Shown: piece after piece, positions 1 through 64,000 of the stretch
Layout: the number at the start of each line of letters is the position of its first letter
Numbering within the stretch: the stretch's first letter is position 1
Assembly (NCBI GenBank): GCA_900473045.1
Contig: UCKS01000017.1
Span: 124,001 to 188,000 of the forward strand
Length of the DNA: 64,000 nt
Reading direction: 5' to 3'
Origin: Hyphomicrobiales bacterium
GTDB lineage: Bacteria > Pseudomonadota > Alphaproteobacteria > Rhizobiales > Rhizobiaceae
Translations under genes and position numbers: made by a program
The notes under the pieces: model-generated
What the model was told of the DNA's origin: nothing
Databases searched by the model: none
The model's input: only the letters and a program-made list of their open reading frames with translations

Positions 1-1
1 C

Positions 2-811
2 TACGAGCAAGCGCTGAATGCGGTGCGCAACGAGCGAGCCATGCTTGAGGCTGAATTGCGTCAAACCCTGTGCGGTGAGGGTATCGACGTCAAGTATCAG
101 CCCCTCGTTGATGCCGGCTCTCAGGAAATTCAGGGCGTCGAGGCGTTGGCACGATGGAGTAGCCCGACTCTTGGACCTGTTCGGCCCGATATCTTCATCC
201 CGATCGCGGAAAAGGCGGGCCTCATCGACGTGCTTGGAATGCAGGTCCTCGAAAGGGCGGCGACAACTGCTGCGAGGTGGCCGAGTATCGGTGTATGCGT
301 CAACGTATCTCCGCTGCAACTGCAGGATCAGAGCTTTGTCCGACGGGCTGCGGAGATCTTGGAGATTGCGGGACTCGATCCGTCCAGGTTAACGCTCGAA
401 ATCACAGAAGGCGTTCTTATCACTCATCCCGATCAAGCGCGCCGAGCTATTGCGGCGCTGAAGGCACTCGGTGTCAAAGTCGCATTGGACGATTTCGGAA
501 TTGGCTACGCCAGCATCGGCGCGTTGCGCAAGTTTGGCTTCGATCGGCTCAAAATCGATAAATCACTCGCTGCGGAGCTCGACGGAGACCAGAAGGCCGC
601 AGATGTATTTCATGCGACAGTCGCACTTGCCAACGCCCTGGAAATCCCTGTCACGGCCGAAGGCATAGAAACTCAGTCGCAAGCTATGATCGCCAGGCTT
701 TCCGGATGCGACCTTCTCCAGGGTTACCTATTCAGCAAACCTGCAAGCGCCGACGAGATATCGGCGCATTATTTCAGCTCGCCGAAAATTTCTGTCCTCG
801 CCAACCCATGA
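2..811 (+). CDS. EAL-domain cyclic-di-GMP phosphodiesterase, 5' truncated by window edge
   Basis: C-terminal part of a c-di-GMP phosphodiesterase, which would hydrolyse c-di-GMP to pGpG. The frame is open from base 2, and the first visible residues (YEQALNAVRNERAMLEAELR) look like the linker that joins GGDEF to EAL domains, so the true start lies outside the window and an upstream GGDEF or sensor domain is likely. The signature glutamate motif is EALARW. Further catalytic-type motifs are NVSPLQLQ, LEITE, DDFGIGYAS, KIDKSL and EGIET, in the order expected of an active EAL domain. Family assignment is firm; activity is inferred from motif retention. No downstream partner gene is visible. Confidence 0.9.
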   Translation, partial: YEQALNAVRNERAMLEAELRQTLCGEGIDVKYQPLVDAGSQEIQGVEALARWSSPTLGPVRPDIFIPIAEKAGLIDVLGMQVLERAATTAARWPSIGVCVNVSPLQLQDQSFVRRAAEILEIAGLDPSRLTLEITEGVLITHPDQARRAIAALKALGVKVALDDFGIGYASIGALRKFGFDRLKIDKSLAAELDGDQKAADVFHATVALANALEIPVTAEGIETQSQAMIARLSGCDLLQGYLFSKPASADEISAHYFSSPKISVLANP

Positions 812-1239
812 CAAAGCGCCCTCGAGCGTCAAGGAGTGGCGTTAGCGACGTACGAATGGCGGATGATATAACTTAAGATGCCAAGTATCTACGGATACTG
901 TGTGCCAGCCAGTCGGGGTTACCCCCAACCTCTTGGTCAAAGACCTGGCTGGATTCTATGGTGACCTTTTCAAGGGCAATTGAACGGCCCTTAGGTCTCC
1001 CACTTTTCTTCTGGAGGCCCGCCGGAGTGTAAGGCAGGATTGCGCCGTCATTCCGGCCCTTAAAATAGGCACTGGAGTATGCCACAAGCCGCCATCCTGG
1101 TCGCTGGTAGATGGGTGCAGATTAACCTGCAAGTCTGCCAACACCGCCTTCGTAGGGATGAGTAAAACCCTTTGGATCGTCTTGCCCGTCGATGATAAGC
1201 CTGTTCCTCGCCCGGAGAAGTGTTCCCGACGGTAAGAAG
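812..1239. other. Intergenic stretch with only one weak reading frame
   Basis: No supported gene. A GTG-started minus-strand frame at 873-1085 (70 codons) has an AGGA motif about 9 bases upstream, but its product matches nothing I recognise. A second minus frame at 956-1252 overlaps it in another register. Both may be chance. Confidence 0.4.
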
Positions 1240-1268
1240 GCCGCCCGGCCAAATGGCCGGCGGCTTTT
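1240..1268 (+). terminator. Intrinsic terminator-like hairpin
   Basis: GCCGCCCGGCC and GGCCGGCGGC form a stem with one bulged C around an AAAT loop, followed on the plus strand by TTTTCATTT. No plus-strand gene ends just before it. The minus-strand reductase ends 22 bases away at 1290, so the hairpin may serve that transcript even though the T tail on that side is weak (TTCTT). Confidence 0.5.
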
Positions 1269-1289
1269 CATTTAAGTAATCCCCTGGGC

Positions 1290-3124
<1,835 letters not shown>

Positions 3125-3140
3125 TTTCGTTTCCATTCAA

Positions 3141-3518
3141 TCAATCAGTTGTTGGTGGACTGACCCGGATCGTGGCGGACCGCGCGCGATCGCTGATCAT
3201 GGGCTTGAGATATTGGCTCTCGGCATATTTGGTCCTGTACGCATCGTCGATGCGATCGTTCACCGCGCCATCGACGGGCTCGAAGGTGACTTCCGTGGTT
3301 GTGCCTGCGGCGACGATCTTTCCGGCCCTCTGCCTGACGGCGGCCTGATACCACCGGGAATTCTGGCCGTGATAGCCACGAACATAGAGCGACCCATCCA
3401 ATGCCACGCACCAAATCCAGGTTGGCGTGCCATAGGTGGTCCCGTCGTCACGGAATGGCGCGATATGCAGATCGTCAGCCGTGACAATCCGATCGAGATC
3501 GGTTTCCGAGAAAGGCAT
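3141..3518 (-). CDS. DUF2255 family protein
   Basis: A 125-residue protein matching the DUF2255 pattern: an N-terminal IAPFRDDGTTYGTPTWIW segment, then LYVRGYHGQNSRWYQA and a C-terminal DDAYRTKYAESQYLKPM. These proteins have a split-barrel look like flavin-nucleotide-binding proteins, but no function is established. AAGGAG stands 5 bases before the ATG, so the start is secure. It is the first gene of the minus-strand group that continues into the CMD and aldo/keto reductase genes. It is transcribed away from the broken LysR gene at 3634, which in an intact state would be its likely regulator. Confidence 0.82.
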   Translation of the reverse strand: MPFSETDLDRIVTADDLHIAPFRDDGTTYGTPTWIWCVALDGSLYVRGYHGQNSRWYQAAVRQRAGKIVAAGTTTEVTFEPVDGAVNDRIDDAYRTKYAESQYLKPMISDRARSATIRVSPPTTD

Positions 3519-3633
3519 GCGTTTCTCCTTTCAGCATCAGTGCCGATTCGTGTTCTTCAACTGAAACATAGGCACTGCCATTTCATTGGATTAGACGGTA
3601 AAAACTGATTGGACTTATATCGGAGATCAATGA

Positions 3634-4524
3634 ATGCGCCGCGAAGACCTTGGAGACCTGATGGCTTTCCTGAAAGTGGCGGAGGAGGGCAGCTTCACCA
3701 AAGCTGCGGCCCGGCTCGGAACCTCGCAGTCGTCGCTCAGCCTCATCGTGCGTCGGTTGGAGGAAAGGCTCGGTGTCCGTCTTCTGACGCGGACAACACG
3801 CAGCCTTGCGCCGACCATCGCTGGTGAACAGCTCCTTTCGACGCTTGGTCCGGCGTTCGGCACGATCGACGCGCAACTGTCGGCATTGAGTGAATTTCGG
3901 GACAAGCCCGCCGGAAGCTTCAGGATCACAGCAGGGCAGCACGCCATCGACACGATCCTCTAGCCTAAACTGTCCAGATTCCTGCGTGAATATCCCGACA
4001 TCAAGGTGGAACTCAACGCAGAGTCGGCGTTGACAGACATCGTGACTGAGCGCTTCGATGCAGGCGTGCGGCTTGGCGATCAGGTTGAGAAGAGCATGAT
4101 CGCTGTCCGGATCGGGCCTAAGGCGCGGATGATCGCCGTCGCGTCACCGTCCTGTTTCGCCGGGCGTGAAATGCCGTTGACACCACAGGAACTGACCGGG
4201 CATCGTTGCATCAATCTGCGCCTGCCGAGCTACGGTGGATTCTATGCCTGGGAGTTCGAAAAGGATGGCCACGAGCTGCGTGTCCGGGTTGAAGGACAAG
4301 TGGCGGTGAACGGAGTGCCCCAACTCGTAAGCGCAGCCCTCGACGGCTATGGACTGGCCTATGTCCACGAAGACGTTGTCGCTGGCCATCTGCAGAATGG
4401 GAGCCTGGTCCAGGTTCTCGACGACTGGTGTCCGCCGTTCCCTGGCTATCACCTCTACTATCCATCCAGGCGCAATCCGTCGCCTACCTTCACAATGCTG
4501 GTTGATGCGCTGAGGCATCGCTGA
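3634..4524 (+). pseudogene. LysR-type transcriptional regulator interrupted by an in-frame TAG
   Basis: The reading frame is that of a normal 296-codon LysR regulator. Residues 1-60 form the winged helix-turn-helix (SFTKAAARLGTSQSSLSLIVRRLEERLGV is spread over this part) and the effector-binding domain follows. A TAG at 3961-3963 splits it after IDTIL; the frame then continues unshifted with PKLSRFLREYPDIKVEL to the TGA at 4524. Family members usually have tryptophan at this point (LWPKL), so a single TGG-to-TAG change explains the break. It faces the DUF2255-CMD-reductase group, its presumed target. Either regulation is lost, an amber suppressor is at work, or the base is a sequencing error. 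Confidence 0.88.
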
Positions 4525-5204
4525 CCCGACACGCAGGCAGCCGGTTCGCCCCAAGCCGTTATCATCAGTCGATAAGCTGCTCGTCGGTTATGTGTTTCAT
4601 CCAGTCAGTGTCCTTGCCGCCCTTGATATTGGTGATTGCCGTACGGCGTTGCCTCCCTCGCAGTCGCATGGTCGATGCCCGCATCTGGCAGTCTGCGCTT
4701 CAAGCGGTAGAAGAAGCCGATTACTGACAGGCGGCTATCTAGTGAATTTCGCCCTTTAGCTGACCTTCCGCTCACGGCCCCGAAATGCCGGGCGGCAACG
4801 CGCCTCCATTACGGTTGTAAAAACGACGACAGCCAGATCCCAAAATGGTCATCTAAGATCAAGGTAGGTGGCTAGTTCGCGCCCTACTTCGGCCGTTCAC
4901 GCCAACTGTTTTGACTCTCCGAAGCAGTCCGTCTGCTTTGAGGCGCCCACGTACGAACACGACCTTTCCCCAGCGGTAGTGTTGCCCGCGCCCGTAACTC
5001 GAGTCGGCGACCCGGCTAGATTTCAGTTTGCCGGTCGCGTATGCCCGAAACGACCGAATTTGAAGCAGTAAGGCGGTTTTGAGCCGTTCTTGGAAGTGAT
5101 TATCGTAATTGACTAAGCCGAGTGCAGCGCCGGCCGTATTGCTGTCTGGCGAGCACGCTCCGCGCCAATCGGGAGTCCTTCTGAGGGAAGCGATTGCGTG
5201 TCAG
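4525..5204. other. Gene-poor stretch; one possible 34-codon minus-strand gene
   Basis: No family member is recognisable. A short minus-strand frame at 4565-4669 (ATG at 4669, product ending DTDWMKHITDEQLID) has a gene-like composition at its C-terminus but cannot be confirmed; it could be a remnant tail. Plus-strand frames at 4868-5071 and 5109-5432 look like chance, the latter lying partly under the GFA gene. Confidence 0.35.
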
Positions 5205-5642
5205 TTAGCGATCACGTGGATCAGCGAAACCGTTTGCACGTTTGCGCGTATACCGGGCCTCGCGTGGCAAGCTGTCGCTCAATTCGACGAAAGGAAGGCG
5301 TTGCTCCCAGTAGCCATGCGCCGCAGGTTCGAAACGTTCGGGCGCATCCATAAAGCCGATGCAAAGGTAGATCTCGGACGGAAGACCCTCGTCCTGATAC
5401 CCGATCGATGTTCCGCAGTCTCCGCAGAATGACCGTACAACTCCCGGCGTCTTTGAAAACGTCTTCGGTGCGCCTGTTATGCTAATAACCTGCTCCGCCC
5501 GGTAACCGATCCAGATCGTCATAGGACCGCCGATCGCTTTTCGGCAATCTTCGTCGTGATCCCAGTTAATCCAGAAAGGGTCGCCGATGGCATCTATTTC
5601 GATTGCACCGCAGAAGCACGACCCGCGCTCAATTCTTGACAT
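5205..5642 (-). CDS. GFA/CENP-V domain protein (glutathione-dependent formaldehyde-activating enzyme-like)
   Basis: A 145-residue zinc-fold protein of the GFA family, single domain. The structural zinc ligands are visible: C9 and C11 in GSCFCGAI and the later pair in FCGDCGT. The second metal site is unusual: family members carry CxCxxCRK, but here the segment reads WDHDEDCRKA (27-36), with aspartates where the first two cysteines are expected and only C33 kept. Catalysis with glutathione is therefore doubtful and the name describes the fold only. GGAGGG lies 5 bases before the ATG at 5642. It stands alone between two gene-poor stretches. Confidence 0.8.
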   Translation of the reverse strand: MSRIERGSCFCGAIEIDAIGDPFWINWDHDEDCRKAIGGPMTIWIGYRAEQVISITGAPKTFSKTPGVVRSFCGDCGTSIGYQDEGLPSEIYLCIGFMDAPERFEPAAHGYWEQRLPFVELSDSLPREARYTRKRANGFADPRDR

Positions 5643-6238
5643 CTCTGACCCTCCGTTGGCCGTTCACCCCACCCTGACATCTGGACGCCCTTTCGGAAGG
5701 TGCAAGCGTCACTTACCTCGGCTAGCGAGCGTGTACGCTTCGACACCTACTCGAGATGCTCCCAGCATGCTCGTGTCAGACGAACCCGACGTCGCCAATA
5801 TTGTTCCAGCCGCAAGAATTCTATGCGCGGTTATCGGGGCTGACTTCAAGCCAAGTTACTTCAAGCAGGAATGGATATCCCTGGGGGAATAAAAAAGGCC
5901 GGGTCGAAATCGCACCGACCTTTCGAACATCCCTTCTCACACCCGTGCCAGTACATCCGTGGTCAAAAGCAGGAAGCGACCTCCGGTGTTGAGAACGTCT
6001 ACGTGGGGCACTCACCAGCAACACCGATCCTCCAAAGATAGTTTTCGATGGGGATCAATTCAAGTTGGTCGGTAGCCTGGACAATGCCTGCAAGTAGTCC
6101 AAGATGCCCAAGCATTGGCAAACCCTTGTTGGAGCAGTGCATCCGCCTATTTTCAACACCACGTTGCGCTGCCGAGATTCAAGCTCGGTATATGGAAATC
6201 GCGGGAGGCGAATTTGAAGCGGGCGTCGCTATACGTGA
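5643..6238. other. Gene-poor stretch with a minus-strand hairpin
   Basis: No supported protein. Read on the minus strand, 5889-5925 contains GGTCG and CGACC arms around a short loop, then CGGCC and six T residues, a terminator-like arrangement with no minus-strand gene before it. It could end a small RNA or be a leftover. Overlapping frames at 5756-5992 (plus) and 5821-6024 (minus) are not convincing. Confidence 0.35.
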
Positions 6239-6733
6239 ATGGATACCGGCATGCCGGCACGTAGCGCCGGACTTCTTATTTTTCGTCGGATCGCGGACGG
6301 CGTCGAGGTCCTACTTGTTCATCCCGGCGGTCCGTTTTGGGCGAAAAAAGACGAGGGCGCATGGTCGATCCCAAAGGGATTGGTCGAGCCCGGCGAAGAG
6401 GAGCTTTTTGCCGCTATCCGAGAGACACGGGAAGAACTGGGCGTCGACATCGAAGGACACTTCACCCCGCTTGGCGAGTACCGGCAGCCTGGTGGGAAGA
6501 CGGTCATCGCATGGTGCATTGAAGCCGATCCGATCTTGAAGGTGGACGACGTCCAAAGTTCCACGTTTACGATCGAATGGCCTCCCAAATCCGGCCAGTT
6601 CAAAAACTTTCCAGAGGTGGACCGCGCAGGATGGTTTTCCATCGAAACGGCGGCGGCGAAGATACTCAAGGGACAACGCCCCATGCTCGCCTCTCTGGGC
6701 CAGCACCTCGCGTCTGGCGGGCCACAGACATGA
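6239..6733 (+). CDS. Nudix hydrolase
   Basis: A 164-residue Nudix protein that would cleave a nucleoside diphosphate linked to another moiety, using Mg2+. The Nudix box is complete: GLVEPGEEELFAAIRETREE continues into LGVDIEG, fitting GX5EX7REUXEEXGU at about residues 47-69. The N-terminal strand SAGLLIFRR and the PKG(L/W) entry to the box are typical. The C-terminal KVDDVQSSTFTIEWPPKSGQ segment is found in a bacterial subfamily annotated as NTP pyrophosphohydrolases. The start could also be the ATG at 6251 (MPARSAG). No EcfG-like promoter is seen here, unlike for the other Nudix gene at 8163. Confidence 0.88.
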   Translation: MDTGMPARSAGLLIFRRIADGVEVLLVHPGGPFWAKKDEGAWSIPKGLVEPGEEELFAAIRETREELGVDIEGHFTPLGEYRQPGGKTVIAWCIEADPILKVDDVQSSTFTIEWPPKSGQFKNFPEVDRAGWFSIETAAAKILKGQRPMLASLGQHLASGGPQT

Positions 6734-6912
6734 TGCAACGCTCTACGTTTGGACCCGGTGGGAGCTGCTCGTGACCCTCCGATTCAACAAATCAATCTGT
6801 GGCGATGATAACGTTTAAAGCGGGATAATTTTCGTTCGAAACTGCCGGAGAATCTTGTCCACGGCATCGGAATTCCTATCTCGAATCCAAAGCCTCGACC
6901 TGGGAGCCCGAG

Positions 6913-7146
6913 ATGGAAGATCAAATCCAAACCAGCGCCGTTATCGACCGGGCCGTCGAAATCGTTCGGCCGGCTACTGATCACTCCTGCTTCAGTAAAC
7001 GGGGTGCCTGCATCTGTTGCGGACACCGTGCCCTGATGGATGAGGATGGGTGCGGCATTTGCGATGAGTGTCTCGCGCCTGACGAATTTCTCGTCGTCGC
7101 CGCCGAGAGTGAGCTCCTTGATCCGCTCCATCGCGACTTCGCGTGA
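6913..7146 (+). CDS. Small cysteine-rich (zinc-ribbon-like) hypothetical protein
   Basis: A 77-residue frame not assigned to any family I can name. It contains CICCGHRALMDEDGCGICDE followed by C, that is, two CxxC pairs about 15 residues apart as in a zinc ribbon or rubredoxin-like knuckle, flanked by acidic helices. The strictly spaced cysteines argue against chance. A GGGAGCCCGAG stretch lies just before the ATG. A minus-strand frame covers the same bases (6784-7131) but shows no such pattern. Function unknown. Confidence 0.5.
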   Translation: MEDQIQTSAVIDRAVEIVRPATDHSCFSKRGACICCGHRALMDEDGCGICDECLAPDEFLVVAAESELLDPLHRDFA

Positions 7147-7230
7147 GGAGCCATTAGTCGCTAACTTCCATAGCCTTTACCACGGACCGAACTGATTAGT
7201 TTCTTGACTGCGAAAATCAGCGGACGTGAG

Positions 7231-7255
7231 GGAACTCTTTGAATCGGTGCCCGTT
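7231..7255 (+). promoter_or_regulatory. EcfG/RpoE2-type promoter for the DUF3606 gene
   Basis: GGAAC, 16 bases, CGTT: an exact match to the alphaproteobacterial general stress response consensus (GGAAC-N16/17-CGTT), 31 bases before the ATG at 7287. Confidence 0.7.
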
Positions 7256-7286
7256 TCCTACGGTAAAACAACGAAGGGAGCGCTCC

Positions 7287-7460
7287 ATGACAACCACCAC
7301 CCGCAGGCGCAATCAGGACCGAGCTCGCGTCGCAGCAGGCCAACCGCATGAAGTTCAATACGAGGCCAAGAAAGAGGGCGTCTCAAAGGATACGGTCAAG
7401 AAATCGGTAAAGAAGGTCGGCAACAGTCGAAAGAAGATCGAAGCGGACCTGAAAAGCTAA
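7287..7460 (+). CDS. DUF3606 domain small protein
   Basis: A basic 57-residue protein of the DUF3606 kind: the Arg/Lys-rich N-terminus RRRNQDRARVAAGQPHEV is followed by VSKDTVKKSVKKVGNSRKKI, the helix-turn-helix-like core shared by these rhizobial proteins. Such genes are common on rhizobial replicons and often stress-induced; molecular role unknown, DNA binding is an inference from charge. The start at 7287 is chosen over an upstream in-frame ATG at 7239 because GGGAG sits 6 bases before it and the upstream start overlaps the EcfG-like promoter. The stop overlaps the start of the next small gene. Confidence 0.75.
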   Translation: MTTTTRRRNQDRARVAAGQPHEVQYEAKKEGVSKDTVKKSVKKVGNSRKKIEADLKS

Positions 7461-7636
7461 TGATTAAACCGGAAGGAAGGTCCGACGGTGACGACCCGGA
7501 TAGCCATGTTCAAGTTCTTCATGCGTCTCAAGAGCGTCAGCGTGCCGAGGTCGAGGTGGTGGTCACCCATGGAGTTGGTTTACGGGCAAAGGTCGATTTG
7601 ACCACCGGAGGTCTGCTCTCGATCACCGCACTGTAG
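7460..7636 (+). CDS. Small hypothetical protein translationally coupled to the DUF3606 gene
   Basis: A 58-codon frame whose ATG overlaps the TAA of the DUF3606 gene (TAATG), with GGAAGG-type bases inside its own first codons. The product starts MIKPEGRSDGDDPDSHVQV and ends with VVVTHGVGLRAKVDLTTG and a hydrophobic GLLSITAL tail, an amphipathic beta-like stretch that does not look random. No family is recognised. The overlap and the lack of a separate promoter imply co-transcription under the EcfG-like promoter at 7231. Confidence 0.5.
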   Translation: MIKPEGRSDGDDPDSHVQVLHASQERQRAEVEVVVTHGVGLRAKVDLTTGGLLSITAL

Positions 7637-7718
7637 CAACACGCCATAAGAATAGGCCTTGGCCCATACGACTGGCGCTTGGGTGATGCACGGCGCGCCG
7701 AGGCGCACTCTCCGTGTG

Positions 7719-8163
7719 TCAGGCAGGCCGCACCGAGCGGCCAAATTTCAATATCAAGCGCTCTAGGTCAGGTTCATCAATGAGCCGCGAAGCCTCCAGC
7801 GGCGTTAGCCACGCGGTTCGCCTCTGGGCGCTTTCAGGGGAAACGCTTCCATTCTCGCCGGACTTCGAGAAGGAATACCGCAACTGTCGGTCGGACCTTG
7901 CTGCCATCGCCCAGAATCTTGTCATAGACGAAGTCGCCAATCGATAGCTTCTTGACCCGCCCTACAACGCCCGCTTCCTCCCATGCCTCCTGCTCCGCTA
8001 CCTTCCGTGGCTTCAATCCGGCCATCGGCCAACCTTTCGGGATCATCCAGCGTTTTGTTCCGCGGGTCGTGACGAGGAGAACCTCGGGACCCTCGATCGT
8101 GTACCGGACGCAGAGCGCACCAAATTGCTGGATTGGTCGCGCAGTCGTGGCAACGTCAGGCAT
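7719..8163 (-). pseudogene. Nudix hydrolase with a one-base frameshift
   Basis: The N-terminal two-thirds (ATG at 8163, MPDVATTARPIQQFG...) is a Nudix protein of the rhizobial diphosphoinositol/NTP type with WMIPKGWPMAGLKPRKVAEQ, EAWEEAGVVG as the Nudix box. The frame stops at 7834 after VRREWKRFP. One base less in the GGGG run at 7837-7840 restores the expected tail (PESAQRRTAWLTPLEASRLI, then DEPDLERLILKF) up to the TGA at 7719, giving a normal length of about 147 residues. A homopolymer sequencing error would give the same picture. The gene has its own EcfG-like promoter at 8194-8218. Confidence 0.85.
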
Positions 8164-8193
8164 GGGTTCGCTTTCATATGCAAAAGAGAATTG

Positions 8194-8218
8194 AACTCCA
8201 CAGCGATCGAACGGTTCC
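8194..8218 (-). promoter_or_regulatory. EcfG/RpoE2-like promoter for the Nudix gene
   Basis: On the minus strand GGAAC, 16 bases, AGTT (fits GGAAC-N18-TT), 30 bases before the ATG at 8163. Confidence 0.5.
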
Positions 8219-8392
8219 CCCACCGACCTTTGATTGTGTTCGACATGGCGAGGCGCGTGTAGAATGTGGCTCAGGTGGTTGAACGTAAGCGGGGAAGCGC
8301 TCCCCGCCCGATCATCGAGACTTTTGGAGCGTCCTGGAGGGTATTCAGCTTTCAAATCGCCACGGACTACGCCAAGTGCTACGTACTTCCAG

Positions 8393-9337
8393 ATGAACAT
8401 GAGTCTACAGCCCATGCTTCCATTTCAGCCTGAGCGGCGCTTCAAGAGCACGATCATGGCTGGCTTCGAGTGCGGCCTCGTTCATCGCGGCCGGCACGAC
8501 CTTTTGGTCACGACCGGACACACAGTTGGCGCGAGGATGGCCGATCATTATCGGATCGTCCGTGACCATGGAGTTCGCACGGTCCGTGACGGTCTTGTTC
8601 CTGGCTATCGCGCCGTCGAGCGCCTGCTCGCTGCAAAGAACGCAGGGGTTCAAGCGATCTGGGACCTTTCTCATTACCACCGCAACCAGGATCCGGTTCG
8701 TTGCGCCCGCATCGCCGCCGAAGCGGCCCTTTCTGTGAACGGCCACGAAAAGCTCTGGCTTTGTCCGGTCAACGAGCCCTCGCTCTACCCCTTGATGACG
8801 GGAATGGCGCGCGATGAGGCTATCGGAATGGCCATCACCATGGCAAAGGTCGCACGCGACCATCATCCCGACGTTGGCGTCCTTACCAATGACCCGATCA
8901 CCGGAATTGGGGAGCGGCAGTACGAAGCGACTGATGCCATCGTCTCGGCTGTCGACGTGGACGTCATCGGGGTGAACTACTACCCGCACACCGCTCGGAC
9001 GCCGCTGGCGAAAGTCCTGCTGCGGACATGGCGTCGCTACCGCAAGCCCATAATGGTGTCGGAGACGAGCTGGCACGACGGCCATCCTGTCCATCATCGA
9101 AGGCATCCCGGACTTCACAAGGGAGGCTGGCTCCGTCACGTGCTCGATCAGGTGGAGGTTGCGAGGTTCCACGGTGCGGTCGTCGAGGGGGTGTGCTGGT
9201 ACCCGATCGTCGACTGCCCGCCGTGGCATACGCCATACTCGCCCAGCCGTTGGAGCCACGGACTCATCCGGCGTGACCTGTCGCTTGATCCCTCGCTGTC
9301 GGCGGAACTGACGATGTCGTTACAAAACGGCGTGTGA
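8393..9337 (+). CDS. Glycoside hydrolase-like TIM-barrel protein (GH1/GH5-type clan A motifs)
   Basis: A 314-residue protein with the layout of a retaining clan GH-A glycosidase: NEP motif in LCPVNEPSLYP with the presumed acid/base E128, and MVSETSWHDG with the presumed nucleophile E224 after a GVNYYPH strand. The N-terminal EC(G)LVHRGRHDLLVTTGH and VRDGLVPGY segments match a rhizobial group usually annotated as beta-glucosidase-like; it is shorter than a true GH1 enzyme (about 450 residues), so the sugar specificity is open. The start at 8393 (MNMSLQP) is preferred; the longer frame to 8234 crosses into the promoter of the divergent Nudix gene. Confidence 0.7.
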   Translation: MNMSLQPMLPFQPERRFKSTIMAGFECGLVHRGRHDLLVTTGHTVGARMADHYRIVRDHGVRTVRDGLVPGYRAVERLLAAKNAGVQAIWDLSHYHRNQDPVRCARIAAEAALSVNGHEKLWLCPVNEPSLYPLMTGMARDEAIGMAITMAKVARDHHPDVGVLTNDPITGIGERQYEATDAIVSAVDVDVIGVNYYPHTARTPLAKVLLRTWRRYRKPIMVSETSWHDGHPVHHRRHPGLHKGGWLRHVLDQVEVARFHGAVVEGVCWYPIVDCPPWHTPYSPSRWSHGLIRRDLSLDPSLSAELTMSLQNGV

Positions 9338-9487
9338 ACACCGGGTTGTTGTTGAAGGCCGACCTTTGTGCGCCTTCAGCGTCTCGGGCGGGAAGCCGGA
9401 AAAGTTGCTGGTCAAATTCCTATTTCCCATAGAGCGATCGCCGACCTATGTCAGTGGATATTGAGGCGCTTCTGCCCTGAATCTTCG

Positions 9488-9512
9488 GGAACAATGCCCC
9501 GCGACGCTGGTT
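9488..9512 (+). promoter_or_regulatory. EcfG/RpoE2-like promoter
   Basis: GGAAC, 16 bases, GGTT; 21 bases before the ATG at 9534. Confidence 0.5.
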
Positions 9513-9533
9513 GTGGGCCGCAAGGAGACGAAC

Positions 9534-9785
9534 ATGCAACTCATCGATACGCACGTAGGCGACTTGAACGCGGGCCTTATCACGGTCGAATTTCGGGGCG
9601 AGGGAGGCGAAATGGTCTCCGTCAAAATGGCGGCGAACGACGGCCTCGATAGTGACGCCGCCGTCGATCATGCGAAAGCGCTGATGGTCCAACTAACGAC
9701 ATTCGCGGACGATCGCGACCCGGCGCAGGACGAGTGGGAGCGTTCCGAGGCCAAGACGACGGTGGAACGGGCGTTGATGGTCTAG
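9534..9785 (+). CDS. Small conserved-looking hypothetical protein
   Basis: An 83-residue acidic protein beginning MQLIDTHVGDLNAGLITVEF and containing GEMVSVKMAANDGLDSDAA, with alternating hydrophobic strands and then a helical C-terminus. I recall no named family, but this looks like a small rhizobial cytoplasmic protein. AAGGAG is placed 8 bases before the ATG at 9534, which decides this start over the upstream in-frame one at 9513. The EcfG-like promoter just upstream suggests induction in the general stress response. Confidence 0.65.
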   Translation: MQLIDTHVGDLNAGLITVEFRGEGGEMVSVKMAANDGLDSDAAVDHAKALMVQLTTFADDRDPAQDEWERSEAKTTVERALMV

Positions 9786-9863
9786 CACCGTCCACGTCGG
9801 ACCTCCCCGTAGCGTCGGGCTTCGGCGATGCGACATCCGGGCCAGGCTCATCAGTATAAACCA

Positions 9864-10435
9864 ATGGGCAATTGGATCCATCTGTGCATCGACATGCAGG
9901 CGATGTTCGCCGAGCAGACGCCGTGGCACGTCCCGTGGATGGCCGATGTGTCGCCGGCCATCATCGAGGTGACGGCTCGCCACCCGAAAGAACGATCTTC
10001 ACGCGTTTCATCCCGCCGGCGAAGGCCAGGGACGCGACGGGAATGTGGAAGTCATACTACGAAAAGTGGGACTCAATGACCCTCGAGCATATCGACCGCA
10101 GGCTTGTGGAGATCGTGCCTGAACTCGGACGGTTCACCCCACCTGCGCGCACGTTCGACAAGGCTACCTATTCGCCATGGGTCGACGGTCGCCTTCACCG
10201 CATTCTTCAGCATGAAGGCGTGAACACCCTTGCTTTTACCGGAGGTGAGACCGACGTCTGCGTGCCTGCTGCCGTTCTGGGAGCGGTCGATCTGGGATAT
10301 CGCGTCCTGTTGCTGAGCGACGCAGTCTGCAGCGGTGCCGACGAAACGCACGACGCCTCGCTCAAGCTCCTTGCCGATCGGTTTTCGGTACAGGTCGAGG
10401 TGCTCACGACCGAGGAATTCCTCGAGGCACTGTGA
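9864..10435 (+). pseudogene. Isochorismatase-like cysteine hydrolase with a frameshift
   Basis: Two frames together encode an isochorismatase-fold hydrolase. The first, from ATG 9864, gives MGNWIHLCIDMQAMFAEQTP with the catalytic-type aspartate in CIDMQ and runs to ARHPKE. The second, from about 9994, carries on RTIFTRFIPPA, the lysine region DKATYSPW and the nucleophile-type motif GGETDVCVPAAVLGA, ending EFLEAL at 10435. One missing base near 9994 (CCGAAAG for an expected CCGGAAAG) accounts for the break. All catalytic residues survive, so the lesion is recent or an error. Substrate unknown. Confidence 0.82.
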
Positions 10436-10541
10436 TCGAGCAGATCGGCGCGGACCCAACCTTCGTAATCTGTTGGCTGTTGCACAGCCACCGCAACGTC
10501 CGCCAGCGCGAGATTGTCCCGTGATGAAATTATGGTTTCGC

Positions 10542-11093
10542 TCAAGAAGGAACCTTCGGCCAAGAAAGAACCTTCCGCTCTGGAGGATCGACCTTTCTGA
10601 GCCTGAAGAAATACCTTCGGTCATCACCAGCGACGCACATCATGCCGGCGATCTCGCGTTCATCGATGCGGCGTAAGTAATCGGTGATGGGCTGGTTGTC
10701 GTAAATCATTGCAGCCGTCTCTCCGAAATCCGTCATCCGCGGCATTAGCGTCGCCGTCGGGGCCCGTGCCCGGACCACCTTCTGGAGATGCGAAAACCAG
10801 TTCCTAGCAATTGCCGTGCGCCCGAACCACGCGAAGCGGATCACCATCGCTATTGGAAGGTAGGCCGGATTGATCGCGACGAGGCGACCGGGCCGCCATT
10901 GAAAAAGGAGGGCGTCGGCCCTTAGATTAGCATGGAAGCGCTTTCCAAACCATTGCAGGTTCTCCAGAACGCCGTCGAGAGGGTGGTCGGACGGTATTCC
11001 GACGCCGCGCCAAAGCCCGACGATCTCCTCCGGCCGCAATGGCTGAAGCGTCTGGAACCACTCATGTCTGGCTTTCTGCAGATCGACGGTCAT
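10542..11093 (-). CDS. DUF4334 domain protein with N-terminal GXWXG motif
   Basis: A 183-residue protein with the two parts seen in this family: an N-terminal GXWXG domain (IVGLWRGVGIPSDHPLDG, about residues 24-41, then WFGKRF) and a C-terminal DUF4334 domain (AMIYDNQPITDYLRRID and GMMCVAGDDRRYFFRLR). The biochemical role is unknown. The ribosome site AGGAGGG lies 5 bases before the ATG at 11093. A weaker EcfG-like promoter precedes it. Its 3' end lies 106 bases from the convergent isochorismatase pseudogene. Confidence 0.82.
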   Translation of the reverse strand: MTVDLQKARHEWFQTLQPLRPEEIVGLWRGVGIPSDHPLDGVLENLQWFGKRFHANLRADALLFQWRPGRLVAINPAYLPIAMVIRFAWFGRTAIARNWFSHLQKVVRARAPTATLMPRMTDFGETAAMIYDNQPITDYLRRIDEREIAGMMCVAGDDRRYFFRLRKVDPPERKVLSWPKVPS

Positions 11094-11113
11094 CGTGTCC
11101 CTCCTGTCCGCTA

Positions 11114-11138
11114 AATGTCGGCTGCGCCCGGATGTTCC
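11114..11138 (-). promoter_or_regulatory. Weak EcfG/RpoE2-like promoter for the DUF4334 gene
   Basis: On the minus strand GGAAC, 16 bases, CATT; agrees with GGAAC-N18-TT but not with the G of CGTT. It stands 21 bases before the ATG at 11093. Confidence 0.35.
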
Positions 11139-11666
11139 GACCGACGCGGTTCGGATCAGGAGCTAGGCGGAACCAATCGCCTCTCTGTCCGTTTGGCGCG
11201 AAACTAGATGACGCTCAGTGAGCGCACGGAGATCGAGCATGCGGGATATCGCCGAAGTTCCGAACAGCAGCACAGACAGAGCAACGGCCTCACCTGGAAC
11301 GCAATTTACACAAGGCGGCAATCCCTCGTATTCGCACACGTCGGAGAAGGCACCGGAAACCTCAGAGCTTTCGAAGCCGTATTTGTCCGTCATGATGAAA
11401 CAGGCCCAGCAGGGCCGTGCTTGGTGACGCACGCTAGTGCCACCTTGACTAGGCCGCGTATAGCCTGCGTCCGCTGCATCAAGGCGGACTCCCGCTTGCC
11501 CATCATGATTTCCGTCGTTACCAATGAGCAGTCGCAGTCGTTACGCCGTCGTTGCACGCAAATTAGATTAAATCGATTTGAGCCTACGTTCAGATCTTGA
11601 TGATTGGGCGGGCTTTCACAATATCAAAGTCGATGCCTCGGAGAAGGCAGAAATGGGAGATGAAGC
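11139..11666. other. Gene-poor stretch
   Basis: Overlapping frames on both strands (minus 11163-11432, plus 11208-11600) compete for the same bases and neither shows a family pattern. The minus frame has a YEGLPPCVNCVPGEAVAL segment with a CxxC pair and could be a small protein, but there is no clear ribosome site. Nothing else is seen. Confidence 0.35.
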
Positions 11667-11963
11667 ATGCAAAGAGATGTTCATTGGAGCGTGCCACTGA
11701 ATGCACGGTTGCAGTCCGGAATGACGCGGATGTTTTCGAGCGTCTACGAGGCTTTGGATTTTCTTGAAAACGAGTGGCCGGTGAAGACGGGACACCGTTA
11801 CGAGAATGCGATAACAAGTTGCCGTGGCGCCCTGAATCGGACGACGCCTGCCGCTGTGGCAAGAGATGCCTTTGTGGGGGCCTGTTACGAGGCGGGAGTT
11901 AGCATCATGTCAGCAATGCCAACACACGTGGGGCCGACTGACCACCGCACGGGATTTCGGTAG
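11667..11963 (+). CDS. DUF982 domain protein
   Basis: A 98-residue protein with the DUF982 pattern: a YEALDFLENEWPVKTGHRYE block, then a cysteine helix (ITSCRGALNRTTPAAVARDA) and FVGACYEAGV. The family is abundant in multi-copy form on rhizobial replicons and has no established function. GGGAG stands about 8 bases before the ATG at 11667. It is monocistronic; the next plus-strand gene starts 287 bases later. Confidence 0.85.
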   Translation: MQRDVHWSVPLNARLQSGMTRMFSSVYEALDFLENEWPVKTGHRYENAITSCRGALNRTTPAAVARDAFVGACYEAGVSIMSAMPTHVGPTDHRTGFR

Positions 11964-12182
11964 TTTTCAGCTTTCCTCATGGTCACGGGCTGCGGTTAGA
12001 TTCGTGTGGAGCGGCGGCCGTTATAACTTGATGAGCATAAAAGCGCTGTTTACTCTTCCTCGTCATCACAGGCTTTCGCCTATCCTTGATGGGTTGCCAA
12101 AGCCCTCCCGGTCGTGGTCAGCGCGGCCCCGCTAATGCGCGGATTCTATGGCGCTTTCCGCGCGCACACGAACAACGATCCT

Positions 12183-12207
12183 GGAACTTTTTTCTTCCTC
12201 GTGGGTT
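12183..12207 (+). promoter_or_regulatory. EcfG/RpoE2-like promoter
   Basis: GGAAC, 16 bases, GGTT, 43 bases before the ATG at 12251; would drive the PepSY-like gene and the following 17M-like gene. Confidence 0.45.
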
Positions 12208-12250
12208 TCCTTGCCGTGGGTCATTTAACCATCCCCACAAGGAGAACCCA

Positions 12251-12571
12251 ATGAAAAAAATGCTCATCGCAACGGCGGCCATCGCCCTTTCTGCAACCTC
12301 GGTATTCGCACAGGGAACCAAGCCAGCAGCAAACCCTGACGGAGACACTCCTGCCGTCGCGACACCGTCTGAACAGAACACCACCGCACCCGTCGAAGGT
12401 GCGAACAGCTTTACCGAAGGCCAGGCCAAGGATCGCATCGTCGAAGCTGGTTATGCCGATGTCGCTGACCTGAAGCTTGACGACAAGGGTGTCTGGCAGG
12501 CCAAGGCGACCAAGGACGGCAAGTCCGTGATGGTGTCGTTGGACTACCAGGGCAACATCGTCGCCAAGTAA
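12251..12571 (+). CDS. PepSY-like periplasmic protein
   Basis: A 106-residue exported protein. Residues 1-22 form a classical signal peptide (KKMLIATAAIALSATSVFA, cut after A-Q), followed by a Pro/Thr/Ala-rich spacer and a C-terminal half with the PepSY-like pattern: AKDRIVEAGYADVADLKLDD, then GVWQAKATKDGK and VSLDYQGNIVAK. PepSY modules are thought to sit in the periplasm and bind or inhibit proteases or ligands; the partner is unknown. AAGGAG lies 6-7 bases before the ATG. It is followed after 33 bases by the 17M-like gene, likely in one operon with an EcfG-like promoter. Confidence 0.78.
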   Translation: MKKMLIATAAIALSATSVFAQGTKPAANPDGDTPAVATPSEQNTTAPVEGANSFTEGQAKDRIVEAGYADVADLKLDDKGVWQAKATKDGKSVMVSLDYQGNIVAK

Positions 12572-12604
12572 GCGGTCCAAAACAATAACGAGGAGAAAAA
12601 CACC

Positions 12605-13219
12605 ATGACGAAGACAGAAACAGGTCTTTTTGACCACTATTCCGATGCAGCCTCGGCAGTCGACCAGCTAAAGGCAGCGGGCATTCCGGACAGCGACATC
12701 AGCATCGTCTCCAACAATTCGGATGGACGCTACAAGGACAATGACAATGATGTTGCCGAAGATGCAGGCACGGGCGCTGGCATCGGTGCTGCCGTCGGCG
12801 GCGTCGGTGGTTTGCTGACTGGCCTCGGCATCATGGCGATCCCAGGCGTCGGCCCCGTTGTTGCCGCGGGTTGGCTAGCGGCCACGGCTGCTGGCGCAGT
12901 CGCTGGCGCGGTCGTTGGTGGTGCGGCGGGCGGTATCGTCGGTGCACTGACAGATTCAGGGGTCGATGAGCGCGATGCTCATGTCTATGCCGAAGGCGTG
13001 CGCCGTGGCGGCACCCTGGTGACGGCCAAGGTCGATGATGCCCGTGCCTCGGAGGCTCAAGCCATTCTCCAACGCTCGAATTGGGTCGATCTTCCGACCC
13101 GCCGGACGGCATATGAAGGGCAGGGCTGGACGTCCTTCGACGACACGGCTGACCCCTATTCGCAGGCGGAAATCGATGCCGAGCGCGCGCGTTATGCGGG
13201 CCGGGCGTCGTCTGTCTAG
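12605..13219 (+). CDS. General stress protein 17M-like protein with glycine-zipper membrane segment
   Basis: A 204-residue protein. Residues 1-50 match the 17M-like domain (GLFDHYSDAASAVDQLKAAG and IPDSDISIVSN). Residues about 57-115 form a long Gly/Ala-rich hydrophobic hairpin (GAGIGAAVGGVGGLLTGLGI continuing to VVGGAAGGIVGAL), a glycine-zipper that probably inserts in a membrane. A second alpha/beta unit follows (DERDAHVYAEGVRRGGTLVT). Rhizobial homologues are linked with osmotic, desiccation or heat stress. ACGAGGAG precedes the ATG. It sits in an apparent operon with the PepSY-like gene and is followed by a hairpin at 13245. Confidence 0.82.
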   Translation: MTKTETGLFDHYSDAASAVDQLKAAGIPDSDISIVSNNSDGRYKDNDNDVAEDAGTGAGIGAAVGGVGGLLTGLGIMAIPGVGPVVAAGWLAATAAGAVAGAVVGGAAGGIVGALTDSGVDERDAHVYAEGVRRGGTLVTAKVDDARASEAQAILQRSNWVDLPTRRTAYEGQGWTSFDDTADPYSQAEIDAERARYAGRASSV

Positions 13220-13244
13220 CATTCAACTCATCCAACAGCTAAGG

Positions 13245-13265
13245 ACGGGGCCCGGTCGGCCCCGT
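13245..13265 (+). terminator. Terminator-like hairpin after the 17M-like gene
   Basis: ACGGGGCC and GGCCCCGT form a perfect 8-base stem around CGGTC, 25 bases after the stop. The T tail is poor (TTCG), so efficiency is doubtful. It also lies just beyond the 3' end of the convergent receiver gene. Confidence 0.45.
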
Positions 13266-13304
13266 TCGCATGTCATGTACAGCGGGCGAGCGAAATTCCC
13301 AGTG

Positions 13305-13667
13305 TCAACCGGCCGCGAGGGCTCGCTTCAGCGCCGCGATGACTTCTTCCGGCATAGCTGGCTTGGACAGGTATTCCCCGTTGGAGAACGCGGGTTCTTC
13401 GTCGGCGAGCGAAGCCGTTTCGCCAGAGTATACGACGAAGGGAATCTGCTGGTTCGTGAGGTGACGAACCACCGCAGTACACAGACCGTCCGAAAGCCGG
13501 GGGTCAACGATTGCCGTCGATGGAGTGTTGACCTCCAGCCACGCAACAGCATCAGCGCAAGTCGTTAGGGTTACGACGTCGCCATAGCCGTGCTCCTCCA
13601 AAAGCCCCTCAAGATCCATGGCGATAAAAGGTTCGTCTTCCAGCAGCAGTATGCGATTGGCCATCAT
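13305..13667 (-). CDS. Single-domain response regulator (receiver)
   Basis: A 120-residue stand-alone CheY-like receiver. The acidic pair E10-D11 is in LLLEDEP, the phospho-acceptor D55 in AIVDPRLSDG, the Ser switch in VVYSGE and the conserved lysine in YLSKPAMP. There is no output domain, so it would act as a phosphate sink or by protein contact. VDxxLxDG-type receivers of this sort are typical partners of HWE/HisKA2 kinases in alphaproteobacteria. No kinase is adjacent; the only one in the window, at 14997, is decayed. Divergent from the second receiver gene at 13797. Confidence 0.87.
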   Translation of the reverse strand: MMANRILLLEDEPFIAMDLEGLLEEHGYGDVVTLTTCADAVAWLEVNTPSTAIVDPRLSDGLCTAVVRHLTNQQIPFVVYSGETASLADEEPAFSNGEYLSKPAMPEEVIAALKRALAAG

Positions 13668-13742
13668 TCTTTCTCACGTAGGTTTACTTGCCATATACCC
13701 AAGCGAGCATCGTTGTCACGTGGCGGAAAGTTACAAGCTGTC

Positions 13743-13767
13743 GGAACTAAACCGATTTGCAGAAGTT
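13743..13767 (+). promoter_or_regulatory. EcfG/RpoE2-like promoter
   Basis: GGAAC, 16 bases, AGTT, 29 bases before the ATG of the receiver gene at 13797. Confidence 0.5.
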
Positions 13768-13796
13768 CACGGGAATGATCTCTGGCGAATGGCATC

Positions 13797-14162
13797 ATGC
13801 AAAGTTCTGAAAAACGCGTTCTGGTTGTTGAAGATGAACCTCTGCTTATGATGATGGCGGTCGACATCGTCGAGGGCATCGGGCTGGAGACAATCGAGGC
13901 GACGGACGCTCAAGACGCAATAATGATCCTTGAGGCCAGAACCGACATCGCGGTCGTCCTGACGGATGTCGAGATGCCGGGCACGATGAACGGGCTGATG
14001 TTGGCCGCCTCGGTTCGCAAAGGATGGCCGCTCATTGGAATCATTGTCGTCTCGGGTCGGGTGACGATCGGCGCGGCCGACATCCCGGATGACGGCGTTT
14101 TCTTTCCAAAACCCTACAACGCAGAAGCCCTTGCGACGGCTGTTCGGGGATTGGCCGCGTAG
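13797..14162 (+). CDS. Single-domain response regulator (receiver)
   Basis: A 121-residue receiver with E12-D13 in VVEDEPLLMM, phospho-acceptor D57 in LTDVEMPG, the Ser position in IVVSGR and lysine in FPKPYN. The LTDVEMPGTMNGLMLA stretch is typical of stand-alone receivers joined with hybrid PAS kinases in rhizobia. It has no output domain. The EcfG-like promoter in front suggests stress-linked expression, and the decayed hybrid kinase 835 bases downstream is a plausible former partner. Confidence 0.87.
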   Translation: MQSSEKRVLVVEDEPLLMMMAVDIVEGIGLETIEATDAQDAIMILEARTDIAVVLTDVEMPGTMNGLMLAASVRKGWPLIGIIVVSGRVTIGAADIPDDGVFFPKPYNAEALATAVRGLAA

Positions 14163-14262
14163 CGGAACGACGCAAGGCGGAGTAACATCAACAATACGGC
14201 GCTTGCACAATGGTCGAAACGCTAGGTAGTTCGTGAGGGCAGGCATGCGCATAGATGCCGCG

Positions 14263-14445
14263 CTAGCCCCCGCCTGGTGAAACGCTTTCGTCTTCGCGAT
14301 CCGGAAGTGCTCCGGTTCCGGGGGTCTTGCTCTCGTCGGTTAGATGTTTGGTGGCATGGGGGCCGGCGGCTGGCAGGTCCTGTCCATCGACCGGATTTTT
14401 TCCGGTTTCTTCGATCGCCTGCTGGGCCTTTTTATCATCGCTCAA
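14263..14445 (-). CDS. Small acidic hypothetical protein
   Basis: A 60-residue hydrophilic protein starting MSDDKKAQQAIEETGKNPVD with a Pro/Gly/Asp/Glu-rich, probably disordered remainder ending VSPGGG. No catalytic motif or membrane segment is seen. Proteins with this composition are common among rhizobial stress-induced genes, and the EcfG-like element 30 bases before the ATG supports that it is a real gene. Function unknown. Confidence 0.6.
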   Translation of the reverse strand: MSDDKKAQQAIEETGKNPVDGQDLPAAGPHATKHLTDESKTPGTGALPDREDESVSPGGG

Positions 14446-14474
14446 TTTGATAATCCTTTTCTTGTCCCAGACGA

Positions 14475-14499
14475 AATTCGCAAGGCAGTTGATAGTTCC
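14475..14499 (-). promoter_or_regulatory. Weak EcfG/RpoE2-like promoter
   Basis: On the minus strand GGAAC, 16 bases, AATT (fits GGAAC-N18-TT), 30 bases before the ATG at 14445. Confidence 0.35.
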
Positions 14500-14535
14500 G
14501 AAACTGTGTGCGCACGACGTGGAATCCAGTATCGC

Positions 14536-14835
14536 TCAAAGACGGTCGATTTGGCTGGCACGTGCGACGAGTTCGTCTTGGCGAAAGCGCGCTTCGAGCT
14601 CCTCGCGGTAGGTAGACCAGAAGGAACGGTCGAGATGGTCCGTCATCACCTCGACGATGACGATACGATCGCGTTCCACGTCGCCATCATCATTCCACAG
14701 ACCTTCCGCGGGGGAATCGAGGTGCAGAGTGACCCCGCCGAATTTCGCTGTGAGTTCGTTCCGGACCCTGCTTAGGTTCTCCCGGTTCGGGCCGGAGTCA
14801 GTGATGGGGATGAGGATTTCGACGAGGTAAGCCAT
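14536..14835 (-). CDS. Small hypothetical protein
   Basis: A 99-residue protein starting MAYLVEILIPITDSGPNREN with an alternating strand-helix pattern (FGGVTLHLDSPAEGLW, then RDRIVIVEVMTD) resembling a ferredoxin-like alpha/beta fold. I know of no functional assignment. The ATG at 14835 is chosen because AAGAGG stands 9 bases before it and the N-terminus then begins with a strand; the upstream extension to 15012 is low-complexity and overlaps the PAS kinase. An EcfG-like element ends only 7 bases before this start, which would make a leaderless or near-leaderless message. Confidence 0.65.
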   Translation of the reverse strand: MAYLVEILIPITDSGPNRENLSRVRNELTAKFGGVTLHLDSPAEGLWNDDGDVERDRIVIVEVMTDHLDRSFWSTYREELEARFRQDELVARASQIDRL

Positions 14836-14842
14836 GACACCA

Positions 14843-14867
14843 AACCTCTTCGCTTGATGAAGGTTCC
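14843..14867 (-). promoter_or_regulatory. EcfG/RpoE2-like promoter overlapping the ribosome site
   Basis: On the minus strand GGAAC, 16 bases, GGTT. The -10-like part lies 8 bases from the ATG at 14835, so a transcript from it would begin at or next to the start codon. Confidence 0.35.
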
Positions 14868-14996
14868 CGAAAGCAGGCACATCTGGCTCACTTTGGATCA
14901 GTGGACCGTGTGAACGCCGTAGAGCGGGGCTTGTTGTCGGGGTGGAACGACCTAAGTTCCTAGCTGAGTTGACGGCCAAACCGTCTAACGAGGGGA

Positions 14997-16151
14997 ATGA
15001 CGATGAGTGCAAACGTGACCACGCTCCAGACCGACGGGCTGGACGGCCAATATCGGTTGCTCGGCGACGCCATCACCGACTACGGAATCTATATGCTCGA
15101 TCCGGATGGGCACGTCAGTAGCTGGAATTCGGGTGCCAACCGCTTCAAGGGCTATACGGAAGCTGAGATCCTGGGCGAGCACTTCTCGCGCTTCTATACG
15201 CCTGAAGACCGGGAAGCCCGCGTTCCGCAGCGGGCATTGGCGACTGCAGCGAACGAGGGGCGTTTCGAGGCTGAGGGCTGGCGAGGATGGCGAACGTTTC
15301 TGGGCTCATGTCGTGATCGACGCCATCCGCGATCCCGGCGGGAAGCTTATAGGATTCGCCAAGATCACCCGCGACCTGTCTGAACGTAAGATTGCGGAAG
15401 AAGTGCTCAGGCGTAGCGATGAACAATTTCGGCTCCTGGTGCAGGGCGTCACCGACTAAGCGATCTACATGCTGACGCCTGAAGGCGAAGTGTCGAGCTG
15501 GAACCCAGGCGCGCAGCGCATCAAGGGATATGAGCCAAGCGAGATCATCGGGCAACATTTCTCGCGGTTCTACACGCAGGAGGATCGTGCAACCGAGCTG
15601 CCTCAAAAGGCGCAGGAGATCGCGGCGAAGGAAGGTCGTTCGAGAAGGAAGGCTGGCGAGTGCGCGAGGACGGGACGCGCATTTGGGCGAGCGTCATCAT
15701 CGATGCGATCCATGCTGAAGACGGGTCGCTGATCGGCTGCCAAAGTGACGCGCGACGTCACCGAGAAGCGGCAAGCTCAGGAAGCCCTTGAGCGCGCGCA
15801 GCAGGAACTCTTTCAGGCTCAGAAGATGGAGGCGGTCGGCCAACTGACGGGCGGGATTGCCCACGACTTCAACAATCTTTTGACTGCGGTTCTGGGAAGC
15901 TTGGAAATCGCCAAGAAGCGGGCCTCGTACCGGACGTCATCATCACCGACCAGGCGATGCCAGAGATGACCGGCGCGGATTTGGTCGCACGCGTGGCGGA
16001 TCTCTATCCGGAAAGTCCGGTCATACTCGCCACCGGTTATGCGGAGCTGCCGAACGGCGTAGGCGTCGGGATACAGAGACTGGCGAAGCCCTTCATGCAG
16101 CAGCAATTAAACGAGGCGTTGATGACAGCACTTGGAGGCGAAGACACTTAG
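14997..16151 (+). pseudogene. Decayed hybrid histidine kinase (PAS-PAS-HisKA-[deleted]-receiver)
   Basis: Pieces of one protein in changing frames: first PAS (DYGIYMLDPDGHVSSWNSGA), a frameshift near 15282, PAC region (WAHVVIDAIRDPGGKLIGFA), then TAA at 15457-15459 where the second PAS copy should have tyrosine (VTD-Y-AIYMLTPEGEVSSWN), another lost base near 15640, two lost bases near 15740, then the phospho-acceptor H-box ([20 protein letters not shown]). After EIAKKR the sequence jumps directly to the second half of a receiver ([20 protein letters not shown]), so the ATP-binding domain and the receiver front are deleted. At least five lesions: not an active gene. Confidence 0.9.
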
Positions 16152-16240
16152 GCCGACCAGTCCGATTAGATCGGGCGGGGAATTGCGTTTGGTCCGAAGC
16201 GTCGGCGACAAGCATGCTGGGTGCCGCCGACACTATAGCT

Positions 16241-17467
16241 TCAATGGCCGTTCAGGACGAGGGTCTGGACCGGAAGCAGCATGGCCTGCATGCGCAGGAT
16301 CATCGCATGCACGAGACCGACAGCATCGACGACATGGAGGTACACCCATTTCAGGGTGCCAATGTCGGGGTCGGCAAGGGCATCGTGGTTGTTGGTATAA
16401 GCATTGGCGATGCAACTGCTGCCGGGCGGCACGCCGTCGAGGCCGCCGGGATAGAGCGGCTGCAGGAACACGGTGAGCGTCCCAGGTTGGGCCATCTGCT
16501 GAACATCGATCAACTGGTCGGTTGGCCGCAACTGCCCTGCCGCTATCACGTCCTGAACCTCGGTCACGACGAGCGGGATGATGGTGAAGGGCTTGCCGAT
16601 GCAGGTTGCCTCGGCGATCATGCCGGGCTTCATCACCTGCGCCTCGATCTGTCCGAAACCAGCGATCAGGTTGCCGCGCCCGGCCTGCTCGGGCACGAGA
16701 ATACCTGCCGGACGGATCATGGTGTTTACGACATCGCCGACGCGCAGCGTAAACTGCTGGACGGTTCCGGCGATGCCGGCGTGCACCGTCGTCTTGTCTA
16801 GCTCAACCTGCGCCTGCGCCAATGCTGCTTCGGCGCTGGCCTTTTGGGCCGGCAGGAGGGTCGCAATCTTGGTTTCCAACGTCGCCTTTGTGGCGATGGT
16901 CACGGCCACGGCGCTTCTGCGACCCTCAATCGTGGTTGCGAGACGTTCCACCTCGCGCCGGGAAACGGCGTCGCTTTTCAGGAGCTGGGCTTTCATATCG
17001 TATTCGTCGATAGCAGTCTGCAAGGCGCTTTGAGCTTCACTGATCTGAGCATCGGCCGTTATGAGTTCTGTCTTGGTCACCGTCATTTCGGCATCAAGCT
17101 CGGCAATCTGGCGGCGCGCGGTTTCGATCGCGGCCTCCTGCTGGGCACCGTCCAGCCGGAAGAGTGGATCGCCGGCGGCGACCTTCTGGTTCAACCCGAC
17201 ATAGACTTCGTCAACGCGACCGACAGATTCCGGCAGGATTGTCACTGTGCGGAAGATCGCCGTGACGCTCTTGGTCGAAGGGTGAAAGTAAAAGATCATG
17301 GTGATCAGTGAAACCGTCAGCAGTAGACAGGCGGTGATGCCCCATCTCAGCTCGTACCACATCGTATAGAGCGTGATGTCGACACCGATCCTCTTGCCCT
17401 GGCCGTAGCGGCGGAAGAGGTAGTCCGGGAAGATCGTCAGCATAGAGCACAGGATCAATTCAAGCAT
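16241..17467 (-). CDS. HlyD/EmrA-type membrane fusion (adaptor) protein
   Basis: A 408-residue periplasmic adaptor. One membrane segment lies at about residues 43-63 (ITACLLLTVSLITMIFYF). A biotinyl-lipoyl-like half (VGRVDEVYVGLNQKVAAGDP) is followed by a long coiled-coil (QQEAAIETARRQIAELDAEM onwards to about 225), the second lipoyl half (TTVHAGIAGTVQQFTLRVGD) and a beta-barrel region. It would link an inner-membrane exporter to the outer membrane, but no transporter gene is next to it. It follows the small membrane protein gene by 2 bases. This pair resembles yibH/yibI-like arrangements. Confidence 0.82.
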   Translation of the reverse strand: MLELILCSMLTIFPDYLFRRYGQGKRIGVDITLYTMWYELRWGITACLLLTVSLITMIFYFHPSTKSVTAIFRTVTILPESVGRVDEVYVGLNQKVAAGDPLFRLDGAQQEAAIETARRQIAELDAEMTVTKTELITADAQISEAQSALQTAIDEYDMKAQLLKSDAVSRREVERLATTIEGRRSAVAVTIATKATLETKIATLLPAQKASAEAALAQAQVELDKTTVHAGIAGTVQQFTLRVGDVVNTMIRPAGILVPEQAGRGNLIAGFGQIEAQVMKPGMIAEATCIGKPFTIIPLVVTEVQDVIAAGQLRPTDQLIDVQQMAQPGTLTVFLQPLYPGGLDGVPPGSSCIANAYTNNHDALADPDIGTLKWVYLHVVDAVGLVHAMILRMQAMLLPVQTLVLNGH

Positions 17468-17469
17468 GG

Positions 17470-17919
17470 TCAGATCCCTCCGCCATGGGTGTCGGTGCGG
17501 ACCACGGGTTCCGGCAGAGACGCCGGCTCCCTGTGTTCGATCGGTCCCGGATTATCGATCTCCTCGTCAACGGTGGGTCTACCGGAGAGTTTCGCCAGCG
17601 AATCCGCAATCGAGTAGATCGGGGTCGAGAAATCCGGAATATGGACGAAGGCGAGCAGCAGACCAGCGATCCAGAACAGGTGATTGTGGGTGAACAGCGA
17701 GATCAGCGCCAGAACGGCGACGATCTCCATCTGCACCTTGCTGGTGCGATGCGCCATGCGTTCAGGCACGGCGTGCAACTGGAAATACAGGTTGCCGATG
17801 ACCAGGACGATCACGATCAGGAAGATGATTACCCCGACAAAGAGATAGTCCGTCTGCCCCGGCGCCGTGACGAATGGGGGTAAGTGTTCAATCGCTGCCG
17901 GGTGTATCGTATCGGCCAT
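17470..17919 (-). CDS. Small inner-membrane protein paired with the HlyD adaptor (DUF3302/YibI-like)
   Basis: A 149-residue protein with two clear membrane helices (YLFVGVIIFLIVIVLVIGNL at about 25-44, and VAVLALISLFTHNHLFWIAG continuing to about 92) and a Pro/Glu-rich cytoplasmic tail. The first helix ends in YFQLHAVPERMAHR, like YibI/DUF3302 proteins. The order with the downstream HlyD gene, just 2 bases apart, supports a shared export or envelope role. AAGGAG lies 9 bases before the ATG at 17919. Family name tentative. Confidence 0.65.
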   Translation of the reverse strand: MADTIHPAAIEHLPPFVTAPGQTDYLFVGVIIFLIVIVLVIGNLYFQLHAVPERMAHRTSKVQMEIVAVLALISLFTHNHLFWIAGLLLAFVHIPDFSTPIYSIADSLAKLSGRPTVDEEIDNPGPIEHREPASLPEPVVRTDTHGGGI

Positions 17920-17981
17920 GCAAGCTGCTCCTTCGGGTCGACGACTGGGTGATTATGAGTACACAACAAATCGACAGATGC

Positions 17982-20099
17982 CTACAATCTCAGCAGCCAG
18001 GCTTCAATCTTTCCCTTGCCCTTGACGTCGATTGTACCGCGCGCCTCGAAGGCAAACTGATCCTTGAGCTTTTCGTAGACCGGGCGTGTGACCTGGATGG
18101 TATCCGGTATGCCTCCAGATTCCATGCGGCTCGCAAGATTCACCGTGTCACCCCACAAGTCGTAGATGTACTTGCTCGTCCCGATGACACCGGCCACGAC
18201 AGGCCCGGTATTTATGCCGACCCTCAGCTTCATCGACGTGTTGTGTTCGATGCCGTGCTCGCGGGCAATATGGACCATGCGAATGGCCATGCGCACCATG
18301 CGCTCGGCATGGTTGGCAACAGGTTCAGGCATGCCGCAGACCGCCATGTAGGCGTCGCCCACCGTCTTGATCTTCTCGATGCCAAGATCAAGGGCGGCGG
18401 CATCGAACCTTGTAAAGAGTTTGTTAAGCAGGGTGACGACCTCACCGGCTGGCATGTCGGACGTCAACTCGGTGAAGCCGACAAGATCGGCAAAGGCAAC
18501 GGTAACCTCCGCAAACCCGTCGGCAATTCCCTCTTCACCGCCCCGCAGTCGATTGGCGATTGGCGCCGGCAGGACGTTCAGGAGCAAAAGCTCGTTTTCG
18601 CGATTTTTGTTTTCGATCACGATATTCTTCTGTTGGAGATCCACGACCATGCCGTTGAAGGCCGAGCAGAGCTGGCCGATTTCGTCTTGCGAGCGGACCG
18701 GCACGCTGGCACCGTAGTCCCCCGCAGCGAAGCGTCTCACGCCAGCCGTGAGCTCGCGCAAAGGTCCGAGCAGCGCGCCTGAGAGCCAGGCGGCGGTGGA
18801 AGCCATTGCCAGCAGCACCAGCCCCCCGACGAGCAGCAGGTTCCGGCGTAACTGGTAGATTGGCGCAAATGCCTCAGCGGTATCGATCTTGGCCACTAAA
18901 GCCCAGTTGACGCCGGAAATGGCGAGCGGTCCCCAGGATGCGAGGGTCGGGACGCCGCGATATCCGATAATTTCCCCCGTGCCTTCGACGCCGGCGAGCG
19001 CCGCTTGCGTGGCCTTGGTGTCAACACGCTGATGCAACACGGGGGTCCCGTAGCTCCGGATCGCGGCGATCTCCTCTTCCGGCGCGCCAACGGCTTTGAG
19101 TTCGGCGAAATAGGTCTCCCGATTTTCATAGAATGCCCGCGGGCCGGAGCGCACCAGATGATCGGGCCCGACGAGATAGGCCTCCCCCGTCTCGCCAAAT
19201 CCTTCCTGCCGCCAACGGCGGCCGCCGGTGACCACGTCGTCGATCTCCGCGTTTGATAATTGCGCGATCAACACACCGATGACGACGCCTCGGTCAACGA
19301 CAGGCGCTGCCATGAAGGCCGTTGGCGCCCCGCGCGATGGTGCATAAGGGGCAAAATCTTCCAGGCAGACGGTCGACCGGTCGAGGGGCACGGAGCAACG
19401 GGCGACGGCGGTGGCGACACTGGTGTTGCGGTACGGACCGACTTGCAGAGACGTGGCAAAGTCCACCTCCTTTTCGACCGTATAGATCAGGCGACCCGAT
19501 TTGGGGTCGGCCATCATAAGATCAAAGAACCCGACCGTTGCGGCTGCGGCGCGCATCAACGGGTGATAGATGGCGTGCAGCTTGCTGTAGTCGCTTCTGT
19601 CGCCGGGATCGTCGACGAGCTTGCGCCGTTCCTTGGGATTCGGATTGGCGACGATATAGTGATGTTGCAAATAGTAGGAAGCGGCGTCGACTGGCAGATA
19701 ATCAGCCACAGCCGGTTCTTTGCCCTCAACACGCGCGATTGCGGGTATAAAATCTTCGGTGTACCAAGCGCCCACCTTCTCGCGCAACTCGGGTGAAGCG
19801 CCGTCTCGATCGAGCTTGTCCGCCGCGATGCGGAACTCGCGTGTGGCATCGACAACCATCTTGGAATTGGCAAGAAGACGCAATTCGGCATCGATTGTGC
19901 GGAAGTAGTCCTCGACTTGGCGCGTTTTGGTTTGCCGGGCGGCCGTGAGCTGGTCGAAAATTGCCTTTTCGAGGGCGCCGCGGGCCTGAAAGTAACCAAG
20001 TACCCCAGTAACCAGCACTGCAATCGCGCCCAACAGGACGAGGGTGGTAAATAGTTTAGCGGCCAGGCCCCAAGATGCGGGGCGGGATGAGCCCGTCAA
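17982..20099 (-). CDS. Membrane-bound class III adenylate cyclase with Cache sensor and HAMP
   Basis: A 705-residue receptor cyclase. Membrane helix at about 13-34, an extracytoplasmic dCache-like sensor to about 390, a second helix (LLLVGGLVLLAMASTAAWLS), HAMP (LLGPLRELTAGVRRFAAGDY), a signalling helix, and a class III cyclase domain from about 520. Catalytic motifs are present: metal-binding VAFADLVGFTEL, base-selecting lysine in EKIKTVGDAYMAV and aspartate in YDLWGDTVNLASRM, which together specify ATP. Start is TTG at 20099, decided by GGAGGT 5 bases upstream. The ligand is unknown. It would raise cAMP in response to a periplasmic signal. Confidence 0.9.
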   Translation of the reverse strand: MTGSSRPASWGLAAKLFTTLVLLGAIAVLVTGVLGYFQARGALEKAIFDQLTAARQTKTRQVEDYFRTIDAELRLLANSKMVVDATREFRIAADKLDRDGASPELREKVGAWYTEDFIPAIARVEGKEPAVADYLPVDAASYYLQHHYIVANPNPKERRKLVDDPGDRSDYSKLHAIYHPLMRAAAATVGFFDLMMADPKSGRLIYTVEKEVDFATSLQVGPYRNTSVATAVARCSVPLDRSTVCLEDFAPYAPSRGAPTAFMAAPVVDRGVVIGVLIAQLSNAEIDDVVTGGRRWRQEGFGETGEAYLVGPDHLVRSGPRAFYENRETYFAELKAVGAPEEEIAAIRSYGTPVLHQRVDTKATQAALAGVEGTGEIIGYRGVPTLASWGPLAISGVNWALVAKIDTAEAFAPIYQLRRNLLLVGGLVLLAMASTAAWLSGALLGPLRELTAGVRRFAAGDYGASVPVRSQDEIGQLCSAFNGMVVDLQQKNIVIENKNRENELLLLNVLPAPIANRLRGGEEGIADGFAEVTVAFADLVGFTELTSDMPAGEVVTLLNKLFTRFDAAALDLGIEKIKTVGDAYMAVCGMPEPVANHAERMVRMAIRMVHIAREHGIEHNTSMKLRVGINTGPVVAGVIGTSKYIYDLWGDTVNLASRMESGGIPDTIQVTRPVYEKLKDQFAFEARGTIDVKGKGKIEAWLLRL

Positions 20100-20701
20100 G
20101 GTTACCTCCTAGTCATGCCCGCCGAATTCCCGGAAGCCGCAGCGGGATATTACCGAGTTGGGAAAATTGAGCAATCCATTCACCAGCGGGCGAATGGCAA
20201 AATACGTTTTGATTTGCTTACTTTCTGATTAACATGCCCCAATGTTTAAGAGAGCACTCACAGAGCTATTAGATCAATTGGTAAAGTAGGTGGCCATTAA
20301 ACAAAGACCGCATGACTCAACCATCGGCATTCTGAGCCGGCTGGGCGGCGGCCCAGCCCCGCATTCCCGCTGAGATCGGGGAATTGATCCCGCTCTAATG
20401 TAACGGCAAAACGCTTACAGTTAATCGGCCAAATGACAAAATTATCGTATCAGAGGCTAGGTGCACGCTCTCTGGCCGCATTCGATACCGCTCGAAAGAT
20501 TTGCAACGAAAAGTTCGTTTTATGTCTTTGTACCGGAAGACGTCCTCGTCGAATGTCCGCTTCACGCCACAGCGCATCTGAAACGTGCCGGTCCGCTTCC
20601 GGCCCCATTTCGGTCATTGTAAAAGGCGACGGGCCAGACTTGTTCACCGCCGTTGGTTGAGAGGCTTGAACTTTTTTCTAGCGATCGACCCACACCAATC
20701 G
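20100..20701. other. Gene-free stretch between cyclase and virD4
   Basis: No supported gene. A perfect hairpin (GGCTGGGC, loop GGCG, GCCCAGCC) lies at 20339-20358 without a T tail. Short competing frames at 20395-20577 (minus) and 20433-20660 (plus) show no family pattern. The AT-rich 20200-20290 part may hold a promoter but no convincing -35/-10 pair was found. Confidence 0.4.
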
Positions 20702-22795
20702 TCAGAATTCAGATGATTCATCGCTCAATGCCCCTGAAATTTCCTTACGAAGCTTTTTGATCGTGCGTTTTTTCGCCGGTGTGCTCTCAAACAAATTGAG
20801 AACTCGTCCAATTGCCTCATCTGCGTCGCTTTGACGACGAGCGCTCTCGTCGATTGCAGCCCTGAAATCCGGCTTCACCTTGGATGGCTCTTCGCTGCTA
20901 CCGTCTAGGTTTCGTCCGTTTGGGGTGCTGATCGACACAGCGACATGAGTGAGAGGGGCTTTCAGCGCAAACTTGGCGCCTGGTGCCACCATGCTTGGCG
21001 CGACTTGGTTTGCTGGATACGGTTCTATGGAGTCAACCACCACCTCGGGAGTTCTTGTCATCCGACGTTGTTCACTGGTTGCTGCGATTGGCAGCCAAGC
21101 CCGCTTCATCAGCTCGTTATCCGCATAGTAAAAGTTGCGAAGGCCGAATATAGGTTGCTGATTGCGCAACTTTATGATGCATCGGGTCTCATTCATCGCT
21201 CCGAGTTCATCGGGTCGCATGAGCGGACGCATCGCCGTCCTGTGCGACATGGTTGCCCCCTTGCGATCAAACAGCGTGACGCCTGTCGAAACCGCCTTAT
21301 CAACAGTGACCTCTTTCCTCTCACCAAGCAATTGTGAGACATAACGCTGGTCCTCCGGATCCTGGGCTCCGAGGAAGATTTGAGCGCGTGCGGAATTCAC
21401 CAGCGTTTGTCGACCTTCGCGCGTGTAGACGTTGTCGATCGACCGCAGCGATTGGACGAAGAACCAGCAGGGTATGCCGTAGCCGCCAAGAACGGTCGCG
21501 ACGGTGAGGGCATTTTCCAGCTTGCCGAGGTTTTGAAACTCATCGAGCAAGACCAGAACGCGGCGCTCGCCGCGCGTCATCATGGTGCGCGACATGTAGT
21601 CCATGAACTGGACCATCAGCACGTTGAAGATCGGCCCAATGGAGGCAACCTGCTGGATCCGGAAATCCAGATACAGGCTCATATTCTCGCGCCGCATCGC
21701 GCGTATGTCGAAGGTCGAGCGCGCCGTCGCTCGCAAAATGCGGTTGTTCTTGAACGGCCGAACGGCTGCAGCAAGCGAGCCGTAAACCCCGTCGAACTGT
21801 TTTCCCGCCATAACCGCAAAGCGCGCGATCGTCGTATAGGTAAAAGAACTGATCCACTCGGCCCGAAGCTCGGCGTTGGCAACCTCTTCCAACCACTCGC
21901 GCAGCGGCTGATCACCACCTTCGACGACATTGAGAACCGTTCCGAGATTTTTGTCTTTGTCGGGGATGTCAGGATTTTCCAAAACCCAAGAGGTGACACC
22001 GGCAAACAGAGCACGCGCATCGGAAATCCAGTAGGCATCGCCCTTTGGCGTCGGTAAAAGGGCGGTCGCGATCGAATTGATATCGATGTCGCGCTGATCG
22101 GGATCAACGGCGACGAAGTCGAGGGGATTGTAGCATTCCGTATCGCCATTCTCGTCGGCTGGCGAAAAGCGCAACACGCGTGAGAATTTTGAACGGTAGC
22201 CGGCCGTGGCCTCATAGGTCTCGCCGCGCATATCAAGAACGACGATGCTGTCTGGCCAGAGGAGACAATTGGGCACGATCACCGATGCGCCCTTACCCGA
22301 GCGCGGCGGACCGATGACAAAGCCGCCGACGTCATCACCATCGATCCAAAGCTTTTTGCCGCCGAACAGCTTCGGCATTGTCAACCGCCGCCTGCCGGAG
22401 CCACGTTGGGTAAAGCCTCCAGGGACTTTGATCAGGCTGCCGCCGATTCTGCCAACGAACACGCCACCGGTGCGCGTCAGGCCGAGGGCGCGCGCCTCTA
22501 TCGTGCGGAGGAAGCGCGCATCGGTGGATTTCTTTTTCCCCGTCGCAAGCGTGATTAGCATCGCGGCGCCGGCAACAAAACCCACGCCGGCCGCGATCAC
22601 TGGGCGATGCCACTCACCGGCATAGAGATCGAGACGTGCAGCCCTGTACGAAGCCAGAAGATCGTCCTGCAGTGCCTGGAGCATCCATGTCGAATTGTCG
22701 AATGTGTAATAGAGCCCAGCATAGGCAAGCGACGCCACAAACGCCGCCGTTGCGGCGGCTATGATGCCGCCAAACAGCAGGATTGCGGGGTTCAT
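20702..22795 (-). CDS. virD4: VirD4/TraG-type T4SS coupling ATPase
   Basis: A 697-residue type IV coupling protein. Two N-terminal membrane helices (about 4-27 and 66-84), Walker A GPPRSGKG at 162-169, Walker B region SIVVLDMRGETYE and VLVLLDEFQNLG, and a TraG-type C-terminus (YVSQLLGERKEVTV, then MRPLMRPDELGAM). It brings DNA-protein or protein substrates to the VirB channel at the inner membrane. Its ATG overlaps the virB11 stop by 4 bases, so it is the last gene of the virB8-virD4 group. The tail after about 560 is longer than the conserved core and divergent. No relaxase follows it. Confidence 0.93.
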   Translation of the reverse strand: MNPAILLFGGIIAAATAAFVASLAYAGLYYTFDNSTWMLQALQDDLLASYRAARLDLYAGEWHRPVIAAGVGFVAGAAMLITLATGKKKSTDARFLRTIEARALGLTRTGGVFVGRIGGSLIKVPGGFTQRGSGRRRLTMPKLFGGKKLWIDGDDVGGFVIGPPRSGKGASVIVPNCLLWPDSIVVLDMRGETYEATAGYRSKFSRVLRFSPADENGDTECYNPLDFVAVDPDQRDIDINSIATALLPTPKGDAYWISDARALFAGVTSWVLENPDIPDKDKNLGTVLNVVEGGDQPLREWLEEVANAELRAEWISSFTYTTIARFAVMAGKQFDGVYGSLAAAVRPFKNNRILRATARSTFDIRAMRRENMSLYLDFRIQQVASIGPIFNVLMVQFMDYMSRTMMTRGERRVLVLLDEFQNLGKLENALTVATVLGGYGIPCWFFVQSLRSIDNVYTREGRQTLVNSARAQIFLGAQDPEDQRYVSQLLGERKEVTVDKAVSTGVTLFDRKGATMSHRTAMRPLMRPDELGAMNETRCIIKLRNQQPIFGLRNFYYADNELMKRAWLPIAATSEQRRMTRTPEVVVDSIEPYPANQVAPSMVAPGAKFALKAPLTHVAVSISTPNGRNLDGSSEEPSKVKPDFRAAIDESARRQSDADEAIGRVLNLFESTPAKKRTIKKLRKEISGALSDESSEF

Positions 22796-23790
22796 AGGGC
22801 ATCCGCCTTGGTGAACACGATCTCCGACACCACACGGCGTCCATCGGGCGTGCGCGCAAGCTGAACGACGATCGGAATGACCTCTTTCAGGTAGTCGATG
22901 ATCTCCTGCTTTTTCAGGTCCATGCCGCTTTGCATGACCATTAGCGCTAGGCGCTCGTAGGCTGATCGCCCCGAATTCGCGTGGACGGTGGTCAGAGAGC
23001 CGGGATGGCCGGTATTGATTGCCTGGAGGAACGAAAAAGCTTCCGCCCCGCGAAGCTCGCCAAGCATCAGCCGGTCGGGACGCATGCGCAGCGAGGCTTC
23101 GAGAAGTTGCTGTTGCGTGACTTTGGCGCGCCCTTGGTCGCCTTTGGAGGCGAGCAGGGCAACGGTGTTCGGCGTGATCGGTTTGAGTTCGCGCGTGTCC
23201 TCGATCGTGACAATGCGTTCTTCTTCCGGGATCTCCTTCAAGAGTGCATTGAGGAAAGTCGTCTTGCCGGTGGACGTGCCGCCGGACACGACGATGGAGA
23301 CCCGCAAGCGCACCGCGGTCCGAAGGAATTCCATGGGATCGATGTCCCCTTGCATCATAGCTGCGAGCTCTTCCTCGGCGGCTGAGAGCGAGAGCTGGCG
23401 CCCAACGCGCGTATATTCGAAAGCTCCTCGCAGCTGATAGACGTCGAGGCCGATGTCATGAATGACTTGCTTGCGGATGGAGATGGCGCCGCCCGCCGGC
23501 GCTGCTGGTGGCAGCACGCATTGGAAACGCTCCCCGGTTGGCAGCGACGCCGACAGGATCGGGTGCTCGTCATTGACGACCTGGTTGGTGGAACCCGCGA
23601 CCCGCTCGCTCAACGTTCGAATCCAATCGGCCGTGAACTGCGCGTCTTCCACCCGCTCCATGCTGCTCACACCCAGGCGCTCGATGAACAGCTCACCGGG
23701 GCGATTGACCGAGATTTCGGAAACGCGGTCATCCGAGAGAAAGGGCTTTAGCCGTTCAAGGGTTTTTTCGAGAAACGGGAACGCGCTCAT
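22792..23790 (-). CDS. virB11: VirB11 secretion ATPase
   Basis: A 332-residue hexameric traffic ATPase on the cytoplasmic side of the T4SS. Walker A is GGTSTGKT (170-177), followed by an Asp box (IVTIEDTRELKPI), Walker B-type LMLGELRGAEAFSFLQAINT and the His box GHPGSLTTVHANS. The N-terminal domain has RVSEISVNRPGELFIERLG as in VirB11 proteins. Length is normal. It overlaps virB10 upstream and virD4 downstream by 4 bases each, indicating translational coupling. It switches the machine between pilus building and substrate transfer in known systems. Confidence 0.95.
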   Translation of the reverse strand: MSAFPFLEKTLERLKPFLSDDRVSEISVNRPGELFIERLGVSSMERVEDAQFTADWIRTLSERVAGSTNQVVNDEHPILSASLPTGERFQCVLPPAAPAGGAISIRKQVIHDIGLDVYQLRGAFEYTRVGRQLSLSAAEEELAAMMQGDIDPMEFLRTAVRLRVSIVVSGGTSTGKTTFLNALLKEIPEEERIVTIEDTRELKPITPNTVALLASKGDQGRAKVTQQQLLEASLRMRPDRLMLGELRGAEAFSFLQAINTGHPGSLTTVHANSGRSAYERLALMVMQSGMDLKKQEIIDYLKEVIPIVVQLARTPDGRRVVSEIVFTKADAL

Positions 23791-25211
23791 TTGTAGACCG
23801 GCGCGATCGGATAGTAAGGAGTGGGGTCAACATCCCGGCGGATCTGCCCACCGCGCTTCAAGCGCATCATCTCCTGGCGGACGGGATCAGCATAGAAATC
23901 GGAAAAGTCGAGGTCACGCCTGAGATAGACGATCACCAGCTCGCCCTGAGCAACGTAGATCGTCGGCGGGATTTTCGAACTCTCCTTGAACGCTTCGTTG
24001 GCGATCTCCTGGAGGATGGATGAGGATTTTTCGGCCGCAATGGCGCGCGCCTCCGCGGCTGTTTGGCTGGGTTCGGTGGTCACCGTCGTGACAGCTCCGG
24101 TAACCGGATCTACGGTGGAGATCGAGCGCGCACTGTTGGTCGGGGTCTCGCCGAGGGCGGAAACGTACTCTGCCGCGCCGCCGATCACGGAGAGCATGAT
24201 CGCCGAGCTAAACCGCTCCCAGAAGTGGGTGTCGATGTCGCCGGTCAGGCCAGCGCGACCAAGCCGGTCGGCGCCGGGCGAGGCGATCTCGACCGACAGG
24301 CCGTCGGAGCGGATCACCCGCGACCAGACGACGAAGATCCGCTTTTGGCCGCGTGCCAGCCCGGACTTGTATTCCCCGATCAGGCGAGAGCCTTTTGGGA
24401 TGAGGATGCGTCCACCATCGAGCGAGCGGACGTCCTCGCGCACGACAGCGCGTACCATGCCGGGAAGATCGGTATTGATCGCCGTCTCCAGAAAACCGCG
24501 GATCATCGTCCCTTGAGCAACCAGTGCGTCGGTGCGGTCAAAGCGGGTCGCCTTGACGATGCCAGCCGTCTGCTTCTCCGATTGAGCCAGGAACGCCTTG
24601 TTCGCGTCGGTCTCGGCCCCTGGCACGCTCACGAGCTGGCCATCATCAGCGATGGTCACCGACTGGTCGCTCCCGGCCAAACTCTCACTGTTTGACCCGT
24701 CGACAATGATCTGCTCCGAACGCAACCGCTCCCAGTGGGCTTCTTCTTCGTCCTCGCGCCGCTTGGCTTCCAGTTGCGCCAGCCGCTCGTCATCTTCCGC
24801 GCGCCGGCGTGCCTCTTCCATGCGGCGCCGCTCTTCCTCAGCCAGGCGGCGGGCTTCCTCGATCTGTCGCAGTTTTTCCAGGTCTTCACCTTGGTTGACC
24901 GTGACATCAACTGTCGCAGCATCCACTGGCTTTTTCTCCTCGACCATAGGGATCTGAACGAGGTTGGGATCGGCTGCCTGTTTGACCGGCTCCTCCGGGA
25001 AATCACGAATGCTGGTATTCGATGTTTCGAAGGTTTCGGTTGCGCCCTCGTTGAGGCCGGGGGTCTGAGGACCCGTCGGCCAGTTGACGTAGGCGAGCAC
25101 GCCAGCACCGATAACGAGAAGCAGCGGAAGCGCCAGCTTGCCGAGACGGCCGTTGCGGGTGCTGGCGACACTGCTTTGACCATCGAGATGGTCGAAATCG
25201 ATCCTGCTCAT
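23787..25211 (-). CDS. virB10: VirB10 energy-sensing core protein
   Basis: A 474-residue protein spanning both membranes. A short cytoplasmic N-terminus, one membrane helix ([17 protein letters not shown], about 26-42), a Pro-rich stretch, a Glu/Arg-rich coiled coil at about 105-165 ([20 protein letters not shown]) and the C-terminal TrbI/VirB10 beta-barrel domain from about 215 ([55 protein letters not shown]). The end carries VYVAQ-type strand [20 protein letters not shown]. The coiled coil is longer than in the Agrobacterium protein. Overlaps virB9 and virB11 by 4 bases each. Confidence 0.94.
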
Positions 25212-25993
25212 CGCTGGCTGCCCTCCTTGGTGTCAAGGTTCTTCGGACCATAGGCATCCTCGACAAGATCGAAGGACCGGCGGTTGGCCTGCCGGTTATA
25301 GAGGCACAGCCATTTGTCGCCGGCGCGTAGCGTGAATTGGGCGGCGATCTTGTCGACCACAACGTATTTACCTTGGGTGCGCAGGTTGACGAGCGACTCC
25401 TGACGTTTGCCTTCGACGACGAAGATCGCCGGGATTTCATCCGGAAACTCCAGATACATATGAGTGCCGTCATCGAAGGCGACGCGCGGCTTCAGGCTCG
25501 TGTCACCTCGGAAGACATAGTCGTAGTTGAGACGGCTCGGATCGAGGCCTTTCAGTAGCAGATCCTTGGCACTGTCTTGGGCAGCCGCCAGAAGGCGGGC
25601 ATTCACGTCCTCGTCCGGGTATTTGAACCGCACCTGGAACGCAGCCCTCAGATCGGCGGCGGCCGAACCTTTCAGAAGGAGGGCATAGACCCGCTGGTTG
25701 GTGACAATGTTGACGTTGGTCTCGGCGTTTTCGCGCAGCGGTTTGACAAAAAGGATGCTCGATCCCTTCTTCGGCACGATCGACCAGCTGGCCGTGTCGC
25801 CTGCCGAAATTGTCTCGATCACCTCGGAGCTGCCAAGCTGGATCATTGTCGATACGCCAAGACCAGCAGGCACAGTGACGACTGAATTATTGTTGAACGT
25901 GATGTAGCGGATACGGGGGTCGGCGGCCGCCAAGGGCTTTGCCATGATCAGCAGCGACAATGCTGCAAGGAATAAACGAGTTTTCTGCATCAA
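25208..25993 (-). CDS. virB9: VirB9 outer-membrane core protein
   Basis: A 261-residue periplasmic/outer-membrane complex protein. Signal peptide to about residue 24 ([17 protein letters not shown]), then the VirB9/CagX N-domain with [15 protein letters not shown] and the C-domain ending in [20 protein letters not shown] and [12 protein letters not shown], which match the family's C-terminal signature. With VirB7 and VirB10 it forms the core complex. It overlaps virB8 by 4 bases and virB10 by 4 bases. Length is slightly short of the usual 290 but complete in pattern. Confidence 0.93.
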
Positions 25994-26736
25994 CGTGCCA
26001 CCTTATCAGCCGGCAGGACTTCCGGGAGTGACTCCTGATCGCGCCGATACTCGACGACCTGAAAACCGAGCGGATTGTCGAAGCGATACTCGTTCTTCAA
26101 CGGCGCGGTCGTATAGCGGAAGCGCACGACCGAAACCCAGTGTTCGCGCCGCAACGTGTTATCCCGGCGCGTTTCCGTCGAAAAGCGCACTGTTGCCGTC
26201 GATGCATTGAGGAAAGACACCGACTTGATCGTTACCGCGATGCGGGTGTCGCGACCAAGCACTTTATCTCTCGACTGCGGGTTCGATGGCTCGAATTCGT
26301 GGCGCAGGTCGACCGAGGCCTGGGCGGTCGAATAGAGCTGGGCAAGGTCGTAGTTGTCCTTCAGTCCACGCGGATCATAGGTCTCACGCGCTCTGATGTA
26401 GCGAACAATGTTGGCGGTTTTGATCGCGACGTTTTCCGAAAGCTTGCTCTCATCCAGCGAGCGTGCGACCTCAACGAAACCAGTGGTCTTGTCGGCCACC
26501 ACCACGACGGCCTCGAATTGTTTTAGCGGAACGAGGAGATTGAGGGCCGATAGACTGAGCAGCGTCGAGACGCTCGCGATCGTCGCGACCGTCCAGGCGA
26601 TTTTTCGCGATCGACGTTCCTTGCGGTAGAGTTCCGCCTCCCAGGACGCGCCCGCATGCCAATAGGCGCTGAGGTCCACGGGAGGCGTATTGGGCTGATG
26701 TTCAGTCGTTTCTGCGTTGGCCATATCTGCTTCCAA
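25990..26736 (-). CDS. virB8: VirB8 inner-membrane assembly protein
   Basis: A 248-residue bitopic protein: cytoplasmic N-terminus, membrane helix at about 43-68 ([20 protein letters not shown]), and a periplasmic NTF2-like domain with the family pattern ([20 protein letters not shown], then [20 protein letters not shown] and [12 protein letters not shown]). It nucleates T4SS assembly in known systems. It starts the virB8-B9-B10-B11-D4 block. The 164 bases upstream hold an AT-rich box (26756-26777) also found before virB1 and before the small gene at 27527, so this block may have its own promoter. Confidence 0.93.
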
Positions 26737-26755
26737 TGCGCCGCGTTCGCGGCGT

Positions 26756-26777
26756 GATAAATTATATTTAATTATCC
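26756..26777 (-). promoter_or_regulatory. AT-rich box before virB8 (copy 3 of 3)
   Basis: Minus strand GGATAATTAAATATAATTTA, then TC. Similar to the boxes before virB1 and before the 77-residue gene; 19 bases before the virB8 ATG. Probably a -10-containing promoter or activator site. Confidence 0.45.
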
Positions 26778-26900
26778 GGGCGTGGAGAGCCCCGGAACGA
26801 TCTCCCGGCGTCGTTATGGGCGTGTTTGTTCAGCTTAAAAATGAGCAGCGCTATCTCAAAAGCTGCAGCTGTCCCGACGCGATTACATGGCTTTCGACAC

Positions 26901-27278
26901 TTAGCTGCACCACCGCATCAGCGTTCTCTCTGAAGCGGGATTGGAGAAATAGAAGCTTTTGGCGTCCCTCACCTCGATCCGGACCGTATCGCGATCGCCG
27001 TCCGCTTGGTCTGCCCCAACCTCGACCCAGAGGATGTCGAGGACATAGGAAGCGCCGTCATGTTTGACGGATGTCACCGTCCCGGTGGTTTTGTTGGCGG
27101 CGATACCCGTATCCTCGATATAGATAAACGCGGCAGCAGCAGCGTCGCAGCCGCCTTTGGCGGGGGCGTAGGCGCCTGTCAGTACCGGAACGATTGAACT
27201 CTTCGACTGCGCCTGCGCCATCGCGATAGTCGGAAACAGCATGCCGAACATCATGAGCGCTGTGAAAGTCTTGCTCAT
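26901..27278 (-). CDS. Exported protein of unknown function within the virB locus
   Basis: A 125-residue protein with a signal peptide (KTFTALMMFGMLFPTIAMA, cut before Q) and a compact remainder with two cysteines (GGCDAAAAAFIYIED and the final RWCS) that could form a disulfide. It has a strand-rich middle (TTGTVTSVKHDGASYVLDIL, WVEVGADQ). It matches no VirB subunit I know and stands between virB6 and virB8. By position and export it may be an accessory periplasmic factor or an exclusion-type protein. GGGAG lies about 9 bases before the ATG at 27278. The preceding small gene ends 15 bases away. Confidence 0.68.
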   Translation of the reverse strand: MSKTFTALMMFGMLFPTIAMAQAQSKSSIVPVLTGAYAPAKGGCDAAAAAFIYIEDTGIAANKTTGTVTSVKHDGASYVLDILWVEVGADQADGDRDTVRIEVRDAKSFYFSNPASERTLMRWCS

Positions 27279-27293
27279 CAGGATCTCCCTCGT

Positions 27294-27527
27294 TCAAAAG
27301 CCCAACATGGCGGTGAGGCCGTGAAGATAGCTGGTGGCGGAGCCGTAAAGTTCGATGCAATATTCTGCGAACGGTTTGAAGAAAATGATGGCGCCGAGGA
27401 ACAGCAAGTAGCCGACGCCCCCCCGAGGCTTGGCTCCGGAGCGATCAGCTCCAGCCAATTCTTCGTTGAGGCGGTTCTGCTCGTCGATGGCGGCGAACCG
27501 GCGACGATCATCTTGCCAAGGGTGCAT
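27294..27527 (-). CDS. Small single-helix membrane protein within the virB locus
   Basis: A 77-residue protein: a charged N-terminus (MHPWQDDRRRFAAIDEQNRL), then a membrane-prone segment (VGYLLFLGAIIFFKPFAEY, about 41-59) and a short amphipathic tail. No VirB family matches. The ATG at 27527 is chosen because AAGGAG stands 6 bases before it; a longer frame to 27566 would start inside the AT-rich box. It is followed after 15 bases by the exported 125-residue gene, with which it forms a two-gene insert between virB6 and virB8. Confidence 0.62.
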   Translation of the reverse strand: MHPWQDDRRRFAAIDEQNRLNEELAGADRSGAKPRGGVGYLLFLGAIIFFKPFAEYCIELYGSATSYLHGLTAMLGF

Positions 27528-27541
27528 GGTCTGCTCCTTCC

Positions 27542-27564
27542 GAATAACTATATTTATCAAATCC
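27542..27564 (-). promoter_or_regulatory. AT-rich box before the 77-residue membrane gene (copy 2 of 3)
   Basis: Minus strand GGATTTGATAAATATAGTTA, then TTC; it ends 14 bases before the ATG at 27527 and lies between the virB6 stop and that gene. Confidence 0.45.
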
Positions 27565-27581
27565 ACTTGTGGGAGAACACC

Positions 27582-28601
27582 CTAGAGCTGCCCATTTTTT
27601 TCGGTTTCCCTCTGAATCGCTCGAGCCCGGGCTGCTTGCACATCGGTCGATGTTCGGCGACTTCGAAGACCAGACCCCAGAATTCTAGCCCGTCCGCTGA
27701 CCTGTCGTTCGGCTAACGCTAGCGATCGCCGTCCTCCAATAAACGCGGTATCTCCTTGACCCAGCATGGTGCCTCCCACGATCGCTGCTGCGAACGACGG
27801 AATGAACCTGAACACTACGATACCGAGGAGACAGACGATTACGAACGGCGCTACATAGGACAGTTTGCTCTCCGTGGCCGTATTGTTGGCCGTGTTGATG
27901 GCAAGCTCAATCAGCTGGTAAAGAAAGGCCAGAAACGACATCATCAACGTCTGCGTCACCATCAGGTTGACCATGAGCAGCAGCCAACCATCCGTGAATC
28001 GGAAGGTCCAGCGGTACAGAGCGAGAATGATGAACACCGGCGCCAGCGCCAGCGTGATGAACAACATCAGCTTGGCGGCTAGGATCGCGGCAGCTGCGAC
28101 CGCGATGAAGATCATCGCAACGACGAAGACGACAGCACCGATTACAGCACCGACATATTCGAACGTGCCGGTCGCTACCTGCTCGTAGACTTTGCCCGCC
28201 GTTTCAAACACCGCATCGAGGATTTTGACGACACCGGTCGTATCGTCGGTTCCTCCGTCGAGGATCCCGCCTGAACCTGCAATCGACTCGATGATCGTGT
28301 CGGAGATCAGGTTCGGCACAGCTTGCACAAGCTCGTAGAGCGTTGCGGAAAAGGCGTCCCAGTTGGTCGCCATGTAATAGATGAAGAAGGCACGTCCCAA
28401 CCGCCAAGCCGCTTCCGGGACAGAGAATCCGTCCCGGCCGGCAAGGATCATGTAGCCCCACCAGATGACATAGAGTGTCAGCATCGACCCGAACAGGACG
28501 GTGACTTGAAGGGCCAAGCCTTCATAGGCGTTCGAGATAAAGGTCTCGCCGATATTGTCGAGCTTCTCGAAGATGTCCGAAATGATCGTGGTCGCCGCCA
28601 T
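27582..28601 (-). CDS. virB6: VirB6 polytopic channel protein
   Basis: A 339-residue inner-membrane protein with five to seven hydrophobic helices, e.g. LFGSMLTLYVIWWGYMILAG, VIGAVVFVVAMIFIAVAAAA, LFITLALAPVFIILALYRWT and FVIVCLLGIVVFRFIPSFAA. The ALAPVFIILALYRWTFRFTDGW block with the invariant Trp is the VirB6/TrbL signature. The C-terminal 60 residues are hydrophilic and basic. It would form part of the inner-membrane channel. Its ATG lies 4 bases past the stop of the VirB7-like lipoprotein gene, implying coupling. Confidence 0.92.
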   Translation of the reverse strand: MAATTIISDIFEKLDNIGETFISNAYEGLALQVTVLFGSMLTLYVIWWGYMILAGRDGFSVPEAAWRLGRAFFIYYMATNWDAFSATLYELVQAVPNLISDTIIESIAGSGGILDGGTDDTTGVVKILDAVFETAGKVYEQVATGTFEYVGAVIGAVVFVVAMIFIAVAAAAILAAKLMLFITLALAPVFIILALYRWTFRFTDGWLLLMVNLMVTQTLMMSFLAFLYQLIELAINTANNTATESKLSYVAPFVIVCLLGIVVFRFIPSFAAAIVGGTMLGQGDTAFIGGRRSLALAERQVSGRARILGSGLRSRRTSTDVQAARARAIQRETEKNGQL

Positions 28602-28605
28602 CTCG

Positions 28606-28779
28606 TCATTCCTTCAGGACGGACGTAAACACGTCATTGACCGGGAGGGCAGGGCCACATAAGTCGTCGGCCGGCCTATATCCGGAGATCGGCGGGCAGG
28701 GGGCTTTCTTCTCGCCCTTTGTCTGGCAGCCGGCAACGAAGACCAGCCCTACCAGCATTGTCATCACGAGCAATCGCAT
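28606..28779 (-). CDS. virB7: VirB7-like outer-membrane lipoprotein
   Basis: A 57-codon frame starting ATG at 28779. Its signal peptide ends in the lipobox LVFVAGC (C18), giving a mature lipoprotein of 40 residues with two more cysteines (C28 in KAPCPPISGY, C41 in DDLCGPALPV), one of which could pair with VirB9. Size, lipobox and place between virB5 and virB6 match VirB7, which anchors the core complex to the outer membrane. The stop is 4 bases before the virB6 start. It is short enough to be missed by automatic calling. Confidence 0.85.
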   Translation of the reverse strand: MRLLVMTMLVGLVFVAGCQTKGEKKAPCPPISGYRPADDLCGPALPVNDVFTSVLKE

Positions 28780-28785
28780 GCGGTC

Positions 28786-29502
28786 TCACTTGAACGGGTT
28801 GATGTCTTTGTATTGCAGCATCTTGGCGGTCTCGGACTGCTGCGTCAGTCGCATCTGCATCTCGGTATTGAGAGCCGAGACCGCGCCGTTCGAAACGCCG
28901 ATCAACTCATTGATGGTGCGCGCCGTCTCCAGCTGCATGCGGGTATTGGCGTCGACCGAGCCCTTTACGTCTTCGGATGAGCCGATCTGGCCAGTTGCTG
29001 ATTGGAGCGACTGTTCCCTCTTGGAGATCCCTTGCGTCGCCTGCTGCGTCAGTGCCGAGAGCAGCGTGACGGTGTTGACGGCGCCAGAGAAGGCACTGTT
29101 CATCGCGCCCGCATCTTCGCCGTCAACGATTGCCTTCACCTGTTTGACGAGCTGAAGGCCGTTGATCAACGTCGCCGCGATATTCTGGGAGTTGGCGTCG
29201 AGGCCGCCAAAGGACAGCGTTCCACCGTTCATGATGGATGAGAAAGATGGTGCTGCGGAAACGGACATATTTCCGCTTAAGCCGGTCGAGGAAATACCCA
29301 TGGACCCATCGCGACTTCCGGAGAGGGCACCAAGGATCGCCTTGGTCTTTTCCAGGATGTCGGTATTTGTGTTCATGATTTTGCCAGTGTTTTCGGCATT
29401 CTTTCTGGCGATCGTAAGGTTCGCGTTGTCAATGACCGGAACGTCGGCAAACGCCGGCGTTGAAACGGCAAGTACAGCAGCGATAGCAAGTCTCGTTCTC
29501 AT
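28786..29502 (-). CDS. virB5: VirB5-like minor pilin
   Basis: A 238-residue exported helical protein. Signal peptide to about residue 19 (TRLAIAAVLAVSTPAFA), mature N-terminus DVPVIDNANLTIARKNAENT as in VirB5/TrbJ proteins, a Ser/Gly-rich middle and a long helical C-terminus (TRMQLETARTINELIGVSNG, then MQMRLTQQSETAKMLQYKDI) with the family's NPF-type ending NPFK. VirB5 sits at the pilus tip in known systems. It is followed after 6 bases by virB7. The gene upstream (29514) encodes a second protein with the same DVPV(I/L)DN start and SETAK end. Confidence 0.88.
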   Translation of the reverse strand: MRTRLAIAAVLAVSTPAFADVPVIDNANLTIARKNAENTGKIMNTNTDILEKTKAILGALSGSRDGSMGISSTGLSGNMSVSAAPSFSSIMNGGTLSFGGLDANSQNIAATLINGLQLVKQVKAIVDGEDAGAMNSAFSGAVNTVTLLSALTQQATQGISKREQSLQSATGQIGSSEDVKGSVDANTRMQLETARTINELIGVSNGAVSALNTEMQMRLTQQSETAKMLQYKDINPFK

Positions 29503-29513
29503 GATGAAACCTC

Positions 29514-30680
29514 TTAATCGGCCGCCTCTGCGGCATTTTGCATGGACAGAAGATTGTCGGCGATCGCGCCGTCGGAATTGCCCGACGACGACAGCACCGA
29601 CGTTTCACCCTCGGCTGCAGCGATGACAGCGCAACGTGGCCAGTCGGCGCGTGGCACCTTCATTTGCTCAAGAATGACGGGATCACAGCTATAGGGATTG
29701 ACGTTGGGATCGGACTTCATGGCCTTGGCGGTCTCGGAGGTCTTTGACAGCTTCATCTGCAGGCGCGCCTGCAACAGCTCGTTAAAGAGGTTGCGTGCGG
29801 TCATCAGGTTGTTCAGCAGCTCGGCGTTGACGGCGCGCGCTTGCGTGTTGTCATCCCAGGCGTCCTGGTAGATTTCCGAGGCGCCGACCGACGACGAGAG
29901 TGCGTCCATACGCCGGCCCGCTTCCTGCACCCGGGCAGAGCTTCTATCGACACCGGAAACCGCCCTGTCGACAGCGCCGACGGCTGCACCATTGGCGTTG
30001 CGCGTTGCCTCGGATCCGTAATCGACAGTGGATTTGAAGGACGGCGACGAGATCTCCTCGATATTTGAGCCACCGGCGTAGGCGTTGAACCATCCATGGT
30101 TCCGACCGACCTTGCCGGCCCAGTTCTTCTGTTCTGCCGCAGTCGAGCCATTGTACCAGGAGGCAAGGCAGGCATAGTCTGTCGTCCCGCACTTGTTGAC
30201 GCCGAGACCCAGATATTTGACGCCGCCCTCGATATTTTCCTCTTTGATATCGCGGTCGAAACCCATGCCCTTGCCGGTGCGTTTCGTCAGCTGCATCACG
30301 CCCTTGACACCGGTGGGTGAGCCCGAGCAGGTAGAAATCCCGGACTCCGCGTGCGCAACAGACAGCGCCAGGCCGACGGGAACATTGTATTTGTCGGCAT
30401 AGTGCTTGATGAGTTCGACATTGCTGGTGTCTTCACTCACTGCCTGCGCCGGCGATCGATACAAACGCCGGTTCTTTTCCTTCTGCGAGATGTTGCAGCT
30501 GGTGACGGTTTGCTCCTCAAGCTGGTCGTCCTGCGTGTCTTTATCGGTAGCCGAATGACCATCGTCCTCGGAGCGCTTGTCCTTCGCGTCGTTATCGAGC
30601 ACAGGCACATCCGCCCAGACAGAGGGTGATGGCGCAAGGGCAAGCCCTGCAGAGAGCAAAAAGAGAACTGCTTTATGCAT
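29514..30680 (-). CDS. Lytic transglycosylase-VirB5 hybrid protein
   Basis: A 388-residue exported protein that joins two modules. After the signal peptide the mature start ADVPVLDN copies the VirB5 start. Residues about 86-215 form an SLT lytic transglycosylase domain with presumed catalytic E112 (LSVAHAESGIS), GVKGVMQLTKRTGKGMGF, NIEGGVKYLGLG and ACLASWYNGST. Residues about 270-345 resemble the VirB5 helical end (ARNLFNELLQARLQMKLSKT, SETAKAMKSDPNVNPY). A separate virB1 transglycosylase (34300) and a plain virB5 (29502) also exist, so this looks like an added tip- or wall-cutting subunit. ATG overlaps the virB4 stop by 8 bases. Confidence 0.85.
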   Translation of the reverse strand: MHKAVLFLLSAGLALAPSPSVWADVPVLDNDAKDKRSEDDGHSATDKDTQDDQLEEQTVTSCNISQKEKNRRLYRSPAQAVSEDTSNVELIKHYADKYNVPVGLALSVAHAESGISTCSGSPTGVKGVMQLTKRTGKGMGFDRDIKEENIEGGVKYLGLGVNKCGTTDYACLASWYNGSTAAEQKNWAGKVGRNHGWFNAYAGGSNIEEISSPSFKSTVDYGSEATRNANGAAVGAVDRAVSGVDRSSARVQEAGRRMDALSSSVGASEIYQDAWDDNTQARAVNAELLNNLMTARNLFNELLQARLQMKLSKTSETAKAMKSDPNVNPYSCDPVILEQMKVPRADWPRCAVIAAAEGETSVLSSSGNSDGAIADNLLSMQNAAEAAD

Positions 30681-33084
30681 CGCTTGCCTCCGGTACCGTC
30701 CAACCGCAGAATTGCGGAAGCCAGGCGGCCGGCTCCTCGCCATACGTCTCTCGCAAATTCTCGCACTCGCGAACGGTTTCCGGACGCCCGGACAGCACCT
30801 TCACCAGGTCGGGCATGGCGGAGAGGTCGAGCCGGGCGATGATCGAGTCCTGGGCATGCTTGACCAGGAAGGTACGGCTTGCCTTGTCTGCCTGCTTGAT
30901 GAACCGGAACTCCTTCTCCGACAGTCCGAAGGCTGTGCGGTAACTCTCCTCATCCGCCGATGCGTTCGGGAAGAAGATGTTGGTCATCGTCTGCTCGATG
31001 ATGGTGTTGCGCAGCTCTGAACGCACCACGTCGGACGCAGATTGGGTGCCGAAGCCGACAATGCCATTCATCTTTCGAATGGTTTTTAGCCAGTCCTTGA
31101 TGAAACCGGAAAACACCTCGTCGTCGAGTAGGCGCCAACCTTCGTCAAGAAAGATCATCGACGGCCGGCCATCGAGGATTTCCTGAATACGGTGAAACAT
31201 ATAAAGGAGAGCGGCCGATCGCGTGCGCTTGTCGGATAGGATCTCCGTCATGTCAAAGCCGATCACCGAGCCTGAGAAATCGAGCTTGTCCTCGGCATTG
31301 TTGAACAGCCAGCCCTTGTCGCCGGTCGTCCATTCCTTCAACCGGTCCGCTAGATCGCCAATACCGGATCGCATCCGGCCCTTCAGCGCCTCCGCCAGCA
31401 TATCAAGGCGACGCTGTGGCCGATCGAAGTCGGTATAGATGCTGTCGACCGCGTCGGAGATCACCGCCATCTCCTCGGCGTGCAGCACCCGGTCCGCCGG
31501 CGTGACTAGATAGGAAATCAGCGACTTGCCAAAACTGCGATTGGCCGGTGTATCGTCAAGTTGCAGGGGCGCAAAGCCTGTTGGCTCGCCCGGTGACAGC
31601 CGCTCGTAGCGTCCACCCATGGCGCGCACGAAAATCTCGCCGCCACGGTCCTTGTCGATAAAGACGCAACGCGGCCGCGGCTCGACCCGCATCCCTTGGG
31701 CAAGGAGGAACGACAGTGCCACCGTCTTGCCGGAGCCGGTCGGGCCGATGACGGTGAAATTGCCGACATCATCCTCGTGGAAATTGAAAAAATAGGCCGT
31801 CTGGCTGGTGGTCTCTAGAAGCGAAACGGGTTTGCCCCAATGAACCTTGTGCGTCTGGCCGGACGGGAAATTATGTGCGGAAAACAGCCCGGCAAAGTTG
31901 ACCGACGAGATCAACCCCTGCCTGGCGACATAGGCGAAGTTCGCCGGCAGCTGTGCCCACCAGGCCGCTTCCTGATTGAGATCTTCACGCACCGCGACGA
32001 CGCCCATGCGCGCAAGCTCGGCGGTGACGTCGGCAACCGCGCGGTTGAGAGCGGCTGGCTCGCGCGCCAGAACGGCGACGGTCATATGGTGTTTGCCAAA
32101 AACGACTTCGCCGGAAGCTAGCCGATCACGGGCCGTTTCGACGTCACCTTCCACGGCCGTACCACCGTCGTCGGAATTGGAGATCTGCCGGCTGATGGTC
32201 GCTATCGCCTCAGTAACGGACGTGCGATCCTCGGGAGCAAAGGAATGGGTGACGATGAACTCGTAAGGGAGGCGCAGCAGCCCGTCGAGTTGGCCCGGCG
32301 TCGTCATCGGCGGGTATTCCTTGATCGACACCATTGCGGCGACCTTGGATGTGGCACCGTCGTCCGACCAGATCTCCGTTGCCTTGCGGCCAAACAGGAT
32401 ACGACCAGTTCCGATATAGTCGGCAAGCGACATACGGGGCAGGGGCATTGACCGCTCGTCACCAGCAGCAAGGATTTTTGCGAAAAACTCGGCCGGCTCG
32501 GAGAAGATGCCACCCTCGCGGGTCACACAGGACAGCAGCTCCGGCCGATAGCTGCGGAAATCCCCAACGATCCCCGAAACTATATCTTTCAGGTCGCGCA
32601 GCGCTTCGCCTTTAGCCTCGACCTCATCGTCTGCCATGCGAAAGACGTCGAACATGCGATCAACCTTGCCGGCGCGCCCAGTCATCGGTCGTCGAATGGC
32701 GGTCAGATAAAGCTCATTGACGAACATCGTCCTGTGCTTCAGCCCATCCATGTAGCGGGCGTTGAGTTCATCGGCGAAAGGATTGTCGAATTCCCCGTCG
32801 ATTGCAGGCACGATCTGCCGACGGATGATCGTCGCATAGAGGGCGAAGCGCGAGGACCCGAGCGACCGCACCGTCATGTTGCGATTGGCGAGCCGCGCAT
32901 TGATCTCTGCCTGGTCCATCGTCTGGTACGGAAGCCCGGAAAGCTTGACGACCTGCAGGAGCATGCCGGTCTTGGTGACGATGGTCTCTTCATCGACATG
33001 GCGCAGATAGGGAACATGGGTGCCGATGCCAATTTCGCGGGCGCGTTCGCGTCCGAACTTTAAATCGTGATTGACGACGTTCAT
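30673..33084 (-). CDS. virB4: VirB4 secretion ATPase
   Basis: An 803-residue ATPase, the most conserved T4SS subunit. The N-terminal CagE/TrbE/VirB domain runs over about 1-400, Walker A GPTGSGKT lies at 447-454, and Walker B is SMIFLDEGWRLLDDEVF. Further family motifs are FIDKDRGGEIFVRAMGGRY and FGTQSASDV. It powers pilus assembly and substrate transfer at the inner membrane. Its ATG overlaps the virB3 stop by 4 bases, and its stop overlaps the start of the transglycosylase-VirB5 hybrid. Length and order are normal for a VirB system. Confidence 0.95.
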   Translation of the reverse strand: MNVVNHDLKFGRERAREIGIGTHVPYLRHVDEETIVTKTGMLLQVVKLSGLPYQTMDQAEINARLANRNMTVRSLGSSRFALYATIIRRQIVPAIDGEFDNPFADELNARYMDGLKHRTMFVNELYLTAIRRPMTGRAGKVDRMFDVFRMADDEVEAKGEALRDLKDIVSGIVGDFRSYRPELLSCVTREGGIFSEPAEFFAKILAAGDERSMPLPRMSLADYIGTGRILFGRKATEIWSDDGATSKVAAMVSIKEYPPMTTPGQLDGLLRLPYEFIVTHSFAPEDRTSVTEAIATISRQISNSDDGGTAVEGDVETARDRLASGEVVFGKHHMTVAVLAREPAALNRAVADVTAELARMGVVAVREDLNQEAAWWAQLPANFAYVARQGLISSVNFAGLFSAHNFPSGQTHKVHWGKPVSLLETTSQTAYFFNFHEDDVGNFTVIGPTGSGKTVALSFLLAQGMRVEPRPRCVFIDKDRGGEIFVRAMGGRYERLSPGEPTGFAPLQLDDTPANRSFGKSLISYLVTPADRVLHAEEMAVISDAVDSIYTDFDRPQRRLDMLAEALKGRMRSGIGDLADRLKEWTTGDKGWLFNNAEDKLDFSGSVIGFDMTEILSDKRTRSAALLYMFHRIQEILDGRPSMIFLDEGWRLLDDEVFSGFIKDWLKTIRKMNGIVGFGTQSASDVVRSELRNTIIEQTMTNIFFPNASADEESYRTAFGLSEKEFRFIKQADKASRTFLVKHAQDSIIARLDLSAMPDLVKVLSGRPETVRECENLRETYGEEPAAWLPQFCGWTVPEASDA

Positions 33085-33371
33085 GGGCTATAGCTCCCCG
33101 CTCTCCAGAAGCTCCTGTTGCGGATCGCCCTGCGCATTGACAAGAACACCTGGACGACGCGGACGATGTGGACGTCGCGTTGGCAAAGGTAGAGCCCGAT
33201 AAAATGAATTGGCAGGACGATGAGCGGCGCCAGGAAGCTCGAAGTTGCGATGAAAAGGACGATCCCGAACAGTCCGTTGACGACGAAGACGATGATGTCG
33301 ACGCCAAAATACATCGGCGGCCGGGTCAACGGCAGGATTAGCGGTTCCACATCGGGAGCGTCCTCGCGCAT
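33081..33371 (-). CDS. virB3: VirB3 membrane protein
   Basis: A 96-residue protein with the VirB3 layout: N-terminal LILPLTRPPMYFGVDIIVFV, two adjacent membrane segments (FVVNGLFGIVLFIATSSFLA and LIVLPIHFIGLYLCQRD), and a positively charged end (FLSMRRAIRNRSFWRAGSYS). It works with VirB4 in pilus assembly. It overlaps virB4 by 4 bases and lies 1 base from the virB2 stop. Confidence 0.92.
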   Translation of the reverse strand: MREDAPDVEPLILPLTRPPMYFGVDIIVFVVNGLFGIVLFIATSSFLAPLIVLPIHFIGLYLCQRDVHIVRVVQVFLSMRRAIRNRSFWRAGSYSP

Positions 33372-33372
33372 G

Positions 33373-33696
33373 TTAAATTCCCGCTGACGACTTCATGGCA
33401 TCGACGAGCTCGGCGGCTCCGAAGATGATACCGATGCCGATCACGATGGAGATGGCTCCTTGCCAAGCCATACGCCCGGTCAAAAACAGAAAGCCGAGAA
33501 AGCAGACGGCGATAATCGCGAGAGACCGCGCGACGTTGCCCTGAAGCACGCTAACGAACCATTCAAGGATACCTTCAACTGGCGCGGCAGACTGCGCATA
33601 GGCTACGTCCGGAGCGAGCGCCGACCCGGTTGTCAGGAGGGCAAGGGTTACCGTAGCCTTAAGATGGGGACGCGATAGGATCGAAAGAAAGGTCAT
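33373..33696 (-). CDS. virB2: VirB2 major pilin
   Basis: A 107-residue pre-pilin. A long signal sequence (LTTGSALAPDVAYAQSAA, cut after AYA) is followed by the two hydrophobic helices of a cyclic-pilin-type VirB2: ILEWFVSVLQGNVARSLAII, AVCFLGFLFLTGRMAW, then AISIVIGIGIIFGAAELVDA. GRM-type basic loop between the helices is as in other VirB2 proteins. The ATG at 33696 is chosen for AGAGGA 7 bases upstream; the open frame extends to 33762 but that part overlaps virB1. Confidence 0.9.
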   Translation of the reverse strand: MTFLSILSRPHLKATVTLALLTTGSALAPDVAYAQSAAPVEGILEWFVSVLQGNVARSLAIIAVCFLGFLFLTGRMAWQGAISIVIGIGIIFGAAELVDAMKSSAGI

Positions 33697-33742
33697 GCGA
33701 AAATCCTCTGTATGTTGAACGGAAGGTTGGGATACGGTCGGT

Positions 33743-34300
33743 CTATTCGCCATTCCAGACATGCTCGTCCCGCCAGGAGAAGGGAGCCATTGCGACCGCG
33801 TGTTTCTGAGCTTGATGACCGCCGCCGCGTCTTTGCTCCGCGGCTAACGCCTTGGCATTCAGCGTCCAGCGGTTCATCACCTTGACGACGTATTGGGCGG
33901 TTTTGTTGAACTCGGGGATGCCGGCCTTTTGGTAGACCCGCTCCGGACCGGCATTGTAGGCGGCGAGCATCAGCAGCGGATCCTCAAACTCACCATAGAG
34001 TTTCTTCAGGTAACGGACGCCGGCGCGAATGTTTGCCTCGGCGTCGCAGCGGTCCGTCACGCCGTAGTCAGAGGCCGTGCCCGGCATCAGCTGCATGATC
34101 CCGACTGCGCCGGCGTCGGACATTTGACGCTGTCCACCAGCGCTTTCGACGTCAACCACCGCGAGTGCGAGAGCAGGATCAAGCTGCTCTTCCGTCGCAA
34201 TTGCTTTGACCATCGCAAGCGTGCTCACCCGGTCGACTGGCTCGCAGGCGTTGGCCGAATAAGGCGCTGAAAACAGGAGAAGGAGCGCGATCGTCTTCAT
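33743..34300 (-). CDS. virB1: VirB1 lytic transglycosylase
   Basis: A 185-residue exported SLT-family transglycosylase that would open the peptidoglycan for the T4SS. Signal peptide to about residue 18, catalytic E52 in AVVDVESAGG, then GAVGIMQLMPGTASDYGV, ANIRAGVRYLKKLYGEF and LLMLAAYNAGPERVY, all standard SLT motifs. It is the first gene of the minus-strand virB locus. The AT-rich box at 34327-34347, 26 bases before the ATG, probably belongs to the main virB promoter. Confidence 0.93.
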   Translation of the reverse strand: MKTIALLLLFSAPYSANACEPVDRVSTLAMVKAIATEEQLDPALALAVVDVESAGGQRQMSDAGAVGIMQLMPGTASDYGVTDRCDAEANIRAGVRYLKKLYGEFEDPLLMLAAYNAGPERVYQKAGIPEFNKTAQYVVKVMNRWTLNAKALAAEQRRGGGHQAQKHAVAMAPFSWRDEHVWNGE

Positions 34301-34326
34301 GGCAAGGTTCCGGTTGATACGGCATA

Positions 34327-34347
34327 GAATAAACTATAATTAATTCC
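34327..34347 (-). promoter_or_regulatory. AT-rich box before virB1 (copy 1 of 3)
   Basis: Minus strand GGAATTAATTATAGTTTATT, then C. The TATAGTTTATT part recurs before the 77-residue gene and, less exactly, before virB8. Placed 26 bases before virB1 within a 90-base intergenic region shared with the divergent gene at 34388. Confidence 0.5.
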
Positions 34348-34387
34348 TCTGGGGTTGATGTGTCAATTCCAGATCGGAGAAATTTCA

Positions 34388-35005
34388 ATGTGTGGACAAC
34401 TCAGGATCGTCAGCCTGGTGATCTTGCTGATGCAACCAAGTGCTTCTTTCGCGATCGAAGCGGGCGAACATCCCTATGCAGAACCGGGGCCAACATATTT
34501 GCGCCAGTTCGCTGAGGAGGGCTCAAAGGTCTTCGTTCTCGAGCGATTTGATGCCGTGGGAAAACTGGTCGACCGCTCCACGGAGTCGGTCAGCGGCGAA
34601 ATCACAATCACCGGGGCAGTCGAGCGAAGAATTGCAGAGCACGTCATCCAGCTACGGGGTCTAACCGGCTGCCGAATACGGACAGTGACCTATAACCGGC
34701 TCCAGACATGGTCGTGTATAGACGCTGTTCGCGACTATGCCGGGGCGATCTACAACAAGCGGGGGCGGGTCATTCTCTGCAAAACGCTGGTGCTCTCGAG
34801 TGCGGAAGGGCAGCCGATACTAGCTTCCTGTTTTGTCCTGGTCGGTGGCAACGGCGAGCCTTACCGCACCGTTAATGACGATGACAGCATGGTCTTTCTC
34901 GGCTTTGCGGAGATCGGAGAAACACCCGACGGTCGATCACGGCGGCCGGATCTCGAGCACGCGCAATCACTTTCAAAAACGATGGAGTTTCGAAATGCGG
35001 ATTAG
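34388..35005 (+). CDS. Exported protein of unknown function divergent from virB1
   Basis: A 205-residue protein with a signal peptide (IVSLVILLMQPSASFA) and a mature part I cannot assign. It has strand-rich segments (KVFVLERFDAVGKLVDRSTE, ITITGAVERRIAEHVIQLRG) and four cysteines (GCRIRT, WSCID, ILCKT, ASCFVL) that could form two disulfides. The start at 34388 is chosen because it begins the signal peptide; an upstream in-frame ATG at 34355 adds a hydrophilic leader. Its end overlaps the start of the thermonuclease-like pseudogene, so the two were one operon. Position suggests a T4SS-linked envelope role, unproven. Confidence 0.65.
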   Translation: MCGQLRIVSLVILLMQPSASFAIEAGEHPYAEPGPTYLRQFAEEGSKVFVLERFDAVGKLVDRSTESVSGEITITGAVERRIAEHVIQLRGLTGCRIRTVTYNRLQTWSCIDAVRDYAGAIYNKRGRVILCKTLVLSSAEGQPILASCFVLVGGNGEPYRTVNDDDSMVFLGFAEIGETPDGRSRRPDLEHAQSLSKTMEFRNAD

Positions 35006-35497
35006 GCTAGCCGTAGTCCTTGCGCTTATCGTCTGATCACGAGCTTTCGGACAAGCAGCGACAATCCTGTTTTCCCCCGATGCCACATTTGAAATGGGGG
35101 ATACTTGGTCTCAAAAAGGCAGGAATACAGGCTATTCGGGGTTCATTCGGGCATCCGAGGGGCGGCCTATCGTTCGCCGGAGGGGCAAGACGGCGATTGC
35201 GGGCTGCGCTCGCTCGCGTCTCTGGCGGCAATTTCTCAACGGCACAGTCGGATGCCAGCCGATCGGAACCGCAAGCGACAGGACAACCTTTCTTGTGGGT
35301 GCCGCCAATATCGACAACGTCACGGTCGATGTCGGCACCGCGCTGATATCTGCCGGCGCCGCCTTTGCCGCGACACTGCCTTCGGGGAAACCGGTATCGG
35401 CCGCCTACGCAGTGGCGGAGCTGCAAAGCACAGCCGGAGTGGGCTGTGGGAAGGATCCTTCGAACACCCGACCAAGGTGCTTTCAGGCGGGCAATGA
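34995..35497 (+). pseudogene. Exported thermonuclease (SNase-like) family gene with four lesions
   Basis: The ATG at 34995 opens a signal peptide (MRIRLAVVLALIV) that meets TGA at 35034-35036, where tryptophan would fit, and resumes SRAFGQAATILFSPDATFEM. The frame then shifts near 35115 to RLFGVHSGIRGAAYRSPEGQ, shifts back near 35225 (FLNGTVGCQPIGTASDRTTF, NIDNVTVDVGTALISAGAAF) and shifts again near 35420 to SGLWEGSFEHPTKVLSGG, ending at 35497. The pieces in order resemble rhizobial thermonuclease-family secreted proteins. Such decay rules out a functional product. Its stop abuts the stop of the AHL synthase gene (TGATCA). Confidence 0.75.
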
Positions 35498-36037
35498 TCA
35501 GAGGTCGGTGAGATCGACGTCGAGGTTCTCTGATATTAATCGCGGCCAAGAAAGGGAAATCAATCTGGGCGACCAGCCGAGCCGCTTGTAGACAGCCTGC
35601 ATGGGAAGCTCATAGACGCCAATGATGCCTTCAATGTTAAATTCGTGCGCTAAGTCACACAAACCACACAGAAGTTGGAGGGCGATGTTCGTTCGTTTCG
35701 GCGTGTCATTGGGGCCGGCATGAACGCAAAACCGCGTGCATTCCCACACTGTTGGGCTCTCAAAGTCCACCGGTTCCCGAAACATCGGCGCGAAATCGCT
35801 CTTGAGCATTGTCGGGCCCGTGGTCGGCAACACCCTCAAAGACCCAACGACGTTTCCCGCGTCGTTGAGTGATATCAGATAGAGAGGATCCCCGCTTCGA
35901 TCGTACAGATCGAATTCTTTGCCGTCGATGACGTCAACATTCCAGTTCATCCGGTCACGGAAAACCCTCGCTCTCCCGCGCAGCATTTCGTTGTAGGATG
36001 GATCACGTTGATCATGCTTAGTCAGTAATTTTAACAT
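35498..36037 (-). CDS. Acyl-homoserine-lactone synthase (LuxI family)
   Basis: A 179-residue autoinducer synthase making an N-acyl-homoserine lactone from SAM and an acyl donor. The invariant residues are present: R24 and F26 (RARVFRDRMNWNVD, W32), E41, D43, D46 (EFDLYDR), R68 (VVGSLRVLP), E99 and R102 in WECTRFCVH. The C-terminus (LGWSPRLISLSWPRLISENL, then DVDLTDL) stops about 20-30 residues earlier than usual, so acyl specificity may be altered. GGGGAGGG precedes the ATG by 4 bases. A lux-box-like dyad lies 57 bases upstream, indicating autoregulation. No luxR gene is in the window. Confidence 0.92.
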   Translation of the reverse strand: MLKLLTKHDQRDPSYNEMLRGRARVFRDRMNWNVDVIDGKEFDLYDRSGDPLYLISLNDAGNVVGSLRVLPTTGPTMLKSDFAPMFREPVDFESPTVWECTRFCVHAGPNDTPKRTNIALQLLCGLCDLAHEFNIEGIIGVYELPMQAVYKRLGWSPRLISLSWPRLISENLDVDLTDL

Positions 36038-36094
36038 CGTGCCCTCCCCGTCAGCGCAGAGTGGTGAGGGTGCCGATGTCTGTCACAATCGACA

Positions 36095-36114
36095 ATCTAG
36101 CAACTTTGATAGAT
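36095..36114 (-). promoter_or_regulatory. lux-box-like operator before the AHL synthase gene
   Basis: Minus strand ATCTATCAAAGTTGCTAGAT, of the form NNCT-N12-AGNN known for LuxR-type sites, with symmetric ATCTA/TAGAT and CAA/TTG halves. The dyad extends two bases on each side (36093-36116). A close relative lies at 46104-46123. Confidence 0.7.
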
Positions 36115-36306
36115 TGACCGCACCAGCCTTCGCCACTCCCGACACGCTAAAAGCGGCGGTTTGGTCCAAGCTTAGCGCACAAAGATGGTTTGGGACGTCG
36201 TCGAGTCACGCCAACTAGCGGCGACCCCGTCGCGATGCTTTTCAAAAAACTTCAACAACCACAAAGTCATGCCCCGGTAGTTCCAAGGACCTTGACTTGC
36301 GCCTAC

Positions 36307-37542
36307 CTAAGTTTTCCAAACGGCCGAGTTGCCGGATATCTCGATCCTCGTACCGACCTTCGCTGAATGCTCTTGAAAGCGCATCAATATCCTCTCGGCA
36401 TCATCACCACGGGCAAGTTCCGGCGCAAGGCGTTGTTCCAAAGCGTCAGTCCGTGACGGTTCGGCGCCGCCGATAATGATCGGACGAAAGGACATTCCGA
36501 CGAGCTTGCCATCATCCCCAAACGAGCATAGCCCGATGACGCTTTCCCAGACCTCGCGAGCCATCCAGGGCGACTTGTCGGATTTTACGTGGAAGATGAA
36601 ATTGCCCAGACTGTAGAAGATTGGCCTTTGACGGTAAATTTCGACCGGCTGGAGAACGGGGGCGCCATGGCTGACAAACATGGCCGCGCCTGCATCGATG
36701 CATTTTTTTGCAAACGCGCCCACCCATTCGGGAACCTGATACCAGTCGGAGGCCCAATGGTGGTGATGCAGGTAGGCGATGACGAGGTATCCGTCCTCTG
36801 CTGCAGATGTGATTGCGGCGAGGTTTCGCGCTGTGTCGACCTCATCGACCGTAATGTTTCGACCGACCCTATCGGCGCGCCTGAATATAGCGCGTGCGAT
36901 ACTGATTTCGGCTTCGGGATCAACGTAAGGCGTATCGTCTGGTTGGCTGTCGTTGCCGAGATCCATCCTCGTATATCCGACCTTGTCACGGACCTTTCGC
37001 AATTGTTCGAAATCGTTGTCGTCCACGTCAATTACCTTGGTCACCCTCAGCCGGTTCACGCCCGGCCGCTCGGGACGGCCAGGCGACGCATCTCCAGCGT
37101 ACATAAAGTCCGGGCCCGGTCCTCCATCCATGGCAACGAGTGCCACCTTCCTGCCCCCAAACGACCCCTTGCCAGAGCGCGCCGCCGCGGTGTGGTTGCG
37201 CCCGATGCCGGCGTGAAGGAAGCCGCGCCTTTCGACTTCCTCGGAGGTTGACAGGATTCCCGAAGGTCCAAGGTCAAAAGCATGATTGTTGGACAGTGAA
37301 AGCGCCTGGAATCCGAGTGCCTGAAGGCTGTCGAGAACAACCGGCTGGCTGCATCCGAAGAACGATCCTTTCATCGGCCATCCGCCATGGCTTCCAAGGA
37401 TCGTGCTTTCGAAGTTGGTGAACGAGAGGTCGGCTTGACCAAGGACCTCCCGCGCCTCGCGAAACCCCTGTGTCTCAACACCTCGAATGTCGTGTTTGAT
37501 AAGAGATTGCCCGGTTACGGCGATCTTGAATGTGTTTGTCAT
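36307..37542 (-). CDS. CapA-like metallophosphatase-fold protein
   Basis: A 411-residue protein of the CapA/PgsA family (calcineurin-like phosphoesterase fold, first known from poly-gamma-glutamate capsule synthesis). Motifs in order: VTGQSLI at the N-terminus, DLSFTNFEST, SLSNNHAFDLGPSG, AYLHHHHWASDW and FVSHGAPVLQPVE, then FYSLGNFIFH. No signal peptide or membrane helix is seen, so unlike CapA of Bacillus it appears cytoplasmic. It is the last gene after the ABC importer (100-base gap), so it may act on the imported compound. True substrate unknown. Confidence 0.82.
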   Translation of the reverse strand: MTNTFKIAVTGQSLIKHDIRGVETQGFREAREVLGQADLSFTNFESTILGSHGGWPMKGSFFGCSQPVVLDSLQALGFQALSLSNNHAFDLGPSGILSTSEEVERRGFLHAGIGRNHTAAARSGKGSFGGRKVALVAMDGGPGPDFMYAGDASPGRPERPGVNRLRVTKVIDVDDNDFEQLRKVRDKVGYTRMDLGNDSQPDDTPYVDPEAEISIARAIFRRADRVGRNITVDEVDTARNLAAITSAAEDGYLVIAYLHHHHWASDWYQVPEWVGAFAKKCIDAGAAMFVSHGAPVLQPVEIYRQRPIFYSLGNFIFHVKSDKSPWMAREVWESVIGLCSFGDDGKLVGMSFRPIIIGGAEPSRTDALEQRLAPELARGDDAERILMRFQEHSAKVGTRIEISGNSAVWKT

Positions 37543-37641
37543 GAGACTTTCCTTTGCAGCGTGTAGCCGCCACCAGAATGTGGATGGTTTGTGTGAAACC
37601 CGACGGGCAGAACCGTCGGCGATTTGGAATATCGGCCGCCG

Positions 37642-39321
37642 TCAGTGCGTGAATCGTCTGGGGCGGGCATCGATCAGGCTTCGGGTGTACGGGTTTTGTG
37701 AATGTGTGAAGATGAACTCCGACGAGCCCGCGTCTTCGACCCTGCCATCCTTGAAAATGTAGATCGAACTGCAAAGCTCCTGCACGAGGGCGAGGTCGTG
37801 AGAGATGAAAAGCATGGAAATGCCCCGCTCCCTCACGGTTTCCTTCAAAAGCTGGACGATCTCTGCCTGTACGGACACGTCAAGGGCTGAGGTCGGTTCG
37901 TCGGCAACGATGATGCTCGGGCCTGCGAGAAGCGCGCGCGCGATGCATATTCGTTGCTTTTGTCCGCCCGAAAGTTGATGGGGATACCGGGGGAGGAGGC
38001 TTCGCGCCAACCCGAGCCGATCCATCATTGTCCCCACAATCGACAGTTCATCCTTCGCCATGGCTGCGCCGAACCGGACACTTTCCCGCAAGCTCTCACT
38101 AATCGACATGCGCGGGTTCAACGACATCGCCGGGTCCTGAAAGATCATCTGCACCTTTCCAAGCAGGCCGCTGCGCGATCCGGACCGCGAAGGATCGAAA
38201 CACGTATCATCGATCTCGATCTTTCCCCCGCCGGCGGTTTCGAGGCCGGCAATGATCCGTCCGATCGTGCTCTTGCCGCTGCCACTTTCACCAACAATTC
38301 CCGTGATCAACCCCCGGTCCAATTGAACGCAAACATCCTGCAATGCGGCTGTCTGGGTCCTCTTGCGCAATAGCGCGAACCGGCGACCGGAAAAGCACTT
38401 CGTTATTCCTTGTGCGACGAGGATTGGGCTCGCGCCAGGTTCTGCAGAACCAGAGTACAGGGGCGGGTCGTTCAGATGTTCGGTGCGTTCCTTTCTCTCC
38501 CCGGCGCCTGACACCCGCAGTCTTGGAACTGCGGCGAGAAGGCTTCGGGTATATGTCCGTTGTGGTGCGTCGAGGAGCGATGATGTAGGCCCCTGTTCGA
38601 CGATCTCGCCATGTCGCATGACGATTACACTGTCCGTGATTTCCGAGACGACCCCCATGTCGTGGGTCACCAGGATGATCGATACATTGGTTTCCTCCAC
38701 GAGCTCGCGGAGAAGATAGAGGATTTGTTTTTGAACCGTCGCGTCGAGCGCGGAGGTCGGCTCATCTGCAATGATAATGTCGGGTCTGCCGGCAAGCGCG
38801 ATGGCAATGACGGCACGCTGGCGCTGCCCGCCGGAAAACTGATGAGGGTAATGGTGATATCGTTGGTCAAGGTCAGGAATGCCGACGCGGGTCAGCAATT
38901 GAATAGCCTCGTCGCGTGCTTGCCGTCGTGACATGGTGTCTTTTGTGGCAAGGATCGTTTCTTCAAGTTGCGGACCGATGGCCATCAGCGGATCGAGCGA
39001 TGCGGTATGATCCTGGAAGATCGCTGATATCCTGCGCCCTCGGATCGTGTCCCATTGGCGTTCGTTGTTACCGTCCAGCGGTTTGCCATCGAAGAGGATG
39101 GTGCCGGTCGTCCGTTCGAAGTCGGGCGAGAGCAGGCCGAGGATGGCATTGCCAAGGGAGGACTTTCCCGCTCCGGATTCACCGATGACCCCAAGGATTT
39201 CACCGCGCTGAAGGCTCAGGCTCACATCCCGCAGGATTGTCGTTAAACCTGCAGTCGCACGATAGGTCAGGGTGAGATTGCTGACGACCAGCAATGGTTC
39301 TTGGGTACTGTGCAATGTCAT
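37642..39321 (-). CDS. Double ATP-binding protein of a peptide-type ABC importer (DppD-DppF fusion)
   Basis: A 559-residue protein with two full ABC ATPase domains in tandem. First: Walker A GESGAGKSS, signature FSGGQRQR, Walker B DIIIADEPTSALD. Second: Walker A GESGSGKST, signature LSGGQKQR, Walker B SIIVADEPTSALD. Each ends in a peptide/nickel-type C-terminal piece (RTYTRSLLAAVPRL and NPYTRSLIDARP). Such fusions power Dpp/Opp/Gsi-type importers. The ATG at 39321 overlaps the end of the permease gene by 4 bases; the open frame runs on to 40041 but that part is a different register over the permease. Confidence 0.93.
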   Translation of the reverse strand: MTLHSTQEPLLVVSNLTLTYRATAGLTTILRDVSLSLQRGEILGVIGESGAGKSSLGNAILGLLSPDFERTTGTILFDGKPLDGNNERQWDTIRGRRISAIFQDHTASLDPLMAIGPQLEETILATKDTMSRRQARDEAIQLLTRVGIPDLDQRYHHYPHQFSGGQRQRAVIAIALAGRPDIIIADEPTSALDATVQKQILYLLRELVEETNVSIILVTHDMGVVSEITDSVIVMRHGEIVEQGPTSSLLDAPQRTYTRSLLAAVPRLRVSGAGERKERTEHLNDPPLYSGSAEPGASPILVAQGITKCFSGRRFALLRKRTQTAALQDVCVQLDRGLITGIVGESGSGKSTIGRIIAGLETAGGGKIEIDDTCFDPSRSGSRSGLLGKVQMIFQDPAMSLNPRMSISESLRESVRFGAAMAKDELSIVGTMMDRLGLARSLLPRYPHQLSGGQKQRICIARALLAGPSIIVADEPTSALDVSVQAEIVQLLKETVRERGISMLFISHDLALVQELCSSIYIFKDGRVEDAGSSEFIFTHSQNPYTRSLIDARPRRFTH

Positions 39322-40193
39322 ACCGAACGGCTCCTTGGATCCAGGCTGCGCCGGACGCCCTCGCCGACGAAATTGATGCTCGCGATGAGGCCGAACAGGG
39401 CGAGGCCGGGGAACAGGCTGATCCAGTATTGACCGGTCATCAGGTACTGGAAGCCATTTGCAACAGTGGAGCCAAGCGAAGGCTTGTCCACTGGCACCCC
39501 CAGTCCTAGAAATGACAGCGTTGCCTCGAGTGCAACGGCGTGCCCCAATTCTATAGGGATCAATGTAATGGCCGGCGCGATACTGTTGGGAAGCAGGTGG
39601 CGAAAGAGGACCCTCCGCGTGGGGAGCCGCAAGAGCCGCGCTGCATCCAGATAGGGCTTGCCGGTTTCGCTCAACGCAACACCTCGAATGACCCTGGCGT
39701 AGGTTGCCCACTGCACGATGATAATCGCCAGTATGATCCGATCGATCCCTGGTCCAAGTGTGACAATGGCAATTAGGGCCACCAGGATGGTTGGAAGGCT
39801 GAGCTGGAGGTCGACGATCCGCATGATGACGACATCGACCCACCTGCCGAAATATGCGGCACTGACCCCCGCGGTAAGGCCGATGAGAGCAGCGACAACG
39901 GTGCTGGTAATAGAAACAACGAGGCTGATGCGCAGGCCGTAGAGGATGGTGCTGAGTATATCGCGCCCGAGACCGTCGGTGCCGAGCAGATAAAAGTACC
40001 CGGGGCCTCCCATGGTCCCGGGAGGCGAAGACGCTTCCCATCCATAGATCTGTAATGGATCGTACGGATTTTGCGGCGCGATGAGAGGCGCTGCCAACGC
40101 CAGCAGAACGTAGGCTGCGAGCAGGAACCCGGGTAGGCTAATGCTCATTCCCCTGTGGCGCTTCCAAAGCGCACGGAGTGTATTGGCTTTCAT
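39318..40193 (-). CDS. ABC importer permease, DppC/OppC type
   Basis: A 291-residue inner-membrane permease. After the N-terminal OppC-type helix (PGFLLAAYVLLALAAPLIAP) comes the LLGTDGLGRDILSTILYGLR block, five further helices and the EAA loop (EATLSFLGLGVPVDKPSLGS is the C-terminal family signature, ALSETGKPYLDAARLLRLPT the EAA-type loop). Pairs with the DppB-type permease. AAAGGA stands 6 bases before the ATG at 40193, which decides against the upstream ATG at 40208. Overlaps the ATPase gene by 4 bases. Confidence 0.92.
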   Translation of the reverse strand: MKANTLRALWKRHRGMSISLPGFLLAAYVLLALAAPLIAPQNPYDPLQIYGWEASSPPGTMGGPGYFYLLGTDGLGRDILSTILYGLRISLVVSITSTVVAALIGLTAGVSAAYFGRWVDVVIMRIVDLQLSLPTILVALIAIVTLGPGIDRIILAIIIVQWATYARVIRGVALSETGKPYLDAARLLRLPTRRVLFRHLLPNSIAPAITLIPIELGHAVALEATLSFLGLGVPVDKPSLGSTVANGFQYLMTGQYWISLFPGLALFGLIASINFVGEGVRRSLDPRSRSV

Positions 40194-40204
40194 GGAATTT
40201 CCTT

Positions 40205-41176
40205 TCATGTGGAAAGGCGCACGCGCGGATCGAGCACGGCGTAGAGCAGGTCGACGAGCGCATTGAGCCCGACGAAGGCGAGGGAAACGAAGGTCAAGGT
40301 TGCCATCACGACTGGCCGGTCGAGAAGTTGAATGGAGTCGATCAAGAGCTTGCCTATTCCCGGCCAGGCGAAGATGGTCTCCACCACGACTGCAAAGGCC
40401 AGCATTCCGCCGAACTGCATTCCGACGATCGTGACGATGGGAATGCTGATATTCGGCAGTGTATGCCGAAACAGGATGCGCCTCGCTGAGAGGCCTTTTG
40501 CCCGGCAGAACCGGACGAAATCCTGGCTTTCAACCTCGATCGTTCCCGCCCGCGCAAGCCGCGCGATAAGCGCAATGTTGGGAATGGCAAGCGCCAATGC
40601 GGGCAGGGTCAGCCGCCGCAGGCCCTCCAGCGTCAGGAAACTCCACTCCTGGCCAACCAAGGAAACCGTTGGTCCGCGGCCACCTGACGGAAACCAACCC
40701 AAAGTGATCGCACCGACCAGGATGAGGACCATGCTCAGCCAGAATGACGGAATGCTGAGGGCAAAGACACTCGCCTTGAGAATGGCGCGATCGATTGCGC
40801 AACCCTGTCTTCGGCCTGCCAGCAAGCCCAGCAAGGTGCCGCACGGAGCTGCGATCAACATGGCCATTGAGGCCAGCTCCAGCGTCGCAGGCAGCTTGCT
40901 CATTACCAGATCAAAGGCTGGCAGGTGGTAGATGTACGACGTTCCGAAGTTTCCGGTGACGACATTGCCCATGAAGAGAAGATATTGCCGCCAGAGCGGC
41001 TGATCTAAGCCCAGCGCGATCGTTGCGTTGCGAATGTCTGCGGCGGTTGCTGTTTCGATATTGACGATATTGTAGACCGGGTTGCCGACGCTGTGGATGC
41101 CGACAAACCCTATCACCGACATGACGAGGAGGAGGAGCGCGGCTTGTGAAAGCCTTCCAACGATGGTGGTCACCAT
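40205..41176 (-). CDS. ABC importer permease, DppB/OppB type
   Basis: A 323-residue inner-membrane permease. The N-terminal helix (ALLLLVMSVIGFVGIHSVGN), the OppB-type LGLDQPLWRQYLLFMGNVVT-GNFGTSY block, five more helices and the EAA loop FVRFCRAKGLSARRILFRHT, then VVVETIFAWPGIGKLLIDSI are all typical. It ends in DLLYAVLDPRVRLS as OppB proteins do. Start ATG at 41176 (MVTTIVGRLS); longer readings overlap the binding-protein gene. It lies 10 bases after the binding-protein stop and 11 bases before the next permease. Confidence 0.92.
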   Translation of the reverse strand: MVTTIVGRLSQAALLLLVMSVIGFVGIHSVGNPVYNIVNIETATAADIRNATIALGLDQPLWRQYLLFMGNVVTGNFGTSYIYHLPAFDLVMSKLPATLELASMAMLIAAPCGTLLGLLAGRRQGCAIDRAILKASVFALSIPSFWLSMVLILVGAITLGWFPSGGRGPTVSLVGQEWSFLTLEGLRRLTLPALALAIPNIALIARLARAGTIEVESQDFVRFCRAKGLSARRILFRHTLPNISIPIVTIVGMQFGGMLAFAVVVETIFAWPGIGKLLIDSIQLLDRPVVMATLTFVSLAFVGLNALVDLLYAVLDPRVRLST

Positions 41177-41186
41177 GGGCGTGCCC

Positions 41187-42779
41187 TCACTCTTCCGAGG
41201 GAACGGCTTGCATGGCCGTCGTCCATCCCCGCGGATGCACCGCGTAGGAACCCACTTTTTGCCCATGCCCGACGATCAGGTGGAAATGATAAAGCGGAAG
41301 CATCGGATAGTCGGCCATGGCCAGTTCTGTTGCGCCAGCGATTGCCGCGCTACGATCCGGACCATCCTCCATGGACATGGCCTTCTCCAGCATCGCGTCA
41401 AAGGTCTGGTTCTGGTATTTTCCATAGTTGAGTGATCCGGCCCCCGATTTCGCATCCGGAGAGCCCAGAACGGCTCTGAGGCAGAAGGTCACGGCCTCGC
41501 CGGAGCAGCCGCCGTACCAGACAGGGTAGGCGCCATCTGATCTTTGCGTGGCGAAGACCGAAAACGGCGCCACGACCGGTTGGGCGCTGACACCTATTCT
41601 CGCCCAGTTCTGCGCGATGGACTGCAAGGATTCGCTGTCGCCGGGATACCGGCCGGCGGGCCCGGCAAGCACGACCTTGAAGCCGTCGGGAAAACCTGCC
41701 TCCGTGAGAAGGGCTTTTGCGCCCCCATAATCCGGTGGTGCCACCGTGAGGTTGGGCGACGTTCCTGACAAGCCGGTCGGAAAGAGCTGCGCTGCGGGCG
41801 TTCCGTAGCCGAGGAGAATCTTCTCGGCGAGAAAGGGGCGGTCTGTCGCCATCGTCAGGGCCTGGCGCACGCGCTCGTCCCGAAAGGGGTTTTTAACGGC
41901 ATTCCCCGCTTTGTCGGTGATGCCGGGTGGCTTCTCCCGAGCGATATCGAACTGCAGGAAATTGGAACGGGCAGCGCTGGTACTTTCGATCGCCAACCCG
42001 CGGCGCTCAAGCCCTTCGACGTCGCGCGACGGTATATAATCCGCGAGATCGACATCACCCGTCGTCAAAGCGGCGACGCGCGCAGCGGGGCTTTCGATGA
42101 CTTGGAAAGCCACCTCTGACCAGGCAGGTGCGCTGCCCCAATAGGCATCGTTGCGCATCAGGCTGAGGACTTCACCGGATTGCCAGCTCTGGAATTTGTA
42201 GGGTCCGGTCCCAACGGACTGCTTTCCAGAGTTGACATCCTGTGTGGTCGCAAAGTCTCCCGACTTGTGACCCATGATGAAAATAGAGGTCATTGAAAGC
42301 GGGAGGGTCGGGACATCGCTGCTCGTCTCGATGACCACGGTCATTGGATCAGGCGCCGTGACGGATTTGATCGCCTGCGTATAGGTCTGGAACCCGCCAC
42401 TCGGCGGCTTCAGGAAGTCCCGGATGCGCTCGATCGAGTAGATGACGTCCTGAGCGGTGAAGGGCGAGCCGTCATGGAAGCGGACGCCGTCCCTCAGCTT
42501 GAATTCCCATTGCGTCTCTGACAACCGTTTCCAGGAAATCGCAAGGCCGGGCTGAGGGTTCAACTGGCGGTCCTGAATCACGAGACGTTCGTAGATATGG
42601 GATAGCAGTGAGTTGTTCTCATTGAGGTCCGCGTAGTGCGGATCGAGCGTCATCAGCTTGAGCTGTGTCCCGATGCGCAAGTCCTCCGCCATGGCCGAGG
42701 TCCCGAGAAACCCCGCAGATACTGCCGTAGCGACGCTTGCTACAAGTGTGTACGTGCGGAGACGATGCAGTGATTGCAT
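41187..42779 (-). CDS. Periplasmic solute-binding protein of a peptide-type ABC importer (SBP_bac_5)
   Basis: A 530-residue family 5 binding protein. Signal peptide (TYTLVASVATAVSAGFLGTS, cut at AMA-E), then LRIGTQLKLMTLDPHYADLN, YERLVIQDRQLNPQPGLAIS, FKLRDGVRFHDGSPFTAQDV and VGTGPYKFQSW, the hallmark motifs of DppA/OppA-like proteins. The ligand could be a peptide, opine-like compound or sugar; sequence alone does not say. GGGAA lies about 9 bases before the ATG at 42779. It is the first gene of the importer operon, with the palindrome TCACGCGTGA about 95 bases upstream. Confidence 0.92.
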   Translation of the reverse strand: MQSLHRLRTYTLVASVATAVSAGFLGTSAMAEDLRIGTQLKLMTLDPHYADLNENNSLLSHIYERLVIQDRQLNPQPGLAISWKRLSETQWEFKLRDGVRFHDGSPFTAQDVIYSIERIRDFLKPPSGGFQTYTQAIKSVTAPDPMTVVIETSSDVPTLPLSMTSIFIMGHKSGDFATTQDVNSGKQSVGTGPYKFQSWQSGEVLSLMRNDAYWGSAPAWSEVAFQVIESPAARVAALTTGDVDLADYIPSRDVEGLERRGLAIESTSAARSNFLQFDIAREKPPGITDKAGNAVKNPFRDERVRQALTMATDRPFLAEKILLGYGTPAAQLFPTGLSGTSPNLTVAPPDYGGAKALLTEAGFPDGFKVVLAGPAGRYPGDSESLQSIAQNWARIGVSAQPVVAPFSVFATQRSDGAYPVWYGGCSGEAVTFCLRAVLGSPDAKSGAGSLNYGKYQNQTFDAMLEKAMSMEDGPDRSAAIAGATELAMADYPMLPLYHFHLIVGHGQKVGSYAVHPRGWTTAMQAVPSEE

Positions 42780-42873
42780 TATGATGTTCCCTTCTTGTTT
42801 TTGTGACCACGGCGCAGTGATTGAACTCTTCAACGTGCACGCTTTGGCGCCCGCGCAGCGATGAATCTATCGC

Positions 42874-42883
42874 TCACGCGTGA
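42874..42883. promoter_or_regulatory. Palindromic operator candidate TCACGCGTGA (copy 1)
   Basis: Centre of a 12-base perfect palindrome CTCACGCGTGAG, 95 bases before the importer operon and 196 bases before the XRE gene. The same 10-mer is found at 46287-46296 before the MFS exporter gene. Confidence 0.5.
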
Positions 42884-42994
42884 GGTATGCTTCAGTCATA
42901 AGTCCGGAGGAGTTTCTATGGATGATTGCGGGCAAAGTTCTGCTATTCTCAGAATCAGCCATGATCCGAGCTCCCAACAGCTTGATTGTGGTTA

Positions 42995-43027
42995 GGCCGA
43001 GCAGGTGTTTCCATCACCTACTCGGCC
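42995..43027. repeat. Long inverted repeat before the XRE regulator gene
   Basis: GGCCGAGCAGGTG and CACCTACTCGGCC, 13-base arms with one mismatch around a 7-base loop, ending 52 bases before the XRE start. No T tail, so an operator or leader hairpin is likelier than a terminator. Confidence 0.5.
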
Positions 43028-43078
43028 GCAGCGTCAATGTTCCCTACAGAATGATAGAAGTCAATCAGAAAGTTTGCC

Positions 43079-43324
43079 TTGAGTAAAGATCATCTCACCG
43101 TTGAGCAGTGCCGTGGGGCACGGGCTATGTTGGGCTGGAGCCAGGCGCAGCTTGCGGAAGCAGCAAATGTGTCACGCCAGACAATTGCTGACTTCGAACG
43201 CGGAGCCCACAAACCGATTGGCAACAATCTGGCAAGCATAGTCGCATCGTTTGTGAAGGCCGGAATCGATTTCATTCCGGAAAATGGCGGTGGCGCGGGA
43301 GTTCGCTTTAGGGACTCGAAATAG
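43079..43324 (+). CDS. XRE-family helix-turn-helix regulator
   Basis: An 81-residue small DNA-binding protein. The HTH core is CRGARAMLGWSQAQLAEAAN, VSRQTIADFERGAHKPI (about residues 11-47), followed by a short C-terminal tail (GIDFIPENGGGAGVRFRDSK) typical of a stand-alone rhizobial XRE group. The start appears to be TTG at 43079 since no in-frame ATG lies before the HTH; ribosome site weak. It is divergent from the ABC importer operon and convergent to the unknown 471-residue gene. It is the obvious candidate to bind the local palindromes. Confidence 0.82.
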   Translation: MSKDHLTVEQCRGARAMLGWSQAQLAEAANVSRQTIADFERGAHKPIGNNLASIVASFVKAGIDFIPENGGGAGVRFRDSK

Positions 43325-43499
43325 TGGATTGCGGACTTTCGTTCCCGGGCGATACCGCGAGCCAGTCCTAAGCTAGCGTCTCACCGCTAGCTCCTCTCGA
43401 AATCAGGCGGCTAGACCTTCTTTACCGACTCTCACACGGGCAGATGAGGGCTACCGAAACAGCAGAGCAACGCGAGGCGTTGGACTCTTTCCTCCCAGC

Positions 43500-44915
43500 T
43501 CAGACGCCGGACCACCTCCACTCGTCGGAGTCGCGAGTTATCTCGCCTGCGGCGATGTGTCCTGACAACTCGGCCCAAATCGGATCCGTCGTAAAGCTTG
43601 CAAGATCGCCGCTGGCTTGCACCAATGGCATCTCCGCATAACTTGCTAAAAGGGGCGAGACGCCCCCAGCACGCCCGATCTCCTGAAACGGATAGCCGCC
43701 GGATGGTCTCAGGACGCGATGACCCCATAGTCCGGGTCGTTCGTCTTCCCTGAGTGCTTTCAGGAGACTGAGATCGCCAGATCGTTCAATACAGAGGGAC
43801 GCCAGATACCGCATCAGCGGAAAATAGACCGTCTGGCGGCATCCCCCGAGGACCCTCACGCCCGGTAGGATCGAGGTCACCAGAAACGCAGTGAACAAGC
43901 TGGGTAGGATCGCGCGCTGGCGAAGAGCCGTCGCAAGGCTGCCAGGGCTAAATCCAACTTCGTAGCTTGAGGACCGATCGGTTCGCAGCTTGCCGTCTTG
44001 CAGGCGCAACGGGACAACTCTGTTTTTCTCCAGGCGCCAGAAGAAGTCCGTCGTTCGGCGGACCCAGCCTCCCCACGCGGAAGCGTTCAGGCGGTCGATC
44101 TCACTCAATGTAGATTCCGCGATCGCGCCATCGCCTATCATATGCACCGGCATCCATGATCCCTCATCGCAAAGGTGGTCGGCAATCAGGTCAGCAATGT
44201 CGAAATCATCGAGTTGAAGCAACTTTACCGACGGGGGGAACTTGCTACGCCACAGAGTTTGATTGGCCATCCTGATCGCTTCAGCTGCCGACGGAAATGC
44301 AGCGGACGGCAATTCTTCGAGGAGACGAGCAGCAGAGAAATTCGGTGCGGCTTGGCCCCTGGAGTTCGAAAGCGCGAAACGATAGGGGCCGTCCGAGCAA
44401 GCAATGCTGCTGCCGTCCATCTGGCTTCGCGGAAGGCCGAAGAGGTTGAGCGGCTCGCCTTCAAGCTGAAGCCAGCCCGGGCCCTTTTTTGCCTTTTCTT
44501 TGAACGCCGACGTCGAGACAAAGTAATTTATGTGCCATTGTCGGCCATGGGCCATCAAACCGAGCAAGCTGAACAAATGTGTGTAAAACGCGTCGGGTTC
44601 GATCACCAGCATGCAATGCGGGCCGGTCTGCAGTACCGGCGACGCGAATAGCTCGAGACTGGCGCTTCGAGCCTCCTCTTCGTCATAGCCCGACCTGCGG
44701 GCTGCCCTTTCGACGCAATTGCGCAGGAGATGCATTGCATGGTCCCGCGTAGCACTATCGGACTGATAACGCTTGCTCTCGTAGACAGTCGACGCATACG
44801 CCCGCAGCGACCGCGTCCAGTAGGGGGCAAGATGCGGCATCAGGTATGACAATGAACGTCGCACATCGGCCGCGCTGGAGTGCTCGCCTAGTTCAGCCGA
44901 ATGTCTCGTGTTCAT
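43500..44915 (-). CDS. Unrecognised 471-residue protein coupled to a methyltransferase
   Basis: No family recognised. The product is soluble, without signal peptide or obvious membrane helix, apart from a short hydrophobic stretch (LPSLFTAFLVTSILPGVRVL, about 350-369) followed by GGCRQTVYFPLMRYLASLCI. Other distinctive parts are VLQTGPHCMLVIEPDAFYTH, LFSLLGLMAHGRQWHINYFV and GPGWLQLEGEPLNLFGLPRS. These are loosely like the TG(Q/P)-containing N-terminus of BshC-type ligases, a weak resemblance only. The ATG lies 1 base after the methyltransferase stop, so both are made together. With the lux-box-like site upstream of the pair, a role in quorum-controlled small-molecule synthesis is inferred. 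Confidence 0.75.
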   Translation of the reverse strand: MNTRHSAELGEHSSAADVRRSLSYLMPHLAPYWTRSLRAYASTVYESKRYQSDSATRDHAMHLLRNCVERAARRSGYDEEEARSASLELFASPVLQTGPHCMLVIEPDAFYTHLFSLLGLMAHGRQWHINYFVSTSAFKEKAKKGPGWLQLEGEPLNLFGLPRSQMDGSSIACSDGPYRFALSNSRGQAAPNFSAARLLEELPSAAFPSAAEAIRMANQTLWRSKFPPSVKLLQLDDFDIADLIADHLCDEGSWMPVHMIGDGAIAESTLSEIDRLNASAWGGWVRRTTDFFWRLEKNRVVPLRLQDGKLRTDRSSSYEVGFSPGSLATALRQRAILPSLFTAFLVTSILPGVRVLGGCRQTVYFPLMRYLASLCIERSGDLSLLKALREDERPGLWGHRVLRPSGGYPFQEIGRAGGVSPLLASYAEMPLVQASGDLASFTTDPIWAELSGHIAAGEITRDSDEWRWSGV

Positions 44916-44916
44916 T

Positions 44917-45987
44917 TCATAGCGCCGCAGGTCGTTTCGGAGCGAGCGACGTCATCGTCTTGGCCTTACGCCACGAAAGAGCAGTGGCGACCGGGTCGTA
45001 ATCCGTATCGATAAGCGCAGTCGGGAGTTTTTCGTAGCAATAGGCGGGAGGGATCGCCGGTTTCACCATCAACGATACGAACTCCAAGATTGACGCCCGA
45101 GAATTCGATGAGACGATGGTGTAGAAATTGCCGCTGTTCCAGGTCAGAGCGCAATAGCGGAAAAACAATCCAAGAGCGGACACGGTGGTTTTTAGATCGA
45201 CTTGGCAACTCGCCATCGTGCTGAGGATCTCAGCCTTCTTCTCGGATATCTGACCCGAAGTGAAGTAACGGCTCTTGAATAACTCATCCTTCTGGCGCTC
45301 GCGCTCCTCATAGACGTCCTGGTTTTCATTCGCGAGCTTTTGAACTTGCACGAGGATACCGCCGTGCCGAATGCGAGGCGCGATGAACGCCAATTGCTGC
45401 GCCCTATCCCGATCGTACATCTGAAAGGTCGTGTCCTCGACCAGGACGTCGAAACCATCGCGGAATGGCAGAAGATCCATATCCGTTGCGTAGCGATTGC
45501 TGTCCAGATCGAAGAACGGTCCAAGAAAGAAATGGGCGTGTTCGCTTCCGCGCTTGGCAAGAAATGCCTCCTTATTGGCGGGTGTCGGACTGCAGGCGAG
45601 GGTCTTTATCCGCCCGTCGCCAAGCGCCGCGACCGAGCGTGCGAGGCAGCCCGTCCCTGCGCCCAAGGTATAAACAGTTGCCGGCAAGCCGGTCCGGGCC
45701 CAGGCTTGTAGCGAGAAGGTGAAAATGGCGGCCCCGAGACGGCAAGTCTCTTCGAGTCTGTAAGGAATGCTTGCGTGATAGTGGCTGTCGAAGTTTCCGA
45801 AGAGGCGTGTGTGCGTATCACCGTAGGCAGCACAGTCGAGATCGAAATCAAGTAGACTAAGGTCCGGTTCAGGTCGCGCAAGGTTCGGGGTGCCTCCCTG
45901 CCCACGCGCAGTTCTTTCAAAAAATGTGGAGAACGTTGTTAGCCGCGGCGCGTTACGCCAGCGTTCAATTGTTTGCGGGTCAACCAA
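44917..45987 (-). CDS. Class I SAM-dependent methyltransferase-like protein
   Basis: About 356 residues with the SAM-binding motif I VYTLGAGTGCLARSVAAL (glycines near 109-113), then KTLACSPTPANKEAFLAKRG as motif II region and DGFDVLVEDTTFQMYDRDRA, RIRHGGILVQVQKL further on. The N-terminal 100 residues are extra and not recognised. The frame is open to a TTG at 46104, but that codon lies inside the lux-box-like site; the TTG at 45987 has GGAGG 8 bases before it and is preferred. It is first in a two-gene unit with the unknown 471-residue protein. Acceptor molecule unknown. Confidence 0.75.
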   Translation of the reverse strand: MVDPQTIERWRNAPRLTTFSTFFERTARGQGGTPNLARPEPDLSLLDFDLDCAAYGDTHTRLFGNFDSHYHASIPYRLEETCRLGAAIFTFSLQAWARTGLPATVYTLGAGTGCLARSVAALGDGRIKTLACSPTPANKEAFLAKRGSEHAHFFLGPFFDLDSNRYATDMDLLPFRDGFDVLVEDTTFQMYDRDRAQQLAFIAPRIRHGGILVQVQKLANENQDVYEERERQKDELFKSRYFTSGQISEKKAEILSTMASCQVDLKTTVSALGLFFRYCALTWNSGNFYTIVSSNSRASILEFVSLMVKPAIPPAYCYEKLPTALIDTDYDPVATALSWRKAKTMTSLAPKRPAAL

Positions 45988-46103
45988 TATTGCGTCCTCC
46001 AAAGTGTGTGGTTGGAGCGGTTCATCCGATGTTATTTCGATGCTTTTGTAGGTTCCGCTGGCACCTGCCGCTTGCAAGATGGACGCAGTAGAGTGTTCCG
46101 ACA

Positions 46104-46123
46104 ATCTAGCGATTTTGGCAGCT
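46104..46123 (-). promoter_or_regulatory. lux-box-like operator before the methyltransferase gene
   Basis: Plus strand ATCTAGCGATTTTGGCAGCT, again NNCT-N12-AGNN, identical to the plus-strand reading of the 36095-36114 site at 14 of 20 positions, with the flanking CGACA also shared. Ends 117 bases before the preferred TTG start at 45987. Confidence 0.6.
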
Positions 46124-46286
46124 TGATGCGCTCAAGGAACGGCGTACGAGATCGGAACAAGCGCGGCAAGAGTACGGCATCTGCCCCCGAGATATCATCA
46201 ACATGCGACGGTTTTCCCTAGCAATCATTGAAGACTGGTGGAAGTACCAAGCTCACACCTTACGAGCCGCGGGGTGAAGTGTTCTG

Positions 46287-46296
46287 TCACGCGTGA
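46287..46296. promoter_or_regulatory. Palindromic operator candidate TCACGCGTGA (copy 2)
   Basis: Same 10-mer as at 42874-42883, here 120 bases before the MFS exporter ATG at 46417. Confidence 0.5.
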
Positions 46297-46416
46297 TCGA
46301 TGATGCCCCAATAGGGTTACCCCACTGACGGTTCAGATTCCAACCGAAGGCGTGTGGAGCCCCGCCTGGCCGATACGCAATTTACTCGCGACGCATTTGC
46401 AAGGAAGGTGACGGAG

Positions 46417-47637
46417 ATGGGCGAAGAGCAAACTAACCCGCATGCTGCCCTGTTTCTCGTTATCGGGGCGGGCCTCGTCACTATCGCCCGAGCGATGACG
46501 TTATCTTTTCTCGCAATAAAACTGCAGCAGTCCTTCGGCTTGGGCCCGGCCATGATTGGATTTTTGTTGGGCCTTGGCCCGTTGATTGGAGCGGTGGCGG
46601 CACCGTTCGCAGGATCATTCTCGGACAAAGTTGGGCGCAGGACAGTCCTCACGTTCACCTTGGTTTCGATGGCGTTCGCCATGATCGGCATAGGGCTAGC
46701 CAAAACGGTGTTCGCGTTTTGCCTCGCACAAAGCGCGGCCTCTGTCGCGATCTCGGTTTACGGATCGACTTCACGCGCGCTGATGAGCGACATTTGCGCC
46801 GAACGCGATCGGCTTAAGTACTTCTCTTGGCGATACACCTCATCGAATATTGGATGGGCGATCGGTCCGTTGATCGGCGTTTTGGCGGGTATTGCCTCGA
46901 CCGGCCTCTTCATCACCGCCGGCACAGTTTACGCCACGCTCGCAGTCGGCTTGCAGCTTTTGAAGCTTCCGCGATGTGACCGCCCTGACGGTCATGTATC
47001 GAAGCAAGTCTCTTTGATCAAAAGTGTTATCACCGCGATGCGTGACCGACAATTGACCTACTTTATTGGCGGCAGCGCGTTGCTGATCGCGGTCTATGGT
47101 CAATGGACCGCCACGCTGGCTCCCTACATCACGCAGCATATAGCGAGCGGTGCCGAAATTTTCGCCTATCTCGTGTCGATAAACGGTGTCGTTGTCTTGA
47201 GCGGAAACCCGATCGCGCGGCGGCTCATTGGGCACGTTGGCCCTTTGCGCTCGCTTTTGGTCGGCTGCGTTCTTCTAGGCTTTGGCCAGATGGGTTTCCT
47301 GGTGTCCACCGGATTGGCGGGGTTTGCTGTTTCCATGGTCATCTTTACGGCGGGCGAGATCCTCGTCGTACCTTCAGAATATACAATGGTTGATCGCATC
47401 TCGCACTCTCAAAACCGGGGCAGCTATTTCGGTGCCCATTCGCTCTCGACTGTCGGCGGATTCCTTGGCCCGGCCGTAGGCGGCGCAACCCTCGGCATTT
47501 TTGGCGGGCCCGCCATGTTCATTCTGTTCGCAGGGGCTGCGGCAATCGGCGCCTGGCTTTTTACCTTGGGCACACGACCCCAACCACAGGGCGGCAAAGC
47601 CCCTTTGTCTAGCCGTCAAAAGACCAGTAACCACTGA
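46417..47637 (+). CDS. MFS transporter (drug/metabolite exporter type)
   Basis: A 406-residue major facilitator with 12 predicted helices, e.g. AALFLVIGAGLVTIARAMTL, MIGFLLGLGPLIGAVAAPFA and FLGPAVGGATLGIFGGPAMF. The cytoplasmic loop 2-3 motif is GSFSDKVGRRTVL, the MFS signature. The ATG at 46417 has AAGGAAGG about 8 bases upstream and is preferred to the GTG at 46354, which adds a charged leader. It is divergent from the methyltransferase/unknown pair, sharing a 430-base control region with a lux-box-like site and the TCACGCGTGA palindrome. Export of the product of that pair is the natural guess. Confidence 0.87.
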   Translation: MGEEQTNPHAALFLVIGAGLVTIARAMTLSFLAIKLQQSFGLGPAMIGFLLGLGPLIGAVAAPFAGSFSDKVGRRTVLTFTLVSMAFAMIGIGLAKTVFAFCLAQSAASVAISVYGSTSRALMSDICAERDRLKYFSWRYTSSNIGWAIGPLIGVLAGIASTGLFITAGTVYATLAVGLQLLKLPRCDRPDGHVSKQVSLIKSVITAMRDRQLTYFIGGSALLIAVYGQWTATLAPYITQHIASGAEIFAYLVSINGVVVLSGNPIARRLIGHVGPLRSLLVGCVLLGFGQMGFLVSTGLAGFAVSMVIFTAGEILVVPSEYTMVDRISHSQNRGSYFGAHSLSTVGGFLGPAVGGATLGIFGGPAMFILFAGAAAIGAWLFTLGTRPQPQGGKAPLSSRQKTSNH

Positions 47638-48134
47638 TGTTTTTGACGACTGCCCGCACCTTGCGAACGGGTGCCTTGGCGGCCTTTAGGCGCCGGTGAT
47701 TGAAAACGACCTGATAGCGATCCCCGGTACTGACATCCCTGGGCTTTGATCGCTTCAACCAATGCCTCGAACTCAGCCTGATCATCATCGAGCCGATCGG
47801 AGATGAATGAACCATCGACCTGACCTGGCTCGAGCTCGACGACAGCTTCTCCTTCGAGGCACCTGTCACCCTGTTTTGCCATTTCGTCGATTGAACGGAT
47901 CATCGTTTTCGATGCTCCGCGCATGGGATAAGACGTTGGCTCCTGCTCCAACGGAACGTCGACATCGACCAGGCCTGCTAAAAAGTTCTTGCGAGCCATC
48001 CTGCTCCAGTTTCTGGATAGTTCATTGTTATCATGCGAGAAAAGCGTGTTTTTGTCAGCCGACATCTTATCTCCCCAATACGCATGGATCAGCGATGCAA
48101 TTTCGCTATTCACAGAATCCATGGACGCGATCAA
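47609..48134 (-). pseudogene. repABC scar: RepA C-terminal tail joined to a truncated, frameshifted RepB
   Basis: Read on the minus strand, IASMDSVNSEIASLIHAYWG (from 48134) matches the last residues of plasmid partition ATPase RepA. A short linker follows in the same frame, and at 47999 begins MARKNFLAGLVDVDVPLEQE, then MRGASKTMIRSIDEMAKQGD, VVELEPGQVDGSFISDRLDD, the N-terminus of RepB. The frame breaks near 47735 and continues in another register with GDRYQVVFNHRRLKAAKAPV, then VRAVVKNIS, where it ends: the remaining half of RepB, repC and the origin are absent. So the locus is dead and records loss or fusion of a repABC replicon. Confidence 0.85.
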
Positions 48135-48174
48135 GCGCCATTACCACAGTTTACCGAGTAAATCGTTGCACGCC

Positions 48175-48390
48175 TCATCGACGACGGTCACTACAGCCGT
48201 CACCTTCATTGCATGCCCCGGGCCAGTCTGCCCCGAGGTCGTCTTCTGCCGAGGCCGTGTAGAGAACGACACCGTCGGTGTCCCAATCAAGCTGGCTCGC
48301 TTTGTTGTTGCCCAGGTAGACATATTCACGTGCGTCGATGTTCGTGAGACCAACGCCGCCAAACAGCCAGAAGCCGTCGGGGGGCGTCGG
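48175..48390 (-). pseudogene. Omptin-like outer-membrane protease fragment
   Basis: About 65 codons without a start: DGFWLFGGVGLTNIDAREYV, then YLGNNKASQLDWDTDGVVLY, TASAEDDLGADW. The (R)EYVY...SQLDW pattern matches the first strands of omptin proteases (compare RVYL...SQLDW in OmpT), and rhizobial omptins share the G-V-x-x-x-x-I-x-A start. Both ends are missing and no active-site part remains. It abuts the repAB scar, so it is part of the same rearranged patch. Confidence 0.45.
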
Positions 48391-48822
48391 AGCATCGCAG
48401 TGACAGTTCCAAGCGGAAGATTTCGTTTGGCAACATGTAGGGTTGTCTGTTCTCTCCCGTCAACGCGACAATCTCGCTGGATCATACGAAGCAAAGCTGG
48501 GCGACTGAATTGCCGCTATTGTGGCGTTGAACGGGATTGGTGCAGCTGCGCGCGAGGCTTGTGCCTGCGAAACTACGCGTTTCTGCTTGTTTCAGCGTTC
48601 TTGGTTCTAGCCCTTCCGGACTGGCGGTATTGTAGGACGCGGGGGAGGTGAGAGATGCATCGATACTGAAATGGGGCCGTAGCGCAAAACGAGTGTTCCA
48701 GATGTCGGGGGAGCTTTCCAGAGAACTGGCTCTGTCAAACCGCTGTCGAAATACGCGTTAACTGATCGCCGCGAGCAATTGGACTAGCGGAGGCGCCACA
48801 ACACATACGGGCCAAGCGCCGA
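48391..48822. other. Rearranged gene-free stretch
   Basis: No intact gene. One minus-strand register near 48400-48480 reads SEIVALTGENRQPYMLPNEI, protein-like but short and unassigned. The rest looks like debris between the repAB/omptin scar and the AraC gene. Confidence 0.35.
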
Positions 48823-49734
48823 TCAAGAACTCCGCCGCCATTGTCCCGGCGTTGTACCGACGACAGTTGCGAACACGCGAGTGAAATGGCTTTGATCCGC
48901 AAACCCGCAGGCGATGGCGACCTCGGCGAGCGGCGCGTTCGACGTTCGCAGTAGCGCACGGGCCCGGTTTATCCGCTCACCGAGAAGCCATTGATACGGT
49001 GTCATCCCGGTTGTTTCCCGAAACGCCCGAATGAAATAGCCACGTGACAGGCTGCAGGCCTCCGCAACTTGCGAGATCGAAATGTCGCCTTCGAGGTTTT
49101 CAAGAAGGATGCTCTTGGCCAGATCCTCGTGCGACCGCGAGAGGATCCTCATCCGGACAGGGGGCGAGTTTTGTTGTCCGCCGTAACGCTGAACCAGATA
49201 GGTGCCGATCGCCGTTGTCATCTGATCGACAAACAGCGCGCTTGTCTCCTCCGGTCTTTCGAGTGCCGGGATCAGCGCACGGGCAAGATTGGCAAGCACG
49301 ATGTCTTTTGACGCGGTTTCAGCTGAAAGCGAGGTCACTCCGGCCAGTTCGGCCTCATCGGCATACTTGATGAGCGATGCCTGCGAAATCTCGAACAACA
49401 GGAAGTCAAAAGGCGTGTTCAGATCGGCTTTGTAGGCTTCGGAGAGATCGCGGATGTAGATCGAGTTTTCGGCGAAATCGTGGGTCGTCACATGATGCTC
49501 GTGGAAGATGCGGCGCCTATGGCCTGCGACCGACGACACACCGACGACGAAGCCCCGATCGCTTGCCGATGTCTTGACCTGATCGAGCTGGATCGCGCTC
49601 GTTGCCTTGCGAAAGATGGCGACGTCAGGAGTGGTCAGCGACTGATTGATCGCCAATTGTTTCAAGGAACAACCGAACCCATCCGTCACCCGTTCAGCGG
49701 AAAATCCGATATTATGGGTGGGAACTTGGGCCAA
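48823..49734 (-). CDS. AraC-family transcriptional regulator
   Basis: A 303-residue regulator. N-terminal 190 residues are a ligand or dimerisation part of the type seen next to hydrolase genes (EHHVTTHDFAENSIYIRDLS, FDFLLFEISQASL). The C-terminal double HTH is clear: ISISQVAEACSLSRGYFIRA, FRETTGMTPYQWLLGERINR, PLAEVAIACGFADQSHFTRV, then FATVVGTTPGQWRR. Divergent from the second AraC gene at 49925 (190-base gap). Target genes unknown; the oxidoreductase/hydrolase group to the right is a candidate. Confidence 0.88.
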   Translation of the reverse strand: MAQVPTHNIGFSAERVTDGFGCSLKQLAINQSLTTPDVAIFRKATSAIQLDQVKTSASDRGFVVGVSSVAGHRRRIFHEHHVTTHDFAENSIYIRDLSEAYKADLNTPFDFLLFEISQASLIKYADEAELAGVTSLSAETASKDIVLANLARALIPALERPEETSALFVDQMTTAIGTYLVQRYGGQQNSPPVRMRILSRSHEDLAKSILLENLEGDISISQVAEACSLSRGYFIRAFRETTGMTPYQWLLGERINRARALLRTSNAPLAEVAIACGFADQSHFTRVFATVVGTTPGQWRRSS

Positions 49735-49924
49735 GACGCATTACCTCACTCTCGAAATATCGGATGCTGTATCACGGCTATCCTGGTTGTCAGAGATATA
49801 CGTAACGAACAACCGGTCGAATTTCCTCGGCGAGGATGCTTTTCTACAAGATAGTCGCTTGAATGACGGATAGATACGTCCAAATAGCGGAGCGTGGGTT
49901 ACAGAGTTAGAATTCGCTGTTCAG

Positions 49925-50845
49925 ATGATGAAGACGAATGTGAGTGAATTTTTGGCGGCTAGCGACAGAATTTCGGCAAGTTTCGGCGTCGAGGGAGCGA
50001 AGGCACTGCTGATCAGGCCGCTTAGCGCCGCGACGCTTTCCGTCGTGCATCTTGGGCGCTCCTACGGCGATGGCGATGATCCGATCTTCCTCTCGCCCGA
50101 CGACGCGTTTCTGGTCATGCTCTATCTCGTCGATGTCGATCATTGCGACGTCTGGCCTGATCGGCCGTCAGCGCCGTTGAAGAGATATCCAGAAGGCTCG
50201 ATCTGCCTAATCAGCCTGAAGGACGGTGCTGCAATTTCAGTTCGTGGCCACTTTGAAGCCCTCGCGTTTCATATCCCGAGCGCGCATCTCTCCGAGCTTA
50301 CGGATGAAGCAGGCGAACCGCGGGTTGATAATCTTGTGACCTGCCGCGGGATTGCCGATCAGGTGATCCGCAATCTTGGTGCAGCTTTGATGCCGATGTT
50401 CGACATGCCGGACGAGGTAAGGGATACACTGCTGCCGCATATCGGGCTGGCCTTCAACGCCCATCTCGCGCATCGCTACGGACGGTCGCCGACCCAGTAC
50501 CTCGCTGCCTCTGGCCGGCTTTCTCCCACACAGGAAAGACGCGTCAAGAACTACATGGCGGCAAATTTATCGCGCGACATAAACATCGATGAGATTGCCG
50601 ATGCGAGCGGGTTTTCTTCCGGCGATCTGGCTTCCGGCTTTATGAAGACGACGGGACATTCCGTGCGTGAATGGCTTTCGACAAATCGGGTGACCAGGGC
50701 CCAAACCCAATTGAGAAAGACGGGTGAAAGCGTCGCCAGCGTGGCGCAACTATGCGGCTTTCGCAATGAGGACGCATTCATCGAAGCCTTTACAAACTCT
50801 GTTGGAGTTAGCCCGGCTAACTGGCGCTTGCGCAACCGGCACTGA
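49925..50845 (+). CDS. AraC-family transcriptional regulator
   Basis: A 306-residue regulator related in layout to the neighbour at 48823. N-terminal sensing part with FLSPDDAFLVMLYLVDVDHC and ALAFHIPSAHLSELTDEAGE; C-terminal HTH pair with INIDEIADASGFSSGDLASG, FMKTTGHSVREWLSTNRVTR, ESVASVAQLCGFRNEDAFIE and VGVSPANWRLRNRH. It is convergent with the alpha/beta hydrolase gene, with a hairpin of GGTGG/CCACC type between them at about 50871-50902. Ligand unknown. Confidence 0.86.
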   Translation: MMKTNVSEFLAASDRISASFGVEGAKALLIRPLSAATLSVVHLGRSYGDGDDPIFLSPDDAFLVMLYLVDVDHCDVWPDRPSAPLKRYPEGSICLISLKDGAAISVRGHFEALAFHIPSAHLSELTDEAGEPRVDNLVTCRGIADQVIRNLGAALMPMFDMPDEVRDTLLPHIGLAFNAHLAHRYGRSPTQYLAASGRLSPTQERRVKNYMAANLSRDINIDEIADASGFSSGDLASGFMKTTGHSVREWLSTNRVTRAQTQLRKTGESVASVAQLCGFRNEDAFIEAFTNSVGVSPANWRLRNRH

Positions 50846-50905
50846 CAGATTTCATGGGCAATTTCTCTGGTGGTGCCGGCAGCCAAGGCGCCGCCACCAC
50901 TCCGT

Positions 50906-51679
50906 TTACTGTGCGGCGGCTTCGATGATCTTTGCAACCATGCCGGGATGCGAGACCATGACCACGTGGGACGCGCCTTTGACGACAACCGTCTCTTTTG
51001 AATTGGCACGCTTGGCCATCCAGGCCAGGGTCTCTGGCGGGATGTTCTTGTCTGCATCACCGTAAATGAACCAGGACGAAATGTCCTTCCAGCCCGCATT
51101 GGCGTTGGCCTGCCCGAGCGCGAAGTCTGTTACCGGACGCTGGGTGGCGGCCATGAGCTTTGCATCCTTGGCAGAAACATCCGCCGCAAACTGATCATGG
51201 AACTTTGCCTGCTGAATATAGAGGTCCTTCACACCATCCGCCAGTTCGACGGGTTGGGCCAAGGTGGGTGGCAGGGTACTTCCAGGGAACTTGCCAGTCA
51301 GCGCAAGCGCTGATTCACCCACATCCGGAGCGAACGCAGCGACGTAGACCAGCGACTTGATGTTTCCACCCTTCGAAGCCGCCTCCGAAATGACCGAGCC
51401 GCCATACGAGTGGCCGACGAGGACGACGGAAGATTTCAGCCCGGCAACGATGCGGCGGACATAGTCGCCGTCGCCTTTGACGCTGCGCAACGGGTTCGCA
51501 ACGGCCACAACCGGGTACCCATCCTTTTCAAGTTTCGCGATGACGCCGCTCCAGCTTGAGGCGTCGGCGAATGCGCCGTGAACAAGGACAATTGTCGGCT
51601 TCGGGCCTTCAGCGGCAAAAGTCGATCCCGCAGCAAAGGACGCGGAAAGCACGGCAAGGCCAAGTATCGATTTCAACAT
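50906..51679 (-). CDS. Exported alpha/beta hydrolase
   Basis: A 257-residue hydrolase with a signal peptide (MLKSILGLAVLSASFAAGST, cut near AFA/AEG). The fold motifs are VLVHGAFADASSW (oxyanion hole), nucleophile elbow VGHSYGGSV, the acid in FIYGDADKNIPP and catalytic His in KGASHVVM. This EstC/salicylate-esterase-like group is common in rhizobia. The ATG at 51679 has AAAGGTG 7 bases before it and is preferred over the GTG at 51688. It is the last gene of the right-hand hydrolase group, 93 bases after the Tat-type hydrolase. Substrate unknown. Confidence 0.85.
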   Translation of the reverse strand: MLKSILGLAVLSASFAAGSTFAAEGPKPTIVLVHGAFADASSWSGVIAKLEKDGYPVVAVANPLRSVKGDGDYVRRIVAGLKSSVVLVGHSYGGSVISEAASKGGNIKSLVYVAAFAPDVGESALALTGKFPGSTLPPTLAQPVELADGVKDLYIQQAKFHDQFAADVSAKDAKLMAATQRPVTDFALGQANANAGWKDISSWFIYGDADKNIPPETLAWMAKRANSKETVVVKGASHVVMVSHPGMVAKIIEAAAQ

Positions 51680-51780
51680 GATAAACACCTTTGTTTGGAT
51701 TTGATCAGCGTCGCCTGTAGACCTCCATAAGGTGCTACAGGCGGTTTTGACGTCAAAGTGGAATGCGTTCAGTTGTTGCC

Positions 51781-52761
51781 TTAAGCCTTGATGAAGGCGA
51801 GGAGGTCAGCATTCAGCGCGTCGGCGTTGACGGTCAGCATCCCGTGCGAGAAGCCGGGATACGTCTTTATGGCCCCATTCTTCAAGAGCTTGATGGACTT
51901 GTGCGCAGCGTCCGCGATCGGAACTATTTGGTCGTCTTCGCCATGCAACACCAGCGTGGGCACGCTTATTGCCATCAGGTCTTCGGTCTGGTCGGTTTCG
52001 GAGAACGCCTTGATGCCATCGTAATGGGCTTTTGCGCTGCCCATCATGCCTTGGCGCCACCAATTCTGAATAACGCCTTCGTGCACCGTCGCACCGTCGC
52101 GGTTGAAGCCGTAGAATGGGCCGGAAGGAACGTCGCGGAAAAATTGCGCCCTGTTGTTGGCCAGTGCGGAACGGAAACCGTCGAAGACTTCGATCGGCAG
52201 GCCTTCCGGATTGGCCGCGGTCTTAAGCATCAAAGGCGGTACGGCAGAAACGAGTACTGCCTTAGCGACACGGCCGGCCGGTTCGCCAAACTTGGCGACA
52301 TACCGGGCAACCTCACCACCGCCTGTCGAATGGCCGATATGAACGGCATTCTTCAGGTCCAGCGCCTCGACGACGGCAAATGCGTCGGCGGCATAGTGAT
52401 CCATGTCATGACCGTCAGACACCTGAGCCGAGCGGCCGTGGCCACGCCGATCATGGGCAACGACGCGGTAGCCCTTTGCAAGGAAGAACAACATCTGGGC
52501 ATCCCAGTCGTCGGATGAAAGCGGCCAGCCGTGATGAAACACGATCGGCTGTGCGTCTTTCGGACCCCAGTCCTTGAAGAAGATGTCGGTGCCGTCTGTG
52601 GTGGTAACGAAGCCCATGGTATTTTCTCCTGTGGTTGCCTGGATGGTGGCCGCAGCGGATGCTGCGCCGGTGGAACGAAGTGGAAGCGCGATGCCAGCGG
52701 CAAGAACAGCGCCGGAAAGAAGGACATCACGTCTGCTGAGAGTGAAATTTCTGTCGGCCAT
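51781..52761 (-). CDS. Tat-exported alpha/beta hydrolase (non-heme chloroperoxidase-like)
   Basis: A 326-residue protein. The N-terminus carries a twin-arginine signal (SRRDVLLSGAVLAAGIALPL). The catalytic part matches the cofactor-free chloroperoxidase/arylesterase group: VFHHGWPLSSDDWDAQMLFF, nucleophile elbow HIGHSTGGGEVARYVAKFGE, LVLHGEDDQIVP with the acid, and YPGFSHGML with the His. It may hydrolyse an ester rather than halogenate. Upstream lies a repeated ATTGCAATAA element (52841-52880), so it may have its own promoter apart from the MFS gene before it. Confidence 0.87.
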   Translation of the reverse strand: MADRNFTLSRRDVLLSGAVLAAGIALPLRSTGAASAAATIQATTGENTMGFVTTTDGTDIFFKDWGPKDAQPIVFHHGWPLSSDDWDAQMLFFLAKGYRVVAHDRRGHGRSAQVSDGHDMDHYAADAFAVVEALDLKNAVHIGHSTGGGEVARYVAKFGEPAGRVAKAVLVSAVPPLMLKTAANPEGLPIEVFDGFRSALANNRAQFFRDVPSGPFYGFNRDGATVHEGVIQNWWRQGMMGSAKAHYDGIKAFSETDQTEDLMAISVPTLVLHGEDDQIVPIADAAHKSIKLLKNGAIKTYPGFSHGMLTVNADALNADLLAFIKA

Positions 52762-52840
52762 GTCTGCTCCTGCGCTCTGATGCGGTTACGGCGTTGCCGT
52801 GTCGTTGGAGGCATCTTCGACCACAAACACTCGGTCAACA

Positions 52841-52880
52841 ATTGCAATAAAAATGTCTATTCTGTTGTGATTTATGCAAT
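52841..52880. promoter_or_regulatory. Inverted ATTGCAATAA / TTTATGCAAT element
   Basis: ATTGCAATAA at 52841-52850 and the near-inverse TTTATGCAAT at 52871-52880, 80-119 bases before the Tat-hydrolase start. ATTGCAATAA also occurs in the LysR/VOC control region at 59078. Candidate LysR-type binding site. Confidence 0.4.
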
Positions 52881-52909
52881 TATTCTCGTGTGCGAGGATG
52901 ACCGTTTGA

Positions 52910-54511
52910 TCAGGTCGCCCTCCCAGGCTTGTTGATTGCGAGCAGATGCCGAACGACGGGTTTTTCAGGGCCACTGTGGAATGCAAGGACCTTGCTCTGC
53001 AGATCAGCGTCTGCATTCGATACCCGCTTGTGCTGCCTCAGGTGTTCCGCCCAGGATTCGACCATGAACCACTCGGTGATCTTATCAGGATTGGCAGAAT
53101 CTTCTGTGACGCCCCAGCCATAGGCTCCGTCCCGACGGCGTTCCGACGACATGTCGTTGAGAGCATGCAGGAACTTGGTGCGGTTGTGTTTCTCGACTTG
53201 GTAGTCGATCAGAATGAGCACGGGGCCGCGGTCGTTTGCAACGGGCTCTGCAACGAGGGGCTCCGGCCAATGGTTGGATGACACTAGGTCCGCCTCGCCT
53301 GACGGTAGCTTAATACGGTGCATGATGAAGCCGGCGACGAGCAATCCCGCAGCTCCGATCAGCAACGTGCCGGGTACGCCGGCCGCTTCCCCGACGGCAC
53401 CCCATCCAAGGCTGCCTGCCGTCATCGCGCCGTTGAAGACGGTCAGATAGACGGCAAGGCCACGGCCTCGCACCCAGTTCGGCAGAACGGCCTGTGCTGC
53501 ACCGTTAAGGGTGGTGAGCGCAGTGATCCATGCAGCACCCAGGAAAAGAAGGATGACAACAGCCAGCCATTGCGGCGGCGCAAACGAGAGCGCCCCCATG
53601 ACAACGGCCGTGACGATGGCCGAGCCAAGAAGCAGCCCATCGGCATCGAAGCGCTGCCTGAGTTTTGGCATGATCAGAGCGCCGCCGATGGCACCGGCTC
53701 CGACCGATCCAAGCAGCAGCCCGTAGAAACCTGCATCGCCGCCGAGAAGCTGGCGGGCAACGAGCGGCAGAAGCGCCCAGACCGCGCTGGCAAAGGCGAA
53801 AAAGATCGCAGCACGCAGAAGTACGACGTGTAGTGGTTTGCTGGCGCGGGTGTATCGCAGTCCCGCGCGGAAAGCTCCGAAGAAATTCTCCGATAAGGCG
53901 TCATCCGCATTTTTGGCACGCGGCCACCAAAGCAGTGCCGCGATGACCAGAATGTAACTGGCAACATCTGCGCCATAGGTAACGGCTGCTCCAAAGGCGG
54001 CAAGCAGCAGGCCGCCCGCCGCCGGGCCGATCGATCGTGCGATATTGATGCCAAGCGAGTTCAGGGCAACCGCCCCCTTCACGTCGTCGCGCGGCACCAA
54101 TTCAGGCACAATCGCCTGCCATGTCGGCCCCATCAGGGCCGCGCCGATGCCGCCTAGAAACGTCAGCCCGATTAGTGCGCTGACCGACAGCATGCCCATG
54201 TAGGACAGGGTCATCAGCGATATGCTGACGCTTGCCAATAAAAGCTGGATGGCGATCAGGAACTTGCGTCGGTCGAGAATATCCGAAAGCACACCCGCCG
54301 GAATTGCCAGAAGGAATATCGGCAGCGTGCCGGCAGCCTGGACCAAAGCAACAGCTGCAGGTGCTGCCGACAAATCGGTCATCAGCCAGGAGCTGGCCAC
54401 ATCGCGCATGAAGCTGCCGGTGTTGCCCAAGACAGTTGCAGCCCAGAGGACGGCGAAGACGGGCTGGCGGAGTGATGCAAAACTGCCGCCTGAAGACTTC
54501 GTGGCACTCAT
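52910..54511 (-). CDS. MFS_3-type transporter with C-terminal soluble domain
   Basis: A 533-residue protein. Residues 1-405 are an EntS-like major facilitator with 10-12 helices (QPVFAVLWAATVLGNTGSFM, the loop motif AGVLSDILDRRKFL, LTFLGGIGAALMGPTWQAIV). Residues about 425-525 form a soluble ferredoxin-like/antibiotic-monooxygenase-type domain (VLILIDYQVEKHNRTKFLHA, ITEWFMVESWAEHLRQHKRV), as in other PF05977 members. Probably an exporter for a small toxic compound. Its start overlaps the DoxX stop by 4 bases. Confidence 0.88.
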   Translation of the reverse strand: MSATKSSGGSFASLRQPVFAVLWAATVLGNTGSFMRDVASSWLMTDLSAAPAAVALVQAAGTLPIFLLAIPAGVLSDILDRRKFLIAIQLLLASVSISLMTLSYMGMLSVSALIGLTFLGGIGAALMGPTWQAIVPELVPRDDVKGAVALNSLGINIARSIGPAAGGLLLAAFGAAVTYGADVASYILVIAALLWWPRAKNADDALSENFFGAFRAGLRYTRASKPLHVVLLRAAIFFAFASAVWALLPLVARQLLGGDAGFYGLLLGSVGAGAIGGALIMPKLRQRFDADGLLLGSAIVTAVVMGALSFAPPQWLAVVILLFLGAAWITALTTLNGAAQAVLPNWVRGRGLAVYLTVFNGAMTAGSLGWGAVGEAAGVPGTLLIGAAGLLVAGFIMHRIKLPSGEADLVSSNHWPEPLVAEPVANDRGPVLILIDYQVEKHNRTKFLHALNDMSSERRRDGAYGWGVTEDSANPDKITEWFMVESWAEHLRQHKRVSNADADLQSKVLAFHSGPEKPVVRHLLAINKPGRAT

Positions 54512-54939
54512 TGGCGTGCTCCTTTGGTAAAATCAATGATGGCGACGATCACGAACGCACCCGCAAGCCCAAGATGCTCGAAGAAGGCGTTGGCCGCCAT
54601 CATCCGCTCCATGCCGGAGGGCATCTCCCAGAACCGGAGGGCGATGAAGGTTGCAAGAAGCGTGAAGACGGCAAGCGCGAGCGCTCCCAGCCAGCGCAGG
54701 AAGCCCGACAGGATCATTGCCGAAGCCGTCAGTTCGAACGCGATGACGGCGACCGCGAAAAACGCTGCCGGGTGAAGACCGAAGTGCTCCATTTCGGCGA
54801 TCGCGCCCTGGAAATCAAAGAGCTTGGTGAGCGGCCCCTGGATATAGGCCGCACATAGGCCGAGGAGTGCCGTGAACCAGAGCGCTGGGGAAGCGATGAG
54901 CGACGCAAGGCCACCATGGGGTTTGCTAGGAGATATCAC
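54508..54939 (-). CDS. DoxX-family membrane protein
   Basis: A 143-residue protein with four membrane helices (LIASPALWFTALLGLCAAYI, FFAVAVIAFELTASAMILSG, LGALALAVFTLLATFIALRF, LGLAGAFVIVAIIDF) and the DoxX-type FGLHP and FWxMP signatures (RFWEMPSGMERMMAANAFFE). The start is taken as GTG at 54939 because GAGGA lies 7 bases before it and the residues beyond are non-homologous; the open frame reaches 55047 inside the amidohydrolase gene. It overlaps the MFS gene by 4 bases. Role unknown, often linked to quinone or thiol stress. Confidence 0.83.
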   Translation of the reverse strand: MISPSKPHGGLASLIASPALWFTALLGLCAAYIQGPLTKLFDFQGAIAEMEHFGLHPAAFFAVAVIAFELTASAMILSGFLRWLGALALAVFTLLATFIALRFWEMPSGMERMMAANAFFEHLGLAGAFVIVAIIDFTKGARQ

Positions 54940-54949
54940 GTTCTTTTCC

Positions 54950-56932
54950 TCATACCGCCCAGCAGGCGCAGCCAAGCGCACCGAAGAAACCCTTGATGTC
55001 GGCGATCGGCAGCTTTGCTGTCCATGCCCCGGCGTGATCGTGACCATGGACGTTACAAGAACTGGCGCAGCCGCAGGTCGAGATCGCGGTTCGGCGCAAC
55101 GAGTTCATGCCAGCACCTTGCGGCTCGCCCCATGCCGCGTAGCCGCCAAAGGATCGAACGGGGGACCAGTCCGGCATGGCAGGCGGCACGTCGTTCTCAT
55201 TCAGCGCACGGAAATCGCCCGCACCATAGACGACCTTTCCACCAACCATCGTGAGGTCCGACGTGAGAAACGAAATCTCATCCTCGGAGCAGGTGAAAAA
55301 GTCCTTGTCCGGAATGATCAGATCGGCGAACTGGCCCTTTTCGATCCGGCCCTTCTTGCCTTCCTCATTGGAGAACCAGGTAACCTTTTCCGTCCACATG
55401 CGCAGGGCCGTCTCACGGTCAAGGCAGTTGGCGCGGGGATAGAGCTGCATGCCACCGACAGTTTTGCCCGTGACCATCCAGGAAAGCGAGACCCATGGAT
55501 TGTAGGAGGCAACTCGGGTCGCGTCCGTGCCGGCCGAAACATTGACGCCCTTCTCAAGCATGCGCTTGATCGGCGGCGTGGCTTCGGCGACGCCATGCCC
55601 ATAACGCTCGACGAAATATTCGCCTTGATAGGCCATGCGGTGCTGGGTGGCGATACCGCCGCCAAGTGCTGCAATCCGATCGATGGAGCGATCCGAAATC
55701 GTTTCGGCGTGGTCAAAGAACCAGTTCAGGCCCTCAAGTGGAATGTCCTTGTTGACCTTCTCGAACACGTCGAGGGATCGGCTGATGGTTTCATCGTAGG
55801 TGGCGTGCATGCGCCATGGCCAACGGTTTTCGGCGAGAACGCGCACCACTTCCTCAAGTTCGCCTTCCATCTCCGGAGCCATTTCGGGCCTCGGCTGACG
55901 GAAATCCTCGAAGTCGGCGGCGGAGAAGACGAGCATTTCGCCAGCACCGTTGTGGCGGAAATAATCGTTGCCCTGCTTGTATTTGACCGATTGGGTCCAG
56001 TTGAGAAAATCCTGCTTTTCTTCCTTCGGTTTCTGCGTGAACAGATTATAGGCGAGGCGCACCGTCAGTTGGTCTTCGTCGGACAATTTCTGGATGACCG
56101 CGTAGTCGTCAGGGTAGTTCTGGAAGCCACCGCCCGCATCGATCACACCGGTGATGCCGAGACGGTTCAATTCCCGCATGAAATGTCGCGTTGAATTGAC
56201 CTGGTAATCGAAGGGAAGTTTTGGCCCCTTTGACAGCGTGGAATAAAGAATGGCCGCATTTGGCTTGGCGAGCAACAACCCGGTCGGATTGCCGTTGGCG
56301 TCGCGGGTGATCTCGCCGCCGTGCGGGTTCGGTGTGTCCTTCGTGTAGCCGACAGCGCGGAGAGCCGCGCCGTTCAGCAATGCGCGGTCGTAGAGGTGCA
56401 ACAGGAAGACTGGCGTGTCGGGTGCGACAGCATTGATCTCGTCTATCGTCGGCAGGCGTTTTTCGGCAAACTGGTGTTCTGTGAAGCCGCCGACGACACG
56501 CACCCATTGTGGGGCGGGCGTCATGGCAACTTGTCGCTTCAGCATATCCATCGCATCGGCGAGCGAGCGCACGCCGTCCCAGCGGAGTTCCATGTTAAAG
56601 TTGAGACCACCGCGCACCACGTGGGTATGGTTATCGATCAGGCCCGGCAGCACACGCTTGCCCTTGAGGTCAACGATTTTCGTGTCGGGTCCAGCAAGCG
56701 CCATGACGTCGCCGTCAGTTCCCACGTGCAGGAACAGGCCATCCTTGACGGCGATCGCGGTGGCGTTCGGATTTGCGCGATCCAGCGTCGTGATCGATCC
56801 GTTGTGAAAAACGATGTCTGCGTACATAGAAGCGGCTCCGGTCTTAATGGGATCGGCGGCATTTGCCGGTGAAAACAGGTTGGAAAAGGCAAGGCTCGAT
56901 GCCGCGCCCAGGAACGTGCGGCGCGTCGTCAT
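54950..56932 (-). CDS. YtcJ-like amidohydrolase with Tat-type signal
   Basis: A 660-residue metal-dependent hydrolase of the amidohydrolase_3 group. The leader carries RRTFLGAASSLAFSNLFSPA, a Tat-like signal. Metal-binding motifs: LPGLIDNHTHV, LNWFFDHAETISDRSI and SAGTDATRV. The family's C-terminal beta sandwich returns with GQFADLIIPDKDF. The tail is unusual, with clustered Cys and His (TCGCASSCNVHGHDHAGAW and ALGCACWAV), perhaps an extra metal site. It overlaps the XapX gene by 4 bases. Substrate unknown; an amide or carbamate of an aromatic amine is possible. Confidence 0.88.
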   Translation of the reverse strand: MTTRRTFLGAASSLAFSNLFSPANAADPIKTGAASMYADIVFHNGSITTLDRANPNATAIAVKDGLFLHVGTDGDVMALAGPDTKIVDLKGKRVLPGLIDNHTHVVRGGLNFNMELRWDGVRSLADAMDMLKRQVAMTPAPQWVRVVGGFTEHQFAEKRLPTIDEINAVAPDTPVFLLHLYDRALLNGAALRAVGYTKDTPNPHGGEITRDANGNPTGLLLAKPNAAILYSTLSKGPKLPFDYQVNSTRHFMRELNRLGITGVIDAGGGFQNYPDDYAVIQKLSDEDQLTVRLAYNLFTQKPKEEKQDFLNWTQSVKYKQGNDYFRHNGAGEMLVFSAADFEDFRQPRPEMAPEMEGELEEVVRVLAENRWPWRMHATYDETISRSLDVFEKVNKDIPLEGLNWFFDHAETISDRSIDRIAALGGGIATQHRMAYQGEYFVERYGHGVAEATPPIKRMLEKGVNVSAGTDATRVASYNPWVSLSWMVTGKTVGGMQLYPRANCLDRETALRMWTEKVTWFSNEEGKKGRIEKGQFADLIIPDKDFFTCSEDEISFLTSDLTMVGGKVVYGAGDFRALNENDVPPAMPDWSPVRSFGGYAAWGEPQGAGMNSLRRTAISTCGCASSCNVHGHDHAGAWTAKLPIADIKGFFGALGCACWAV

Positions 56933-57222
56933 GAGCTTTTCCCCGGTGCCGGACCGTCGCCGGTGGAAATCACCTCAACCACGTTCGATCCGCCCTTCGG
57001 CAAGTGACCGAACATATGCGGCTTGATCTGGTGAAGCCACGAAACGGCGGCAGGCTCGCGGGCCCACATGCTTTTTGCTAGCGGCACAAGTTGCTCGCCG
57101 ACGAGGATACCCAGCAAACCGATGAGTGCGACGACAGGTGGGGCAGGCGACCGGACATTCAGCAGGCTGTAGACCACGCCCACCAGCAGACCAGCGCCAA
57201 GCGAAAGGAGATAAATTTTCAT
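56929..57222 (-). CDS. XapX-domain small membrane protein
   Basis: A 97-residue protein. Residues 1-50 are the XapX domain: IYLLSLGAGLLVGVVYSLLN, VRSPAPPVVALIGLLGILVG, EQLVP, forming two membrane helices. The C-terminal half (SWLHQIKPHMFGHLPKGG) is longer than in minimal XapX proteins and soluble. The ATG at 57222 follows AAGGAAC and is preferred to upstream GTG/ATG codons, which run into the terminator-like hairpin. It precedes the amidohydrolase gene with a 4-base overlap. Function of XapX is not established. Confidence 0.85.
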   Translation of the reverse strand: MKIYLLSLGAGLLVGVVYSLLNVRSPAPPVVALIGLLGILVGEQLVPLAKSMWAREPAAVSWLHQIKPHMFGHLPKGGSNVVEVISTGDGPAPGKSS

Positions 57223-57240
57223 CTGAGTGTTCCTTGTCCA

Positions 57241-57279
57241 AAAAAAGCGCCCCGCCTTTTCATTCCAGGCGGGGCTTCT
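57241..57279 (-). terminator. Intrinsic terminator inside the hydrolase gene group
   Basis: On the minus strand GCCCCGCCT and AGGCGGGGC pair perfectly around a short loop, followed by GC and seven T residues. It lies just after the isochorismatase-like gene and before XapX, so downstream genes are attenuated or separately promoted. Confidence 0.8.
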
Positions 57280-57283
57280 CAGA

Positions 57284-57976
57284 TTAGATGGCTGCCGGGT
57301 TCGGGCCGATCCGCTTGCCATGGCTCACGCGTTCTGAGCCGCCATGGACGTGTGTGACCGCATAGTCGATGCCCATGCCGTAGGCGCCGGAATGCTCTTT
57401 CACCAAGGAGGTAACCGCGTCGTAGGTTTCCTTGCGTGCCCAGTCGCGCTGCCACTCGAGCAGAACCTGCTGCCAGGTGACCGGTACGACGCCTGCCTGC
57501 ACCATACGGTCCATTGCATACTTGTGTGCATCAACCGACGTGCCGCCAGACGCGTCCGCGACCATGTAAATTTCATAGTCGGTGTCGTGCATGCAGGAGA
57601 GTGCGAAGGTGGTGTTGCACACTTCGGTCCAGAGACCCGCCACGACAATCTTCTTGCGGCCGTCAGCGGCATGCTTGGCAAGAGCATCGCGGACGTTCTG
57701 GTCGTCCCAGGAATTCATCGAGGTTCGCTCGAGGATGTCATTTTCAGGAACGACGGCAAGCAGTTCGGGAAAGGTGTTGCCCGAGAAGCTGTCAGTCTCG
57801 ACGGTGGTGATCGTTGTCGGGATGTTGAAGATCTTTGCCGCCTTGGCAAGACCGACAACATTGTTCTTCAAGACCTGGCGGTCGATCGACTGTACGCCGA
57901 AGGCCATCTGCGGCTGCTGGTCAATAAAGATGATCTGGCTGTTCTGCGGGGTCAGCACCTGAAGCTTGTTGGACAT
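57284..57976 (-). CDS. Isochorismatase-family hydrolase (YcaC-like)
   Basis: A 230-residue cysteine hydrolase. The presumed triad is D19 (QIIFIDQQPQM), a lysine in the DGRKKIVVAG region and the nucleophile Cys in GLWTEVCNTTFALS. WDDQNVRDALAKH and VADASGGTSVDAHKYAMDRM are typical of the YcaC group. The C-terminal 60 residues (AVTSLVKEHSGAYGMGIDYA, THVHGGSERVSHGKRI) are an extension often seen in rhizobial members. It follows the VOC dioxygenase by 95 bases in the group controlled by the divergent LysR. Substrate unknown. Confidence 0.87.
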   Translation of the reverse strand: MSNKLQVLTPQNSQIIFIDQQPQMAFGVQSIDRQVLKNNVVGLAKAAKIFNIPTTITTVETDSFSGNTFPELLAVVPENDILERTSMNSWDDQNVRDALAKHAADGRKKIVVAGLWTEVCNTTFALSCMHDTDYEIYMVADASGGTSVDAHKYAMDRMVQAGVVPVTWQQVLLEWQRDWARKETYDAVTSLVKEHSGAYGMGIDYAVTHVHGGSERVSHGKRIGPNPAAI

Positions 57977-58071
57977 CGCGTGTGTTCCTTTTTGCTGGAT
58001 TGAATGAGGGAATGAAGCAGGGAGGGCGTTACGTCTTGAACGTTATGCCGCCGTATTGTTGGAAAGCGACT

Positions 58072-59004
58072 TCAGGCGGCGAGCGGGGTCAATCCGGCTT
58101 CGATCTGGGCACGATAAGGCTCGAAACGCGCTGGCAGCTTCAAGATCTCGCCGAGATGTGCGGTGTCTTCGTCACGGTCGAAACCGGGTTCATTGGTGGC
58201 AATCTCGAACAACACGCCGCCAGGTGTGCGGAAGTATATCGCCCAGAAGTAGTCACGGTCGATCACGGGAGTAACCTGGTAACCGGTATCCATCAGGGCC
58301 TTGCGGACGTCGAGCTGTTTTGCGCGGTTCTCGACGGCAAAGGCGATGTGGTGCACCGAACCGGCGCCCTGTCGTGCAAAGGGTGTCTTGGGAAGTGCTT
58401 CAAGGTCAATCACATCGGCGCCATTGCCGCCGGGAATGACAAAGCGTGTCACATCCCCTTCGGTCTCGGCCCGCTGGTAACCCATGAACTCCAGCAATTC
58501 GGCCGTGGCTGCTGTGTCGTGCAGTCGAAACTTTGCCCCGGAAAAGCCCTGTATAGCGACGCCGTCGGCGATGCCAGCACCGGTCCACGCCTTGCGAGCA
58601 TCGCCATCTGCCTCGATCAGGGCAAACCGCTCACCGTCCGGCCCGCTGAAATGCAGGCGATCTGCACCAAAGGCAGTGCCGATCTGCAGATTGCTGACAC
58701 CCTGTGCCGTCAGGCGTTCGTGCCAGAAGGAAAGCGAGCCTTTCGGAACAGCAAACTGCGTCTCACTCACTTCCCCAATGCCTGGCCTGCCTCGCATGAC
58801 ATCGGCGAACGGGAAGTAGGTCATGACCGTGCCGGGTGTGCCGGCTTCATCACCATAATAGAGGTGATAGACGTTCGGATCGTCGAAGTTCACGGTCTTC
58901 TTCACACGGCGCAAACCAAGAGTATCGGTGAAGAATGTATTGTTTCGACGGGCATTGGATGCCATCGACGTGATGTGGTGCAGTCCCTTGATATCCTTGA
59001 TCAT
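58072..59004 (-). CDS. VOC-family ring-cleaving dioxygenase-like protein
   Basis: A 310-residue protein with two VOC (glyoxalase/bleomycin) modules. Presumed metal ligands are in GLHHITSMA (H9/H10), SVHHIAFAVEN and the glutamate in GVLFEIATNEPGF, the pattern of MhqA/LinE-like extradiol dioxygenases that open hydroquinone rings. PNVYHLYYGDEAGTPGTVMT and FARQGAGSVHH are further family blocks. It is the first gene of the minus-strand group and faces the LysR gene at 59124 across a 119-base region with a clear dyad. Likely induced by quinone-type compounds. Confidence 0.88.
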   Translation of the reverse strand: MIKDIKGLHHITSMASNARRNNTFFTDTLGLRRVKKTVNFDDPNVYHLYYGDEAGTPGTVMTYFPFADVMRGRPGIGEVSETQFAVPKGSLSFWHERLTAQGVSNLQIGTAFGADRLHFSGPDGERFALIEADGDARKAWTGAGIADGVAIQGFSGAKFRLHDTAATAELLEFMGYQRAETEGDVTRFVIPGGNGADVIDLEALPKTPFARQGAGSVHHIAFAVENRAKQLDVRKALMDTGYQVTPVIDRDYFWAIYFRTPGGVLFEIATNEPGFDRDEDTAHLGEILKLPARFEPYRAQIEAGLTPLAA

Positions 59005-59077
59005 GACGTTTCCCTTCGCTTGCTTTTGCCGTTGGTTTGGTGTGAATAAACTCTACGCCAGTTGCTCATCCGCCAGA

Positions 59078-59098
59078 ATTGCAATAATAATTGGCAAT
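59078..59098. promoter_or_regulatory. LysR-type operator candidate
   Basis: A 21-base imperfect palindrome with ATTGC and GCAAT ends and an AT-rich centre, between the divergent VOC and LysR genes, 26 bases before the LysR ATG. Its left half ATTGCAATAA recurs at 52841. Confidence 0.55.
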
Positions 59099-59123
59099 GA
59101 ATTGCGCGGGATGAAATAATAAA

Positions 59124-60023
59124 ATGAACGACTACAAGGCTCTTCGAACCTTCCTGCTGGCAGCCGAGAAGCGGAGTTTCGCGCAGGTCGCACGCGAGCT
59201 GGACATGACCCCCGCAGCCGTGACGCGGGCGATCGCCGCCTTGGAGGAAGACCTTGGCTTACAGCTCTTCGTTCGAACGACTCGTCAGGTATCTCTGACG
59301 ACGGATGGAGCTATCTATGCCGCGCAGGTTCAGCCAGCGATGGACGTGCTGGAAAATGCGCGCAAAGAAGTGATGAATACGCACAAGGCGGATCACGGGA
59401 GGCTGCGGATTAGCGCGCCGACCTGGTTCGGTCAGCAGGTGCTGCCACCCATCCTGTCCGGCTTTAGGGAGCGCTTTCCAAAGATCAGTTTCGAAATCTC
59501 GCTCGCGGACGGACTGGTGAACATCGTCGACGGTGACTACGATCTGGCGATCCGTATCTCTGCTGCACCATCGGACAAGTTTACCATCTGGCGAAAGATC
59601 AGTGTTGTTCACCGTATTCTCGTCGCAGCACCCGGCAGTCGATTTGCGGAGATGCGGCATCCAAACGAACTCAGCCCCGATGATTGCCTTGCTTATAGTG
59701 GTGACAGTAAGCGGGAGGCTTGGTCATTATCGGATGGAAACGGCAGCGCCACGATTTCGGCAGGTCGGGCCTTTAGCGCCAATAACGGCGGCGTTCTCGC
59801 CGACATGGCCGCTGAAGGCGCCGGGGTGGCAATGCTTCCGAAATTTCACGTCGCCGAGCATCTGCGCACAGGAAAATTGGTCCATGTGCTTCAAAACTGG
59901 TCGCCGCCCGACTTATGGCTGACTCTGTATTACCCGCCCTACCAGGCGCTGCCGCCACGCATTGCCTCATTCTCAAAATTCTTCGAACAGCAAGTACCGG
60001 CGTTCATGACGGCTATGGAATAA
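59124..60023 (+). CDS. LysR-type transcriptional regulator
   Basis: A 299-residue intact LysR regulator. Winged HTH at residues 1-60 (YKALRTFLLAAEKRSFAQVA, RELDMTPAAVTRAIAALEED, LGLQLFVRTTRQVSLT), then the two-lobed effector domain (RLRISAPTWFGQQVLPPILS and DGDYDLAIRISAAPSDKF). It belongs to the CrgA/DmlR-like subgroup. It is divergent from the VOC dioxygenase operon, its most likely target, and probably autoregulated from the shared dyad at 59078. Inducer not known. Confidence 0.92.
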   Translation: MNDYKALRTFLLAAEKRSFAQVARELDMTPAAVTRAIAALEEDLGLQLFVRTTRQVSLTTDGAIYAAQVQPAMDVLENARKEVMNTHKADHGRLRISAPTWFGQQVLPPILSGFRERFPKISFEISLADGLVNIVDGDYDLAIRISAAPSDKFTIWRKISVVHRILVAAPGSRFAEMRHPNELSPDDCLAYSGDSKREAWSLSDGNGSATISAGRAFSANNGGVLADMAAEGAGVAMLPKFHVAEHLRTGKLVHVLQNWSPPDLWLTLYYPPYQALPPRIASFSKFFEQQVPAFMTAME

Positions 60024-60276
60024 ATCCTCTTCGATTTTACTTGCGGGAGGAGTGGAAAAGGCGGCCGTCTGCAATAAGCCTTTGCCCTAGACTATCCACG
60101 TGCAACTAACCCGCCACCAGTTGGATCCCCATCAAGGCAAGCGAGCTTTTACGGCGGGTCCTCATGAAACCCAACAGCTCAAGGGATCTGCTCAAAGCAA
60201 TTAACATGACCTAAAAAGGTGGGCCGAGCGGGTCTCTGATCAGCAACTTAAAAAAAATGCCAGAACGACTGCCCGA

Positions 60277-60635
60277 TTGATGACAACCGCTCGCGATCAA
60301 CTGAGCAAGGCAAATATACTTACGATCGCGGCCATAGAAGCCGGTGTTCTCGCCTTGAGCGAAGCCCGTAATCTAATTGATCGCTTTCAAAGGATGATCA
60401 GAAGGAAAGCCAAGGCCGAACTCGACCCGTGGATCGCTGATGCCCGCCACAGTCTCTTCGCTCCCTTTGCCACGGGATACTCGAAGATAAGGCAGCCGTG
60501 TCCGCAGCAATCACCGAACCTTGGTCAAACGGTCACGTTGAAGGACAGATCACCAAACTGGAGCTCGTCAAAAGGCAAATGTACGGGCGCGCAAAGCTGG
60601 ACCTGCTCCAGGCGCGGTTAATCAACGCGATGTGA
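60277..60635 (+). pseudogene. ISL3-family transposase, 3' remnant
   Basis: The last third of an ISL3-type transposase in two registers: MMTTARDQLSKANILTIAAI, EAGVLALSEARNLIDRFQRM, IRRKAKAELDPWIADARHSL in the first, then after a frameshift near 60480, ITEPWSNGHVEGQITKLELV, KRQMYGRAKLDLLQARLINAM to the TGA at 60633-60635. The DDE-type glutamate in HVEGQITK is kept but the DNA-binding and upstream catalytic parts are missing. It is a dead insertion sequence. Confidence 0.85.
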
Positions 60636-60973
60636 AAGAGACCGTCATAAAATATGCGTTAGACCCGCACTTTGACCCCTTTTGGCGCCGATGAATGGCC
60701 CCGACGGATCTATGCTAACATCCAGAAATGACTTGCGACTTTGCGTTCGGCCGGGGTCAACCTTGGACGCTGGGGTGGGGTCAAATCCGACGCCGAAATA
60801 CTGCTAAAAGCACAGAGACTAAAACTTACCGCGCACACAAACCAACCGGCCCTGGCTGGCGGCATGAGGGAAGGCGGATGCCCGCGAATATATTTTCGCT
60901 CACGGGCACCCGATAAAACAATCTGGCAGTGGCCGTGTCAGATCCGCCGATAGACCGCTGTATGACACCCTAT
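60636..60973. mobile_element. Intergenic stretch with IS-end-like GGGGTCAA / TTGACCCC repeats
   Basis: TTTGACCCC at about 60670 and GGGGTCAA twice between 60755 and 60785 face each other, as in terminal repeats of IS21-type elements. No transposase accompanies them. Probably ends of elements that once inserted next to the ISL3 remnant. No gene seen. Confidence 0.4.
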
Positions 60974-61903
60974 CTACCCCTGGATCTGCAAGATGATTTT
61001 ACCGCGGGTGCGGCCCTCCTCAGAGAGAGCGAGCGCTTCCTTTATGTTCGCGAGAGGAAACACCTTCGCAACATGGCCTTTCAACTTACCAGCCTCCACG
61101 AGGTGGCGAATGGATGCAAGCTGATCTGCGTCAGGCTTGCAAAAGACGCGTGCAGCGCCGACGCCATAGGCCTTTGCCTCATCTTTTGGGAATGCCACTG
61201 CCGTGACCAGAAATCCTCCCTTTCTCAGGGGTGGGAATGCCCGGTCGAACGTGTCGCCGCCGACCGTGTCGAACACGACGTCAATATCGTGAGCCACCTC
61301 CTCGAAACGCCGGGTGCGGTAATCGATGAAATCGTCGGCACCCAGGCCTCTGACGTAATCCTCATTATGTGCCGAGGCGACGGCAGTGACATGCGCGCCG
61401 CCAGCCTTTGCCAATTGCACCGCAAGCGAGCCGACGCCGCCCGAACTGTTGGTGATCAGCAAACGTTGGCCGCTCGATAGCTTGGCCAGGTCGAATATCG
61501 CCTGCCAAGCAGTCAGTGCGCCGAGCGGTATCGCCGCTGCTTCGGTGAAACCCAGGTTGGCGGGTTTAAGGGCGATGTCTCCAGCTTTGGCCAGGGCATA
61601 TTCCGCAAAGCCTCCGGACCCAATGATACCGTAGACCGCGTCGCCGACCTGGAATTCGCTGACGCCCTCACCGAGCGTTTCGATAGTACCGGCGATTTCA
61701 CCGCCAAGGTGAATCGGAAGCGACATGCCTAGGCGCTGACCGAGGCCACCACGGATTTTCCAGTCCACCGGATTGACGCCAGCTGCATGAACTTTGACCA
61801 GCACCTCGCCGGCGTCTGGTTCTGGGCGATCAACACTGTTGTATTCGATCACGTCGTTGTCGCCGTATTCGTTGATGACGACTGCTTTCATTTTGACGTT
61901 CAT
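60974..61903 (-). CDS. NADP-dependent zinc-free oxidoreductase (quinone oxidoreductase-like MDR)
   Basis: A 309-residue medium-chain dehydrogenase/reductase. N-terminal GroES-like domain ([40 protein letters not shown]) and Rossmann domain with nucleotide motif [14 protein letters not shown]. No zinc-binding cysteines are present, as in quinone oxidoreductases and enoyl reductases. ATG at 61903 (MNVKMKAVV) is chosen; a later ATG at 61891 is also possible. It is divergent from the AraC gene at 62004, its presumed regulator. Confidence 0.9.
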
Positions 61904-62003
61904 ATTGTTTGCTCTGTCCCTGATTGCTCGACCATTGATAGCGCTCATGATAAATGAGCTGTTCAGCGATGTGACGCCAATCGGCATCGCACAGAGGCCA
62001 GTC

Positions 62004-62753
62004 ATGTCGATCGATCCATTCACTTTGAGGCGGGGCTACAAACAGCGCGGCATGGGCATGCCGACACATTCTCACGAGGACGCTCAGCTAACCTTTGCGG
62101 CCTCTGGTATGGTCCAGGTTCACACGGATGAAGGCCGCTGGCTTGTCCCACCGCAGCTCGCCGTCTGGATTCCGGCAGGTGTTCTGCATCGGATAGAAGT
62201 GCTGAGCGATGCAGAACTTTGGCTGGTGCATTGGGAACCGTCGGTGGCTTTGGCCTGGGCACCGGCAACGCGGCTGGACCGCCCGTTTACGCTACGCGTC
62301 ACTCCGCTGATGCACTCCCTGCTGACTGCTGCCTTCGCAGCCGATATTGCACCGGAAAAGGCCGCGTTGGTAACTAGGCTCATGCTTCACGAGTTGACCG
62401 AGACAGCCCATGCCCCGACCTTCCTGCCCTTACCCACTAGTCCAGTAGGGCGGCGTGTAGCGGACCTCGCGCTGGGTGATCACCGGAACCAGCTAAATGT
62501 CGACGAACTGGCATCGCGCGCCGCCACGTCCGTTCGCACGATGAGCCGGCTGTTTCCTTTAGAGACCGGGTTGACGTTCAAGTCCTGGCGACAACGGGCG
62601 CGGATCGTGCAGGCGATGGACTGGCTCGCGAGAGGCAATGCCATCGCCCGTGTGTCTGTAGAGTTCGGTTTTGCCAGCACCGCTTCGTTCTCATGTGCCT
62701 TCCGACAGGTTACTGCGATGACACCGACCGTGTTCCTTGGTCAGCCGGACTGA
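62004..62753 (+). CDS. AraC-family regulator with N-terminal cupin
   Basis: A 249-residue regulator. The N-terminal part is a cupin-like sensor ([40 protein letters not shown]). The C-terminal HTH includes [40 protein letters not shown] and [20 protein letters not shown], ending [15 protein letters not shown]. The ATG at 62004 follows AGAGG and removes a non-homologous extension; 61950 is another option. It is divergent from the oxidoreductase gene, a common pair in proteobacteria. Confidence 0.88.
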
Positions 62754-63132
62754 GGGCTGGACTCGGAAGCAAGCCTCGGCCGCAGCAGCGTCTTCATCAT
62801 ATGATGGCCGGCAGACCGGCAATCCGGCAGCATTGGGTGAGGTCCTGGCAAAGCGCGGAACGACGGACAATCAGCCGAAGCAACTCATAGCCAGCACTGA
62901 CGCAATCGCAGCATTTAAGCCCGTGCTGGCAGGACGTCTAGCGGAGATCGAACCTTACAGGGATCTATCAAGAGAATCGTTCGTGTGATCTTCGTTCTAA
63001 GACCATGCCTCCAATCGGCGATATCATTCGGCCAGCACGATCCAGCTCGCAATGAGCAGTGTCAACAAGCACTGGAAAACTATAACGGCTGCGAGCCAGT
63101 GTACGCGTTTACAGACCCACCAATAAATACCG
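62754..63132. other. Stretch without a confident gene
   Basis: A plus-strand frame ending at 62988 has a helical, gene-like tail (ASTDAIAAFKPVLAGRLAEI, EPYRDLSRESFV) but no clear start or family. Nothing else is supported. Confidence 0.35.
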
Positions 63133-63312
63133 TTACAAAACGCAGGAAATCAGATTTCCAGTGGCTATGGCGAGAAGGCCGACCACCATGCTGAGATCCG
63201 GGAAAAATCCGCCTCCCGACGGAGCTAGAAACAGAAAGCAGCCAATAAGCACAAAAAAGATCACCACGAGGATGGAGGTAATCACAAACGAGGTTGTGAC
63301 TGCGTCTCTCAA
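63133..63312 (-). CDS. Possible small two-helix membrane protein
   Basis: A 59-codon frame from a TTG at 63312 (or GTG at 63285) to TAA at 63133. The product is strongly hydrophobic: FVITSILVVIFFVLIGCFLF, a short LAPSGGGFFPDLS loop and MVVGLLAIATGNLISCVL, a hairpin of two membrane helices. This composition is unlikely by chance, but the start and ribosome site are unclear, and it may be a fragment. No family recognised. Confidence 0.4.
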   Translation of the reverse strand: MRDAVTTSFVITSILVVIFFVLIGCFLFLAPSGGGFFPDLSMVVGLLAIATGNLISCVL

Positions 63313-63405
63313 AGATCGTGCAGGTTGGGCCGGGCTGGCTATTGATGGTCAGCTTTGCATGAGAAGCTATGGAGCGCCGTGCGTCGAGTAGGTGGAAGAT
63401 GTTTT

Positions 63406-63660
63406 CTACATTTTGAGCTGGACAAGAAGGTCTGCAGGAAGGGAGCCGATGATTTTGGGTGCGTGACGGTTCTCAAACGCCATTTCGCCACCCTGCCAGT
63501 GATCGAATTCCATGTCTATTTGTGCTCCGTCTAGCGTGAGCGACGCCCATGAAAAATCAAGGCCACCGCCGACTTGCGCGGACCAACCAGCCGAACTTAA
63601 CCAGGCGATTACTGCTCGCCATGTCTCTTCCGGTATGTCTGTAACGCTGGTTTGACTCAA
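63406..63660 (-). CDS. Small hypothetical protein
   Basis: An 84-residue frame starting with TTG at 63660 that overlaps the TGA of the frame before it (TTGA). The product has a balanced composition: ETWRAVIAWLSSAGWSAQVG, GGLDFSWASLTLDGAQIDME, FDHWQGGEMAFENRHAPKII, with five tryptophans and a strand-helix pattern. Not assigned to a family. Probably a small soluble protein; could also be the second half of the upstream frame after a frameshift. Confidence 0.5.
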   Translation of the reverse strand: MSQTSVTDIPEETWRAVIAWLSSAGWSAQVGGGLDFSWASLTLDGAQIDMEFDHWQGGEMAFENRHAPKIIGSLPADLLVQLKM

Positions 63661-63857
63661 CGGCAGCTCGCAAAATTCTGATGTACCTTAGCCAAATTGT
63701 CTCCTCCGGCAAGCAACATGGAAATTCGATCAAAGCTTGCTTTACGAATGAAACGGTTATAGGGCCTCTCAGGCGGGCGTTGTGTCTTAGTCGAGGCCTC
63801 CGTTGTAGGTTTTGGAAAGTCATATTCGGCATTTTTCAGGTAGTTAGCTGACCCCAT
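63657..63857 (-). CDS. Possible small protein upstream of the 84-residue gene
   Basis: A 66-codon frame from ATG 63857 to TGA 63657, product MGSANYLKNAEYDFPKPTTE at the start and FDRISMLLAGGDNLAKVHQN at the end. Its stop overlaps the start of the next frame, suggesting coupling, but the N-terminal half is low-complexity and basic. Could instead be two parts of one gene broken by a frameshift. Weak. Confidence 0.3.
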   Translation of the reverse strand: MGSANYLKNAEYDFPKPTTEASTKTQRPPERPYNRFIRKASFDRISMLLAGGDNLAKVHQNFASCR

Positions 63858-63941
63858 ATCTACGGGACGCTGGTTCGTATCCTTCCAAGACGGTCAACAA
63901 CAAGTGCAGCAGACGAATTGGAAAGCGATGGGCCGTAATTC

Positions 63942-64000
63942 TCAGACGACAGATTCCCCACCATCCACCACGAGGATCTGGCCGGTCATATAGGATGAGC
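63942..64000 (-). CDS. C-terminus of a short-chain dehydrogenase/reductase (cut by window edge)
   Basis: The last 18 codons of a minus-strand gene read SSYMTGQILVVDGGESVV and stop at 63942-63944. The (A/S)SYMTGQ-I-x-VDGG ending is diagnostic of SDR enzymes. The catalytic part lies beyond the window, so the substrate cannot be given. Confidence 0.85.
   Translation of the reverse strand, partial: SSYMTGQILVVDGGESVV

Follow-up and report, generated by a model that had tools for sequence, protein, structure and literature searches.

BshC is bacillithiol synthase, the putative cysteine-adding enzyme of bacillithiol synthesis. In a 2015 review its activity is described as undemonstrated in vitro and its catalytic mechanism as unknown (PMC4360819), so even true homology to BshC would be a weak functional guide. 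CysG and BelI are the O-methyltransferases of the cystargolide and belactosin pathways; one report has CysG forming the methyl ester of a carboxyl group, in a pathway whose amino acids are coupled by an amide-bond synthetase and ATP-grasp enzymes (PMC11427300). The window studied here (the whole stretch of 64,000 nucleotides) carries a compact pair of genes whose predicted folds resemble BshC on the one side and CysG, BelI and the carboxy-SAM synthase CmoA on the other. The pair and its surroundings are as follows.

43500-44915, minus strand: 471-residue BshC-fold protein, putatively an enzyme (open reading frame; AlphaFold2 model, best PDB match BshC 4wbd)
44917-45987, minus strand: predicted SAM-dependent methyltransferase, CmoA / CysG-BelI-like fold, TTG start (model, fold and profile matches)
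46104-46123, minus strand: lux-type box AGCTGCCAAAATCGCTAGAT, a 20-bp dyad upstream of the methyltransferase (dyad pattern from relatives)
46354-47637, plus strand: predicted MFS exporter, divergent (Pfam MFS_1, E 1.7e-39)
43079-43324, plus strand: XRE-type regulator, between the pair and the importer operon (Pfam HTH_3, E 3.1e-9)
41187-42833, minus strand: solute-binding protein of a peptide/nickel/opine-type ABC importer (Pfam SBP_bac_5, E 6.3e-76)
40205-41266 and 39318-40208, minus strand: two ABC permease genes (open reading frames; order kept in relatives)
37642-39315, minus strand: ABC ATPase, start not fixed (open reading frame; 94% identical in the related locus L011)
36307-37542, minus strand: CapA/PGA_cap family protein (Pfam PGA_cap, E 2.5e-47)
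36095-36114, minus strand: second lux-type site ATCTATCAAAGTTGCTAGAT, upstream of luxI (3 mismatches to consensus)
35498-36037, minus strand: luxI-type acyl-homoserine-lactone synthase (Pfam Autoind_synth, E 1.4e-34)
20702-33084, minus strand: putative virB/virD4-type transfer genes, assigned by sequence (open reading frames; context)

The stop codon of the methyltransferase gene (TGA) is followed by a single A and then by the ATG of the 471-residue gene, the spacing and coordinates that a first-pass annotation of this DNA had reported. The mechanical reading frame of the methyltransferase opens at TTG 46104; TTG 45987 is the likelier start, because L011 has an ATG there after GGAGG and because the conserved lux-type box occupies 46104-46123. 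The same annotation had recognised no domain in the 471-residue protein and had called for an HMM search, which returns no Pfam, NCBIfam, PHROG or PADLOC family, and a degradative or housekeeping family is rejected on that ground. A phmmer search of the PDB matches only two designed helical-repeat proteins (residues 54-91), a search with a profile brings up five matches, all weak (E of at least 0.34) and unrelated, BshC not being one of them, and no description of the family was found in the literature searched. Anti-phage defence is likewise rejected, PADLOC giving no match for the 471-residue, MFS and CapA proteins; the sole PADLOC match among the four proteins tested is a weak one of the methyltransferase to mads_2 (E 0.028).

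A tblastn search with the 471-residue protein finds a match in 151 plasmid records, over at least 80% of its length in 137, so the gene pair is not a product of chance reading frames. Alignment A4 comprises the window protein and 62 loci, leaving out L042, L076 and L078, which have stops or broken frames, and eight near-identical strains (L047, L050, L054, L058, L059, L061, L062 and L070). Twenty-four columns are invariant, including D237, H247, R354, G357, G358 and Y364, and the block earlier picked out as conserved-looking bears this out: Q96, G98, P99 and H100 are invariant (63/63) and T112 and H113 are present in 60 of 63.

Structure prediction, also proposed at the outset, yields a confident AlphaFold2 model (pLDDT 92.8, pTM 0.92), for which BshC is the only good fold match. 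Bacillus subtilis BshC [PDB 4wbd, Foldseek E 6.1e-6, probability 1.00; VIA Z 17.3, r.m.s.d. 4.1, 356 of 471 residues, ~10% identity] is the only PDB chain with a Foldseek E of 0.001 or below, and the model is accordingly predicted to have the overall fold of BshC. The class I lysyl-tRNA synthetase (PDB 1irx) follows in fold with Z 13.6 over 279 residues, the remaining chains reaching at most 7.3. By reading, the model and BshC agree in having a strand-loop-helix around the first glycine-rich loop and, late in the chain, a P..G-G...Y segment, the order of the two being similar.

The pair sits beside a quorum-sensing signal gene and probably helps to build a small, exported, peptide-like molecule. 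More specifically, we put at a little better than even the reading that the 471-residue protein is an enzyme with the BshC fold that joins amino acids, in a pathway that is under quorum control, lies on a plasmid, uses no NRPS and yields a small peptide-like product. From gene order, the fold match, co-occurrence and box recurrence we infer catalysis, substrate, product, export and regulation in the cell as follows. The BshC-fold (class I aminoacyl-tRNA-synthetase-like, HUP) enzyme would couple a small amine to an amino acid or to a related carboxylate. Methylation by the methyltransferase would fall on the substrate or the product, a carboxylate being the likeliest site; with the divergent MFS exporter, the pair would produce a small peptide-like molecule independently of NRPS and PKS and release it. 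A LuxR-type regulator would turn the pair on via the lux box, and the peptide-type ABC importer, CapA and the XRE regulator would form a frequent, not constant, partner unit that may re-import the product or its analogues. A second, sequence-distinct family with the BshC fold, in a context that points to small-molecule synthesis, would offer a new handle on BshC chemistry. The compact pair is widespread on symbiotic and agrobacterial plasmids (the 151 records matching the 471-residue protein), which means that its product, linked to plasmid biology, could be frequent in the rhizosphere and yet so far overlooked.

The survey of gene neighbourhoods that the first-pass annotation had asked for covers 73 genome loci (by record title 70 Hyphomicrobiales, and 3 Legionella). 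A relative of the methyltransferase is found at 70 of the 73, namely all 70 Hyphomicrobiales loci and none of the 3 from Legionella; in L011 the 471-residue protein is 86% identical. Further partners within reach are an HTH relative (39/73), CapA (35/73), an MFS gene (34/73) and the importer, by its solute-binding protein (22/73); luxI is within reach at only 3 of 73, LuxR (32/73) and AraC (23/73) being the commoner regulators near the pair. Rhizobium etli CFN42 has the AraC type, on p42d, and a Sinorhizobium meliloti strain (L013) has the LuxR type. The proposal of a new biosynthetic enzyme in a small cluster is supported by the absence of a family match, the BshC fold, the linkage to the methyltransferase and the lux box, and is weaker in its linkage to luxI and to the MFS gene; the result that was to have overturned it, a housekeeping family whose homologues lack the methyltransferase or luxI link, was on the main points not obtained. 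Distant homologues favour a biosynthetic reading, since they adjoin amino-acid-ligase-type genes: the Legionella relative L083 lies next to an L-amino-acid-ligase-type ATP-grasp gene, a racemase and an MFS gene, and the Streptomyces relative next to 2-ketoarginine-methyltransferase-like, L-amino-acid-ligase-type ATP-grasp, PLP decarboxylase and MFS genes. The Streptomyces methyltransferase was rejected as a homologue of the window methyltransferase (P0002), there being no similarity. In the rhizobial plasmid stretches examined the annotation places no ATP-grasp ligase next to the pair, which therefore looks short as a pathway there.

A lux-box-like site had been noted ahead of the pair, and its recurrence in relatives supports it. 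A dyad pattern drawn from five relatives only, the window excluded, matches the window once, at 46104-46123 with 3 mismatches (0.12 expected; one match or more in 9 of 100 shuffles). AGCTGCCAAAATCGCTAGAT has 2 mismatches to a wider consensus and is placed alike in L011 and other loci; with 3 mismatches or fewer allowed, that consensus has 4 matches in the window against 1.9 expected, a number reached by 12 of 100 shuffles. Of 38 LuxR-bearing loci, 30 have a lux-type dyad ahead of the methyltransferase, as do 4 of 15 others, with the AraC group (0/24) and random windows (64/3080) as controls. The counts are partly circular because the wider consensus was built from the same loci, and they are inflated by relatedness, with near-identical strains counted separately. 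With an upstream dyad that recurs in relatives, the pair has the predicted layout of a LuxR operon. Among four relatives with luxI in reach, the site before luxI is kept in L011 and missing in L018, L073 and L009; the two-site count over the whole genome used a pattern shaped on the two window sites themselves. No luxR lies beside luxI in the window; the genome's 8 Autoind_bind matches all lie on other contigs, and the 6 of its 8 LuxR loci that were compared are 24-28% identical to the module's LuxR. A further repeat, TCACGCGTGA, has two exact copies in the window, near the importer and MFS promoters, and was dropped as a shared operator since it is not kept in L011.

Predicted LuxR control and plasmid location also suit a product that would act outside the cell as a signal or antagonist linked to carriage of the plasmid, either as a pheromone or as a Trojan-horse peptide against which an acetyltransferase protects the producer, and not as a nutrient or metal scavenger. 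A GNAT acetyltransferase is near in 26 of 73 loci and lies immediately downstream in three annotated plasmids, but nothing in the window matches one, and we regard this as possible yet rather unlikely. The amino-acid-joining pathway has a broader version, which we offer tentatively and with less than even confidence: the 471-residue protein would be the first of a new ligase family with the BshC fold, forming amides or esters, and together with the CmoA/CysG-like methyltransferase it would make signals or antagonists of a new, peptide-like and NRPS-free class, carried by conjugative plasmids of Rhizobiaceae and made under quorum-sensing control; relatives of the protein would serve clusters in Legionella and Streptomyces.

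The methyltransferase model (pLDDT 92.2) lies near CmoA (Z 19.4) and CysG/BelI (about 18.8; CysG itself Z 18.9), a group spanning Z 18.2-19.4 at 16-22% identity, in a fold so common that 995 of 1000 chains reach Z of at least 8. By sequence the likeness to CmoA is weak: a profile match has E 0.0067, the NCBIfam CmoA models do not match the window methyltransferase, which on this measure falls outside that family, and among 60 members of the methyltransferase family NF011995 is found in 15 (best E 0.0034) and TIGR00740 in 4 (best E 0.008). The PRK00517 model matches 7 members (best E 0.00043); alignment A5 takes in 59 of the 70 methyltransferase loci and the window. According to two reports (PMC11408123, PMC11427300), the CysG and BelI pathways share the NRPS-free style of the pathway proposed here; no isopropylmalate or beta-lactone genes, as in cystargolide and belactosin, were recognised by eye among the window reading frames.

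Members related to tRNA occur in each of the two folds (class I synthetases in one, CmoA in the other), and the best PHROG match of the methyltransferase is 4752, 'tRNA methyltransferase' (E 7.3e-6). The pair might thus act directly on plasmid conjugation or translation by modifying tRNA or protein, with no biosynthetic role. Plasmid context is in keeping with this: 121 of the 151 records are typed conjugative, transfer-protein relatives, TraR included and some matches weak, are near in 38 of 73 loci, and relatives of three of the presumed virB/virD4-type window genes, again with some weak matches, lie near several homologous loci. RcgA and RcgR, other unknown genes sited like the pair in rhizobial plasmid transfer regions, modulate transfer according to two reports, although there RcgR is alpha/beta-hydrolase-like and RcgA has transmembrane domains, unlike the pair (PMC9601222, PMC13055273). 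The Legionella and Streptomyces relatives, however, sit with amino-acid-ligase-type and MFS genes, and among the genes listed around them none near by was recognised as a transfer gene, save for type II secretion/CpaF-type genes at ~15 kb in Streptomyces; this makes a direct role in conjugation or translation unlikely.

It is similarly improbable that the 471-residue protein has kept only the scaffold of BshC and class I synthetases for an unrelated role such as ligand binding. Its sequence relation to BshC is not significant in any search. PF10079, the BshC family, matches none of 63 family members at E up to 10, so that by sequence the protein lies outside it, and is absent from the genome that carries the window and from 398 sampled Pseudomonadota genomes, whereas three control genomes, B. 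subtilis among them, do give matches to this family model. In local profile-profile comparison (BshC motifs GGQQAG, EDHD and GPGE) BshC ranks top of 8 targets for both query profiles, not significantly (P 0.10-0.12), with a collinear alignment of QTGPH..EPDAFYTH against GGQQAG..GPLYTIHK that is likewise not significant; in global-mode hhalign it is not the best of the 8. The model contains no helix longer than 20 residues and hence no sign of the C-terminal coiled-coil dimerization domain that BshC bears. A degenerate BshC motif scan of viral contigs gave two stretches, neither with a BshC-like reading frame seen. Class I synthetases carry HIGH and KMSKS; the family has an invariant Q..GPH at the first loop and, by eye, no KMSKS-like run and no anticodon-binding part. 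Against a mere scaffold stand the 24 invariant columns across 63 sequences, as expected of an active site.

A staphylopine-like, opine-type metallophore system, in which a chelator is made, exported by the MFS protein and returned as metal complex by the SBP_5 ABC importer, would fit the MFS gene and a solute-binding protein closest to NikA (E 1.5e-42) and also like the staphylopine receptor CntA (E 1.6e-27), both below cut-off, but is quite unlikely given enzyme folds that are BshC-like and CmoA/CysG-like and an importer that only 22 of the 73 loci have within reach; the fold matches listed include no opine dehydrogenase or nicotianamine synthase, an absence that rules out nothing. Among the remaining partners, the MFS protein has YdeE as its best NCBIfam match (E 2.1e-37, below its cut-off), and the CapA protein is distantly like the lasso-peptide epimerase MslH (NCBIfam E 7.7e-44, below its cut-off).

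The methyltransferase stop lies one base upstream of the 471-codon ORF, the spacing reported in the first-pass annotation.

Features around the gene pair (positions in the window)
35498-36037, luxI, without adjoining luxR
36095-36114, lux-type site before luxI, three mismatches to the wider consensus
36307-37542, CapA-family gene
43500-44915, minus strand, 471-aa gene, ORF of 471 codons
44917-45987, minus strand, methyltransferase gene, ORF with TTG start
46104-46123, lux-type site upstream of the methyltransferase, two mismatches to the wider consensus
46354-47637, divergent to the pair, MFS gene, ORF
downstream of the pair, plus strand, XRE-type regulator gene
beyond the XRE gene, minus strand, peptide/nickel-type ABC importer, then the CapA-family gene, then luxI

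The methyltransferase start is likely the TTG at 45987, because L011, the closest of 73 genome loci with a relative of the 471-aa protein (86% identity in that protein), has ATG at the same place behind GGAGG. luxI is followed by what we take to be virB-type transfer genes. The window sits in a 283-kb contig; the genome measures 6.78 Mb and contains one match to the 471-aa gene. The sole NCBIfam match of the CapA-family protein is MslH, a lasso-peptide epimerase (E 7.7e-44, below cut-off).

The 471-aa protein matches no family in Pfam, NCBIfam, PHROG or PADLOC, so the earlier statement that it has no recognised domain holds at the sequence level. A phmmer search of the PDB returns solely two designed helical repeats (residues 54-91), and the five matches from a profile search are weak, unrelated and do not include bacillithiol synthase (BshC). 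Species genomes were scanned to obtain the 73 loci. Alignment A4 (63 sequences) combines the window protein with 62 of these, and an AlphaFold2 model was built on it (mean pLDDT 92.8, pTM 0.92). In the structure-prediction search proposed in the first-pass annotation, Foldseek against the PDB finds one match at E ≤ 0.001, B. subtilis BshC (4wbd; E 6.1e-6, prob 1.00), and second, class I lysyl-tRNA synthetase (LysRS; E 0.014). VIA-align superimposes the model on BshC with Z 17.3 (356 residues, 4.1 Å, 10% identity) and on LysRS with Z 13.6 (279 residues, 4.0 Å), every other chain being at Z ≤ 7.3. The likeliest fold of the protein is therefore that of BshC and the class I synthetases.

Membership of BshC by sequence was rejected: PF10079 is matched by 0 of the 63 members, although the model does give matches in B. 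subtilis and in two more control genomes. Neither hhalign of A4 with four BshC proteins nor profile comparison of a Streptomyces/Nitratidesulfovibrio relative pair with BshC was significant. In local comparison with eight targets BshC scored highest for both query profiles, yet with P about 0.1 (22.0 vs ≤ 19.5 and 21.5 vs ≤ 18.5 for the best other target; collinear over 298 columns for one profile), and it was outscored in global mode (0.89 vs up to 3.97, 0.06 vs up to 5.41). BshC has a coiled coil, whereas the 471-aa model, with no helix over 20 residues, shows no sign of one. The protein is best called 'BshC-fold' rather than BshC. According to a 2015 review, BshC activity was yet to be demonstrated in vitro and the mechanism was not known (PMC4360819); PMC7278568 reports homologues in archaea. 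Among the open-access matches listed, none describes proteins resembling BshC from rhizobia or from natural-product clusters, which is weak evidence of absence, and the papers on uncharacterised genes in rhizobial transfer regions mention proteins other than the 471-aa protein.

The methyltransferase matches Pfam and NCBIfam models weakly. Its model (pLDDT 92.2) has CysG as top Foldseek match and carboxy-SAM synthase (CmoA) as top VIA match (Z 19.4), a near tie with CysG/BelI (18.2-18.9); the fold itself is common, since 995 of 1000 chains are at Z 8 or above. CmoA also comes up in a profile search of PDB sequences (E 0.0067). A CmoA model is matched by 15 of 60 methyltransferase members, the lowest E value of 0.0034 falling well short of family level; the best match to another model is stronger (E 0.00043, seven members). 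A tRNA may be the substrate, and PHROG 4752, named tRNA methyltransferase, is matched at E 7.3e-6. In the cystargolide pathway, CysG methylates a carboxylate, and ATP-grasp and amide-bond synthetase enzymes join amino acids (PMC11427300, PMC11408123). By this analogy, methylation of a carboxylate is a reasonable guess for the window enzyme.

In the gene-neighbourhood survey, likewise proposed earlier, the ORFs of the 73 loci were matched against a set of reference proteins drawn from the window and from annotated plasmids (reach ~10 kb, some loci cut by contig ends). A methyltransferase relative is present in 70 of 73 loci, namely in 70/70 whose record titles place them in Hyphomicrobiales and 0/3 from Legionella. 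Within ~10 kb the other neighbours are XRE-type regulator (39/73), transfer-protein relatives (38, TraR counted and some matches weak), CapA (35), MFS (34), LuxR (32), GNAT (26), AraC (23), SBP importer (22), PepT (4) and LuxI (3). The methyltransferase is ahead of the 471-aa gene on the same strand in 47 of 70 loci, three of which (L071, L073, L078) have an MFS gene in between; the other 23 have it in divergent orientation, separated from the 471-aa gene by AraC and MFS genes. Annotated plasmids have the same layouts. The plasmid collection holds 151 matching records, 121 of them typed conjugative; 143 bear genus names that we take to be Rhizobiaceae, and six are Streptomyces. Matches occur in 16 of 199 family genomes (three, G498, G529 and G564, partial or with a stop) and in 12 of 398 phylum genomes, all from the window's own family except one doubtful 46-residue match. 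Copies in L042, L076 and L078 have an internal stop or frame breaks, which suggests that the gene is dispensable in some strains.

Legionella relatives are 24-26% identical to the 471-aa protein. The copy in L083 neighbours a flavin-reductase-like gene, an Asp/Glu racemase, an L-amino-acid-ligase-type ATP-grasp gene and an MFS gene; by eye L081 has the same gene run, and L082 was compared with the survey reference proteins only. The Streptomyces relative (profile match P 7e-19, 164 columns) sits with a 2-ketoarginine-methyltransferase-like gene (391 bits vs cut-off 425), an L-amino-acid-ligase-type ATP-grasp gene, a PLP decarboxylase, an epimerase-like gene and an MFS gene. A Nitratidesulfovibrio plasmid copy is preceded by the gene of an MFS-domain protein of 1012 aa, and a Mesorhizobium WSM1497 copy adjoins a GNAT gene amid cyclase-domain genes, about 3 kb from an annotated methyltransferase. 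No NRPS or PKS is annotated or seen in these stretches. The family is therefore found repeatedly together with MFS genes, and two lineages that are unrelated to each other pair it with enzymes of a kind that usually couples amino acids. A tetrapyrrole-methylase-family gene (3667-4452; Pfam 63.9 bits) also lies upstream of the L083 copy, as does a second MFS gene.

The lux-box-like site noticed at first pass is matched by a 20-bp dyad derived from five LuxR-bearing relatives, whose one window match at up to three mismatches is 46104-46123 (0.12 expected by chance; 9/100 shuffles reach one). A wider consensus, AYCTNNCGAAATCGNNAGRT (≤ 3 mismatches), has four window matches vs 1.9 expected. Among 77 loci (70 genome, seven plasmid) it lies upstream of the methyltransferase in 30 of the 38 LuxR-bearing loci, and in 4 of 15 without LuxR or AraC. 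Because the consensus was drawn from the loci counted, the two control groups matter most: 0/24 AraC loci and 64/3080 random 500-bp windows. L011 keeps both sites, before the methyltransferase and before luxI; L018, L073 and L009 have none before luxI. In the whole genome, a pattern modelled on the two window sites is found at those two alone. Beyond the 3' end of luxI the window is no longer similar to L011, which carries luxR at that point; the window does not. The six LuxR loci compared from the window's own genome are 24-28% identical to the module LuxR. An autoinducer-binding domain is present in the module LuxR of R. etli 8C-3, the only one scanned.

Around the observed gene order, fold match, linkage and recurring box a pathway can be proposed. 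The 471-aa enzyme would couple an amine to an amino acid or carboxylate, the methyltransferase would modify its substrate or product, and the MFS protein would export the product, which the CapA/ABC/XRE unit, a common neighbour, may import. The product may be a signal, an antagonist or a scavenger.

The palindrome TCACGCGTGA has two exact copies in the 64 kb, before the importer operon (42874-42883) and in the methyltransferase/MFS intergenic region (46287-46296); it is not conserved in L011. A nearly invariant stretch, ..GGAGCTCGGATCATGGCTGATTC[TC]GA..AATAGCAGAACTTTG.., lies at 42867-42985 on the minus strand, flanked by the XRE gene and the importer operon. It marks where a small ORF begins (MADS[ED]NSRT.. 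in most copies), which has 31 codons in the window and is longer in many relatives. Synonymous sites are conserved too, and the stretch is found in 22 other loci. Its 26-mer core occurs once in the window's own genome and, at up to two mismatches, in 28 of 199 family genomes (reversed control, 0 among the matches listed), 12 of which also match the 471-aa protein and 16 of which do not. An HTH relative lies within 1.5 kb of the stretch in 26 of 30 copies.
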